NCBI RefSeq assembly: GCF_026914265.1 | Contig: NC_069129.1 | Coordinates: 13,945,571 to 14,009,570 of the forward strand | Source: Mya arenaria | Taxonomy: Eukaryota > Mollusca > Bivalvia > Myida > Myidae | Direction of reading: 5' to 3' | DNA length: 64,000 nt | Part shown: piece after piece, positions 1-64,000 of the stretch | How the letters are laid out: each line of letters opens with the position of its first letter | Numbering within the stretch: the first letter of the stretch is position 1 | Made by a program: the position numbers and the translations under genes | The notes under the pieces: model-generated | The model's input: only the letters and a program-made list of their open reading frames with translations | The model's database searches: none | Told to the model about the DNA's origin: nothing

Positions 1-1859
1 TCCAACGCAACCACCTTTATCTAATAATTGAATTTACAATTTACAAGGCCAAGGGCTAAATTCAATGTCATTGTTACTATATATGTATGTAATAAATGTT
101 CGTTTCAGTTTCTTCGTTCAATGCATTAGAATATTATTTATCTTTGTTCCCCTTTGCAATCAATTCAGTTTCATGATTGTTGATGCCTTACCTATATTCT
201 TTAATCTGTATAAGTTTAATCCAAGTCATATAAATATTTTCAATTTTGTTACATTACTATTATTGGCGGATTCGACCACACAGATGAGCTATTTCGGAAA
301 TTTGTAAAACCGATATATTACTATTTCACTCAATGGTATTAAACAACAATTACTGCATTTTTAAATAAATGCCAATTTTCCAATACAGCTTTGTGTTTCC
401 CTTCATCCATTACGAGTTCGCCATGGCTTTGCGACTTTGACCTTATACAATACATACATGCTTATTTCTATACTATTCTTGGCGTTTTTGGTTTGAAGCG
501 ATTCGGGTTCGAACCTTCCGCACAAAAAGCTCTATCAATATAATTTATACATGTAGTTTGAAAGAAAGTTTCTGGACTCACCCATAGTAGTGGGCTAGGT
601 TGTTTGATCCATCGGCGGTCGGACAAAGAAACGTCAAGAGGGCCAACACGCACGTCCATCTGCCGGAGTTATTAGAAAAAGTAAATATTATAATAATATT
701 TAGTTTGTGCTGAACTCTGATATTGTTTTGACAGTTAAACACGTTTTAAAACACTGGCTTTCACATTTGTAAAATTACGGTCCTTGTTCGATAAAAAATG
801 GATTTTTTAAAACATGGAACACTTTGAACATTTTTATTTTTTTGTTGAGAGAGAAATAAAACTACAAAGAAAACAACAGCAAGGTTTATAGACACCTGAG
901 AGGACATATCGCGTTAAATTACGACCTTTTTATTTTAACTATTTTTTTAACAAATTCGGGAAAAGTAGTGAAAATATTGCAGAAGCTGTGTTTTAATTAT
1001 TAACATATTAACATAAACAGTACATTACCTGCCAATAATCCTTGCATCCAAATATTGTTTCATCATTTTGTTTAAAAGTTTAACACAAACGACTGATCTA
1101 ACGCCTTCTAAAATCAGGAAAAAAATGTCAACAGAAAAAGATAGCGATCCTAAAATGAAAAACAATACCAATAACGGATAAGAATTAATTTATTGCGCAG
1201 GTACAAATTGCCTACGGGTGTCAACATTTTAATTAAACTTCTTCGTTTTTGAATAATTGTTACATGTACACAGATAATATTAAAGACAGTAACGCACTTT
1301 TATAATTAATTAGAAAGGCACGTCAAAGTCTTTCGCTGGCTTAGTGCAAGATGGGTGTAATTTAAAATAGAAATGGAAGACGTAACAACTGTCTGGCGCT
1401 ATGCTCTCGGCCTCGATTTGGTGTTCCACTGGAAATTATTTTCAAAGAAAGAATCATGTCCCTGATTTATTTACACTATCTTAAACCACACAATTTCAAA
1501 GAAAGAATCAAGTCTCTGATTTATTTACATATGAATTTGTTCAATCGTATTTTTTTGCTAAATGAAAAAATCTGATCAACGGACAATGTGTTCAAAATAT
1601 TTTTTATGAAATAGGAAATATTATGAGTAGGTTGTTTTGTGAAGTTGTATCGCTCAAAGATGTTTGATCACAAGACTGCAGAACCAACAAAGATATATTA
1701 TCGTCGCATTATTCCCACTGAATCCAACTATATTAAATTAATAAATTATTCAATGAATACAATGGTCTCGTGTTTATTTGCTTACCAACACCATAAGAGT
1801 AGGTTTATAAAATAAATTTGGCAGTCCTATAGCACTGCAGACTGGCATAACAATTCGAC
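1..1859. other. Intergenic, no gene recognised
   Basis: AT-rich sequence without a convincing exon. The open frames here are short and match nothing I know. A roughly 37-bp segment is duplicated in direct orientation (about 1,439-1,475 and 1,494-1,531). A GGTTCGAACC box near 508-517 could be a worn tRNA-derived SINE, but no A box accompanies it convincingly. Confidence 0.5.
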
Positions 1860-4605
1860 TGTGTACCTTAAATGTCACACCACTGAATGATGTCTGCCTA
1901 TATAGCCCTGATGTCACACCATTGTATGATGTCTACCTATGTAGCCCTGATGTAACACCACTGTATGATGTTAACCTGTGTAGCCCTGATGTCACACAAC
2001 TGTACCAATGTAGCCCTGATGCCACAACACTGTATGAAGTCTACCTGTGTAGCCCTGATGCCACAACACTGTATGAAGTCTACCTGTGTAGACCTAACTG
2101 TGTAGATCTGATGTCACACCACTGTATGAAGTCTTCTTGTGTAGCCCTGATGCCACAGCAGTGTATGAAGTCTACCTGTGTAGCCCTGATGTCAAACCAC
2201 TGTATGAAATCTACCTGTGTAGCCCAGATGCCACACAACTGCTGAATGTAGCCCTGATGTCACACCACTGCATGATGTTAACTTGTGAAGCCCTGATGTC
2301 ACACCACTGTATGAAGTCTACCTGTGTAGCCCTAATGTCACATCACTGCATGATGTTAACTTGTGAAGCCATGATGTCACACCACTGTATGAAGTCTACC
2401 TGTGTAGCCCTTATGTCACACCACTGTATGATGTATACCTGCATTGCCCTGATGTCACACCACTGTATGGTGTCAACCTGTGTAGCCCTGATGTCACACC
2501 ACTGTATGAAGTCTACCTGTGTAGCCCTAATGTCACACCACTGTATGAAATCTACCTATGTAGCCCTGATGTCACACGTACAACTGCTGAATGTAGCCCT
2601 GATGTCACACCACTGTATGATGTCTACTACCTTTATAGCCCTGATGCCACATCACTGTATGAAGTCTACCTGTGTAGACCTGATGTCAAACCACTGTATG
2701 AAGTCTACCTGTGTAGACCTAACTGTGTAGATCTGATGTCACACCACTGTATGAAGTCTTCTTGTGTAGCCCTGATGTCACAGCAGTGTATGAAGTCTAC
2801 CTGTGTAGCCCTGATGTCAAACCACTGTATGAAATCTACCTGTGTAGCCCAGATGCCACACAACTGCTGAATGTAGCCCTGATGTCACACCACTGCATGA
2901 TGTTAACTTGTGAAGCCCTGATGTCACACCACTGTATGAAGTCTACCTGTGTAGCCCTAATGTCACATCACTGCATGATGTTAACTTGTGAAGCCATGAT
3001 GTCACACCACTGTATGAAGTCTACCTGTGTAGCCCTTATGTCACACCACTGTATGATGTATACCTGCATTGCCCTGATGTCACACCACTGTATGGTGTCA
3101 ACCTGTGCAGCCCTGATGTCACACCACTGTATGAAGTCTACCTGTGTAGCCCTAATGTCACACCACTGTATGAAATCTACCTATGTAGCCCTGATGTCAC
3201 ACGTACAACTGCTGAATGTAGCCCTGATGTCACACCACTGTATGATGTCTACTACCTTTATAGCCCTGATGCCACATCACTGTATGAAGTCTACCTGTGT
3301 AGACCTGATGTCAAACCACTGTATGAAGTCTACCTGTGTGGCCCTGATGTCACACAACTGCTGAATGTAGCCCTGATATCACACCACTGTATGATGTCTA
3401 AATGTGTAGACCTGATGTCAAACCACTGAATGAAGTCTAAATGTGTAGACCTGATGTCACACCATTGTATGATTTCTACCTATGTAGCCCTGATGTCACA
3501 TCACTGTATGATGTCTACCTGTGTAGCCCTGATGCCACACCACTGAATGAAGTCTAAATGTGTAGCCCTCATGTCACACCACTGAATGAAGTCTACCTGT
3601 GTAGCCCTGATGTCACACCACTGAATGAAGTCTACCTGTGTAGACCTGATGTCACACCACTGAATGAAGTCTACCTGTGTAGACCTGATGTCACACCACT
3701 GTATGATGTCTAACTGTGTAGCCCTGATGTCACACCACTGTAAAGTGTCTACCTGTGTAGACCTGATGTCACACCACTGCATGAAGTCTACCTGTGTAGA
3801 CCTGATGTCACACTAATGTATGAAGTCTACCTGTGTAGCTCTGATGTCACACCACTGTTTGATGTCTACCTGTGTATACCTGATGTCGCACCACTGTATG
3901 ATGTCTACCTGTGTAGCCATGATGTCACACCACTGTAAAGTGTATACCTGTGTAGACCTGATGTCACACCGCTGTAAAGTGTCTACCTGTGTAGACTTGA
4001 TGTCACACCACTGTAAAGTGTCTACCTGTCTAGCCCTGATGTCACACCACTGTAAAGTGTCTACCTGTGTAGACCTGATGTCACACCACTGTAAAGTGTC
4101 TACCTGTGTAGCCATGATGTCACACCACTGTAAAGTGTCTACCTGTGTAGACCTGATGTCACACCACTGTATGAAGTCTACCTGTGTAGCCCTGATGTCA
4201 CACCACTGTAAAGTGTCTACCTGATGTCACACCACTGTTTGATGTCTACCTGTGTAGACCTGATGTCACTCCACTGTATGAAGTCTCAATGTGTAGCCCT
4301 GATGTTACACCACTGTTTGATGTCTACCTATGTAGACCTGATGTCACACCACTGTATGAAGTCTACCTGTGTAGCCATGATGTCACACCACTGTATGATG
4401 TCTACCTGTGTAGCCATGATGTCACACCACTGTATGAAGTCTACCTGTGTAGCCATGATGTCACACCACTGTATGATGTCTACCTGTGTAGCCATGATGT
4501 CACACCACTGTAAAGTGTCTACCTGTGTAGACCTGATGTCACACCACTGTAAAGTGTCTACCTGTGTAGACCTGATGTCTACCTATGTAGAACTGATGTC
4601 ATACC
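1860..4605. repeat. 39-bp minisatellite array, about 70 units
   Basis: Head-to-tail units of 39 bp are seen across about 2.7 kb. Each contains TGATGTCACACCACTGTATG followed by a variant of AAGTCTACCTGTGTAGCCC. Variant classes (TATGAAGTCT, TATGATGTCT, TAAAGTGTCT) are interspersed, with a TAAAGTGTCT-rich subdomain near 3,930-4,215. Because 39 is a multiple of three, units stay open in several frames and give false proteins of a 13-residue repeat. Units are shortened at 2,573-2,592 and at the array end (4,575-4,605). Confidence 0.95.
2072..3345. repeat. Higher-order duplication inside the minisatellite
   Basis: Two near-identical blocks lie in tandem with an offset of 625 bp (for example TAACTGTGTAGATCTG at 2,095 and 2,720). 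The pattern of variant units is preserved, including the odd ACGTACAACTGCTGAATG unit. Only a few substitutions separate them, so the block duplication is recent compared with the divergence among single units. 625 is 16 units of 39 plus one base. Confidence 0.85.
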
Positions 4606-4609
4606 TATA

Positions 4610-4690
4610 TATCAAGGGGTGAAAGCGAAAAGGTTCTATCTGCTTCTTTATTTTATATCACTTAGAACCTTTTCGCATTCACCCCTCGAT
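4610..4690. repeat. Short palindromic element (hairpin MITE)
   Basis: Arms of about 28 bp, beginning TATCAAGGGGTGAAAGCGAA and ending with its imperfect complement TTCGCATTCACCCCTCGATA, enclose about 22 bp. It abuts the end of the minisatellite. Its left arm plus the following TATCTGCTTCTTTA recur inverted at 7,403-7,438, so this is a dispersed family and not a chance palindrome. Confidence 0.75.
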
Positions 4691-7541
4691 ATGATGTCTG
4701 CCTATGAAGCTCCATTGCAACACCTGCTGCCATTTGCTGTTAAATCCTGTTCAAACCTTCATATTGTTAATGAGTGCTCATTTCACAAGTGCTTTTTATT
4801 TGCCTTTTTTAAAGTTTTTTTCTGTTTAAAAAAACTTTTTCTTACCTATCCTACTTTTATGGCTTAGCATCATATTCAATCTTTGTTCTCTATGGCATAA
4901 GCTGTAGGTTGATATTACTGTGTTAATCAACATACTGTTTCTATATATAAACCTGTAATCCATTTGAATTATATTAAATTTTGTGGACCTTGCGATGCCA
5001 GTACATCTAATGTGTTGCCATTGTTTCATGTTTATTATAACCTTCAGCCAATGGCATAAAACTTTGTTTGTTTTTAACCCAAGTTGGCTAAAGTGTATTG
5101 ATTGGTCAATATTTATCCAATAATTTCTATTAACCAGTCAAGTGATTAAAATTGCAGATTAATCAAAATATAACTTTAGACAAATACAAGTTTAATACAT
5201 CTGGCAACAGTTGACTAAACCGCCCATTTAGCGCAGTGGAAGAGTGTGCGCTTAGGATGTAGAAGGTAACGGGTTCAAATATGGGCTGTGTCTAACCTAG
5301 TCATCAAAATATGGTACCAGCAGCTCACTTCCCACGTGCTCAAAGGGTAGTACTGGGAAAACGGTGCACTCCGTACTGGTGTAACCCAGGAAAGTCGTAT
5401 CCTGTGTATTCAAGCTTTACACCTAGCACGTTGAAGAACCAAGAGAGCTAGTTTTCTAATATCTTGAAATGCAGTCACTTATTTCTCATGTCACTTATGG
5501 TATTTAAATACCATTTTAAGTCATGATCGCGTCATTGTGCCGTCAAGCTTAAATGCAGACAATAGGCACAGTCAGTCCTCCATAAACAAATATAAGCCAC
5601 ATCTGCTACAGTTGTTTTAGGCTGGCAGCCAAGAAATACACTATTGAAAATATTCAAAAAATTGCTTCCATGACCTGAAAAGTTCAATGTTTTACGGTCT
5701 TTTATATAAGAAAGGACTTGGTTTTCTTGTAAGTTAATGCATAAAAATCGATAAGATTTTTACAATTTTAATAACTATCTGTCCAATTTCTGCTGAACAC
5801 AGAACTTCAGGTTTGTTTCTCATTTTAGAAATACATAAAAAATTGATAAATACAATTATTGGAGAATGTACATGTATAATAGTGGTCAATTTTACATGTA
5901 TAATGTTGGTGACAATATAAACATATGTATAGATAAATGCCATATTAAACTTGTATAACATGGAATATTTTATTACAATTATTGCACTTGTGTACAATAT
6001 AGGTGTTGCTGTAATTGCAGGAACAGTGAACACAACCTTAGTTACATATCAGGGTCATATTCATAAAGTTTCTTAGTGAAACTTCAACTTAGTTTTTATT
6101 TTAAGTTGAATTTAATGAAAACTAACAATATTTTACATCATAAAATTTACAACAATGTCGTTTATCATAAAAATCTTAACACTCCATCTATTGTGTGCGC
6201 ATATAATTCAGATAAAACTAGATTGGTATTGTTCAAAATTGATCATTTACAATTGCGGTTTGTGATTATCAAGTGCATGAATTTCCTACTGATTATTGCA
6301 ATGTAATAGTTTTCTCCAAAAATAAAAATGATATAACAAAATAATCAATTATTTTGTGTTCAGCTAAAATCGTTAAGCTTATCTTTGAATACTTCAAATA
6401 AATAACAAAAATACAGCATGATAAGTTGCTTTCATCTTCATTCATTGTTAAATACTCTTAACACTTTATGCATCTTGTTAATCCATTATACCTCTTCTAT
6501 GAACTGTTAATTTTGATATCAAAGTCAAAAATCGAACAAAATGGCTTATCCGGTTATTTCCGATTATTGATTATGCTTTTGGGCAGATTCTGAAACCCTA
6601 GTGAAAACGTAAGTATGATAACAGAAGCATTGTTCTCTAAAATCAAAACTAAGGAAAAGCAAGATTTCATACATTTAAAATTGACTAAGACTTTATTTCG
6701 CAAGGTTAAACATGTGTTTGTTGAACTTGCATGTTCACATTTAAAAAGAAATGGAATTCAGAGAGGCATTCATTTTTTAATTTTATATAATTATGACAGA
6801 GCTTATATTTAACCAACATCGAGTTGGTTATATAAAACATTTTTTATTAAAATATTCCTGTCACTGGTCTACAAATTAAATTCTCTATAAATTATACTAT
6901 TTATACAAACCTATGCAACCGTTTTCCCTCTTAAAACACACAAAACATTACATGTTTATCAATTATAAGATATTGCACAATACACTTTTAATTAATTAGA
7001 ATACAACTTTCACTGATCTCAACATATCACATATACAACATACAAATTTAACTTTAATAGGGTTCTTGAAGATAAAGTTCTTAGGACTCAAAAAACCTGA
7101 TTCTGGTTTCTGGAATATTGAAACATGAACCAGAAAATTAACCTGTTTTGTCCTTGAAAGTAACAGCCTTTCAGATTTCAACAAGATCTAAATTTGTCAA
7201 GTTCAGCTCAAATATACATCCTTCTTTTGGCAATGAGCAGTCTTCACTACCTTTTTTCAATTAACATGGCCAGCATGTGTCTATGAAAATATGCACACAA
7301 GATTCCATGGAATCTCCTTCATACAATAACCAGCCATACATGTATTCTTAATAGTATGCAAATTGCAGGAATGAAAGGCAAAAATTCTCAGTGACATGGA
7401 ATTAAGGAGCAGATAGAACCTTTCCGCTTCTACCCAAATTGTCTCTTGCCTTTATGCACAACACTGCATGTATATCAAAAAATAAACTTTTGACAAGTGG
7501 ATAAATAATAACAATAATAAAAAACCCTACAAAATTTACTG
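4691..7541. other. Intergenic, includes a SINE; likely syntaxin 3' flank at right end
   Basis: No coding exon recognised on either strand. It holds the SINE described separately and, at 7,403-7,438, a fragment of the hairpin family of 4,610-4,690. The stretch just below 7,542 should contain the 3' UTR of the syntaxin-16 gene. Several reverse-complement poly(A) signals (TTTATT) are present, but none can be singled out. Confidence 0.5.
5222..5465 (+). mobile_element. tRNA-derived SINE
   Basis: The head has a pol III A box (TAGCGCAGTGG at 5,229-5,239) and a B box (GGTTCAAAT at 5,272-5,280). GCCCAT at 5,223 can pair with ATGGGC at 5,281, so a near-complete tRNA cloverleaf remains. The body runs through CTGTGTCTAACCTAG to a conserved-looking tail, ACGTTGAAGAACCAAG, near 5,440. 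This layout is typical of mollusc tRNA-SINEs. The exact 3' end is uncertain and no clear poly(A) or target duplication was found. Confidence 0.75.
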
Positions 7542-10500
7542 CTAACTTTTCACCCCTATTAATATAATAATTAACACAATAATTATAACAGCTAATACAA
7601 GGATTGCATGCATTTTTCTGTTCTTTTTCTGGTACTTTTCAGCCTTTTGCAACTGTTGGAGTCCTTTTTCCACCTGCACTGATGTATTTTCAATGTTGTA
7701 GTCTATTCTGTCTAATATTGTGCCCTGAAAGAGAAAGTTTGCAATATAATTTTACGTGATGGTTGATACTACATTAAACAACACATCTGACTACAAAATA
7801 TTAATAAAAAATTAAATCTCATTGGCCAACATCAATGAATGAAAATTGATTTCCAATAAAATATTTCATATATTTTAATTTGCATGACTTACAGTACTAT
7901 TTCTAAATTTGTCTTAAGCAGAAAACTACAATGTACATATGATGCATGGTAACTTCTAGGCGGGCCTTGCTATTTTGGCTCACTATCGACCATTATACAA
8001 GAAAGTCACATTATTATTTTTATTGTCCCTTTAAAAGTTCACTTACTTTAAAGTGTTTAAGATGTAATTGTTCCTTATTTATGTCATTAAGATCTGGTAT
8101 AAAGCCAATTGTATGGACGTATGGATCAAGTGTTATTCCTCTCCTATATCCAATGTGTAACAATAAGCATATACCTGATCTACAACCATCTGTGAAAGGT
8201 CCTTGAATATATCGTTAAGGTCCTGTATAGAGCGCACTATGTGGGCTATTTCCTTGTCCCTTTGCTGTATGGATGCTGTGTTGTCTTCTACCAGTTGGGC
8301 CTGTTCCTCACTGAAACCCTGAAAAACATGAGTCCATCTTGTAAAAAATAAGTTTGGAGATGATGGATGTACATTTGACCAATTCCAGGGTCCTCTAGAC
8401 TGACTAGTACTTCCTCTCTAGATACTGTAATTGTCTTAGATATTATGCCCATTCACATTAAGCTCTTTGAAGGTTGCTATACATGTGCATTAGCCAAAGT
8501 TAGAAAGCAGACAAAGTTGTATCAATTCAAGAGCCATTCCGCTTGAGTAGCAGAGATATTTTGACTTAAAACATTGTGACCAATATTGTTGATAATTGAT
8601 GTACAATTTAGTAAGGGAGAAGACACTGTCAAGTCTGTATGTTGAGTCAATAACTCTTGGCTGACAGGGGCTTTCTGGCTAACTTCCAAACTTGATTAGG
8701 CGATTTTGCCTATAAATATTGAGACCAAGTTTGGTGATGAATGGCATGTTTTTGTCACACAATGCACACTCAATTCTGTATTATGAGTCAATTCAAGGAC
8801 CATAACTCTTCTTAGCCTGAGACTTTCCGGCTAGTTATCAAGTTTGTCTGAGATATTTTGCCAATAAACATGTGACCATGTTTTGTGATAATTGTTGTAC
8901 ATTTGTTAAAGTTAGAATATGTACACTGTAAAAATTTAATCAATTCAAGGGCCATAACCCTAAGGAAACCAGGACTTTCTGGCTATTTTTTTAATTTGTC
9001 CAAGATAGTTTACCTATAATCATGGTGATCAAGTTTGGTCAGTTTCAGTAATGATCTTAGTAAAGTGAAGTACCTTAGAGTCATATTCTGCATTTTTTTG
9101 CTACATTGTTGCCTAATTTAAATTTTTGACAGGATTGAGGAAATGACAGAAATCAACTTGTTGCCATCCATGATATCCCTATAGATTAAGGAAATTGTTA
9201 GTAACAACTAAAATCCTTTGGTAAAGGCTTCTACTGTGTATGTACACCCCAAATTTCTCGGCCATTAACAATTCTAACAAACATTTTATATTGCTAGAAT
9301 CTTCCTGCCTGTAACTTTATTACATTGTTTCTCCCACTTAATGACAAGAGCGATGCTGAGCAAATGCTACAGCTTGTATGATGATGAAAAAAGGAGTTTA
9401 ACCGGACAATTATTAAATCAAGAGTTGTGGGCCTTGCTGTTAATGTGTGTATCATCTCCTGCAAAATGTGTACCAAGTTTCAGGTGAATGTATGAAATGG
9501 AACTGTTAAATGATCAATGAATCCCATTCATTAATTTTGTGTAACAACATTTTAACAAAAATATCTAATTCATTCAAAGGCATGCATTTAAGTCACTAAG
9601 TAACCATAAAACAGTGCAAGGCCTATACCATGTCATATGATGCATACATATCATCTTCAGGTAAAAGTCCGGAGTCAGGCCCAATGTTTGTGTCAAAAAA
9701 CTGGGATCTCTCCTCTCTGCTTCTCATCTCTAAAATGAAAAAAATATAAATGAAATACAAACCATATGAAATCAAACTGTACAACATGTAAATGTAAAGC
9801 ATAAAATGATAATGTAGAAAATCAAATGGCGGTTTGTACCATTTCTAAAAAAAATTGGTCAACTTAGTCAAAGACACTGTTTATTAAACAAATTTTTAAG
9901 TTCAAAAGGGGGCATTACTCCCCAAAACTCCAGACATTACTTCATGGTTTGTAGACAAAGTTAACCAGTATTTTATGGTGGTAAACAGGTGTACAAAAAC
10001 TTTTTTAAATGTGTCAACAATTTCATGAGTTATCTCATTGACAAGACGGACAGAAAGACAAAATCAAGCAAAACTTTTGGTTTGTGGAGGTATAAAAGGC
10101 CATGGAAACATCAAAATATAAAACCCTGCTTACTTTTTAAGTAGGATGATTGACTAGTTCTAAAGTTGTTGGACATTTCTTGGACAGATCGAACAAGGGA
10201 CATAACAAGATTTTGTGAGAGTTTCAGTTCCTCTTGGGTCCCCCTCCGACTCCTGGCAGTGATCTGCTGTATCAACCTTTGGCAATGGGCAAACATCTGA
10301 AACAACAGGAATATACTAAATAATTACAGATTTATTTAATGCTGTTTCGCAATAAATCATGATATTTTCACTGCCATTAATTCCATTGCAGTGAATATAT
10401 CAATTTTGATATTTTCAATGCTCTTACAGATTTTGGTTCTGGTGTGGCATCAAAGTAACAGTGTTTACTATGCCAGATTAAAACTGTTTCAATTTATGTC

Positions 10501-13479
10501 ACCAAAATGACCCGATGAAAATGTGTCTCTCTCATGATTTTCCAATTCACTCAAGTTAAATAACAATTGTCATAATTATAGCATAAAAGAAAAAAAAAGT
10601 TTATCACTGTAACCAATCAGAAACTATTTCCACCAAATAGAGATGAAAAAATCACAAGGAATTTAGTCAATACTTACACAAATGTATATAATATCTATCA
10701 TGTGTTTGGATAGAAAATTACCCAGGGCCCCTTAGGGTCAGAATTTTCTACTGGGACCAGACACACATGATTGATATTTAATCTTGCATACATCAAATTA
10801 CTTTTTTGGTAAAAAATGACAAAAAACACACTTTTGTACATTTTACCAAAAAGCTTACTGACGTCATGACGCTCAGGATTTTTTTTATTCATTGCATACA
10901 TCAAGAAGTTCCTTATAAGGTTGTTGTTTTTTGGTTTTACAGATATATTTTGAAAAGTAAATGTTCATGGAAATCATCTTTTAGATATCATAATTATGCT
11001 TACTTAAAATGAATAATAAAATACCAAAAACGTATTGCGTCACAGCGCGTGACTCATCTAGCATGGAGTGCCAGATAGAGTATTCTCCCACCACAGATAA
11101 GTAGATCCCAAAACATTTCACCATGCTAGATATTTTTATCTTGCCCACGGTCAAAGATGAAATGCCCGTATGGAACTCATTTTTTAATGGTCATCACATT
11201 GGAATTACCTCCCTTGTTGAAGACTGTCGTCTGTAGCATCATAGTAACCTTGCCTTGTTGCAATGTTTAGAACGCTTATTAATTATTTCTTGCTTCAAAT
11301 GTCACCATAAAAAAGTTTTCATGCACCTTTCAAGAAATAATGCTTCACTCTCCTCAGAACTATTTAAAGACCAATTTGACTATTAACATAATCTGAATCA
11401 CTGCGCACATATCCATTTCAACCACGAATTATCGCATATCCACTACACGCGAAAGTTCAAGCTAAATAAATATTTTTACTTAATTTTGTTTAACCGAGTA
11501 GGGAGAAAAAGCATCTACCATAGCCACTCGGTAAACCTCGTTTCCGCAAAACACCCTACGCTCAGGTCAGGACGAACCTATCTTACACTCTCGACCATGG
11601 AAGATACTTGTATTCCAGTATGGCTAAATTCACTGGAAATGCCTTTCCAGTGTGCTAGAAAAAAGTAATCCAATAGGCACATGGTATGCATTCAGTGAGT
11701 ACTGACCCGTGGTCTGAACTTGATTCAAACAATTCATCTTTCCATTGAATCATGTTAATGTTGACGTTCTATAAAGTGTTTACATAGATTTGATGTTATA
11801 CAATAATATTTGAGAAATCATATTTTGTCTGTTTTAATCCTTTTATTTTTATTTTTATTACTTCTAACTGAAAAAAATCCCATATATATTTTAATTTTAC
11901 AACACTACCACTTGCTATTTTGTTATTTCATTTGAAAGTTTTGTAGAGGGTTTAAAACATGTGTTTGTAAAGTCAAACAGAATAATAAACTTTAAGATTT
12001 TTTTCCAACAGACACGAATGTGTGGAAATAAGGAAAATCCCCTCCAGTGAAGATTACCATTTTATCCAATGAAAGTAACCTCAGCCATTTTTCCTACATG
12101 TACCTGTGTGATTTCTTGTGTGAGGATTTCAATGGAATGTTCTTCATCAATACTTTCATCGAATGCTGGCCTGGTCAGATGCTTGTCATGTATAACATTG
12201 AGCTCCTTCACTGAAAAATAAAATCAGTTGAGTTAGGAATGTAGGATGCACATGTCAATGAAGAAACTGAACAGTTGGTTAGGTACTTCAAGTACTTCTA
12301 GTTTTGTCCTTAATAACATGCAATCACAAAGCATGCCCTAATCATTGCGCAACGGATATTGATTAACCTGACTGAAACTTTAACCGATTCCTTTGCACAC
12401 ATGTATTGGTCACCAGTCCATTTAGTTTACAGCACGGCTGTCATGCATTCTGTACCAATATGACTACAGTATTTTGTAAAGTCATGGTTGCTGGACATCT
12501 CTGATCATCTGATCTGAGTAGCAGGTGTACTAACATGTATGACAAATAATTACACTTACTTTTCATTTTGATTCGTGTCATTTCATATTGTATTTCTTCT
12601 ACACCATCCACCCTGAAATATATTGGTTTGAAATTAATTTTTACACCTGTTACATGATTAAAGTTGCTTAATTGTATCCAAAGTCTTATAACTCGGGTAC
12701 ATGTAACTGCTTTAAAATAACATACACCAATAGAAGGTTCATGGCATGGTTACAGGTCATTATATCATTATTTTACACACAAAAGAGCTTTAAGTGTGAG
12801 GACTTGGCATTCTTATAAACACATCAACAAATCCTTATCACAATCAACAGAAAACATGAATTTATCTAATGCATGTAAGACAGTCGGAATATACTTTTCT
12901 GAAAAGTTACATTAAACAGTAAGCAGTTTGCACAAAATTATATTTGGTCTTTCCGGCACATTGAGTCATTCAATTTCAAGGCCTGAATAAAAATCCAGGT
13001 TTGTTTTTTTAAAAGCTGACAATTGTCAATCCTGAATTTTGATATCGTCTAGGCTGGTTCAAACATACCATACCATCGGAAAATAAAAATCAATAATCCC
13101 AATCAAATGAACAAATTTAGTTGATATTTGACTGTTAAGCTTGAACATTATCACAGACTTGGAGAATTTCAAGTGCTGGATTTGCTTTAAAAATTGACCC
13201 CGTCTTATAAACGAGTCAAGACAAAAACACCAGATTTCACGGGCAAAGTAGGGGGGTCATCTTATAAGCGGATCACCTTATAGTCGGGAAAATACTGATT
13301 TCAGGATTATCCCTGACCAGTTAACCAGCCTTAGACCTAAGGGCTTGTGCATTTTGTTCAGACTGAATGAGTATGTGATGTTACCATTCTGGAGGTAGTC
13401 TGTTGGAGCGTGTGTTGACTGTGCCGGCCTCTATATCCAAGTTGACATTGGACATCAGACCGATGCGGTCATCTGACAC
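7542..13479 (-). CDS. STX16: Syntaxin-16 (Qa-SNARE), seven of the coding exons
   Basis: Syntaxin-16 is the Qa-SNARE of the trans-Golgi network that receives endosome-derived vesicles. Exons, in transcript order: 13,479-13,385; 12,612-12,560; 12,210-12,104; 10,296-10,134; 9,729-9,629; 8,318-8,175; 7,724-7,542. All are bounded by AG/GT and keep one frame, giving 281 residues and a TAG stop at 7,542-7,544. Family landmarks include [14 protein letters not shown] and [14 protein letters not shown] in the N-terminal helical region, [16 protein letters not shown] before the SNARE motif, and the SNARE core [17 protein letters not shown]. The zero-layer Gln is the last codon of exon 8,318-8,175. A C-terminal membrane anchor ([18 protein letters not shown]) precedes VKS and the stop. 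The first exon, expected to encode the short conserved MATRxLT-type start, was not found, so the true 5' end lies above 13,479. The call rests on remembered human STX16 sequence, which it matches along its length. Confidence 0.96.
8430..9060. repeat. Degenerate tandem repeats in a syntaxin intron
   Basis: About four diverged copies of roughly 150 bp share the words 'caattcaagggccataac', 'ctttctggctagtt', 'gagatattttgcc' and 'gaccaagtttggtgat' (copies near 8,520, 8,650, 8,785 and 8,940). This word set is common in bivalve genomic DNA. It lies in the intron between the 9,629 and 8,318 exon ends and has no coding frame. Confidence 0.6.
11080..11615 (-). mobile_element. Dispersed repeat, copy A
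   Basis: About 530 bp matches 35,855-36,450 in opposite orientation over nearly its whole length, with many small differences. Shared blocks include AAGATAGGTTCATCC-type, TTTGCGGAAACGAGGTTTAC, GTGACATTTGAAGCAAGAAA and AATGAGTTCCATACGGGC. The edge is palindromic (TACCATGG near one end, GGCTATGGTAGA inside). Copy A lies in the syntaxin intron between 10,296 and 12,104. No open frame or transposase is seen, so it is a non-autonomous element of unknown family. Confidence 0.75.
13190..13300. repeat. Dispersed-type repeat fragment
   Basis: The text ACCCCGTCTTATAAACGAGT, then GGTCATCTTATAAGCGGATC and CACCTTATAGTCGGGAAAAT, has the look of a short DNA-transposon remnant seen in many invertebrates. 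It repeats 'CTTATAA' at short intervals. It lies in a syntaxin intron or upstream region. No second copy is seen in this window, so the assignment is tentative. Confidence 0.35.
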
Positions 13480-14929
13480 CTGGAAATAGTCAATAGTGGA
13501 CAGTTAGTAACTTTAGACTGCAGACTATTCCCCTTTAGTTGTTGAAGGGTATTTTACTGACTCAGTCGACTTACCGACCTATCATTTCTTATCAACATGT
13601 GTTTCCGGATTTAATTTTTTGGAATTTGTTTTTTTGTGTGCTTTAAGAGTTTCTATATCATACGTTGTTTTGTTGTAAGATGTTGCAGTCACTAAATGAT
13701 AACTTAAGCCAAGACAGTCTCAAAATCAGTTTATTTGGTTTTGTTTGTCTATGAGGTGATTCTTGCAATAACAATAATGTAAATGTAACACTTTTTTTGA
13801 AATACAAAATATTGTATTAATTTTTTTTCATATGCTTCAGTTCATTCTTCTTGTGTCTTTCTTTTTTATTAATGTGAACAAAATACATGTATATACATTT
13901 TTTTATCTTTTAACATTTCTAAACAATTGTATAAGACAAAAATATATATATCTCCACATGTTGCCAAAACCATAAAAATAGGGAATGAATGGAAACAAAG
14001 CATTGTAGATTTGTTAATAGCTAACAGAAACTAGGACCTAAGCAGATGTTCATAATATTAATGAATAGAAAACATTGATTTCTGTTCTAGTTAATAGTCG
14101 AAAAGAATATCTATTAATACACATGCAAATAAATCTCATTGCAATGAGCAGATGAACAACACAACAAGCTTCAATTCATTAATTTTTATATAGCAGGCTG
14201 GAAGATTGTAAACAGTGCCCTAATGTTCTGCTGCCATACATTGTACCCTTTAAAAAAATCAATTGCATTGATTAAATGTCCTCAGTTACAAATGTACACC
14301 TAGGCCCATACACTGCAATATTGAAGTAGCCAAATAAAAAACAATTTTGGAAAATTGGAAATTCTTTTACACACACATGACATGACAGTTGAAAATAAAA
14401 TTGAACAACAACAGACAACAACAATAGAATTCAATCCCGGGATCTCTGGATAAGCTAGGTTATCTATCAGTGCTGGACAACTGAAGCATTCATTATATTA
14501 ATGTTACAGGTGTTATGTTATACTTAAAACACAATTCATTTTTATATCAGCTAGACAAGGTCTTTACCACCTAACCTCTGAGGCGTGGATATGTTACAGG
14601 TGTTATGTAACACTATAAATACAAATCATTATCACATCATAATTTGATAACATCGAGGCAAAAGTTGTCAACATCTGTTTATGTATTGCAGACTAAATGA
14701 GCGTTATGCTATCAAGAATGTATACAAATATACTGTAACTAAACAGCAAATGGTGTGGCCTAACTATTTCTTTTAATTAGTCAGCTTAAAAGTGACTGAC
14801 ACTTCAAGCCTTGTTGAAAATAAATCCTAAACATGTCTTGATCAAGACTCTTCCAGGCCAGTATTTACTAGCTGATTAAAAATAAGTGTTAAATTACCAG
14901 TAGAACAGTTAAACCATATAGTTGGAACA

Positions 14930-14987
14930 AGGGCGAGGGGTGGGCGGGGCAGTGGTTACAATTGACAAGTGCATTACAATCCCAGAT
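14930..14987 (-). mobile_element. Solo terminus of the CAATTGTAACCA MITE family
   Basis: On the minus strand this reads TGTAATGCACTTGTCAATTG then TAACCACTGCCCCGCCC. It matches the left end of the element at 57,088-57,400 over about 30 bases. No partner terminus is found nearby, so this is a truncated copy. It lies between the first identified syntaxin exon and the proposed promoter. Confidence 0.6.
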
Positions 14988-15469
14988 TATGCTGCAAATA
15001 AAAACAAAATCTAAGGTGATAAACTTACGCTTACTTATGTTGAGTTATATCCAGACCAGTGTTAATATTGCTATTTGTGAAAAGATACTTGTTCAAAACT
15101 GTTGTTTTGTCAGAATTTGATCAAAAATGAGCTTGATACATCAATTTGGACCAAACAATGACTCATGTTCCATACTGGATCATCTTCAGCATCGTCGTAA
15201 CGAGGTAAAATTTTGGTCCCTTGTATTTTGACTTGAATAAAACAGTACAGAACTAAGTTGATCATTCCAATTTCCATTCAAACGAGTCACTGATTACGCA
15301 ATATAATCGCTACCAGTCTCAGATACACATGCTTTATTGCATAATGATTTCTTTAAATAATGATCCTTTAGTGCATGAGACGATCAACAATGACTTCAAG
15401 CATGCTCAAAACATATTTATTGTCAAAAATAAGATTTAATTTCCAAACTTCGACCCACATTGTTTATAC

Positions 15470-15488
15470 ACCGGAAGCCGCCATTTTG
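15470..15488 (-). promoter_or_regulatory. ETS/YY1 core-promoter motif, probably of the syntaxin gene
   Basis: ACCGGAAGCCGCCATTTTG contains an ETS site (CCGGAAG) fused to a YY1 site (AAAATGGCGGC on the minus strand). In housekeeping genes YY1 sites of this orientation sit just downstream of the start of transcription on the coding strand. Position (2 kb above the first identified syntaxin exon) and strand both fit that gene. A candidate splice donor, CAG then GTAATA on the minus strand, sits at about 15,631. The link to STX16 is inference. Confidence 0.5.
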
Positions 15489-16293
15489 ATTGAATTCATT
15501 GAAACCCATGCTAAACCGATCGAGATACAGTATAAAAACACTACGCATCGGTAACTTCCCTTTACAAAAACACGAAAACTATCGTAGAAAAATTATACTT
15601 GATTATTTTTAGCCTTTTAATAAATTATTACCTGAAAAAAATCTGCTTGGCGATCAAAATGGAGGTGCGGGCGCACAAAAAAATAAAAATATTTTTTTTT
15701 ACATTTTCAAAAAAATAGGAGCGGTAAATCCGAGGAACGAAATATCAATTTGGTGTGGCCTAAAAGGATAAAAAATGTGATCAAGTTTGTTTCTCTCGGA
15801 AAACAGCAACTCTTCCTCACAAAATCAGTTTGGTTTAAAAACCACAAACAATTGGGGATACTATTTCAATTATAATTACCAGCATATAAAATCAAATATC
15901 TATAAATATTCCTATAAATTTGATGTTTATATGACTATTTTTAAGAAAATAGCAAGGTCTAACCCTTTAGTTGGAACTCGGGTATCGGCTTCGGCAAAGA
16001 AGGGTTAAAAGGACCAGTTACTACAAGACTTTCTAAACTGACACTCATTTTTGTTATTAAATTGAATATGATCATCGGAAAATAATCATGCCAATATTCA
16101 GCAAACAAAGACCTTTCCTAGACCTGTCAAACTTTATTTTGTAGCTTTACACTGTATCAATATGTATTTTGATTGATTAAATACTACGTGACATCAAAAA
16201 AAAACAAGCACTGGTTTATTTCTGATACTTGGCTCATTTAAACTTTATACATAAATAATTAATAAAACTACAACAACTAAAAAAGTGCCAATA
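15489..16293. other. Spacer between syntaxin promoter region and the large element
   Basis: AT-rich sequence with an A-run-rich stretch near 15,670-15,720. No exon recognised. The final nine bases (16,285-16,293, GTGCCAATA) are the left copy of the target duplication of the large element that follows. Confidence 0.5.
16285..16293. repeat. Left target-site duplication of the large element
   Basis: GTGCCAATA is identical to 26,250-26,258 and touches the first base of the terminus. Confidence 0.8.
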
Positions 16294-17912
16294 CGGTCGG
16301 TGGAATTACCGAAAACCCGAAATTCCCCGTAAATACCGAAAATCCCTTCCATTCTCTGAGGTATATAGCGTTTTCTTTAATACGCCCGGTTTTACTACTT
16401 TATTGTGTTCGAATGTTGTATGCCGTAATTGTTGGAGGTTGGAGAGGGGTGGGGAAGCCTAGGGAGGGTGGGGATGGGGGTCGTGGTGACTAAAACCCGG
16501 GACCCCCTTTCATTTTCAAAAGTTCGTACAAAAGAAGAGTATGCGAGGAGGTTCTTACGCCGTTCCTTCAAAATTGCATTGTGTTTTAGTGGGTTGTATG
16601 CTGTATATCTTGGTGGTTGGAGAGGGGTGGGGGAGTCGGAGTAGTTGGGGTGGGGCAGGGAGTGATTAAACCCCGGGAACCCCATTCATATTTCTAAGTA
16701 CATACACAAGAGTATGCAGTATGGTTTAAAACTGTATTGTGTTTAAGTGGGTTGTATGTCGTGGTTGAGGTTGGTTGGAGAGTGATGGGGGAGTCGGAGG
16801 AGGGGGTGGTGGCTACGAAGAAGTCTCAAATACTACTTTCACATATCTCATTTCAAATTGTAGAGGTAAGGGAGGGTAGGGTCGTACCTTACCGTATACA
16901 AAAAAGTATGCGAGGGTGTGTACGCCGATATTTAATACTTCATTTTGGTCGTCCTGTATGCCAAAGTTGTTGGTGGGTGGAGGGGGGTGTGGAAGTCGGA
17001 CGAGGGGGATGGCTAAATCCCGGGAAGTCCTTTTAATTTCATATATGTTAATGTTTTAACGACTAGTTCAATATCACATTTCATTGTGTTTGGTTGCTAT
17101 TCGTATTTTAAGTATATCGTATATAGAATGTTTTAAAGGTGTATTATTTGTTATTGATATTTCCTGTAATAAGTTATCCGTTTATTTCGTTGTAAAGCGC
17201 CTTTGAACGTGTGGTTAAAAATGGTGCTGTATAAGTTAATCGATAAATAATAATTGTGTATTGTGAACAAGTTGTGTGTTGAGAAAGGTGAATAACTGGT
17301 ATCAAGCGGGAGTTGATTATACAATTGTCCTTATGTGTATCATAACGAATTGTATGTGTCTCAACTGTTATGTGGAATCGCTTGGTATGTTTCATTGCAC
17401 AATCTCGTGAAGAAAGAAATGCAAATTGTACAATTTCACTTAAATACCATCACTGCACCTAAATACGAATCATCAACATCATATTAACATTGGTCATGAT
17501 AGGAAAGTGTTATTAATGAATAAAAGCATAATCTAATATTTTATATCGTAAAGCATACCGTTTAAATACTTACATGCAATACTCGTCTCAATATCGATAT
17601 GGACATGCCATTGTGAGATATTGGTCCATGTCTGTTATCTATCAGTAATGACACCCCGCTGTGACAGATTCTTATCGTGCGGTCAGTACCTGGAACCATG
17701 CTGTCACTGATGACTATAATACGATGTGTATTGAACCCCAATCAATGGCGTTCTGGTTCAAAACGGAATGCTCCTGTGAACCAGAAATTAAATCTTGTAT
17801 TTACACGGAGGTAACAAGTAAGAGTACGCGGTGTATGAAATAAACATCGGAAGTCTGAATATTTATTTCTTAGTGTAATGCAGTTCAAGAGTACGTTGCA
17901 CGTCAGTGTTTA
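16294..17912 (+). repeat. Left terminal inverted repeat of the large element
   Basis: About 1.62 kb that reads inverted at 24,126-26,249. It includes GC- and G-rich blocks (16,430-17,030) of the type GGTTGGAGAGGGGTGGGG, repeated about four times at roughly 150-180 bp spacing. These subrepeats give spurious open frames on both strands (16,395-17,036). The match fades after CACGTCAGTGTTTA at about 17,912. Confidence 0.85.
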
Positions 17913-17929
17913 CGATATTAAAGAAATTT

Positions 17930-18092
17930 AATATAATACACCACTGAGGGCCATATGACATAATAAGGACAGGCCATTTACCCATCGAAGGTGTATATGG
18001 ACCGAGGCGTAAGCCGAGGTCTGTTCACCTTCGGGGGCTGAGTAGGCGGTTATTATAATGCCATATGTCCCGAAGTGGTATATTATATGAAA
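17930..18092. repeat. Palindromic element just inside the left arm
   Basis: TATAATACACCACTGAGGGC with CATATGACATAATAA at the left is matched inverted by TTATTATAATGCCATATGTC and CGAAGTGGTATATTATA at the right. The core holds GACCGAGGCGTAAGCCGAGG and a CCTTCGGGGG loop. The size of about 160 bp and the inverted ends indicate a small MITE nested in the large element. It is absent from the right arm side. Confidence 0.6.
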
Positions 18093-19339
18093 GAGGATGA
18101 TCTTAAGCGAAGTGATATTGCTAATTTTCGACCATATGAGAGCGTTATGGCAGGATAAATGTGGACTTGAATTGAACCAAAGATTTGTATTATATATATA
18201 TTTTTTTCTAATTTAGATGAAAAACAGATTGTTCATTCACCGTGCCATATTCAGGCCACACCACGAGGAGGCGCTCTCGTCATGGCCCATCCCCCACCCC
18301 CACCCAAAACCTACCCTCATTTAGTTGAAGAAGTTTCAACACATTCCTAATTTGTTACGTACTACAGCTTCAGAGAACATTGAAATGCAACAGCATCTTC
18401 AAAAAATCATAAAAAATTGGTCTAATTGAAAATAACCTCCCTCCCTTATGGACTTTCATTTCGTATTATTTTAAGACGGACTGCTTATGCAATGTTAAAA
18501 ATATTCATCAATTAATCCCGAAAGAAATCGATACTTATTTTGAAATAATCATCCTATTCTGCGAAAACAGTTAGGTTGCCGAAACATTCACGGGAATGAC
18601 CGTAAAGTGATATGTTCGAATTAAAGGTAATTAACAACCGTCTTGCCACTATGACAGCACTCGTGAACTGTACCTTGTTTGTTATATAGACCTATCTAGC
18701 TCACAAACATTTTTCTATAAACCTTAATATCCCGTTTTAGAACTATTCACATAAAGGCATACCAGCATTTAAATGGGTTAGTAATCATACGTTTTAAGTC
18801 CACGTAAGAGAGCTATGTAATGGCTCTCTTCAGCAGCAATGTAGCACTAGTTAACGCGCAAGGGTTGTGGCAAATGTAAAGCATGTATAATAATAGAAGT
18901 TAAATACACATATGATAGCCTGAACAGTCAGTGTATAAAACAAAATAAATAAAACATATGTACAAGATGTAAAACTGAGTTGACAAAACAGTTGTATAAT
19001 GACTGTCAATTATCAAGCAAAGCATACAAAGAACCCATGGCTAGAAAGATAGGTATAATGGTGTGACATTGTTGGCAGTACTGTTGAATGTCACGTCAAT
19101 GCATATGTCTCAGCTTTCCCTAAAGGGGGACATAAACTGAAAACATAAGCACCCTTTTTTCATTTTTTAAGTACAGTTGTTACTTCATGCGTACCTCAAA
19201 GACTCGAAAGCGAAACGCGAGGAAAATATGCCTGTAACATGTCATGTTGTCGAGCAAGTTCGAACTCTTCATGAACTTTTCCTGAACTATTTTTATTTAT
19301 TTGTTGTTGATGCGATATAGAGAAATATTTCATCATAAA

Positions 19340-20118
19340 GCGATGATTAAGGAATAATCCATCCCAGTAAATGTAGTCGACATCAGCTAACCGTATTTAT
19401 TGCTGGCCGTTTACAAAAGGAGTAATTGCATTTGCGACGTGAGTTGCGCTGAGAGATATGCCACCTCAGTGAGACTGAAGTTTCCCTACAATGGGATTCA
19501 CGGCGGGTCTCTGCAGCAACAAACTCACGCGCTTAAATGGGTTTCACCGATTGTCTAGCTCTGACATAAATGGTACACCCCAAAATTGAATTTACCATGT
19601 ATATCGTTTGACATAAAAGTGCATGTTGACATCAGCTAGCCGCTATTATTGCTTATTATTGGCGCATGGTTTTCGACGACGACAAAAGGTTAACGCAATT
19701 TGGAAAAAGGAGTAGTTGCACTTGCGACGCGAGTTGCGCTGAGAGATATGCCACCTCAGTGAGACTGAAGTTTCCCTACAATGGGATTCACGGCGGGTCT
19801 CTGCAGCAACAAACTCACGCGCTTAAATGGGTTTCACTGATTGTCTAGCTCTGACATAAATGGTACACCCCAAAATTGAATGTACCATGTATATCGTTTG
19901 ACCTAAAAGTGCATGTTGACATCAGCTAGCCGCTATTATTGCTTATTATTGGCGCATGGTTTTCGACGACGACAAAAGGTTAACGCAATTTGGAAAAAGG
20001 AGTAGTTGCACTTGCGACGCGAGTTGCGCTGAGAGATATGCCACCTCAGTGCGACTGAAGTTTCCCTACAATGGGATTCACGGCGGGTCTCTGTAGCAAC
20101 AAACTCACGCGCAAGCAC
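19340..20118. repeat. 290-bp tandem repeat, about 2.6 copies
   Basis: GAGTTGCGCTGAGAGATATG and the surrounding sequence recur at 290-bp spacing (anchors at 19,421, 19,711 and 20,001). Copies two and three are almost identical; the first differs at its left edge (GTAATTGCATTTGCGACGT versus GTAGTTGCACTTGCGACGC). The third copy stops after CAACAAACTCACGCGC. Subterminal or internal tandem repeats like these are common in transposons as protein-binding arrays, but that role is inference. Confidence 0.85.
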
Positions 20119-21069
20119 TTCAAAAGGTATGACATGTTTTCCAGAGTAGACACAGCATGGCACGAGCAAAAATGATACAAAATGTTACACAATTCAAAAA
20201 CACATTATATGAACAAAAAGACATACAATAAAACACATAACATCTAAAATGACAATTTTTTTTTGTACCGGACAATGGCGCACAGTAAATCCACAACAAA
20301 CAATTGAATGCGCTTATGCATGAATTTGATGTTACTCCATATAATGGGAAATTTTCGTTTGGTAATTTTCAACACGCTTTTTTCGGGTACGTCGGCGTCA
20401 CATGATCTCCCATATGAGGCGCCCTATCAGATATGGTAAAAAACAGTAAAATTTGGGGTTAGTCCGTAAGTAGCTGGACATGATGAAGGCAACGACATCA
20501 GCATTTACGTAGTTTCAATTAATCTAGATGTTCCTGTACATAACGAATGTTCTGGTCTTACCGAGCGCCATATCCGGTGATCTTATATATATATCGAAAC
20601 AATTAACACACATAATTACAACACAACTGAGAAGCACAATTAAGGCGTTTTCGAAGCACAGCTAGACAAACTGATACATGACATAGGTCTTTAATATATT
20701 TAAATGTCCGCTGACTGGATTTAAATGTATGTTTTTTTAATTTCTTTGCCATTTTGCTTTCATCTATATTTGTTTTAATCGGTGGTAGCTGTGTGAATTA
20801 TTTTGTTGTATTATTTTCATTTTAAAGAAGGATTTTGAAAAGTTATCTGCATTTCATACAGCGCCCTTAACTGACTGTGAACACAAGTGGAGGTTACACA
20901 ATTTCTACAAACAGTAAAAAACGGGGACCAAGAGACAGTTGAAAAGATGGAAATAAACTGGGCAAAAGAAACGCGAAATTATACACCAATAGATTAAGTT
21001 TGGTAAAATGTGGCAAATATCACAACAACACAAGCATGACATGGACATAAATAATGGTTGCATAGAAGT

Positions 21070-21341
21070 ATTCATGTTGAGCTTCATTTTTTCGAGAACA
21101 ACCTCAGTTAAGAAGGTCCGTAAATTCTACATTATATAATGAAAAAATGTGTAGATTTAAGTTGAAAATAGTTGCCCGTTAATTTTATAAAATTGCAAAC
21201 ATAAGTACAGCTGCTTAATTCAATGTACAACGCGATCTACTTGCGTGCGGCGTAGTTAAAGTGTACCGATTTCTTACTTTGTAAACCGTTCATAGACATT
21301 TGAGGTTGTTTTCGTAGGAAATGGCCAAGGTGCTCCGAATG
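21070..21341. mobile_element. MITE of the CATTCGGAGCTCCTCGGCC family, worn copy
   Basis: The right end AGGTTGTTTTCG...GCTCCGAATG matches the intact copy at 31,324-31,660. The left end (TATTCATGTTGAGCTTCATT then TTTTCGAGAACAACCTC) is a degraded version of the same terminus. Internal words GCGATCTACTTG and AAACCGT also match, inverted. It is nested in the large element. No target duplication could be made out. Confidence 0.6.
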
Positions 21342-22074
21342 AAAACATCGGCGTACATGCATAAATAGATTGCATAGATTATAGATATAACAAAGTGACC
21401 ACGAAAAAAATATTGCATAGAATAATCAACATCAACTCATTGCACACAATATCTGATACAATACAAATAAAACATTACAAAATCATGTGCTACTGTCACC
21501 GACTTTAATGTGAACTGATTGGTAACTGAATGTGAATTTGCAGTGAGCATTAAAAGTCCTAAATGAGCTAATTCTTGAAAAATAATTTAAATTAAATTAT
21601 AATACCATATACATCTTTTCGTAAATTTTTACAGTTGTTACAATCTGTGAAATCTTGTCTTACTTAGCAAGTAGCGATGCTTTACTTTATCAAACAGTCG
21701 GCTAACCACAATAGAAAATCTGCACAAGTTAGAGAACAAAAGGTGACACACATTACATATAATATTAACATATATACAAAAACAACACTATCTTGAAATA
21801 CTCCTGTAGTTTAGTATTAAGAATTGTCTTCTGAGAACATTATGCCAAAATATCGAAATGTTAAACCGTCTCATTCTTAACAAATTAAGTTGGTGAATCC
21901 CAAACATCTATTTCAGCCGTAATTGCGAGTTAAAAAACGTCACAGATGCTAATATATTAATATGTGTAAACATCTATCTCATTACTTTTAATTAAAATAC
22001 AATTTGAACTTTTGTATAGAAATGTTAGGTAATGAAACCAAAAAATAAATAAAAAATATTGCAATGTGCTTCTG

Positions 22075-22150
22075 TCTGGATTCGAACCATTATCATGAAA
22101 CCCTCAAAATATTCTTAGTCCCTGTGCTTAACACTACAGGCTAAAGCATT
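22075..22150 (-). other. tRNA-like remnant
   Basis: On the minus strand, TTAGCCTGTAGTGTTAAGCA followed about 30 bases later by TGGTTCGAATCC resembles A and B boxes of a pol III promoter with a long variable region. No closing acceptor stem is seen. It is best read as a tRNA pseudogene or SINE head, not a working tRNA. Confidence 0.35.
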
Positions 22151-22505
22151 GAGTATCGAGTGGAGGTTTTATTAGGGGTGTGCTACCTTAATGGTCGCAT
22201 ACTTCAGGAACTGTACAAATACATTTCTATATTCCCCAATGTTCTTTCATATTATTTGTACACTGGTGACACGTCATCTTGTTTTGAGTAATAGCTGGAT
22301 TATACACTCAATTCGCCCATTCTTAATCATCATGATTTAATTTCAGCTCATATAACTGTCTTAGAAAACAACACATTGCAGGGAATGTGTATCGGTTTAG
22401 TGGCAGTGAACTGCTACTACCATTCTTCTTTGTGATTACGCTTGGCTAGAATAAATCGCGTTATTAATCACAAGCTGAGGGATTTCGCTTTCTGTACGGC
22501 AAATT

Positions 22506-22543
22506 GGATTCGCACGCACGCAAGCACGCATGCACGCACGCAC
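22506..22543. repeat. GCAC-type microsatellite
   Basis: Imperfect repeats of GCAC/GCAT over about 38 bp, inside the large element. Confidence 0.8.
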
Positions 22544-22670
22544 AACTGCTTTGACTGTTGTCAGTGGCAAAAGTACAATAAATGAAGACAAACTTCATCC
22601 TGCAATGTTTATTATGCTGAACACATGAACAGATACAAATTAACATTATTGACGAATGAAACGAGCACAA

Positions 22671-23700
22671 TTACATGTACCGGCACACTGCCGACCTAAT
22701 TCTATAAAACAACTTTTTCAGTCCCTTCTCATTTAAATGTACTTTGTCTCGCATGAACTCGGCTGGAAAACGTATGTGGGGAAGCCGCAAAACTTCAACG
22801 AGCTCTCTCTCTTCCCCAGCAACTGGTTAATTCGTGCGCGCTGGCTTGCAAAAGACCTGTACCCCAACCCGTCCCGGAATGCTCCACGCTCCCCAATCTC
22901 CAACACCAGGATGGTAGATACACCACTGTCAAGGAAGTCCTGGGCAATGTCAAGTACGGCCGCCACTATGTCCTTCGGTACGGATGTAGTTGTGATATCA
23001 TTGCCGCCCAAACTCACTACCACCAAGTCCGCCCCGTACATGTTCACCTGTTTCAAAAGTCCTGGTTTGGGTTTGGAAGCTTTCATCCCGCCCGCACCAA
23101 AGAAACGCACCTCCATAGGCACCTAAAAGAATACATTTAATATTGTAAATGGCTTCACAGTCGTTGCCTTTGTAATATTCTTTTCAATTATCACCTCATT
23201 GCAACATTGTTTTAATAATTGTCATCCGTATATATTCAATTGAAGTAAAACATAATATATACAAAACAGAATATATATGCGGCCTTTCAATTAAAGAATT
23301 ACTACACAACTTATGACTGTAACATTTCCCAGTGTGCAAAGTGCTTAAACATCACATATGAATACATAATATATCATTGTACATTCAGACCTAATATTTA
23401 GTACGCTTAATTAGGTTGAGTCATTAAATCGTGACAGTAGGTGTTTACAAAAAGTCTACAAGCTGCACTCTCACAGATTGACCATCCTAAAACTTTTTAG
23501 TACGAGTATATTGGCATGTCGTTATATGACAACTAGAAACAAACACGTATAAATCGCCGATGTAAGCTAACTAAATAGGAAGTTAGGTTTTACTGTACAT
23601 AGTGAGTGAACATGAAAAAACAACGCACCTTGAGGTCCTCATTGCAGAATGCGTCTAGTCGCCAGACGTGACTGTCCCCGAAAATTGCAACTTTCTTCAT
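22671..23700 (-). CDS. SGNH/GDSL-type hydrolase-like gene, two exons, frame-shifted near the 3' end
   Basis: Exon 1 (23,700-23,629) starts at the ATG of MKKVAIFGDSHVWRLDAFCN, with the block-I serine in GDSH. Its donor AAG-GTGCGT joins acceptor TTTTAG at 23,123 to give NEDLKVPMEVRFFGAGG without a frame break. Exon 2 carries block III as ADLVVVSLGGNDITT (the catalytic-family Asn is in GGND). The frame of exon 2 stops at 22,733. A second frame shifted by one base reads FPAEFMRDKVHLNEKGLKKL and ends at 22,671; it supplies block V with the Asp-x-Val-His pair. The complete domain is therefore present but needs two frames, meaning a real frameshift, a base-call error or an unseen short intron. Encoded domain is about 175 residues, small for an esterase. 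SGNH domains occur in secreted esterases and in ORF1 of some CR1-type LINEs. Location inside the transposon-like element suggests cargo. Substrate unknown. Confidence 0.65.
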
Positions 23701-24231
23701 TTTTAATAACAAGAGTGAACATAACATACATGCAATATATTTGAACACACCTTTATATATACTGACAATCTGACGATTGTGCTCAAGCCATGCCAAGGTG
23801 TTAATTCTGCTACAAACACTCATTACACGGTTCTAACTTTTATATATCAACAAGCGCTTTCATTAGGTACTGCGAATTCACACCCTTTTACCAAACACGT
23901 GAAATTTAACATATCACGTTCTCAAGGTGTTCCGACTTTAATTAGCCAATTTTAAAATCCATATTCGCTTTCAACTATTCCCCAAATATTCCTCGCCTTT
24001 CTTTTTAAAAGCAAATGCTTACAACGCTTTTCCTAAAATGTATTCACTAAATCTATATTGTACTATTATTATACCAAGAACAATACGAATATAATTGATA
24101 AAACATACATATACTAGTATATAGAAACACTGACGTGCAATGTACTCTTGAACTGCACTGCATTAAGAAATAAATATTCCGACTTCAGATGTTTCTCTCA
24201 TACACCGCGTACTCTTACTTGTTACCTTCGT

Positions 24232-24463
24232 GTAAATAAAACAGAACAGATATTTTATTAAGACTTGTACAACGTACATCATCTTCTTAACCACAAATGA
24301 ATAATAAATAAACAAACACATGGTATGACATAGGTTATACATAATATGAAATAGAATCATAAATATATTCAAAAAATTATTCACATCAGGTGAGGATGAA
24401 CAAAACTATTATAATTATAAGTGAATATTTAAAGTTTATCTTCAAATACTCCTTTGTGTAAAT
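24232..24463. mobile_element. Insertion in the right arm only
   Basis: About 230 bp with no counterpart in the left arm. The arm sequence TATTTACAC with its GAAGG/AAAGG neighbour stands at both edges, which reads as a target duplication of about 9-12 bp. Content is very AT-rich with no coding frame. Family unknown. Confidence 0.55.
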
Positions 24464-24948
24464 ACAAGATTTAATTTCTGGTTCACAGGAGCATCCCGTT
24501 TTGAACCTGACCGCCATTGGGGTTCAATACACATCGTATCATAGTCATCAGTGACAGCATGGTTCCAAGTACTGACCGCACGATAAGAATCTGTCACAGC
24601 GGGGTGTCATTACTGATAGGTATCAGACATGGACCAATATCTCACAATGACATGTCCATATCGATATTGAGACGAATATTTCATGTATGAATTTAAATAG
24701 TATGCTTTATGATATTAAATCTAATATTAAGCCTTTATTCATTAAATACACTTTCCTATCATTGTCATGACAAATGTTAATATATGTTGATGATTCTTAT
24801 TTAGGTACAGTGATGGTATTTATGTGAAATTGTGCAATTTGCATTTCTTTCTTCGCGAGATTGTGCAATGAAACATACCAAGCGATTCCACATAACAGTT
24901 GAGACACATACAAATCGTTATGATACACATAAGAACAATTGTATAAAC

Positions 24949-25219
24949 TAGGCACACAATTGTTAGATATTCTTTTTCTTATGTACAAGTGATTCAAAGG
25001 TAATATTTCTACTATTGATACAACCTTATTCATTGTGATTTGACTATAATGTTTTCTGGCTTCATGTAAATGACCGTCCGATACTCGTATTGGGTATCAT
25101 ATGAATTGTAGTTAGAAATTTACATTATATCTGCCGCCATGTATATATGTTTTGTATAGGACCTCATTTGCCATGTTTATGGTATGAGAGAATAAACCGT
25201 GTTTGACTTTGACTTTGAA
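24949..25219 (+). mobile_element. Second insertion in the right arm, retroposon-like
   Basis: About 270 bp absent from the left arm, placed between GTTGATTATA and CAATTGTTC of the arm (minus-strand reading). On the plus strand it ends GTTTGACTTTGACTTTGAAT, a short simple-repeat tail of the kind seen at 3' ends of some LINE/SINE families. TTATA-like bases at both edges may be a short target duplication. It is probably a truncated retroposon. Confidence 0.45.
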
Positions 25220-26249
25220 TATAATCAACTCCCGCTTGATACCAATTAATCACCTTTCTCGACACACAACTTGTTCACAATACACAATTATTATTTATCG
25301 ATTAACTTATACAGCACCATTTTTAACCACACGTTCAAAGGCGCTTTACAACGAAATAAACGGATAACTTATTACAGGAAATATCAATAACAAATAATAC
25401 ACCTTTAAAACATTCAATATACGATATACTTAAAATACGAATAGCAACCAAACACAATGAAATGTGATATTGAACTAGTCGTTAAAACATTAACATATAT
25501 GAAATTAAAAGGACTTCCCGGGATTTAGCCATCCCCCTCGTCCGACTTCCACACCCCCCTCCACCCACCAACAACTTTGGCATACAGGACGACCAAAATG
25601 AAGTATTAAATATCGGCGTACACACCCTCGCATACTTTTTTGTATACGGTAAGGTAAGACCCTACCCTCCCTTACCTCTACAATTTGAAATGAGATATGT
25701 GAAAGTAGTATTTGAGACTTCTTCGTAGCCACCACCCCCTCCTCCGACTCCCCCACCACTCTCCAACCAACCTCAACCACGACATACAACCCACTTAAAC
25801 ACAATACAGTTTTAAACCATACTGCATACTCTTGTGTATGTACTTAGAAATATGAATGGGGTTCCCGGGGTTTAATCACTCCCTGCCCCACCCCAACTAC
25901 TCCGACCCCCCCCCACCCCTCTCCAACCACCAAGATATACAGCATACAACCCACTAAAACACAATGCAATTTTGAAGGAACGGCGTAAGAACCTCCTCGC
26001 ATACTCTTCTTTTGTACGAACTTTTGAAAATGAAAGGGGGTCCCGGGTTTTAGTCACCACGACCCCCATCCCCACCCTCCCTAGGCTTCCCCAACCCTCT
26101 CCAACCTCCAACAATTACGGCATACAACATTCGAACACAATAAAGTAGTAAATCCGGGCGTATTAAAGAAAACGCTATATACCTCTGAAAATGGAAGGGA
26201 TTTTCGGTATTTACGGGGATTTTCGGGTTTTCGGTAATTCCACCGACCC

Positions 26250-26258
26250 GTGCCAATA
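26250..26258. repeat. Right target-site duplication of the large element
   Basis: GTGCCAATA is identical to 16,285-16,293 and starts at the base after the terminus. Confidence 0.8.
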
Positions 26259-27008
26259 TCATCTGATTATGATAAACTTGGCTTTAGAAATATGAAGACC
26301 AATCACAAAACTGAACTCATTTTCAGTGTCAAACCTGATCAGAGAAAATGTTCCTGCTCTGCAAGGCATTATTTCGCATCAGAATAAATACTTCTGTCAA
26401 ACTTCTTGTCGCCATATCTTATTAATTTATGAGTTGTCGGAAAATAACCAAAATAAAACCGGTCTCCGGTTATTTTGTGTTGTCGGCGACCATGTTATGA
26501 CGTCATCAACGTTGATATAATATTGCTCATGAAAAAAGCACGAGGTTAAAATACCCGTACAGTTTCGTACATTCATAGTTGCAGCCATCATGCACAAGTC
26601 CTGGAGGTATTTTATTTTACGTCAAAATGATGAACAAATACTTAAAATAAGCTCTAAGTAACTTTTATAGAACATTTATACAGTTTAATATCTGCAATAT
26701 ACATGTAATTACTTTGGAATAGTCTTAACTAGCACAATTTAAGTTAGCCCTATTTTCATGAAAGATGGCCCGTTAATAGAAAAAAAACTGTAGACCACTC
26801 AGTATTTTACCTTTTATCAAGATAATATGAGCGTATGAACACATATATATTATGAATATAAATGAGCAACTGATAAGTCCATTTGTTAAAAAAGCATCCT
26901 TTCCTGGCAGCTTTCAGAACTGGCAACATGTGAATGTCAAACTACCCTGTTAAGGCTGGTGGAAGACTAGAAAAATAAACCGAGATGTGAACAAATATAT
27001 AGGTGCAG
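26259..27008. other. Intergenic, no gene recognised
   Basis: AT-rich. A minus-strand frame near 26,595 starts MMAATMNVRNCTG but shows no family likeness. A typical bivalve 'ggttaaaatacccgtac' stretch is present near 26,544. Confidence 0.4.
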
Positions 27009-27009
27009 T

Positions 27010-27270
27010 TTAAATAAATATCTCAAGAGCATTCGACTGCCTGCCACGTGATCTCATCTTAGACATGCTTAATGCATATGGTCTCTTAGCACCAGCATGT
27101 AAACTAATGCACTTAGAACTATCTTACACTTGAAAAGAAAACAACGGGTCAAACTTGGTTAAATTATCAGTCGGAGTGGACTGAATATATAGTTTATTCA
27201 GTTTTGATGCCCAGATTTATAAAATGTGCAAGAAAAAGCAGCTAAGCAGCTGAATATTATTCAAAGAGTA
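27010..27270 (+). pseudogene. LINE (non-LTR) reverse-transcriptase fragment
   Basis: The plus-strand text near 27,018-27,150 reads SRAFDCLPRDLILDMLNAYG then LLAPACKLMHLELSYT, the well-known LINE pattern 'SKAFDCLPHDLL...AYGLS..ACKLI..YLSNRKQRVKLG'. KRKQRVKLG follows in another frame at about 27,131-27,160. Near 27,210-27,265 CKKKQLSS and ILFK recall the 'CKKAARQLNALKRI' segment that normally lies well further on, so an internal deletion is likely. The fragment is short, frame-broken and inactive. It belongs to the Jockey/CR1-like range of LINEs. Confidence 0.75.
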
Positions 27271-27304
27271 AGTATGTTTTGACAAACACTACTAAGCTTA
27301 TTAT

Positions 27305-27986
27305 CTTACAGCTGCACTCTCACAGATTTACCGTTTTGACAACTTCTTTTTATTTGTGTCATGGAAGTGATTTAAAGCTGCACTCTCACAGATATGCCGT
27401 TTTAACAACTTTTTTATTTTTTGTCTTGGAAAGAGCAAATTTTTGCGTAAATATCTGCAAACCAATGATAAAAGATTGCTGACAAAAGATCAGTTCGCAG
27501 ATTTTCATTCGAAAATTTATGTTTTATGGATTAAAGCGTTACTAACGGTTTAAGAAAAAAAAATCATAAAACATCAATTGTTGAACTTAAATATTAAAAT
27601 CTGCGATCTAATAGTTTTGTCAGCAGTCTAATTTATCTGGTTTCAAAACATTTTCGCAAAAATTGGCTCGTTCCAAAACAAAAAAAAATGTCAAAACGTC
27701 CGATCTATGAGAATGCAGCTTTAAGACTGCTGACAAAAGATCAGATCGCTGTTTTTCATATTTATGATACAAAAATGGTGTTATATGTTGTTGTTGTTGT
27801 TTTTTTGAAAGCGTTAGTAACGGTCTTAGACTTAAATAAATTTTTTAATGAAAATATGAAAAACTGCGATCTGATCTTTTGTCAGCAGTCTTATGTTACT
27901 GATTTTCTGATATTTAAACAAAAAATGACTCATTCCAAGACAAAAAAAGTTGTCAAAACGGTGAATTTATGGGAGTGCAGATTTAA
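27305..27986. mobile_element. Nested cluster of TTAA-bounded MITEs (CTGCACTCTCAC family)
   Basis: One complete unit spans 27,376-27,720: ends AGCTGCACTCTCACAGAT and ATCTATGAGAATGCAGCT are inverted, and TTAA stands at 27,372-27,375 and 27,721-27,724. A second inverted unit runs from 27,725 to about 27,982, again with TTAA at 27,983-27,986, sharing GACAAAAGATCAGATCGC. A partial end lies at 27,309-27,340. TTAA target sites are used by piggyBac and Kolobok elements. The 178-residue frame at 27,688-28,224 is made by this repeat. Confidence 0.75.
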
Positions 27987-28249
27987 ATCAGATCGAAATA
28001 TGTGCATCCTGTATACTTTCTTATTTAACTGTGCACGTAACAAACACGGCAGTTTCTTTAGCGTAGAGTTTAATACTTCTACTGTATATTTTCGATATAA
28101 ATGTGCTTGTATCGAATCTATAAACAAACAGAACAACAATAACATTTGCAGATTTTTCTTTTATTTTTATGTAAAAGTATCCACCCTTCTCCCATTTATT
28201 TGTGCATTTATAAGTATGCAATGAAGTCAACAAACAGTAAATCAATGTT

Positions 28250-31051
28250 TTAATAATCACAGTTTGATTGATCGGTTTGCCTGAAACTTTTTGTGTTGAT
28301 ATTGAAGGTAGCGAGCTTATTCTGAAGTTTTTCTATAATGGCATTGTCGAGAGTGTTGTTTCTGCTGAGGATCCAGGCGAAGTCAGCCTGTAACAAGCCT
28401 CCTATGTCCGTGCAGGACCAAACTAGGGAGTAGGTATCGTAGTCCGTGTCTACAATCCAGTATGGCACCCGAGGGGAACCTGAAAAAATATTTTGCATAT
28501 ATGTACTATGTATACATGTACCACTATTTAGACTTAAACGCACCGATGTGCAAATAAATATGATCATATTAGGCCTAAAAAAGCAATATGTTTCCAGTTT
28601 CATGCTCCAAAAAATGGGGTATTTAGGTCTGAAAAAAATGGAATATTTTTTATTAGCCATTTTTTTCTTGATATCTTTCTGTTACCAACAACTATAAGTT
28701 TAATCTTAAGAACATCCATACACTCAGTATTAGCACCACTGGCATTGTAAAAGGTCGAAAACTTCATTTTAAACTTTTAATAGATTTTAATCAAATGAAT
28801 ACCAAAAGAAATTAAAGGCAATAAAGATGTCTAGGGTCGGTGCAAACAATAGGGTAGGTCGGAACCCGGAAACAAACATTTTGCCTCTACGCCTAACACA
28901 CCGGTATTCGTGTTTGTCTTCTTTAAAACAGCTACAGTCGCTGACTGCTTTTTATGTTTTGAGAATTATGTCTAAAGTTTACACTATTGAAATACATTCG
29001 GCGAAAATATGTTGAAAACTTAAAATGTATGTTCTTTACCGTTGAATGTGACGGAGAGTTTAGCGGGAACATTCGGGTCCATGGCTTCGGCGTCTCCTGT
29101 GGCAACGTCTTTACTTCCGTCTTTCCTGTCAAGGGAAATGATAAAATCATGGCGTGGCACTAGTCAGACATAATTCGAGACTTTAAACATGTTCACAATT
29201 ATCTGACATAATTCGAGACTTTAAACATGTTCACAATTATCTGACATAATTCGGGACTTTGAACATGTTCACAATTATCTGACATAATTCGGGGCTTTAA
29301 ACATGTTCACAATTATCTGACATAATTCGGGGCTTTGAACATGTTCACAATTATCTGACATAATTCGAGACTTTGAACATTTCCACAATTATCTGACATA
29401 ATTCGAGACTTTGAACATTTCCACAATTATCTGACATAATTCGAGACTTTGAACATTTCCACAATTATCTGACATAATTCGAGACTTTGAACATTTCTAC
29501 AATTATCTGACATAATTCGAGACTTTGAACATTTCCACAATTATCTGACATAATTCGAGACTATAAACATATTCACAATTATCTGACATAATTCGAGACT
29601 TTGAACATTTTCATTATAATCTGATATTGGCAAGGTATCTACCAATACCAAAATATTACCAAAAAACTTGTAGTTTTTAGAGAGTTTTGCACGGAAATGA
29701 ATTTCTTGCTTTACATAAATATACACTTTGATTTACTTAATGATTTTCACGTTTTGCTCAAATTAAATGAAATTGTAGCATTTTAAAAACAAAACAAAAC
29801 AAACAACAACAGAATACAATTATCTTATTCACAATTCATATGACAAATACACTGGCACCGGATTTTCAAACTCAATCATTTTTTTTTTTAAATAAAAAAA
29901 ATAATATTTTTATTCCTTACTAAAAATTATAATACCGAATATGTGAAAAAAATATTGAAAAATATTTTTTTTAAATATGCACTTTGTACTGTATAATATA
30001 CTAACTTATTATGATTAATAATAATAAAATGATTAAGTTTGAAAATCCGGTGCCAGTGGACAAATACATACGCTATGCCAGTATTTAAAACCCTAATGTG
30101 ACCATCAGATTTCAAACTGTAGTCGGCTGTAATACACTTCTCCGAGCCCTCGATGAAGAAAAAGAACTTCTGGATCTCGTACCATTGTCCAAGATACTGA
30201 AAAAAATATACACTATTATTACAAATGTTATTAATTAGGCGATTTCAAATTGCCCCATTTATTTGTCCGAGGTTAGCTGTATTTGTCTGAGCCCGATATT
30301 TGGCGAGTTTTGTAGCCAAACAAAACGGAGGAAACTTATATTGGGCGAGTTTGGTTTGATATTGGCCGAGTTTGTTCGATATTGGCCGAGTTTTGGCATA
30401 TATTGTCGTCAATTGTCTGGTATTGGTATCGCGAGTATCACCGTATCGCGCCAAGTACGTAAAAGTTGATTTATAATAACCAATATGTTGTCATGGACAC
30501 GGGACTAATTTGTCTAAAATCGTTAACATGTAGATATGTAAGAGAAACCGTTTTCGACGGTACCGGATTATTAAACATGATAACAAGAGCGCCACAGAGG
30601 GAACTCCATCGCTCGTCTGTTGTTGCGATGTTTTTGTTTTTCAGTCGTAAAATGGGCAGAACTCAACAAGTCATAGTTATGGCCGTTGCTGTAAATGTGT
30701 ATACCAGGTTATGTTTTGCGATATGCGTACTAAGTATCAGTTCATCTTGAATAGCTTTAGGCTAAGAGTTATGGCTAAGGTCAAAGTTTATACCCAAGGA
30801 CGCCGACGCCGACGCCGATGACCATAACGACGACAAAGACATATAAGGCAATGACAATACACATCGATTATTCTTCTTCGAAAAACAGACGAGTTAAAAT
30901 AATTAATAGCGTGTATGTGTAATAAATAAGTACATACCCTGGTTACGTTCAAATCTTGAACAACATCAACTGCAGGGCATTTCCCGAAAGTTGGCACCTG
31001 CGCACTGCACGCAGCAACCATAAGAGACACACACACAGCTACCGATATCAT
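28250..31051 (-). CDS. ApoD-like lipocalin 1
   Basis: Secreted beta-barrel carrier of small hydrophobic ligands; the ligand cannot be told from sequence. Exons: 31,051-30,938; 30,196-30,072; 29,125-29,040; 28,479-28,250 (114, 125, 86 and 230 nt; phases 0, 2, 1), giving 184 residues. Residues 1-18 (MISVAVCVSLMVAACSAQ) are a signal peptide. The lipocalin GxW motif is YLGQWYEIQKF at residues 39-49, the second motif is DTDYDTYSLVWSCTD, and the third-motif Arg lies in WILSRNN. Four Cys outside the signal (GKCP, EKCI, WSCT, SNCDY) fit the two ApoD disulphides. NVT at residue 35 is a possible N-glycosylation site. Acceptors and donors are canonical. Introns hold a minisatellite and a hAT-like MITE. 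It is the first of three paralogues in this window. Confidence 0.93.
29160..29625. repeat. 38-bp minisatellite in lipocalin 1 intron 2
   Basis: About 12 copies of GACATAATTCGAGACTTTGA plus ACATTTCCACAATTATCT, period 38 (starts at 29,167, 29,205 and so on). Early units carry GTTCACAATT and later ones TTCCACAATT. The array begins only 35 bp from the exon-3 acceptor side. Confidence 0.92.
29842..30066. mobile_element. hAT-like MITE in lipocalin 1 intron 2 with 8-bp target duplication
   Basis: The element is 29,850-30,058 (209 bp). Its ends are CACTGGCACCGGATTTTCAA and the inverted complement, about 33 bp each with one or two mismatches. GACAAATA flanks both sides (29,842-29,849 and 30,059-30,066). 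An 8-bp duplication and CA-starting termini suit hAT. The core is A/T runs with no frame. The right duplication ends six bases from exon 2, so its TATTTGTC overlaps position +6 of the intron. Confidence 0.85.
30243..30455. repeat. GGCCGAG-rich repeat in lipocalin 1 intron 1
   Basis: Short direct repeats ATATTGGCCGAGTTT and relatives (TGTCCGAGGTTAGC, TTGGGCGAGTTTGG) occur in about 15-25 bp steps. They create an open frame on both strands, so neither is a gene. Confidence 0.5.
30575..30840. repeat. Dispersed AACAAGAGC-type repeat
   Basis: AACAAGAGCGCCACAGAGGG, GCTCGTCTGTTGTTGC, TGTGTATACCAGGTTATG and a GACGCCGACGCCGACGCCG tail. A related copy is at 47,585-47,800 (AACAAGAGCACCCCAAAAGG, GCTTGTCTGTTTTTG, TGTGTACCAAGTTTCATG, then ACAATGACGACATC). 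This family is widespread in bivalve DNA. It is intronic in lipocalin 1. Confidence 0.55.
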
Positions 31052-31106
31052 TGTTTTTCAGTTTATATTTGTCGACGACACTGGTAGTAAAAATCTCGTG
31101 AATGCT

Positions 31107-31117
31107 CTATTTATACC
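31107..31117 (-). promoter_or_regulatory. TATA box of lipocalin 1
   Basis: GGTATAAATAG on the minus strand, 56-66 bp above the ATG. That leaves room for a start about 30 bp downstream and a 5' leader of roughly 30 nt. Confidence 0.75.
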
Positions 31118-31313
31118 CTCGAAAGCAGTACCAACGTCCAATCTGGCTTGATGTAGTATAGTTCATATAAAATTAGGTCACTATGAGGCCATATTTTAGT
31201 GTGTGTTTGTGTGTCTTCTTATAAACAAGGACTCGTATACAATTCAATGAAACTCGTCCTATTAATTTAGATTTATCCACTAAAAACGGTTTGTATATAC
31301 CTCAACAAAACAT

Positions 31314-31670
31314 ATCTTATTTGCATTCGGAACTCCTCGGCCATTTTTTTTCAAAAACAACCTCGGATGTATTTGGACGGTTTACATACTCAAAAAGTGG
31401 TACGTTTAAGTCCGCTGCAAGTAGATCGCGTAGTAATTTTATTTAGAAGTTAAACTTTGTGACATTACTCTTGGGATTTTTAATTATGTTTGCAATAATA
31501 CAATTCAATGGCAATAAATTTAAACTTAGATCAATAAATACATCTCTAAAACACTACATTTAATTAATGATATAATTCAAAATTTTACGAACTACTTCAA
31601 CTGATGTACCTGCATACATCCGAGGTTGTTTTCGATAAAATGGCCGAGGAGCTCCGAATGATCTTATTTG
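31314..31670. mobile_element. Intact MITE with 10-bp target duplication, MULE-like
   Basis: The element is 31,324-31,660 (337 bp). Ends CATTCGGAACTCCTCGGCCA and GGCCGAGGAGCTCCGAATG are inverted; subterminal AACAACCTCGG is also inverted. ATCTTATTTG flanks both sides (31,314-31,323 and 31,661-31,670). A 9-10 bp duplication suits the Mutator superfamily. Related copies are at 21,070-21,341 and 34,437-34,500. It lies about 260 bp upstream of lipocalin 1. Confidence 0.88.
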
Positions 31671-33084
31671 AACAAAAGCTATAATCGTTTTTAAGATAAA
31701 CATACTTGCCTAAATAAAACTATACATGAAACAAAGGTTTGTATCTTTGGCCTGCAAAGCAATTACTTCAAGGAGCAGAGGTAACAATCTCGCTACAGAG
31801 AATTCCTTAGTTGTTACCAACATAATACTAGAAAGTGTCCATCTTTGAGTGCAGTCAGATGACAGATGCGGTAACCATCGAGCTGAGTAAATAAACAGTT
31901 ATGTATCAGGTACTCGCTCATGTTTTTGTATGACGAAGAAATGTCAAAACTACAATACCAAAAGCTGGAACCCTTCATCAAATGTTGATATTTGCTCAAA
32001 TATCGTCTTTGAAGACTGCAATTTGCATTAGCGTTGTATCACTTTATTACAGTTTTTGTTGTTGCGTGATTGGTTGATTGATGTTATCAATGTATTGTTA
32101 AGAGGTCATATTATCTATTGTTAAAGATCCGCTTGTCTTTTGGTTTTGGCGTCGGTTTTTTATAAAAAAAAATCGACTTTACCGTGGTAGGTTCGCGCCC
32201 TACTAAAACAAAAGCACTTTTTGTACTATAGCTGTAGTTTTGTCTGCAATTTCGATGTCATAAAGTGAAATAATGATAAAATAAGTTTTTACATATGTAT
32301 TACCGGGAGAACTAATTTTGGTCCTTAAACATGAGCGAGTACCTTTAAGAGTAAACATTCACCTTAGTTCAATATTTTATTCAAACACGTTTGTATTTAA
32401 TGGCAAAGTTTGTTAGATTCGTTTATGACATATCCGCCACCAAAAATGAAGATTTTATTTATTTTTCAGTAAAGAGATTGACGCTATAATATGTATAAAA
32501 AAAATCAAACGCATTTTATTTCATATTTGTAATATTTGTGTATACGTTTGTGTCTTGGCCATATCGATATTTATGCAATTTCTAATTGCCAAAGGCAATA
32601 TGCCGATTTACCACTTAAAACTTGCTGTTATTCGCTAAAAAAAGTAGGGCGAAATGACGTCAAGTTATATTTCTGTATTAAAAATAAAAAGAAATATCTA
32701 TTAACGCGCGCTCCCCTTTTTAAAACAAAACAGAGACGGGCATGGAAAACCAACATCACCAGTTCCCTCGAAAATTCTTCGTGCTCGTCACATTGCCTGG
32801 ATACAGTAATATGTTTTTTATATTTTTTATTTTTAATATTTTATTTATTTATTTTTTATTTTTATATTATAATGCGAATGTTTGAATTTTCCTGCAATCA
32901 CAATTATTTTTGACAGGTTTATTATATTATTATAATAATATTGTGTTTCTTTTCATTGATTATTGACTGTTTTTGGAGACAATAAAACCCTCCCCCCCCC
33001 CCCCCCCCCCGTTTTTATTTCTTTTAAAATGTGCCCGAAATTCTTAACGTTTATTTTGTTCTTGGCATAAGAAGGGAAAAAGTT

Positions 33085-33118
<34 letters not shown>

Positions 33119-34012
33119 AATATAACCTTCCCTATGGTTATGGGGAAACTAACAGGTCGGTGAGATGCAAATGGATGTAAAAAGATGTAAAACCCATATC
33201 TTAATTATAAATATTCCTATTATTGAGCTGATAAAACTCGGTAGGCCATCTAGTGCATTTCTCTCTGTGTCGTTTAGGTTATTTCGCACTTAACTCCAAG
33301 AATATTTCGTAAGTCCAGTCCGATAATAGTTTCGACACATCTTATTAAAATCCCTCTCACAAGATTAAGCTAAGCAGTCACAATATTGTTTTTGAATAAT
33401 TTGTGGAATGTTCACATTATTTGTTTTCCCTGGACTTTAAAAGGAAAATATATTCATGATAATTACGAAAAACGCACGTGTCTTTATTAAAATGAAGATT
33501 AAGTAAAAAAAAATGACTTAATAAAAATTGCTACTTAAGTCTGTTAGGCTTACGTACGAAGTACTGCTTAATGCTAGCATTTAATGTTCTGCCTTATGTA
33601 GAAAAAATAGTATATTGCGTGTGCTGCGTGTCAGATCAATAAATAAATAAATCAATCAATCGATCAATCAATCAATTGATCGATCGATCAATCAATGTAA
33701 TCAGGAATTGATCAATCACGCACTCAATCAATCAATCATCAATCAATCAATAAGTTCTAACCTATTTGTTGCTCTGTGAAGGACCAGTGGAAAACATACG
33801 ATACGAATAGAGGGGTGGGGTTGTTCTTTTATTTCACAAACGAGTACACACAATTTGCCACCATTTTATATAACAGTTATACAGGCATGCACATGAAGGT
33901 TGTCAATGACTCTGAAGACGAACAACGCTTTTTTTTGCAAATATAAGAATAATAATAAAGTGTATCAGACTAAATTAATGTAGAATGAATACCATTACAT
34001 GCAAATGGTATT
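31671..34012. other. Spacer between lipocalins 1 and 2
   Basis: No exon recognised. Simple repeats: a C-run at 32,991-33,010, an (AAT)n run at about 33,088-33,116, and an (ATCA/ATCG)n run at about 33,640-33,750. At 32,315-32,345 the words TTTTGGTCCTTAAACATGAG and CGAGTACCTTTAA recur in altered form near 58,375-58,410, so a dispersed repeat is likely there. Confidence 0.5.
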
Positions 34013-37000
34013 TCACCAGGGACAGTCTTTATGTGTGTTAGGGGTAAATTTCCCGTACTCTAGTTCCTTCGCTGTTAACACTTGCTTCAATTTGTTAACG
34101 GTTGCCTCGGGTAACGACGTCTCCCGGGCCAGAATCCAGTAGATCTCGGCACGTGCAAATCCCTCTAGGTCTGTGCACGAGTAAACGAGGGAATATGTAT
34201 CGTAGTCAGTTTCAACTACCCAGTAGTTAGCCTCCGGGGAAGCTGAAAATAAAGCAATATAAGGGAGTGAAGCCGGTCAAGTTGACCATTTCAAATTTAT
34301 CAAAACGTTTATACATTTTCTTTCTAGATGTACATGTACATGTTAATTCAAATACCATCTTTAAGGACTCAGTCATAATGTCATAGGTACGGAACCTACA
34401 ACGCGAGATGTTGGGATTATTCACGAGCGCTTTAGTGCCAATCGGAACGCCTCGGCCATTTTCCATCGAAAACAACCTCGGTCGTATGAGGACGGTTTAC
34501 AGTGTCAATTTTCTATACGTTTAACTACGTTTATTTGGCAGTTAAACCTAAGGACTTTCCGCTTATGAATCTAAATTATTTATGCAATCATACACTTCAC
34601 TGGGGAAGCAATTGGAACATTACAAATTACACGTTAAAACACTACAAAAAATATGACTATGCTTTAGCGCATACAAGAGGGTTGCGGTTGACGTAACCGT
34701 GGTGTGTCATGCTGTCAAGGAAAGAGGGACAACGCTCAATAAAGAGCGTGGGGTATACGTGAATTGTAATTTATCCGCGCGGTAGTTATTGAACGATTAC
34801 GCACATTATTTTTGGTTCGGTTTTGTTTTAAATGTAATATATTTTGTTATCAAATGTCTCCACAAAAAACACGTTGTTTTTTTTCAAATAAGTCAACCGG
34901 CTTATGTTTATCTTTCTTCTCAAATGGACGGTAATTTTCATTGAGCTTTGTTTTTGTTGTTGATAATTTTTTCATTCATGCCAGTAGCCTCAAATGTATA
35001 CATTGGTAGTTATAATACATTAACAGCTAAACCAAAGAACATATTTATCTTACTTCCCAACTGGACAGTGAGTTTTGATTTATCGTTTTCATCTTTGTAG
35101 TATGCTGTTCCCGTCGTATTTTCTTCATTGCCATTCGGTCTGAAAATCATACATTCACAATTAGCTATAAATTATACACTTGCTTTAAGAAAAATATGAA
35201 TTTTAAATTAAAATGCAGGACTTGCGCTTTCACTTAAAGATGCACTCTTACTCCCAAAAAAAGATTTACCACCATTTATAACATTATTTTAATATTTCAA
35301 AAGGGATGAATAAATGTCGAAAAGAATGGTTCTTATGAAGGATACCGTGATTGATTTGAAAGAAATGAACATACATCAAGGTATTTCTACCTTATAAGAC
35401 TATAGTAGATCACAATAAATCTTTTAGCATTCACCAATCACTTAATATTTTTGCGCATTCTGCTATTAAATACATGGTTACAATCTTTTTATAAGTAATT
35501 AGTATTTTCCATAAATGCATTATTTTGGAAGTAGTTAAAGCTTTATCAGTCAACATTGATGTTTGTTATACATGTGTATGTATTGATTTTGAATAAGAGT
35601 ATCACTTAAATATAAATATTTATCTAATAATTCACGTTGAACCATGTTGATTTCTTGTTGCAAGTCACGGTTAGACTAGAATGGGTTTTTGATTTCATTG
35701 AATTAAGACAACACACTATTCGTTCATGTGTTGGCCATTGCGCTTGTCCCTGTAGTAACATTGATTCAAAAACAGAACAAAACAAAGTTTAATTTGTTTT
35801 AAATAGTTCAAACAATATTCACATGTATGAATTATTGGTACAAGATTATAAGTATCTACCATGGCCGAGAGTGTAAGATAGGCTCATCCCGACCCGAGCG
35901 CAGGTTGTTTTGCGGAAACGAGGTTTACCGAGTTTCCGCATAACACCCTGCACGAGGGTTGGGGTGAACCTATCTTACACGAGTGGCTATGGTAGAAGCC
36001 TTTTCTCCCACCTCAGTTAAACAAAATAAAGTAAAAATGTTGTTTTTTTGCTGGAACTCTTTTGTGCATAGTGAAAATAAATGCGTATGGATATTTGATA
36101 ATTCGTGGTTGTCATGGATATGCGCGCAGTGATTCAGGTTATGTTAATAGTGAAATCGGTCTTTAAATAGTTCTGAGGAAAGTGAAGCATTATTTCTTGA
36201 AAGGTGCGTGAAAACTGTTTTATGGTGACATTTGAAGCAAGAAATAATTAATAAGCATTCTAAATATTGCAACAAGACAAGGTTACTATGATGCTACAGA
36301 CGACAGTCTTCAGCAAGGGAGGTAATTACAATGTGATGACCATTAAAAATGAGTTCCATACGGGCGTTTTATCTTTGCCCGTGGGCAAGATAAGAATTTC
36401 TAGCATGGTTAAATGTTTGGATCTACTTATTTGAGGTGGGAGAAAATCTCAGTTTTCAAGAGTCATGCCATAATGACACACAGAATCCATATTGGTGGCT
36501 CAATATGGATTCCGCACCGACATGTCGCTTACTTAACATCTTGATTCAGGACGTCCGCCTTGCCGTCTGACCGGAGGGTATACACGGCCTGGTCACATGT
36601 CTTGTCCATCTGACCCGCAAAGTACGTCTTCTCAATGTCGTTCCAGGTACCCATGTACTAACAAATTTTAAAAAAATAAATCATTTAGCACCGGTATATA
36701 ATGGACTACAGTGTGTACACTGTGTCGAAAATATTTAAACAATTTGGCAAGGATGGGAGTGTGGCGAAAGAACGGCGTGTAAAGAATCGCTGCCCCTTCC
36801 TATGTTCCTGAATTTAGATATACATGTACACATTTTAAATAAAATTACCGATGCAAGAGCAACTACACTAAAACCCATTATTTATTATTACCTTTGCAAT
36901 GTCGAAGTTCTCTTGCGTAGTTATGAACTTGCATTTTCCCGGTCTAACCTCTTGGGTGTACCCAGAGTACAAGGTGCTGGCCAACGCACAGACAAACAAG

Positions 37001-37023
37001 GCAAGTTTGTTGTTGGAAGACAT
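34013..37023 (-). CDS. ApoD-like lipocalin 2
   Basis: Exons: 37,023-36,892; 36,657-36,533; 35,139-35,054; 34,242-34,013 (132, 125, 86 and 230 nt; phases 0, 2, 1), giving 190 residues. MSSNNKLALFVCALASTLYS begins with a plausible signal peptide. The GxW motif is YMGTWNDIEK (residues 45-54); the Tyr usually after the Trp is Asn here, a change that could alter the pocket floor. Then come ETDYDTYSLVYSCTD and WILARETSL, the usual second and third lipocalin motifs. Four Cys (GKCK, KTCD, YSCT, KDCPW) match those of its neighbours. NTT in exon 3 is a possible glycosylation site. Exons 2, 3 and 4 equal lipocalin 1 in length, so these are tandem duplicates. Introns 1, 2 and 3 contain mobile-element copies. 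Confidence 0.92.
34437..34500. mobile_element. Single terminus of the 31.3-kb MITE family
   Basis: CAATCGGAACGCCTCGGCCA then TTTTCCATCGAAAACAACCT and GGACGGTTTACA follow the left end of 31,324-31,660. No right end is found in the next few hundred bases. It lies in lipocalin 2 intron 3. Confidence 0.65.
35234..35609. mobile_element. TTAA-bounded MITE, copy 1
   Basis: The body is 35,238-35,605, between TTAA at 35,234-35,237 and 35,606-35,609. Ends AGATGCACTCTTACTCCCA and TGATTTTGAATAAGAGTATC are imperfect inverted repeats. Related full-length copies are at about 46,151-46,525 and 59,735-60,093. It lies in lipocalin 2 intron 2, 95 bp beyond exon 3. Probably a piggyBac- or Kolobok-mobilised element. 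Confidence 0.8.
35855..36450 (+). mobile_element. Dispersed repeat, copy B
   Basis: Opposite-orientation match of 11,080-11,615. It has about 60 extra bases near its left end (CGCATAACACCCTGCACGAG and around), which look like a local duplication of the neighbouring AACCTATCTTACAC and TTTCCGCA words. It lies in lipocalin 2 intron 2, ending about 80 bp from exon 2. Confidence 0.75.
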
Positions 37024-37057
37024 GTTCCCTTTGATAGTCTGTACGTATATTGCAAGA

Positions 37058-37067
37058 GTTTATATAC
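37058..37067 (-). promoter_or_regulatory. TATA box of lipocalin 2
   Basis: GTATATAAAC on the minus strand, about 35-44 bp above the ATG. The 5' leader would be very short (around 10 nt) if this box is used with normal spacing. Confidence 0.6.
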
Positions 37068-37099
37068 TTATCAATCACTAAGGTTTCCTGTATGTGGGT

Positions 37100-38755
37100 C
37101 ATGAAAAGTAATTCATATTTGAAATTATAGATACGCGATGAATGGCCATCCTTCAGAACTTAGAGTTCAGGTGACCATATGTATAAAGGTCGTCGTCGAA
37201 AATTGAAATTATACATGTATCTTAGTGTCATAGTTTCGTTATTTTGCTACATACTCCAGAGAATAGAACTTCAATCAATTTAAACACGAAGTTGGGAATA
37301 TAAAAATAATCAGAACGTTGCCATTGATGACATTTATACAGATTTAAGTTTATTGAAGTTGCGACTAAAATCCTTTATTGGTCTCAATCTTGGACCAATA
37401 GCAAATCATACTCCCAGTCTCAATTTAGGCCTACATGTTTGTATAAGAGAGGTCCATTTACTCAAATGAGTATATTTCTTGATGACGCCAAGTGCCATAA
37501 CTCAAGTACGAGCAATATGAAAGTTATGAAACTGCAATGTCTAACTTTATTTTAGTCATTTTTATGTTTTACTTACGATAATTTCATTTCAAGATGTCTT
37601 GCAAGTCGTATTTCATCTTTGGTGGTCATTTCACTTATTTATTTATTTTTATAAAATAGCGTTTGTTTTTATTTTCTATAAGATGCCGTTTTATATTTTG
37701 AAACAACAAAAATTACAGGAGAGCCTTCGCAGAAATCGAATAGTTCAGTTTTGAGAACCACGAGCCGGCCAGCCGTTTTGAATAAAAAAATATGTAATGA
37801 TTTTCGAAAGTTGATAATTAATTAGTCACTTGTATATACTAAATATGTTGATGTGATCGCCATTTCTGAGACCATCCAGCGACATCTCTATTATTGAACC
37901 AGGTACGGTTATATTTTTGAAGGCTTATCAAGGCTTGTTGAGTGCATGGGGCCTCTCATAACTCACATATTTAACGATGTGGACAACGCCTTACAAGGCA
38001 GCATGTTGATGTTGATGTGACTGGACACAAGTATACTTGTAGGGTAGTACCTCAAATACGGAAGAGTGGAAAAAGCAATAGTTCAGTCCGTATCTAGATG
38101 GACGAAAGCTAATTTATAAGACTGGGTTTTTTTTTCAATGTCTACTGTATTGAGAGATTTGCAGGGAGCCAGAAAAAGTCTATAATATAATGATTAGTTC
38201 CTTTGACCACCATTTATTGTGTGTTCATTTGCTTCACATTGACCATTTTGAATGTGCCTTATTTAGATTTGGGCTTTCGCATACCCGTTCATTTATGGGA
38301 CAAGAACCGCTAAAAGCTTTTGGATTGAAAATGACTGATGCATCCACACCAACCATGCTTTTTTGGTTGATTATATAAATAAGAATATGCGATTTTCATT
38401 AATCAACATACTTATCGATTCTTCCGAATATTAGAACATGTCCTTAATTCTTATCCGATTTTCCAGTTTAAATAAAATATAGACCAGTATGCCTCAGTGT
38501 AACTTGTAAATATATCAGTTATGCAATGATGTTCTGTAGGGCCAACCACATGGTTAAACATGTGAGTTTTGAGAGGTCTCATGCACTTATTGAAAATCTT
38601 ATCAAATTTGGGGAAAACAAATTCTTGTACGACGTAGGAATGTCACACGCTGTAACACATGTTGACCTCAACAAACTCCGGACAAGGCCTTAAAGGGCGT
38701 AGGGTGGTAGTTTTTATTTTCTGTATAAAAGACAATACTATACGCTGGAGATCAA
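37100..38755. repeat. Spacer between lipocalins 2 and 3 with a large inverted pair
   Basis: AGTGCATGGGGCCTCTCATA and ACTCACATATTTAAC (37,940-37,975) are matched inverted by GTTAAACATGTGAGTTTTGA and GAGGTCTCATGCACT (38,553-38,588). Outer parts also pair: AAGGCTTATCAAGGCTTGTTGAG with CTCAACAAACTCCGGACAAGGCCTT near 38,668. The span is roughly 0.75 kb and may be a decayed element with long inverted ends. No gene seen. Confidence 0.5.
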
Positions 38756-38759
38756 GACT

Positions 38760-39415
38760 CTAGATGGCAGAATTTCGACGAAAGAACAACAACAATACAA
38801 TACACTATAGATGGCAGAATTTCAACGAAAGAACAACAACAATACAATACACTCAAGATGGAAGAATGTCGACGAAAGAACAACAACAATACAATACACT
38901 CAAGATGGCAGAATGTCGACGAAAGAACAACAACAATACAATACACTCAAGATGGCAGAATGCCGACGAAAAACAACAACAATACAATACACTCAAGATG
39001 GCAGAATGTCGACGAAAAACAACAACAATACAATACACTCTAGATGGCAGAATGTCGAAGAAAAACAACAACAATACAATACACTCTAGATGGCAGAATG
39101 TCGACGAAAAAAACAACAACAATACAATACACTCTAGATGGCAGAACGTCGACGAAAAAACAACAACACTACGATACACTCTAGATGGCAGAATGTCGAC
39201 GAAAACAAGCAATTCGATAAACTCCAGATGATAGAATGTCGACGAAAAAAGCAATACGATACACTCTAGATGGCAGAATTTTGACGAAAAAAAAACACTA
39301 ATATGATACACTTTAGATGGCAGAATTTCGACGAAAAAAAAACAATACGATACACTCTAGATGGCAGAATTTTTACGAAAGAAAAGAATACGATACACTC
39401 TAGATGGCAGAATCA
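38760..39415. repeat. 47-bp minisatellite
   Basis: About 14 units of AGATGGCAGAATGTCGACGA plus AAGAACAACAACAATACAAT and ACACTCT, period close to 47 with small indels in the A-rich part. The last units shorten (AAAAAACAATACGATACACTCT). The open frames on both strands here are by-products of the repeat. Confidence 0.92.
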
Positions 39416-40080
39416 AAAACGCATTCTGAGGCCTAGTGCGGAACGTCTGGCTTTTATTCCCTATTTGATCAGCTCCTGTCGTATGTCCCTGATGCCCCAG
39501 CAGAGTGCCAAACTTGCAGTCTATCTTTGCCATTTAGGATTATGTTCAAAGAAGAGGGGCTGCACTGAGTATGCGTTCATTGATAGAAGGGTTTAACTAG
39601 CCCTTCAATAACGGGCATCATCAACAGGTAAAGACGTTGGACTTGGTCTGGGACTTTCTTGTACGCCCAACTTTATGAGACTTTTTCCTCTGACTTACAT
39701 TATTATGTAATCATACAATCAATTCTTACTGGGGTGCAAATGCAATTTCGGCTCTATTCAATCCAACAATTAACAAGCAATACGTTTAAGAATAATAACT
39801 TGAATGTTTTTATTTGAACCAGTATTACATGTACGAAATTGGATGACACATTATTTTTTCATTATTTCAATATATAATAAATAATTGACCTCTATTCCCA
39901 ACATATATTTACAAGCTAAACACACGTCGGTATGTGGGTGTCCCTGTTCAAAAATTGTCTATGAAAAATGGCTTCAACCAATCAACAGGACATTACATCA
40001 TGAAGTGGCTACGAAACACGACTTTTAAATTTGTAGAAATTGCAGCTTTATTTTAAAGTCGTTGGTGATATTCACCTAAA
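39416..40080. other. Spacer, no gene recognised
   Basis: A less AT-rich block follows the minisatellite (39,416-39,670, with GGCCTAGTGCGGAACGTCTG). It is open on the plus strand for about 60 codons but resembles no protein I know. The rest is AT-rich. Confidence 0.4.
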
Positions 40081-40084
40081 ACAT

Positions 40085-40240
40085 GTGCTTGTAGGCTCGC
40101 TGATACTCGCATTCACATCATTTCCCTCGTGCTATCGTATGACATTCTTAAGTTGTACAATGTACATATATACCTGGATAACATACTTCACAAAAAGAAA
40201 CCCACGTGTACACGTACCGGTACAAGTACTGTTATAAACC
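40085..40240. repeat. Dispersed repeat upstream of lipocalin 3
   Basis: Direct match to about 43,752-43,915: both have GCTCGCTGA, ATACTCGCAT, TTTCCTCGTG/TTCCCTCGTG, ACTTGTCCAATGTACA-like and CGTACACGTTACCG-like words in the same order and spacing. This copy ends about 140 bp above the TATA-like box; the other is in intron 2 of the same gene. Confidence 0.6.
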
Positions 40241-40383
40241 GTTCTATTGAATATTAGAGATGCACACATCATAATTAACCATATAGTATTTGCTGCGACA
40301 GCAATGCCATCCAATAACTAATCAACAAGCTACGCCCTTGTAGAGGCGGCAAATCTGATCAGCGTTACCTAACATGTACTGTG

Positions 40384-40395
40384 GGCTATTTAAGC
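40384..40395 (+). promoter_or_regulatory. TATA-like box of lipocalin 3
   Basis: GCTATTTAAGCC, with a TCAGTTC initiator-like word 5-11 bases downstream. The ATG is about 46 bp further on. Confidence 0.55.
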
Positions 40396-40440
40396 CATTC
40401 AGTTCCCATCGGCTACCGTCAATCTCTGCAGAGTATTACG

Positions 40441-43400
40441 ATGTACAAGTCCCTGATTCTGCTAGTGTGCACGGCGTGTGTTGGGCTCTCGACAGCCCAG
40501 GTTTTTGGGGGCGGAGGATGTCCACACGCCGTACCACAGGCGTCTTTCAACCTTACAGAGGTAGGTTAGCTTTGATATGTATATAAGCAAGTATATAAAT
40601 AACTGTTCATATTCTATTCTACTTTGCAATTGTATTTAATCAAAATGTTTCGTGTTTGTGTAGAGCAGATTCTGAATAACGGAAGTCATATGATATCATA
40701 TAATTAAAAAAGCATGAAAACAAGCGTTCCACTTGTTCGCTACCATCACTACAAAAGACTTTTATTAGTTTTGCGTTTGAAATTAACATTCCGTCAAACT
40801 TATAAATCGCTATTGATGAATCAGCACTTACACTTTAACACGGATCAAAATTTAAACTGTTTATGTGAGTTACTTTCCATTTTGGAATTTACTTGTTCTG
40901 AAGAACAAAGACATTCGATCAAACAAAGTAAGAACATTAAGTATTTTGGAATGATCTGTGCAATGTACCTAAATGATTTTTTCAGTACCTGGGTGATTGG
41001 TACGAGATCTACAAGTTTTACGCCGCGTTCGAGAGCGGACAGTCGTGCGCCAAGGCCAACTACCAGATCAAACCAGACGGGCACATCAGGATCTTCAACA
41101 GCGGTTTCAAGTAAGCATCCATGTAACTTAGGAACGAGTTTAAAATACCAAAAGAACGCACAAGGTGTGGTGGTTTAGTGGTATTGTAGTCCTAGACCAA
41201 GGTCAGCTGTCCTTTTCCTTGCCGCCAGTTCTGCTGAAGTTCTGGCGTTCAGATGCTATTGAGTGTAGTTAAGTTGGACTGAGACACTGCAAGAAGGTCA
41301 TATCTGCTTAAACCCCTCGACTCCTTATAATGTTCGTCGTAGACAAAAGCATCATCATCACGTTTAGACGTAAAATAGTTGTAGTTGTAACCTAAGAAGT
41401 GTCAAATTGATGCAATATGCTCCTTGTTCTAAATATAGAATATAAACGACTATCAAAATAATTAATCAAAGCGCTGATAGCGCTGTATGAACAGGGTTTT
41501 ATACGGGTTTTCACCATTATGATTTACGATCATGTGTGTATTAATAAGGTGCTGATATGTTGCACAGTGAATCTAAGATTCCGCGTGTAAAACAACCATA
41601 GGGGCCGCCCAAGGTTTAATGAAGCATGATGGTAAATGGAAAATTAATATTTTATTGACAATAAAATTAATATCTCTGTGTAAGAAGGCAAACAATGATG
41701 GAGAACGTAACCAATCCGAGCAGAATTCCATCATATGGTGTTACATATGAGTATATATATACTAATCAAACTTTACTCATTAGAAAGAGTTTGCCTATGT
41801 TTGCCTTGTTATTCACAAAACAACTTCGAAAATAAAACAGATTAAAGAGAAATGGTTTCTTAATTAAAATGATGAAAAATTAAATAATTGATTTCAAAAA
41901 ATTGTAGATATATATACATCATATAAAGTTAGCATGAAATCTTTAATTTCGAAACTTGTTTTCCTTCATTGTCTATATGGTCAGCAACTCTCTTCTATTT
42001 TTATATCGTCAGGTAACTCGTCAGCACTTTAGCGCGTTTGTTATTCCCACGTGGGCTATCACGTGATGTTTTAAGCAGGGAAACTGTGATAATTGAGATC
42101 AATAAAACCATTGTTGCTTTCTAGGTCATTCCAGGTTTTAAGATGAGAATACATTTGTAATTCCTAAGCGAGGGTGGGTCTATATGTCCAGGTTACCATA
42201 TGTAGCAGTTAAAATTCAAACAACAAACACAGTGTTCTTCAATATCTCTATATTCAACATTATCGAATGTAGATATAATATCGGAGCGTCATGAAAATAT
42301 AAATATAAACAACCATAAGATAATGAATAATAACATGTTTATACGTTAACATCGTAAACAGTCTTATATCTTATACCAGGTATGATTTCATCGTGTGCAG
42401 TGGCAGATTAAATTAAATGGCTAAAGCATATAAAACATACACATATAATACAAGCGATTACAACAACAACAACGCAGTACATTATACAACAAATCATTGA
42501 CATGGACCTTACTGATTTATGGAATCAAACACTCCTACTCCCTCGTACTCCCATGGTGACTTCTGTTATCCATGCATGTTATCATCAGTAACCAAACCCA
42601 CATATATTAGTATATGGAAAGAGGCTAAAAGAATATCACGGAACTCCATTCTCGGTTTAAATACAAAATTTGCTGATGTCGTAAAAATACATGACAAAAC
42701 TAAATAAATGCAGCTGAATGAAATAATGATCATTCCAATCCATTGCTTACCCAAGAAAAACACAAAAGACTACAAATGCAAATCAATACTAACCATCAGA
42801 ACATCAGATTCCAAGTAAAACAATCAAGTTTTCTAAAACAAAGTAAAACAAACATCTCTGTAGACTTCAAATGTGCACAACAATCAATCAAGCTTGGATT
42901 TCCCGCTTCTTCTTTACAAAGGCAAGGCAGAGAAATCTGATTAACTGACTGCATTATCTCATTACAGGATTATCTCTCTTCGACTGTAAATTCACTTGGC
43001 TTCATCATTGTGTCACGTGATTGAATGATGCGCTTAGAGTGGATAGTAATTCTTTGTTTACGTTTCGATGTTCATTCATCTTTTGGTGCAGGGATACTAC
43101 TTTAATGTTATCTTTATCTGAGTTCAAGAGTTTAAATTATTTAAATAGATGTTGCGTTATGATTGCTTCTTGCTTTGTCAAATCTACCTCGGTTATTTAA
43201 AACATAGCTTGCAATTAATATAGTCTGCACTTTCTCAAACTATATTTTTGGTGGTAAATCGGCTGGCGACATTTGTTACTATTAATAGGAATTTTCTGTT
43301 GTGAGTGTCGAGTTTGTGGCTACACTGAACAGGGTTGAAAACAACCCTGTTCAAAAATGGTTCCGAAAAAAAGATTTGTGCACGTGTTTTTGGACGCGTA

Positions 43401-45118
43401 GCTAGACGTGCACGTAAAATATGCTATGTTTTTATAAGAGATGGAAACGAGAAGTAAAATTGATACTCGAGTATTCGCACAATCTTCCGATCGAGTACTC
43501 GATTACTCGGATAACCTGAATTTGATTTCAGGAAAGACAAGTTCGTGTATACATGATTCAGTCATGTAAATTGTGCGTTGGTCGTAATATTGGCCATTTC
43601 ATATTTAATAAGACTGTCATTATGTACCTTATCAGAAAAAAACAATAAAAATAAAATAAAAATTGTTGAAAGTTTGAAAGCGTTATTTCGCAAAATACTT
43701 AAATAAAAACTTTTTAGTCTTTTGCGAAATTACGCTTTCAAACTTGTACATTTCATATGCTCGCTGAGCAATACTCGCATGGATCACTTTCCTCGTGTTT
43801 TAGTTAAATATTGTCTTTCTCAACTTGTCCAATGTACACATAACTGGATGGCGTTGTACACACACAGTAGCCGTACACGTTACCGTACAATAAGTGTTTC
43901 GTTACTTATTTGAAATTATACACTCTTGTACTATTGCCGTTTTTAGTTGCATCGTCAATGTACACGATTAAAAAAAAGAGTAAAAAATCGCTTACAACAT
44001 TTAATTTCTTCTTTTCAGGGACAACAACCCAATCAATGCCACAGGAGACGCCTATATTCCCGATTTAAAAAACCCGGCAAAACTGAAGCTCAGATTTTCT
44101 TCATGTAAGTACAAAAGCAACCAATATTTATAATAAATTGTACCAATGGTTTAATTCGAAGTACATACATTCCTGTTCCGTTCGAAAACGTGGGCAGAAG
44201 CATATATATAGTATTAATATCATATGATGTTGTAGTTACATATTAGCTATAGAACAAAATTAGGCAACATCAAAGTCATGGGCTCAACAAGCCATATTCC
44301 GCCTTTCGGAAACTTCTTGGTACTTGGCGCAGACCAAAACAGTCTGAATACATGATGGGCCGATTGTTCAGAACTTAGTTAAATTACCCACGTCATTAGC
44401 ACGGGCGGATCAAGGGGGAGAGGGGCGCTCCAAGTTTACTTTTAGAAATTTAATAATAGGAAAAAAATAAATTAAATAAATAAGGCCCAATTTTTTTATG
44501 GGACTAGACATTGTTAAAATTCTTCTTGGGGAGGACTCCAACCCCCCCCCCCCCCAACATTTTAAACGTAATGAATTTCGGTTCTGGGGGAGTGGTCCTG
44601 GTCAAAATGTTAGGCCCCCTCTTACGTCAAATCCTGGAGCCGCCCCTGATTAGCGAAATCGTTGTTAACTTTTAAATGAGAACTATTTTATGATGTGGTT
44701 ACATATGTTAATTTAAACAAGCAAAGATAAAACAATTGTATCCGCTTTTGCTAGTAATGCAGCAGATCCACAAGTGCAACCATTTAACTTCCAGCGCGAT
44801 TTGGAAGTTTAAAACTATAACGTTTACAATTGGCCACTTGAATCACCCTTTTCACTTATATTCTTCTTTTCTTCCCATTCAGTGGCTCCATACGGAGACT
44901 ACTGGGTTCTGGATACTGATTACACGGACTACACACTCATCTACTCCTGCAGTGGGGTGTTGGGGATCACCCATTATGAGTTTGCATGGATCCTAGCCAG
45001 ACAGCCCACCATTAGCGCCGAGGTGAAAACCAAATTGTTCAACAAGGTTACAGCCATGGGCATCGACACAACTCATTTCACAAAGCAGGATAGGAGCAAC
45101 TGCCCTGATGGACTTTAA
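40441..45118 (+). CDS. ApoD-like lipocalin 3
   Basis: Exons: 40,441-40,560; 40,986-41,110; 44,019-44,104; 44,883-45,118 (120, 125, 86 and 236 nt; phases 0, 2, 1), giving 188 residues. MYKSLILLVCTACVGLSTAQ is a signal peptide. The GxW motif is YLGDWYEIYKF (residues 41-51), then DTDYTDYTLIYSCSG and WILARQP. Cys in GGCPH, QSCAK, YSCSG and SNCPDG fit two ApoD-type disulphides; NLT at residue 37 and NAT in exon 3 are possible glycosylation sites. It is on the opposite strand to lipocalins 1 and 2 and divergent from lipocalin 2, with about 3.4 kb between start codons. Intron 2 (2.9 kb) is the longest and contains hairpins and a dispersed repeat. A poly(A) signal AATAAA follows at about 45,240. Confidence 0.94.
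43327..43352. repeat. Perfect 11-bp hairpin in lipocalin 3 intron 2
   Basis: GAACAGGGTTG, loop AAAA, CAACCCTGTTC. No T-run or gene end follows, so it is not a terminator. Role unknown. Confidence 0.6.
43671..43745. repeat. Palindromic element in lipocalin 3 intron 2
   Basis: Arms AGTTTGAAAGCGTTATTTCG (to 43,695) and CGAAATTACGCTTTCAAACT (from 43,720) are 25 bp with one mismatch, separated by 24 bp. Looks like a minimal MITE. It directly abuts the dispersed repeat copy at 43,752. Confidence 0.65.
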
Positions 45119-45238
45119 TTGTTACTGTTTGTTTTGATATGTAAATCTTCCACTTTCATTCCTGTTTAAAACGATGCTGTTAATCTGTTTTATTTTACAT
45201 TTCAATGCTGTTACGGTGTTTTGAACTTTTTGATATTT

Positions 45239-45262
45239 GAATAAAATATTTAAAATAAATTT
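45239..45262 (+). promoter_or_regulatory. Poly(A) signal of lipocalin 3
   Basis: AATAAAATATTTAAAATAAA begins about 122 nt after the stop codon. Two overlapping AATAAA words make it the best candidate. Confidence 0.6.
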
Positions 45263-46150
45263 CCGAGTTGCAGAGATTGTCCTTATATAAATTTTGAACA
45301 GAACATCGAATGCCTGCTATCAGGGTTTTTTTCCGTGTTTAAAAATGCATTCTTATTTCTATTTCTTATAAAATAATGAGATATGTTGGTTGTCTTAAAC
45401 GTTTTCGGAAATAAACATTCATTTCGATTTATATTTTTAATGAAAAAAACCCGTATATATTCCTATTTCGTGACTTTGACTCATATACTTATTCAGATAG
45501 GAGTGACACAAGAGTCAATGCATTTTAGCTGGGAGAAATATTTCTCTATATCGTCCGACATTATATGTATGTTTTAAATCATAGGCCCCAATACTATTCT
45601 TTACAGACGCAGCCAGTTTTAAATTCTGGGTAATCATAGCATGCTCTGTAGGCTTTGCTTTTTAACTGTGCGTTAAATGGACGCAGCCACAAGCAAAACC
45701 CCATGTTCACAACTTCACACGACGTTAAACATGCCTAAAACGTTTCATCACTCTGGTAAATATACTTCTTGAGATACGTGCAACACAAGGTTGCATGCTC
45801 CGTTGGGCTTTAGAAACTCAATGAGCATAACTCTGCAATTCCTCCATGCAGTGCACTAGTCTCACGATGCTGAACATTCCTGAAGTTTTAACACACTTGG
45901 TTAATTACTAACTTCCTCCATACACTGCACTTAACAAGTGGTGCTTAACATTCCCGAAGTTTTATCACTCCGGCTAATATACATTTGAGATTGTGCCACA
46001 CTCATTTGTGAATGAAGGACCGACGGACAGACAGCCATGCCAGAAACAATTTGTCGCCCTTAAGTTATTAAGTACACCAAATATAGTTGTAGCGTTTGAT
46101 AAAATACGACAAATGTATACCTACCATCAATGTTGTATGCGTTGAACATA
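45263..46150. other. Spacer after lipocalin 3
   Basis: A degenerate repeated stretch at about 45,610-46,080 has recurring words CACTCTGGTAAATATAC / CACTCCGGCTAATATACAT and CATGCAGTGCACTA / CATACACTGCACTTAAC. It ends with a GGACGGACAGACAG motif typical of decayed bivalve repeats. No gene seen. Confidence 0.4.
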
Positions 46151-46525
46151 AAGATGCACTCTTACTCCCAAATAAGATTTACCACAATTAATACAAATGT
46201 TTAATTAATATACAAAAAAATAATTACTTAATGTCAAAAACTGTTTTTTTATGAAGGATACCGAGTTTAATTTGAAAGAAAGGTACAGAAAACACGGTTT
46301 TTCTGCCTCATGAGACGATAGTAAATCAAGAGTATATATTTTAGCACTCACCAATCATTTAATATTTTTGCGTATTCAGCTATCAACTACACGGTTACAA
46401 TCTTGTTATCAGTAACTGATGTTTTCCATAAATACATTATTTAGTAAGTAGTTGAAGTTTTATCCCTCAAAGTTTATGTTTGATATACATGTGTATGTAT
46501 TGATTTTGAATAAGAGTGTCGCTCA
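46151..46525. mobile_element. TTAA-type MITE, copy 2
   Basis: AAGATGCACTCTTACTCCCA at the left and TGATTTTGAATAAGAGTGTC at the right, with the same internal order as the copies at 35,238 and 59,735 (GGATACCGAGTTTAATTTGA, TTTAATATTTTTGCG, CATAAATACATTATTT). TTAA is not intact at either edge. Confidence 0.75.
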
Positions 46526-49500
46526 AGTAATGAGATTGGTACACTTTGGTATATTTCAGACACTTTGTTCCATTACAATTCTGCAAACTTCATATCAACG
46601 GTCAATAGCTATTCAAAGTTAATGTTTTCTCTGTTATGTCATACCGACTGAAAATAAAATTTGATTTGATTTGGTATTATACACAAAGCAGGTTTTACTA
46701 TCCATCTACAAAAGACTAACACAGACACATCATACTGTAAAAATTATTTATTATTAAAGCAAGTATATAAAACAAGGTTTCAAAACATTGTCAAAGAGTA
46801 CATATCAAAATGATACTTGCGATAGAAACAATTATCACTAACATAATAGATGACATTGTCTAAAGAATGTATTCATATGAACACAGTTAACGTATGAACA
46901 GGATTTCATAAATGCTAAGAACCAAATACCAACACAGCTAAACATGATATATGAATATACTGAAAAGTTGTTTGGAAAGGAGGGCATTCAAGAGCCCATT
47001 CCATACCTTCTACCCTTGAAACATAACCAGATCATGACTTCCTTAAACCAGTGATGATAAGAATTCCTGAAAATTAAGTTAAGAACATGAGGAATTCAGA
47101 CACAAATCAGAGTCAGGGAGCTTAGACCCATGTTAAAATTGTTTTAACAGTCAGTTATGTGTGTATATATTTTTATAAATGCATTTCTTACTATCTCAAT
47201 GCAAATTTCAAGCACAAACTTAACAAATGTATGCTTGTCTGCAACATAATGCTCTTAATCCTCATTTCAGGATAAATCCAAAATTCCATCATCTCTTGTT
47301 AAACAGGTAAAACCAAATCAAACTTAAAAACACAACATTGTTGACCAAAGACAATGCGAGATACTCCAGTAATGTTAACATAGGTAAAACCAATTAAGAA
47401 TTTTCAGTGGGAAAAGAGATTCAAGAAATATGCCATAAGGGCATATTGCTCAATTGGAAAGAAAAAAAAACCTTACAAGAAACAATATGCGAGCAATTCT
47501 TATGACAATAATATTTTGGTGTGTTGATTGTTTAGAAGAAAATTTAAGCCAACACAACAAAAATACTTTATTAATGGCACAGTCAAAACATAACAAGAGC
47601 ACCCCAAAAGGAGGTAACGCTTGTCTGTTTTTGTCAGCTGATAAAGGGACAAACATTGACAAGTATTTCATGTAGGGTTATGAAACTTGCTTCGAAAGTG
47701 CTAACTGGTAAAGTGAACTTGTGTACCAAGTTTCATGTCTGTATTCAGTAGTTCTTAGTTACCAACATTAGTGTTTTCATGACAAAATGACAATGACGAC
47801 ATCAAAGATGTGACAGGACTGGAAATTTATTTACCTTAAAAAACAAAACACACCCACAACCCATACCAGTTAATAACGTAATGTATGGTTAACAATTACT
47901 CTTCGATATTATGCATGTCTTTGAACAGATCATAGTACCCTAGTTTACAAATCCCATATCATCAACAAATCTTGCGCAGTGCAATTTCAACTCAAACACT
48001 GACCTCGCTTAAATTCAGTACACAAAAGTGAATAAAAGTACCACAAAAGGCACTAGCAAATAAATTCATTAAAATAATCATTTTACTTTCATTCTTAAAA
48101 AGACCTTTATTACTATAAATGAATTCCAAAATTGTTAGAGATCACCATAAATGTATAAAGTTTTAATACAATTGCATAAAAAAATAAAATTACCAAACTA
48201 TTGCGTAGACTTAAAAACTGTAGGAAAACTATAGAACACATGAATTTTGAACTGTAGGGGTTAGACCAGTATGGAATATCTGGAAAATAGCCTTAATTTG
48301 TGTTAGTGAAAGGAAAACTTAAGAAACATCTTACAGTTAAAAATGGAGTCATTTTTCACTCCAGTGTCTGAGAATTCAGAAAACAGAAAGAAAATGTTTC
48401 TTTTTATCAGGTGCATTTTGAAGCCAATGACTGACCAACATTAAAAGGGAACCTCTGAAAATGACTGACCATATGTTACTGTGCAGATGACAATATGCTA
48501 TAAGCACCTGCAGATGATAATATGCTATAAGCACCTGCAGATGACAATGTGATATAAGCACCTGCAGATGACAATATGCTATAAGCACCTGCAGATGACA
48601 ATATGCTATAAGCACCTGCAGATGACAATATGCTATAAGCACCTGCAGATGATAATAGGACATATTTCTTAGACTATCACTATGCAAATGTCTACCAACA
48701 TATTCGTTGACATGATTTTATGTTTCACCAAGTACCATTTCTTTAAAAACTTAATTCCCTATATATAGAAATAGTACATTGTAAATAAAATGTGTGTATC
48801 GACTACTTGAGGCAACTAAATTCATTTAAACATCTTTTTTTAAATCATTGTGCTGATCTGAACATGTGCATCATGGTTTACGCTAGGGTGATCAAAACAT
48901 TTTTAAAGGTTATAAACTTAACCTTACATTGATGACCAGTGGAAAATTCATAAAACCCATGCCTTCAACATTGAGTAAATACTTAGCTATAGGACAATAT
49001 TGTATGAATATGTTATCTTTTTACGAAAGTCAGACCGCCTCTATTGACACAGTCACAATGCATTTGTTAACAAGTCAATTGAAATAACTTTACTAAAATA
49101 AAATTCCACTTTAATGTTTTTTTCTATGCATGTTTGTATTTCAACTTTCAGTATAACACTGTACGAGGGTAAAAGGCAGATATATGCACAAGGCAATATT
49201 AATGTTCTTGTCCGATGAATCATCAAGCACACAAATGGTTCTGAATAAACTGTATTTTATATGTGCTTTATAAATGCATTAATGAAACACTTCATTAAAA
49301 TGAAATCAATAGCTTCATTGATTTAAATGAGGCATGATTTTGGTGAGAACTGATAACCATCATAGAATCAACAGTATTTTGAAAACTAAAATGTGTTGTT
49401 CAGCAAGTCCAAATGTCAAGATACAAACAAAAATATTTCAATTCATTTAAAACATAGGATATGAAGAAGGCAATGACAGTGGTCGATTTCATTACAATTT

Positions 49501-50254
49501 TAAAAAGATACATGATTTAATTAATGTCTGATAGCTATCAATGGACTATCATTTAATTAAATAATTCATTTCTTGTGACAAATTGTGTCTTGCTTTTTAA
49601 TCAATGAAAAACAATCATTTCATTATATTTGAAACACTCCATAACTTAAAATTGTTAATTGTCAATTTAATTGATTGTATACGTATGTAACAGAATGACA
49701 AAACAGCTTGATTGAATGCACCAGACATTAAGTGTAAACAGGGTAAAATTACAAATACTGAAGGAGTTTCCTCATAAATCTGAGTTCTTTCCTCAACAAT
49801 ACAATATACATGTTCAATGCATTTTATGGGCAAAAAGGAAGACTCAAAACCAACTAGTTGTTCAGTTTTTTTTTAACGTGATGTATTTTTCTTGTGAAAT
49901 CAACAAAAGAGATATGATGAATCCCTATTATATTAAAAGAGACAAAATGAAAAGAAAGTTTGTTTTCATCCTGGGCCATATTAGACTTGTGAACTTATTT
50001 TGTTTAAAAGGGTTTTTTATCACCACTGTCATTTGATTATTGAAAATAAAATGCATTCAACAAAACCATTTTTGTACAACAAATGGGAAAGAATCAGAAG
50101 AGTGAGTGAGTGATTTAAGCTCCTTAATTCATAAAACAAGAGCTCCCAATTACTGCCAACCACAGCACCATAAATGACAACAGATGACAAATAACAACCA
50201 CCAAGGAAACATCGCAAACGGAAAATTTCTCGCTTGTTTTTCCCGTTGGTATTT
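46526..50254. other. Intergenic / probable 3' UTR side of the low-complexity gene
   Basis: No certain exon. At about 47,065 on the minus strand an acceptor-like TTTTCAG opens a 24-codon frame ending in a stop (NSYHHWFKEVMIW...), conceivably an alternative last exon, but unsupported. A dispersed AACAAGAGC-type repeat is at 47,585-47,800 and a 27-bp minisatellite at 48,482-48,660. Confidence 0.4.
48482..48660. repeat. 27-bp minisatellite, about 6.5 copies
   Basis: Units of GCAGATGACAATATGCTATA plus AGCACCT, period 27, with few substitutions (GATAATATG, GACAATGTGATATAAG). A multiple of three, so it gives an open frame on the minus strand that is not a gene. Confidence 0.92.
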
Positions 50255-53200
50255 TCAAGGCCCTTGATAGTGTGCAGCAGTGGGATAAGCCAACGGGAGT
50301 CCACTGGGAGATGGTCCTCCAACAGGGACAGTGGCTACTCGGCTAAACTGGCTACTAGGCACCTGAAATATGTGACAAAAGAGCAGGTGAAAGTTATGAC
50401 TTTGTTGTCAAACTTGTATTCATAACAAAGCCAGAAACTCTATGAATCTTAGTATGCCAGACAGACTTTTAAATATACAGGTATTTATCACTCCATTCTA
50501 AAACAGACTATAAAACTAGGGGATAGGCAAAACGCAGCAAGAAGTGACATCATTATGCAGATTTGACATTTGCGTGATAGGACTTCCACTGATTCTGTCC
50601 AATCAGAAACACTTATTTTACATTAATTTAACCATGGAAGTTCGCTGAAAAAAAGTGAGCTTAACAAACCTGTCCTTGCTGCATTTGTAGCCCGGCATAT
50701 GGCGATGGATAGAGTGGGTGACCAGCATATGGATTTTGTGAGGCCTGGATCTGCAGTGGGGTGAACTGAGAACCAATATATGTTGGATATGGGGAACCAG
50801 CCTGGGATACAAGGGATGTCATTGTCACAGGAACCTGCTGGGCCATGCTGGACTGCATGGAGTAGCCTCCCATGCCAAGTGGGTAGGGTGAGGAACCTGT
50901 AGAACAATGTAAAATTTGATTATATAAATAAATTTAAAAACATAATAACAACAAGGGCTCTACCAAGCGAACACCTGTCCTTTGCTTGTCTGGTTTTATT
51001 TTTAGTTGAACTCATCATTTATTAAGCCCAGATTTGTATGCATTCCTGTACATGTAAATACTCACTATAAGATGTTACCATGTTCCATTTGAATATTTTG
51101 AACGGTTTCTGAGTAATGGCCAAGTAGCTGCACAAAGTTGCCAACAACGCAAAAGGCTATGACGGTAACTGGACTTTTTTCATTGAAATACAAACAAAGC
51201 TAAAAATATATGAGACACAATTATGTTTCTTGCATCATATGTTCATACTGAAAATGCAATCAGAGTTTTATGTTAATAATTCATGAGAAAATGCCAGAAG
51301 ATTCCAAGCCTTCTTTATTTTTTAAATAAATTTCAATGAAATTATTATCTTTTAAAATTATTGTTTTGCTATGACAAAACTTTTTCTTTAAACATTTGAG
51401 CATGCTGTGATTGCAAATTTGAGCATGCTGTGATTGCAAATTTGAGCATGCTGTGATTGCAAATGGTAGAAATTGATAACAGGTGTAATCACTCATTCTT
51501 TAACTAGTATTTTTCTGAAAAATAGCAACAGTAAATACCTTTTTGTTCTTATATTGAAACACAATAAATACCAGTACAGTAACACTTTCAATGTGACTGC
51601 AAGAACAAAATACTCACTCATCATGGATTGTGAGGACCCCAAAGGACTGGTGGTTCTGAGCCCGTAGTTGGGAGAGACCATGTATCTCTGCTGGCCATCA
51701 GCACAGCTTACTGGTATGTAGGTCGGCTGACCAGATCCGTAATACGCTGCCCCAGGCTGGCCTAGGGAGCTTGATGTAGCTAGTAGACCGGCTTGGCCGA
51801 GTCCAGGATAGCCCTGTGGTGCCCCTGGCAACATGCCCTGCTTTTCTGCACCAGGGTACATTCCACCAAGGCCATTGGATGCCCTGGACATTCCACCTGC
51901 CTGCATCTGAACAGCGGTCATCCCGGGCATCCCGCCTAGGCCTTGCATGCCCTGCATTCCGGGAATCCCGCCCACAGGGGACATTCCTGCGGGCATCTGG
52001 GCCATTCCCGGAACCCCTCCCTGCATCTGTACAGCGACTCCATAAGGAACACGTTGACCACTGCAAAGTTCAGATATTGGCAGTCAGTACTTGGCATTCA
52101 GTATTTTAATAAAACAGAAGAGCTGAAAGAAATGGTCATAAATATAAATGGCAATTTCCAGATAAAACATGAGCAGCAAAAGTTAAACATAACTTAAAAC
52201 AGCATGAAAAAAGCAACTAATTCTGTGAAAACAACCATCCCAATCTCTTGATTACATCTACCTGCTGGATATATTACAGCATACACTCATGCGTGGAATA
52301 TAGAACTATAACGTCATGCATAGAAGCTCCCAACACCGAGAATAAAACCCAGAATAAAGTGATCCCAATTGCAAGAAACAAACAGCATGAGCAGTACATG
52401 CTTCTTCAACACTTATAATTGAATGTATTTTCCAAACTAGTCATCTCCATGGCTCTAAAACCTGTCTGTTTCTTGCAGGGGATAATGTAATAGAGATTGT
52501 TAGAGACAACAGTATTACCCTGACTACGTAACATGGATAAGGAGGTAAATGTGGATTGTGAGGTAAACTACGATGTAGATGAGGTGGATTATGTGATGGC
52601 TAGATGAGTATATACACACACACTGATTCACAGAAACCCACACAAACTCTTGCAGTAATAAGGACATTTGCTAATTTTCAGGCTACAGGCTCCCCCCTGT
52701 AGTTGCTATTGTTCCATTCTTTTAAATTGGAGCTAAGGTGAGAACAAATCCTTTAAGAACGTAGCAAGATGAAAATTAATGCAAACAATGACACTGTGGA
52801 GTGCTACTTAAGTAGCATTATATTTCTTTGTTTTTATTTGTTTCATTTTTTTATTAAAACTTACAGCTTATGTTTTGCACATTTAGGGCCCCATTTATGT
52901 TTTTTTTCGTCACGTTATGGCGTACACTTTTTGTGTGTACGAGAACATGAAATAAGCATTTACATCCAGATGCTTACATATATTTCTTTAAATCACAGTT
53001 GTAAGAAAAATATTATTAGCATTTTTGCTGTCATTATGCAAAATAAATTTACCAAGTTTTGTGTGAGTATTCTGTGAAAATATTATTAATACATTGAATA
53101 CACACAATACTGATAATGTGCAAATCTATAATAGCGACTTTTAAAGGCTACAGCGCACTAATTTAAGTATCCCCTCATTCAGAACTTTTATTACAGTTTG

Positions 53201-53657
53201 AGATGGACTGCTGCAGTTTCTGTACATTGTAACACAGTTTGTATTAGAATATTCAATTTCGAACTTACAAAAAGTTTATATTTGTTTTCTTTGGTTTTCA
53301 AAGATTCTTATTAACTAGGACATTTTTTTGGTCGCATTCTTATCTTTTGGAATTGTGTTTTTTGTTTGTTTTGTTTTTCAAAGGGTATACTTTTATAAAT
53401 TAAATATACAAAAGCAAAATAATACAGGATAAAAGTCACACACAGCTATTCATGAATTCACACACAATATGGTGTAAAAACTTTGAACATTATAAATATC
53501 CTAAATATTTGAAAAGCCGTATATTTCATTTACATTATATGCGTTGCTTTTATTGCAGAATTACATGTAAATCAAATGAGATAGGATTTAAATTTAATAT
53601 ACATACTTACCTCACCCTGTCAAACCACTTTACTTGAAGTGATTGACTGTTCTTGTT
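50255..53657 (-). CDS. 3' exons of an unidentified Gly/Met/Pro-rich protein
   Basis: Four exons join in one frame with canonical splice sites: 53,657-53,611 (47 nt), 52,060-51,618 (443 nt), 50,896-50,670 (227 nt), 50,362-50,255 (108 nt), giving 274 residues to a TGA stop at 50,255-50,257. The first encodes SQSLQVKWFDRV, the only non-repetitive stretch. It is followed by GQRVPYGVAVQMQ, then a Met/Gly/Pro-rich run with repeated MPGM, MQGM and GGIPGM, then GSGQPTYIPV, QQRYMVSPNYGLRTTSP, a Tyr/Pro/Gln segment (SPYPTYIG, NPYAGHPLYPSPYAG) and the tail LPLAYPTAAHYQGP. There is no signal peptide, membrane segment or enzyme motif. The composition resembles prion-like tails of RNA-binding or transcription-associated proteins, which is inference. 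Upstream exons were not resolved. I do not recognise the family. Confidence 0.8.
51395..51463. repeat. 23-bp tandem triplicate in an intron
   Basis: Three perfect copies of TTTGAGCATGCTGTGATTGC plus AAA. Confidence 0.85.
52770..53600. other. Intron of the low-complexity gene, nothing recognised
   Basis: AT-rich sequence between the 52,060 and 53,611 exon ends; the open frames are unremarkable. Confidence 0.4.
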
Positions 53658-56600
53658 CTAACAAAAAAAATGATACAAAAACAGAATGCCAGCCATCTTG
53701 TTTCACAGCAGTCATTTTTATTCAAGGGAGATAACTCCATTACAAGAGGCTCAAACTTGCCTTGGAAGGGACATCACTCTTGTCTGTCCTTGGTAAATCT
53801 GGATATCTTGGACGTGATTCGTATTAACAACGGCCTGAATGGTGGTAACAATAAAATCTTTGGTACATTTTATGAGTGAGAAAAATAGTAACTATCTTGG
53901 CAAAAATGAATTTCTAAATAATACACTTTTCTCCATGTTTCTACGCAGGGTTGGGATGTGCATTGTACACCACAAGGAGACTTCATGAAGTTTTACTATG
54001 TTTTACTATATTTTTTTAAGCTGAAAAGTTGTATCTTATGATAAAAATGCATTTTTGCCAAGTCAACTGCTTATTATAGCAAATAAACATGCCAAATTCC
54101 CAGTGAATAATACACACACAAATAGGGAACAAAGATATCTGATGCATGAAGGAACAATGGTGTTTATGCCACAATTACCTAGTCTAGGTTTTGCGTTTTA
54201 ATATAAATTCAAACAGAAAAGTGCAATCAAACTTCTAAGTAATAATGGCATTTCAATTGGACAAAAAGGATGCAAATTCGTCTTTCATCTACAGTAATGA
54301 TTTTTTTTAATATAAAACCTTCTGTGAACATACCATTTACATCAGATTCAGTTTAAATCTTTAATGCGTAAAAAAAGCTTCTTTTTTTCGGATGAAAGAA
54401 AAACAAACAATAACAAATTATATCAGCATTTATGAAAGCCACTCAATCGTTTTTGTCCATTTTCAATTTCTAAGTTTTCAATGCTTAACCAAACCTTTCA
54501 ACCTAGCTAAACTGAATGAAACGCTGTAACCCCAAAAAACTTCCTTTATGTTGTGTTTTTATAAATATCATATTCCATTCTTTGTTCCAGCTTTTGTTCA
54601 GTTTAGCAAAGTATTAAGCAACAATAAAGAGTCTGTTCAAATAAAGATTTTGAATAAGGCAATCTGACATTAGTCATATTACAGGTTTGTTTTCAAAAGA
54701 GAGACAAACATTCAATCCCCATTGTTTATTTTTACATTACATGTCTGTTTGAAATAAACAGACCGACAAGGATGTTTTTACGTAATAAGCAATTTATCAC
54801 ACAGACTCATGTTTTAAAGCTATAAGGCTGAAGCTAATTATCTGTTGCTTGTTGTCTAGGTTATGAAATAGCAAAAAATGCAGGCAAAGAAAGTTTTAAG
54901 TATGATAATATGTAAATTCCATGAGTAAATGAAACTACAGCCAAACATTGTGCCTTTGTGTTAAAGTAAGTTTACCATGACATTTGTTGTCACAAACTTG
55001 AAATCAATTCACATTTTCCCCCAGATATTTTCCAACATAATTCCCAAAGATAAAATTCAGTACCGGTATTATAAAAACTTCCATAACAACAATAAGTATC
55101 TGTTTTCTTCTTTTCATCACAAGATAATCATGTTGTTGTTTTTTTATAAATTTCAATCTTATTAAATGATTTCAGAATAAATGTAACTGCACAAGATTTG
55201 CTTGCAAGACACTGCTAAAAGAGTAAAAACTACAAATTTACCATTAAACTTGCCTTATCGAGCTTTTTAACAAATATTAAAAACTTTATTTTGTTACAAC
55301 TTAGAATATAACAACACATACTTGGCACAATCATGTTCTTACATTAAGTAATGTTGAAAGGTTCCTAGTATGCATTTAATGAAAATAAAGGGGTCATAGG
55401 CAGTCTGACTGAAATAATTGATTGAAAATTTGAGAGAAAAAGCTGCAATCCCATTGGACAAACTATAATTTTAAAACTTATACAACTTGATTAATCAGAG
55501 TTGGATACATATATATTCACGGTAAATTTGTAGTTTAAATCAATGATAGACTCTATCCAGTTCCATATTTGCACTGTCAGTAAAAATACACTAACAGTTC
55601 AATTAAATCTTAATAATCAAAAATATTTCAGTGTTAAAATTTTACATTTTTATAGCAGCTTTTTTTTTTAAAATAACAGTTAAAAAGACTGATATATTTC
55701 TATTTTAAGGAGTACAAGGTAAACAGACTTAGTAATTACTTCTTGATTGTTCACTTTTACAGCTGTCAGTGAAACTGGATTTGTGTCAAACATATAACAT
55801 AATGATATACAACTGATCTTGAAGTGAAACATGCTTTTAGTCAAAAACATTCTGGCTACCTCATATGCCATATTTGCAACGTAATGTTATTATAACATGA
55901 AACATCGATTCACTTTTACACAATGTGTATTGGTAAAATTATCATTTACATTTAACAAGTATATTTGTTTATCAGGTCATACCATGACACAATCCTTTAA
56001 AGTAAATACACTGTATTTAATCATTTTACAAATTCCAGTCACAATTAAAAATCTGCATTGACTTTGACACCCCCCTTAACATTTACATAATATGACTCCG
56101 CCTCCCTGAAGTTTTCAATTTAATTACCCCCTCCCTAAAGTTAACATCAATACTACACCATCTCTCAATTTAATATCAATATCATCTCCTCCCCAAGTTA
56201 CCGATACTGACCCCAACCTCATTTAAGTAAATGTTGATGTTTCAAGTTTAGTCTGGTGATACAAAACAAGAAATTCAGTGGTCCACCAATACAAGGAGTT
56301 ATAAATTCTAGACTATAGAAAATACACTACATATAAACCACAGCACACAGAAAGTACAACTTAACCCAGCAAGTAAAACTTCAGTCATTTGTAGCAATGC
56401 ACAGAAAATGTCCTCAGCCTTTTAATTAAACAACATATTTAATTTTGATGTCAAGAGTAATTGATGTAGTTGTTGTCGAGTTCTCATTACTCATTTGTAT
56501 AGATTGGTATATTTTTTTCACTTTTCAGTAATTTTACATGTACATGTCACTGAAGTTTTACAAAACCATGTCTCGGACATCAACTTGCTTTGACATTCAA

Positions 56601-57087
56601 AAATTTCATAGCAAATTGATGTGTTATCAGTACCTGCAAAAAAAATGCATTAAAATGGAAATTAGAGAATATAATAGTAGTTATTTAATGGATAATTCTA
56701 CTCCTTTTAAACGCGTGATTTTATCAAACAAATAGCTTTATAGATTTTAATACTAATATTTTTTTGTAGACACAAAAATCATCTTTGATTTAAATTTATT
56801 TATATATTCATTTACATGAATGTACAACAACTTGCCCGCTCTTACCTTCTCTTACCTTTACAATGACTTTTTGTCTCTATTCTGTTCTGTTGCTGGCTTT
56901 TTTTGTTCTTGTACAGTCAGCGAAATTAGATTTTGAATACTGGACAACTGAAAATAGGATACTTATAAGCTGTTTGCCTTAAATTGTAAACTGTTATAAC
57001 TTAAACCTTCAGTCATAAGAGTCCAGTCGAGTCTTAGAATCATGCTCAATGAATATGAAACAAACTGAAACACTAGATGGTATTATA
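53658..57087. other. Probable introns upstream in the low-complexity gene
   Basis: A minus-strand segment at about 56,850-56,952 has a TTTTCAG acceptor, the frame LSSIQNLISLTVQEQKKP, and two GTAAGAG donors in a row. All three frames hold a stop before those donors, so it is a non-coding exon at best. At 56,060-56,225 a C-rich degenerate tandem repeat (ACCCCCTCCCTAAAGTTAAC, CATCTCTCAATTTAATATCA) with roughly 45-bp spacing is seen. No other exon recognised. Confidence 0.35.
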
Positions 57088-57400
57088 TGTAATGCACTAG
57101 TCAATTGTAACCATGGCCACGACTGGTCCTGGGGTATACCGTGGATAGCCATTTTAACCTTCCAGGTGGCCCCACAGTGGCGGGTGAATGTGATTGTTTT
57201 GTCAAAATATAGCAGGGAATGGGCCTTACATAGGGTCCCTGGGGTGCAGGGGTGTTTGGCAGGGATTTAACCCTCAGTTCAAACTCCGCAGGGCAGGGAT
57301 TTTATCCTTGGTTTGCTGCACCAAATCAAAGGCCTCCCCACCCCGGTATTCCCCAGACCTGGGGGAGAGGGCCATGGTTACAATTGATTGGTGCAAAACA
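57088..57400. mobile_element. MITE with CAATTGTAACCATGG termini
   Basis: The left end GCACTAGTCAATTGTAACCA and right end TGGTTACAATTGATTGGTGC are inverted with two or three mismatches. The interior is GC- and G/C-run-rich (CCTGGGGTGCAGGGGTG, CCTCCCCACCCCGGTATT), in sharp contrast with the AT-rich surroundings. A truncated relative is at 14,930-14,987. Three long frames overlap here and are accidental. Confidence 0.7.
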
Positions 57401-58995
57401 GCATATTTTTCATGAGAAAAAAACAGCCATCACTGGACATATGTAATCTTGGCATATTGTGTTAAATGTGTTTTATAAACACAGATTTTACAAGGTGCAT
57501 AGAGACAGTCCAAATTCTTACGGCAGTCTTCTCAAATTTTGTACAAGAGGCTGGAGCTCAGGCCCTTTTGACCTGTAACTGACAGAATTTTGCCATAATA
57601 ACGGACGCCCACACAATAATTTACAGACTCATGTGTGGAGACGGTTCAGTACAAATACCCTGGCTTTTGTCCAAGATCGTTATTTTTGTCAGTATTTGTT
57701 TAGAAAATGACATTGATTTATCATTTCAGACCAAACACTTGTCAACTGATCAAATTCCTGTGATGTGAACGTGAAAAAAGGCCCGAAGAAATCTAATAAT
57801 TTTGATAAAGATTACAATAATAAATGACGAGGACACATAACGGTTCAATAAAAACACCAAATGGAAGGCTTTGACAACTATGGAGCATATATTTACCCTC
57901 TGATCATGCTTTTTTTCTTCGATAATCTGGGCTGAACGAGAGACAATAGTTAATTTATTCACATCCGGGCACTTAATATAATTCTCACGAGTAACCGCCC
58001 CTTACTTTACTGTTAGACAAAACGGCAGTTTGATTCCGGTTCCATGTCAACAACGCGGCAAACTCCACACAGCGGTAGCATCCCTTGATATTATGTTCAG
58101 CGGAAAATGAGTGTGTCGATGTTGTACACTATTAGAGAGAGGCCATAGCAAATTAAGTTTATGTTATAAAGATTCGATAAGCTGCTGCTTAGTTTTACAT
58201 ATGTGTTACAATACATTGTATTCCATGTACAGTATGGTATGTTTAACTAGTATACATGTGTTAATTTATATTGTCTTAATAAATGTCCTTATTCTCATGC
58301 ACTGTAACCTATATGTGATTATGTCACTTGAGATAACAGAACAAATGTGTTTTCAAATGCATTAAAGGGAAAACTTTTTTTGGTCCAAAGACATGAGCGA
58401 ATCCCTTTAAATCCTAGCAAAATTTGCTTTAGTGAAAGTTTCACAAATCGTTAACCTTGCAAAATTTCGCCAAAGCAAAGACACACTAAAAGTATTTTTA
58501 TTTAATGTTTAGTTGTTTCCACAACTTTCAATAGTTCTTGAATATCTTGGTGATTGTTATATACAATGGACCTTTACTATTTGCTCAGCATACATTGACA
58601 TTGTTGATAAGGACGGTTTTTACATAAAATATCATTTTACAAATCTTTAAAACTTTTGATTTCTTTGCATTTAAAAACAACAACAGTTCTTCACATTCAT
58701 AGTGGAGAACAATAGAAATTGTATTTTCGCCTGAATCAAAACAACACGATAGTTATTTAATGTGATATCATGCATTAATTTGTTCAATGTACTAAATTCA
58801 ATCTTTTTTCGAAGGCGGTATCTTATAAGGCAAATTAATATCAATCCTTTCTATTGTTATTCTTGAATGAAGAGTTGAAATGCATTCAATGATTTTATAC
58901 GTGTCATTTCAATACCTTTAATTTTGACATTGAAATTAACTACGTGTATGTATATATTTCAAATGATATCATATCATTAGAGATATCTTGATCCA
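57401..58995. other. Intergenic; possible 5' region of the low-complexity gene near 57,890-58,090
   Basis: On the minus strand, AACCGGAATC (58,032-58,041), a locally higher CpG content and a donor-like GAGG-GTAAATA at about 57,897 suggest a first non-coding exon. No coding frame links it to the downstream exons. The rest is AT-rich. A repeat related to 32,315-32,345 lies near 58,365-58,410. Confidence 0.3.
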
Positions 58996-59530
58996 GGGTG
59001 GTACGGGATGGCCTTTGGTGAAATTGAGGGGACGGACCCTCGACGGTCTCAAAACATCTAACAAGCCCGGTCCTGACACAGCACCACAATGAATGAATAC
59101 AGAGCCAACATGGATTACCCAGATACCAACATGGCACCGTCCCAAAAGACCCGGGCCATCCCAAAACAACAGGGTGTCAACACCAGATCAGCTACAGACT
59201 GTCCCGGACCAAACACGGACCGCCCCATCCGTATTCATTACGACATGCCAGATTGCTAAGGATCAACGTGGTGCCACCCTACGCACCTCCCCAGAGCCAA
59301 CACGGTCGCTACACAGACCTTCCCGGACTACCTAGGATTGAAAAATCCTCCTGGATTGTCCTTGACGTTCCCAGATCACCATGGCAGTTTTAAATAGATT
59401 AAACTGCCGGGGTTGTATACTGGACTATCAAGGACTATTCCGGACTGCCATGGACCCAACACGAATTTGATCCCGAATCGGCCAAATTTCAGTACGGGAC
59501 TATCAGGGACAATCTGGGAGGTCGATGTGA
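58996..59530. repeat. GC-richer degenerate repeat island
   Basis: Words such as TCCCGGACCAAACACGGACC, TTCCCGGACTACC, TCCGGACTGCCATGGACCCA and ACGGGACTATCAGGGACAAT recur in irregular 20-50 bp steps. Codon-like periodicity is absent and frames break, so this is an old tandem array. Confidence 0.5.
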
Positions 59531-59730
59531 CTGGAAATGAAAGCTATTTGAGCTTATGAGCGTGTGTATGTGTTTGAATGTGTGTATGTGATGTTTATAC
59601 ATTTGTGTCTCCAGCTCATTGTCATTTAGGCCCTTGCATTTGCGCCTCTAAACAAGGTGTATTTTGAATGTTCGACTTCTAGGCTTGTCCCTGTAGGTTT
59701 CACTGTACTATTGAGTCAGTGGCAATAATG

Positions 59731-60097
59731 TTAAAGATGCACTCTTACTCCCAAATAAGATTTCCCACAATTAATGATATTCCAAAAAGGATGGATAAAT
59801 GTCAAAACCAGTGGTTCTTATGAAGGGTACAGAGTTTAATTGGAAAGAATTGAGCATAAAACACGCTATTTCTACCTTATGAGACTATATAGTAGACTAC
59901 ATTAAATATTTTAGCTTTCCCCAATCATTTAATATTTTTGCGCTTTCTGCTATTAAATTCACGGTAACAATCTTGTTATCTGAAGTTAATATTTTACACA
60001 AATGCATTATTTAGTAAGTAGTTTAAGGACTATCAGTGAAAATGTATGTTTGTTAGACATCTGTATGTGTTGATTTTGAATAAGAGTGTCACTTTAA
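59731..60097. mobile_element. TTAA-bounded MITE, copy 3
   Basis: The body is 59,735-60,093 with TTAA at 59,731-59,734 and 60,094-60,097. Ends AGATGCACTCTTACTCCCAA and TTTTGAATAAGAGTGTCACT. Same internal order as copies 1 and 2. Confidence 0.8.
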
Positions 60098-60597
60098 ATA
60101 TGGACGCCTGGTGACCCCATGTTTATCTGAAAGGGTATTTCTTACTGGTTACTAATATGTAAAATAACTGACCAGAATCAAACCACAGATAATAATATGA
60201 TGTTACGATTCATCAATATTTCGTACTACAGTACACCAAATAGTTTTCATATAGCCACTAACCGCGTACTACAACCTGTTTATATCGGCCAATTAATATG
60301 AGATGTTTCATTGATTCATTAGAATTGGACACTAGACATTTTGGTAAGATATAATTTAGTGACCCAAAATGGAAATATATGGGGTCATGGCGTGACTGGT
60401 CTGGACAAATGGTGTTGTGTTATTTATGTTGGAAGCGTGATAAAACAGAGATACATATATAAAACTACCAGTGATCTTTCTAAATGGCAACCGCTGTTGT
60501 CCAATTTTCAACCTTTTTAACGTGACATAACATAACTTGTTTTCGGTGTTAACTTTCTTTGTCTGTAATATCAACAGACAATAGTTTGACTTTTTTA

Positions 60598-60840
60598 TTG
60601 GTCAAAGATCATGGTGAACATTGGTCGGTTGGTAGAAGTCATGGGGCCACTGTAGGTCAAGGTCATATAGCCATCTGTTTGACTTGGGACCATGAGACTC
60701 AAATTGATCAGTAGATACATCATATCTTTGTTTGTTGTCAGTAAGTCAATTACAGCCAAAAATGTTTTGAAAAAAACTGTATGCATTATAATGCCAACTT
60801 GAGTCTCAATTGAATTTTGTTAACCTCACAAAGGCCAATG
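60598..60840. repeat. GTCAAGGTCA-containing dispersed repeat
   Basis: Contains TTGGTCAAAGATCATGG, GGTCAAGGTCATATAGCC and GGACCATGAG, related to 61,860-62,260. No coding content. Confidence 0.45.
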
Positions 60841-61019
60841 CCTATGCCAAAAGTGATTCACAAGAGCTGTTACAGTATGTGACGAATGTCCCCTATTGAG
60901 TCATTGTCCTTTGGACAATTCCAGTTCATAAAAAAGGAAGAAAATGGCAATAAAATGTACTGCAAGTTATTTTCAAATGCCTCTGAACAAAAAATAAATA
61001 AAACCCATACTCGGCAACC

Positions 61020-61745
61020 TACACACCTATGTTCTTATATGTAGCATTCCATAGTAAACAAACAATTTGTATAACCTTGACCTTAGGGGTAGGGACACGT
61101 GTCTTGCACGCGACAAGTCGTCTTGATATATCGAAAACATGTGGCAAGTTTATATAAAAATCTGTCCATACAAGAGAAAGTTACACCCAGGACACGACCA
61201 ACTATGATGGTACGCTATGTCCTTATATGCAGCAATCATAGTAATCAAACACTAACTGTGACCTTGGCCTTAGAGGTAGAGGCACGGGTTTTGCACGTGA
61301 CAGGTCGTCTTGGTATGTCAAACACATGTGACCAATATTGTAAAATATGTCCATACATGAGAAGGTAACAGCCCGGACGCGAAAAACTATACTCTATGTC
61401 CTTATATGCAACATTCCATAGTATTCAAACGCCAAGTGTGACCTTAACCTTAGAAGTGCAAACGGGTCTTGTACGCTACACGTCGTCTTGGTATGTGAAA
61501 CATATGTGGCAAATTATTTTAAAATATGTCCCTACGTGAGAAGGTTACAGTCCGGACACAACCTATAATCTATATTCTTATATGCAGCATTCCATAGTAT
61601 TCAAACACTAATGTGACTGACCTTAGAGCTAGGGAAACGGGTTTTGCACGCGACAAGTCCTCTTGGTTTGTCAAACACATTTAGCAAGTTATTTTAAAAT
61701 TTGAAGATGAGAAGGTTACAGCCCGGACGAACGGACGGTGCCATT
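61020..61745. repeat. About 179-bp tandem repeat, four copies
   Basis: TATGTCCTTATATGCAGCAT recurs at 61,029, 61,217, 61,396 and 61,572. Each is followed by TGTGACCTTAGCCTTAGAGG-like words, then TTGCACGCGACAAGTCGTCT, CAAACACATGTGGCAA and GAAGGTTACAGCCCGGAC. The last copy ends in GGACGAACGGACGG. Divergence among copies is moderate, so the array is old. Confidence 0.85.
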
Positions 61746-62300
61746 TTAATATGCCCACACTCGGGGCATAAAAATGCTGTTAGCTTTATAAGTCTTTGAC
61801 CTACATTCTCCTTCACCAGAGTGATGATGCTATGCGTACCACGTTAGATTTATAACGATCGAACCTCTCATGAATGAGAATGATGACCTCGGACCATGCA
61901 CCTTTTAGTAAGTCGACCAATAAATGGGTTTGGTCGTTTTGGAGTCAGTAGGTCATTCAAACAAACAGCCAACGGTCGGCAACCATGTTTTTGGGTAAGA
62001 AGGCCATGACAATGGCCATCTTTATCACCTTTGACCTTACAACTTCACTGATTAGATTCCCCTGACAAATTGATGAACCAGTTTTGGGGATCAGTAGGTC
62101 AAAGATCTAGGTCACTGGAAAGAACGATCACCATAGGACCATGAGAACAATTTTACATAATACCATGACACTGAAGTTGTAGGTTGCTATTTGACAATTT
62201 TAACGCTGGGCTTTGATTTTCTCGATCAATAGGTCAAACGTCAAGGTCACATTTTTTTCTTTTGTGAATAGTTTGTGGGTTTGAACAAATAATCACGAAC
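61746..62300. repeat. Diverged dispersed repeat, GTCAAGGTCA words
   Basis: GTCAGTAGGTCATTCAAAC, GATCAGTAGGTCAAAGATC, TAGGTCACTGG and TAGGTCAAACGTCAAGGTCA at about 60-130 bp steps. Same family as 60,598-60,840. Confidence 0.5.
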
Positions 62301-62836
62301 TAATTTTCCATTCTAAAGGACATCAGTCATTGACCGGTTTAATGTAAGATAACAAGAACACAAAAGATACAGCACTAACAAACTAGTTTATTAAACAAGA
62401 GCTAACGAGGCTAACTTGTATAAAATACTGAGAAAAACAAACTGGCAGGAATTTATACTATTACTGACTTCAAAAACACACAATCCGAGGAAAAATAGCA
62501 TTGTATTTATGGGAAAAAATACACAAATAACCAATAGTAAACGCAGGTATGTAGGTATATATTGTGGAAAAAAGACACTTTTTACACAATTTTATATACT
62601 ATTTCAAGTAGGTTAAACAATACTGATTTAAATCTGTAAAATATCTTAATTTGGCATGAAATTGTAAAGAAATTGGATTTACTCATTGCAGGATATTTTA
62701 GAAGAAGTTTTATTGTATGCTTAAGCTGCAAATGTAGTTTGACTAATGTTTGGAAACTAGACTGCATCCAGGCAATACATTTCAAATTGCTGTTATTTAT
62801 GTCATTTGTACACAGTTAACTTAAAAAAAAAACTAT

Positions 62837-62925
62837 TTAAGCTGCACCCTCACAGATTTACTGTTTTACCACTTTTTAAAAAAAATAATTGTCAAAACAT
62901 TCAATCTGTGAGAGTGCAGCTTTAA
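62837..62925. mobile_element. Short TTAA-bounded MITE of the CTGCACTCTCAC family
   Basis: The body is 62,841-62,921, ends GCTGCACCCTCACAGATTTA and CAATCTGTGAGAGTGCAGC inverted, TTAA on both sides. It is a deletion derivative of the family at 27,376-27,720. Confidence 0.8.
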
Positions 62926-63006
62926 ACAAAGAAATAATTTGACTTGACATATTGATTCTTCAGTGTAATAAATACCATATTTCACAGATATATATTTGTA
63001 TGCAAG

Positions 63007-63007
<1 letters not shown>

Positions 63008-63044
<37 letters not shown>
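63008..63044. repeat. (TA)n microsatellite
   Basis: About 18 uninterrupted TA dinucleotides. Confidence 0.95.
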
Positions 63045-63047
<3 letters not shown>

Positions 63048-64000
63048 GGTCTTACTTACCAAATTATACGTATTATACAATGCACTACATACAATAAAGC
63101 TGTGAATATAAAAAGAGTTAATTCAACTGTCATACATTAGAAACAATTTACAGATCTATAATAGGAACACTTATAATGTTTCAGTTGTTTGGGAAATTTT
63201 AGTCAGATCTTTGAAATAAATTAAACTATGTCATACACTATATACTATGGCAAGAATAAACATAGAAAACAACAACAAATATGTCTATTTTCCCTTTTGT
63301 GAGAATGTAAACTTTTGAGAATGCTGAAGGAGTAAAATATTATTATTATAGCTATATACTATATTATTACATAAAAAGCACATCTGTATCATTTACAAAT
63401 TCAACACTAAATGCCTTATTCCTATATTTGTATGCAAGTTAATGTTTTGTTATTAAAATATTAAATTGTTGATACTTTTATTGTCTGATTCTGTGAAAGG
63501 AATAGAAATGAAATTATAGTGTTAGACAGACAGCATGAAAAAACAACTGAAAATATAATGAATAAATCATTATGATCAAAACTTAAATTTGTGACAAACT
63601 TTTAGAAAGGGAAGAACTACTGGTTATAGTTACTGAGAAATGTTAAAAAGAAAGAATCGAACATATTGTTGCACATAACACGAAGCACACAACAAGATTA
63701 TTCTTTAAAGCATCTCACATTGGTAACAATATCAAATTCATAAGGTTAAGAAATTCCCTGAAGTATAGTGTTGTTAAATTCAGTTTTGAAAATTTACTCC
63801 TCTATTTGTACTTAATTCTTTGATTTTTTTTTACATTTTGCTTAAGTAAGGGTTCTTATGTTATTATCTAAATGTTACAAATACAAATATTGAGAAAAAA
63901 AACCCTAAATGTATACCTTTTTATTTTTATGTCGAGTATGTATACTGTTTGCAATGCCTCAATATGTATTTGATTGATGTTCATATTCTCAATTGTCATG
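63045..64000. other. Intergenic, nothing recognised
   Basis: AT-rich sequence with no convincing exon, repeat unit or RNA gene. Confidence 0.5.

Follow-up and report, generated by a model that had tools for sequence, protein, structure and literature searches.

Mutator-like elements (MULEs) generate target-site duplications of 8-11 bp, typically 9 bp, and long TIRs are common but not universal among them; foldback-like elements are characterized by long TIRs with internal direct repeats. Rehavkus elements, which form an outgroup of MULEs, produce 9-bp duplications, have a PHD finger tied to the transposase and carry a minisatellite before the 3' TIR, but they are described from arthropods and annelids, their TIRs span 26-400 bp, they have a single ORF and neither OTU nor SGNH is listed for them (PMC6446971); they are compared here by description only. 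Among the MULE groups presented in the same article, MuDR-6_HM (group 14) combines a MULE transposase with an OTU domain and groups 15 and 19 have MULE transposases and mollusc hosts, but no SGNH or PHD is listed for the three groups and their TIRs are either absent or of 48 and 296 bp (PMC6446971). Tm1 Mutator/Foldback elements of root-knot nematodes share composite foldback TIRs of variable length, 9-bp duplications and the coexistence of transposase-bearing, gene-bearing and MITE-like members. They differ by a 496-aa transposase resembling Phantom and by additional sequences that are histone hairpins and Cg-1 instead of SGNH, and their copy number is described as low, with no evidence that they transposed recently (PMC3169594). 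Ginger1 DNA transposons encode transposases with OTU, Ulp1 or PHD domains, but their DDE domain is of the Gypsy-integrase type and the word esterase is absent from the main text of their description (PMC2836005).

Mobile elements that keep an SGNH esterase as an accessory function are known: CR1/ZfL2 LINEs have one in ORF1 (PMC3905857), and bdelloid LTR elements and Terminons keep GDSL genes (PMC5408684, PMC6431247). All of these are retroelements, in which the esterase serves an RNA-mediated cycle. The case that our literature search found for a DNA transposon is that of the texim genes, SGNH hydrolase genes carried by Helitrons and interpreted either as spermatogenesis genes that were captured or as transposition helpers; Helitrons are rolling-circle and not cut-and-paste elements, and the association is reported for fish only (PMC4021074).

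The locus described here belongs to a window of 64,000 nucleotides of the Mya arenaria genome (contig NC_069129.1, positions 13,945,571 to 14,009,570), a genome in which DNA transposons are described as enriched among the repeats amplified in transmissible cancer (PMC10663159). A single transposition unit of 9,956 bp (positions 16,294-26,249 of the window) is bordered by two exact copies of GTGCCAATA, at 16,285-16,293 on the left and 26,250-26,258 on the right, in agreement with the single unit with exact termini and a 9-bp duplication initially annotated from the window. The inverted termini, announced as 1.6-2.1 kb long, were measured at 1,618 bp (1.62 kb) for the left arm (16,294-17,911, plus strand) and 2,125 bp (2.13 kb) for the right arm (24,125-26,249, minus strand). 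As that annotation had advised, the arms were aligned with each other: their outer parts (16,294-17,328 and about 25,210-26,249) exhibited 17 mismatches and 5 gap columns over 1,040 aligned columns, while the inner stretches paired at 91-96%, out to 17,911 and 24,125. The right arm alone contains some 275 additional bp (around 24,947-25,220). The left arm contains diverged direct repeats, about 65-79% alike, a foldback-like feature. The interior of the element also contains 2.4 copies of a 290-bp tandem repeat (19,415-20,112).

The 21-base terminus GGTCGGTGGAATTACCGAAAA was searched in the 1.216-Gb genome with at most one mismatch. It occurred 270 times (134 + 136), while its reversed control gave no match in the same genome, indicating that the termini are not due to chance and belong to a mobile family. 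Duplications at exactly these ends were assessed on a sample of 33 terminus pairs, 20 of them chosen from the first 100 of the 270 terminus places, and the single-ended loci C6:65.8, C16:30.9 and C1:43.4 were excluded from the count. Perfect 9-bp duplications were observed in 25 pairs and a single mismatch in two, and the remaining six had no duplication. Further copies bearing 9-bp duplications, which the initial annotation proposed to search for, thus exist, and its description of the unit, to which copies with disagreeing ends or duplications were to be opposed, stands after examination of these 33 pairs. Three 4.9-kb copies were also among the family copies examined for ends. Six 10-kb copies with both ends, distributed over four chromosomes, each have their own perfect duplication of different sequence and differ pairwise by 0.34-0.66%, which makes an assembly artefact unlikely as the source of the element. 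We considered whether the arms had been homogenised recently and abandoned the idea: between the outer arms, 17 of 1,035 positions differ (1.6%), compared to 0.34-0.66% between the six copies, so that the arm differences are older than the burst. An empty site was sought with the joined flanks of the window element, and apart from the flanks themselves this search returned nothing but a stray match of 35 bp.

The open frames of the window element, judged by eye, include no MULE transposase, as previously noted, and the relative with a MULE transposase and shared termini that had been sought does exist. This copy (C10:1573271-1590134, hereafter the C10 copy) is 16,864 bp long, has the same termini and is flanked by the duplication TACATTTTG. 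It aligns to the window element on either side of a 6,895-bp gap containing a 1,010-aa frame with OTU and MULE domains. The MULE DDE transposase profile PF10551 scored 30.3 bits on this frame (cut-off 27.6) and OTU scored 20.5 bits, under its cut-off of 23.3. About 3.4 copies of the 290-bp repeat lie between the transposase and the 3' TIR of the C10 copy, the position of the minisatellite in Rehavkus. Element positions 224-777, in the outer left arm of the window element, lack a collinear counterpart in the C10 copy. Read from this alignment, the transposase is missing because its exons were lost in an internal deletion of 6.9 kb. The scar is at 21,770-21,779, where the two alignments overlap by 10 bp, and the bases exactly common to both deletion edges in the C10 copy are ACAA. 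The window element shares its junction with six further copies, that is, with all seven 10-kb-class copies examined, and the deleted form has therefore probably spread in trans. The six copies with both ends and perfect duplications described above are among these seven. A single one of the 57 listed transposase matches covers the 1,010 aa without a stop.

The initial annotation had also recognized an SGNH-hydrolase-like gene in the interior, and the S, G, N and H blocks can indeed be read across two exons on the minus strand. Exon 1 (23,629-23,700) carries the catalytic serine block, GDSH, and exon 2 (22,674-23,122) the GGND and DxVH blocks; the putative intron between them (23,123-23,628) is predicted from its GT...AG borders and from the same junction in a divergent family, C15. 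Compared with the C10 copy, whose SGNH protein is 173 aa long, exon 2 of the window copy has a net insertion of 2 nt that shifts its frame. The blocks are GDSH, GGND and DKVH in the C10 frame and GDSY, GGND and DMVH in C15, and the exon junction and its phase, in our own reading of the output, are identical in both. The Pfam profile PF13472 scored 29.1 bits, under its gathering score of 32.9. The structure predicted for exon 2 alone had a mean pLDDT of 64.1 and matched no PDB structure at E <= 0.001; the top 12 structures were all TesA or PAF-AH enzymes, with 2.5e-3 as the best E and a TM to query of 0.46-0.59. A sequence search of the PDB with exon 2 gave one chance-level match (E 0.84). Exon 2 is spanned entirely without a stop by 19 of the 141 listed SGNH matches. 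Eight copies were compared to C10, from which they diverge by 1.8-2.5% in exon 2 and by 0.8-1.6% in the intron; purifying selection was not demonstrated in this comparison, where dN/dS was 0.30-0.45 from at most 13 largely shared changes each.

The same association is seen in more distant MULEs. The C10 copy carries the SGNH gene together with the transposase, and SGNH genes also adjoin MULE transposases of two divergent families, C15 and C6; between the three families, transposases are 42-49% identical and SGNH proteins 37-43%. The C15 relative exceeds the cut-offs for both OTU (32.0 bits) and MULE (35.4 bits) and has long, strongly internally repeated inverted arms. Both C10 and C15 present a PHD-like exon upstream of the transposase frame, 44% identical between them and ending at the same CG|GTAAGT, which suggests a PHD-OTU-DDE gene, and the order PHD then OTU-MULE is the same in the two elements. 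The C15 exon matched PF00628 with E 0.0088 and 16.5 bits, under the cut-off of 24. In hand-picked lists, PHD is upstream of the transposase and on the same strand in 14 of 15 close pairs. Pairing all 94 PHD rows with 66 SGNH loci (mostly the best of 146, to which others were added by hand) and 35 transposase loci chosen by hand gave 40 PHD-SGNH and 15 PHD-transposase pairs, numbers that are descriptive only. MULE transposases have the catalytic motifs D, D, C-x2-H and E, and candidates common to C10 and C15 were located by eye (GSDDE/GTDDE, CIRH/CTRH and NNCESMNH); the C6 family lacks the H. Seven SGNH-transposase pairs within 5 kb, stemming from three families, were found among 80 SGNH and 106 transposase loci listed, compared to 0.07 expected under uniform placement, a rough guide since copies of one family are not independent. 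The SGNH loci were merged from the 141 listed matches, excluding the class of short multi-copy matches with low scores and that of 201-231 aa, and the transposase loci were merged by hand from two match lists. Within 40 kb, only 9 of the 106 listed transposase loci have a listed SGNH neighbour and 14 of the 80 listed SGNH loci a transposase neighbour, many of these loci being fragments.

Since the SGNH gene is found in a transposase-bearing copy and, in two divergent families, next to MULE transposases, it seems to be a long-standing resident of this MULE group and not a recent cargo of the window copy. The esterase cargo in place of a transposase that the initial annotation had envisaged is thus not retained, the transposase having been lost by deletion. 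One may still consider the accidental capture of a host esterase gene by a MULE, with the gene travelling as a passenger, as in Pack-MULEs, where a captured host fragment sits in an element without transposase. Gene-fragment capture is well known for plant MULEs (PMC6431247), within the family SGNH shows no clear sign of constraint and most listed SGNH and transposase loci lie apart from each other. We nevertheless judge this improbable, since here the gene accompanies transposases in three families, its exon junction is common to two of them and intact exon 2 frames persist among the listed matches. Somewhat less doubtful, and compatible with long residence in MULEs, is an origin of the gene as a retroelement module, of the type of the CR1/L2 LINE ORF1 esterase, gained by an ancestral MULE instead of a host gene. 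The esterases cited above from CR1-type LINEs, bdelloid LTR elements and Terminons and the remote multi-copy SGNH frames of 201-231 aa in the same genome (30-31% identity) point in this direction, but the better-scoring genome matches include MULE-associated ones, and we hold this origin to be rather unlikely.

Foldback arms are known in more than one superfamily (PMC3573991), and the window element could in principle be a foldback of another one, for example of the Galileo/P type, the MULE-bearing C10 copy resulting from accidental nesting. This very improbable scenario is largely refuted by the 9-bp duplications, by the collinearity between the window element and the C10 copy to either side of the transposase and by the divergent C15 element, in which the same domain order is associated with long internally repeated arms. 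We are highly confident that the window element is non-autonomous and derives by internal deletion from a group of large foldback-like MULEs in which the SGNH gene has long resided. The assignment as MULE-like, initially based on arms and duplication, was right, and at the sequence level the ends, the duplications, the deletion, the transposase-bearing relative and the SGNH genes beside MULE transposases of three families are all demonstrated.

On this basis, we propose that a PHD-OTU-DDE transposase supplied by C10-type relatives recognizes the termini they have in common with the element, excises it and reinserts it with a stagger of 9 bp. The loss of the transposase exons would be a single event, probably due to a failure of gap repair or to end joining at short homology, after which copies of the deleted form would have arrived in trans at seven sites or more. 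As for the SGNH hydrolase, it would have been an accessory gene of the MULE group since before its families diverged, probably acting on a lipid or acyl substrate by analogy with the esterases of CR1-type LINEs. In the window copy, whose SGNH frame is broken, probably only the ends matter for movement; having no transposase either, this copy gives no sign of movement today.

We found no report of an SGNH gene in a Mutator-like element in the literature searched, a scope without Repbase, supplements and most subscription papers, and the word SGNH does not occur in the main texts of PMC6446971, PMC13359780, PMC6431247 and PMC10294476. The family clearly illustrates how a single ancestral deletion in a 16.9-kb transposase-bearing MULE was followed by a young burst of deleted copies that differ from each other by 0.34-0.66%. 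Tentatively, and with the odds somewhat against it, the SGNH esterase may be a standing functional part of the PHD-OTU-MULE cut-and-paste cycle, parallel to the esterases of LINEs, LTR elements, Terminons and Helitrons. If so, a lipid- or acyl-directed step would be useful to mobile elements whatever their mode of movement, or one pool of esterase genes would be shared across transposon classes. Retroelement esterases have so far been explained by membrane or particle roles in the RNA cycle; an esterase beside a cut-and-paste transposase, in three families whose transposases are 42-49% identical, suggests that this explanation is too narrow.

The initial annotation had delimited a single transposition unit of 9,956 bp at 16,294-26,249; this element is real, its coordinates hold and it is flanked on both sides by an exact GTGCCAATA. 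Alignment of its inverted arms gave 17 mismatches and 5 gap columns across 1,035 outer positions. Inner arm stretches pair at 91-96%, reaching 17,911 on the left and 24,125 on the right, and a segment of about 275 bp found in the right arm only sits between the outer and inner paired stretches. Direct repeats (about 65-79% alike) occur inside the left arm and a 290-bp tandem repeat spans 19,415-20,112 of the element. Elsewhere in the window, a large 39-bp tandem array at 1872-4579 (counted from 2,094, about 65 copies) yields repetitive open frames, further arrays lie at 29167-29624 (38 bp), 38757-39413 (47 bp) and 61097-61729 (175 bp), and a Gly/Met-rich open frame of 196 aa (51493-52083, minus strand) is possibly a host gene exon.

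The 21-base terminus, with at most one mismatch, was matched 134 + 136 times in the 1.216-Gb genome (18 contigs, C1 and so on below), while the same search with the reversed terminus returned 0 matches. Other copies with 9-bp target duplications were indeed found: the duplication is perfect in 25 of 33 terminus pairs (9 + 16), two of which have a common flank and are non-independent. In a first set of 13 pairs, 9 duplications were perfect, 1 had one mismatch and 3 pairs had no duplication; for a second set of 20, chosen from the first 100 places listed for the terminus, the figures were 16, 1 and 3. Pairwise divergence among six 10-kb copies is just 0.34-0.66%, and their burst therefore appears young, as judged from divergence rather than from a mutation rate. 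The same termini bound MITE-like copies of about 850 bp (C1:11973397, C3:34839388, C3:66164023, C12:23671672), the first three of which were probably carried along inside another repeat, since they have common flanking sequence. They also bound a subgroup of about 6.3 kb (C11:7869159, C11:8012953, C11:8045034, C4:12126943, C7:42855998), whose three C11 members fall within 0.2 Mb. At C6:65833673 and C6:65841217, same-orientation termini 7,544 bp apart resemble a tandem duplication of a part-element. A near-perfect palindrome of 17,731 bp with the family's termini (C6:62438408-62456138; each arm about 8.77 kb, the two being 99.9% alike), without target duplication and with a different interior containing C2H2 zinc-finger-like frames, is either an inverted dimer or an assembly fold-back.

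The Pfam MULE (Mutator-like element) model gave 54 genome matches, one of which, C10:1583652, lies inside a terminus pair among the terminus places listed. The transposase-bearing relative sought by the initial annotation thus exists: a copy of 16,864 bp (C10:1573271-1590134), with target duplication TACATTTTG and a 1,010-aa frame matching MULE and OTU. To either side of a gap of 6,895 bp, the window element is about 95-96% identical to it; the gap takes in this entire frame and, going by copy coordinates and alignment, the PHD exon. Within the left arm, element positions 224-777 lack a collinear counterpart in the C10 copy. The deletion junction is common to 7/7 ten-kb-class copies obtained. 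A 7.6-kb copy (C14:52778609-52786186) lacks element positions 4,749-7,138 instead, which suggests that internal deletion happened more than once. By sequence, the C10 copy and the deleted form stand in the usual autonomous/non-autonomous relation. Because the junction is identical at different sites, we infer that the deleted form is mobilised in trans: C10-like copies would supply transposase acting on the shared termini, and insertion would proceed with a 9-bp stagger.

PHD fingers generally act in chromatin, and the one here may do so too. In C10 and in C15, a divergent element, the PHD exon ends in CG followed by GTAAGT, and the next exon may begin at AG then C-CT; this predicted splicing would keep the frame through Arg-Leu and make a PHD-OTU-DDE gene. 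PHD lies upstream on the transposase's strand in 14/15 close pairs from hand-picked lists. PHD has been reported in Rehavkus and OTU in hydra MuDR-6 (PMC6446971, in excerpt), and OTU, PHD and also Ulp1 occur among Ginger1 transposases (PMC2836005, in excerpt). The excerpt of the latter proposes a ubiquitin-pathway role for the OTU of Ginger1 and related transposases, and by analogy the OTU domain here may act in that pathway.

The SGNH-hydrolase-like gene of the C10 copy, a 72-bp and a 447-bp exon around an intron of 505 bp, codes for 173 aa with the blocks GDSH, GGND and DKVH; in the window element, exon 2 is frameshifted by a net 2-nt insertion. Its Pfam score, 29.1, is under the curated cut-off of 32.9. 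The model predicted for exon 2 alone is of low confidence (mean pLDDT 64.1), and a PDB structure search with it gave no match at E <= 0.001, the best 12 matches being TesA and PAF-acetylhydrolase structures. The assignment therefore rests on motifs, profile and fold jointly. Exon 2 has 141 genome matches, of which 19 span its whole length with no stop. Selection, looked for against the C10 copy, was not demonstrated: the difference is about 2% in exon 2 and about 1.3% in the intron, and dN/dS values of 0.30-0.45 rest on few, shared changes. The genome also contains SGNH-like frames of 201-231 aa in many copies (e.g. C14:52450374, C2:49248712); they share 30-31% identity with the gene of the element and are perhaps LINE ORF1 esterases.

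The gene also accompanies MULE transposases in divergent families. The C15 element (C15:15017001-15026000), with long, internally repeated inverted arms, encodes an OTU-MULE transposase (identity 49% across 272 aa of DDE sequence and 40% across OTU), a PHD-finger exon (44%) and an SGNH gene (exon 2, 37%; exon 1 also matches, and by eye its junction is the same). In a third family (C6:25401139-25403227), a distance of 1.3 kb separates a partly decayed transposase (identity 42% with C10, 45% with C15) from an SGNH exon that is 43% identical to C10 and has GRND replacing GGND. Among the listed loci, 7 SGNH-transposase pairs are at most 5 kb apart, against 0.07 expected under uniform placement. 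We counted against an old association that, on these lists, only 9/106 transposase loci and 14/80 SGNH loci lie within 40 kb of a partner, and that gene order differs: SGNH, PHD and transposase share one strand in C10, whereas in C15 SGNH lies between PHD and OTU on the opposite strand. Close PHD-SGNH pairs are convergent in 40/40 (subset lists). A relative at C4:32376350 (41% to C10) has lost the Asp from its last block, with no listed transposase within 40 kb.

The excerpts of the literature searched yielded no SGNH gene in a MULE; they describe MULEs or related transposons with OTU, Ulp1, SET or PHD parts, and the nearest case is a fish Helitron carrying texim SGNH genes (PMC4021074, in excerpt). 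For a LINE esterase, ester hydrolysis and phospholipid binding are described (PMC3905857, in excerpt). On sequence grounds, SGNH appears to be an old gene of this MULE group, and the simplest reading of its putative enzyme is that of an accessory hydrolase.
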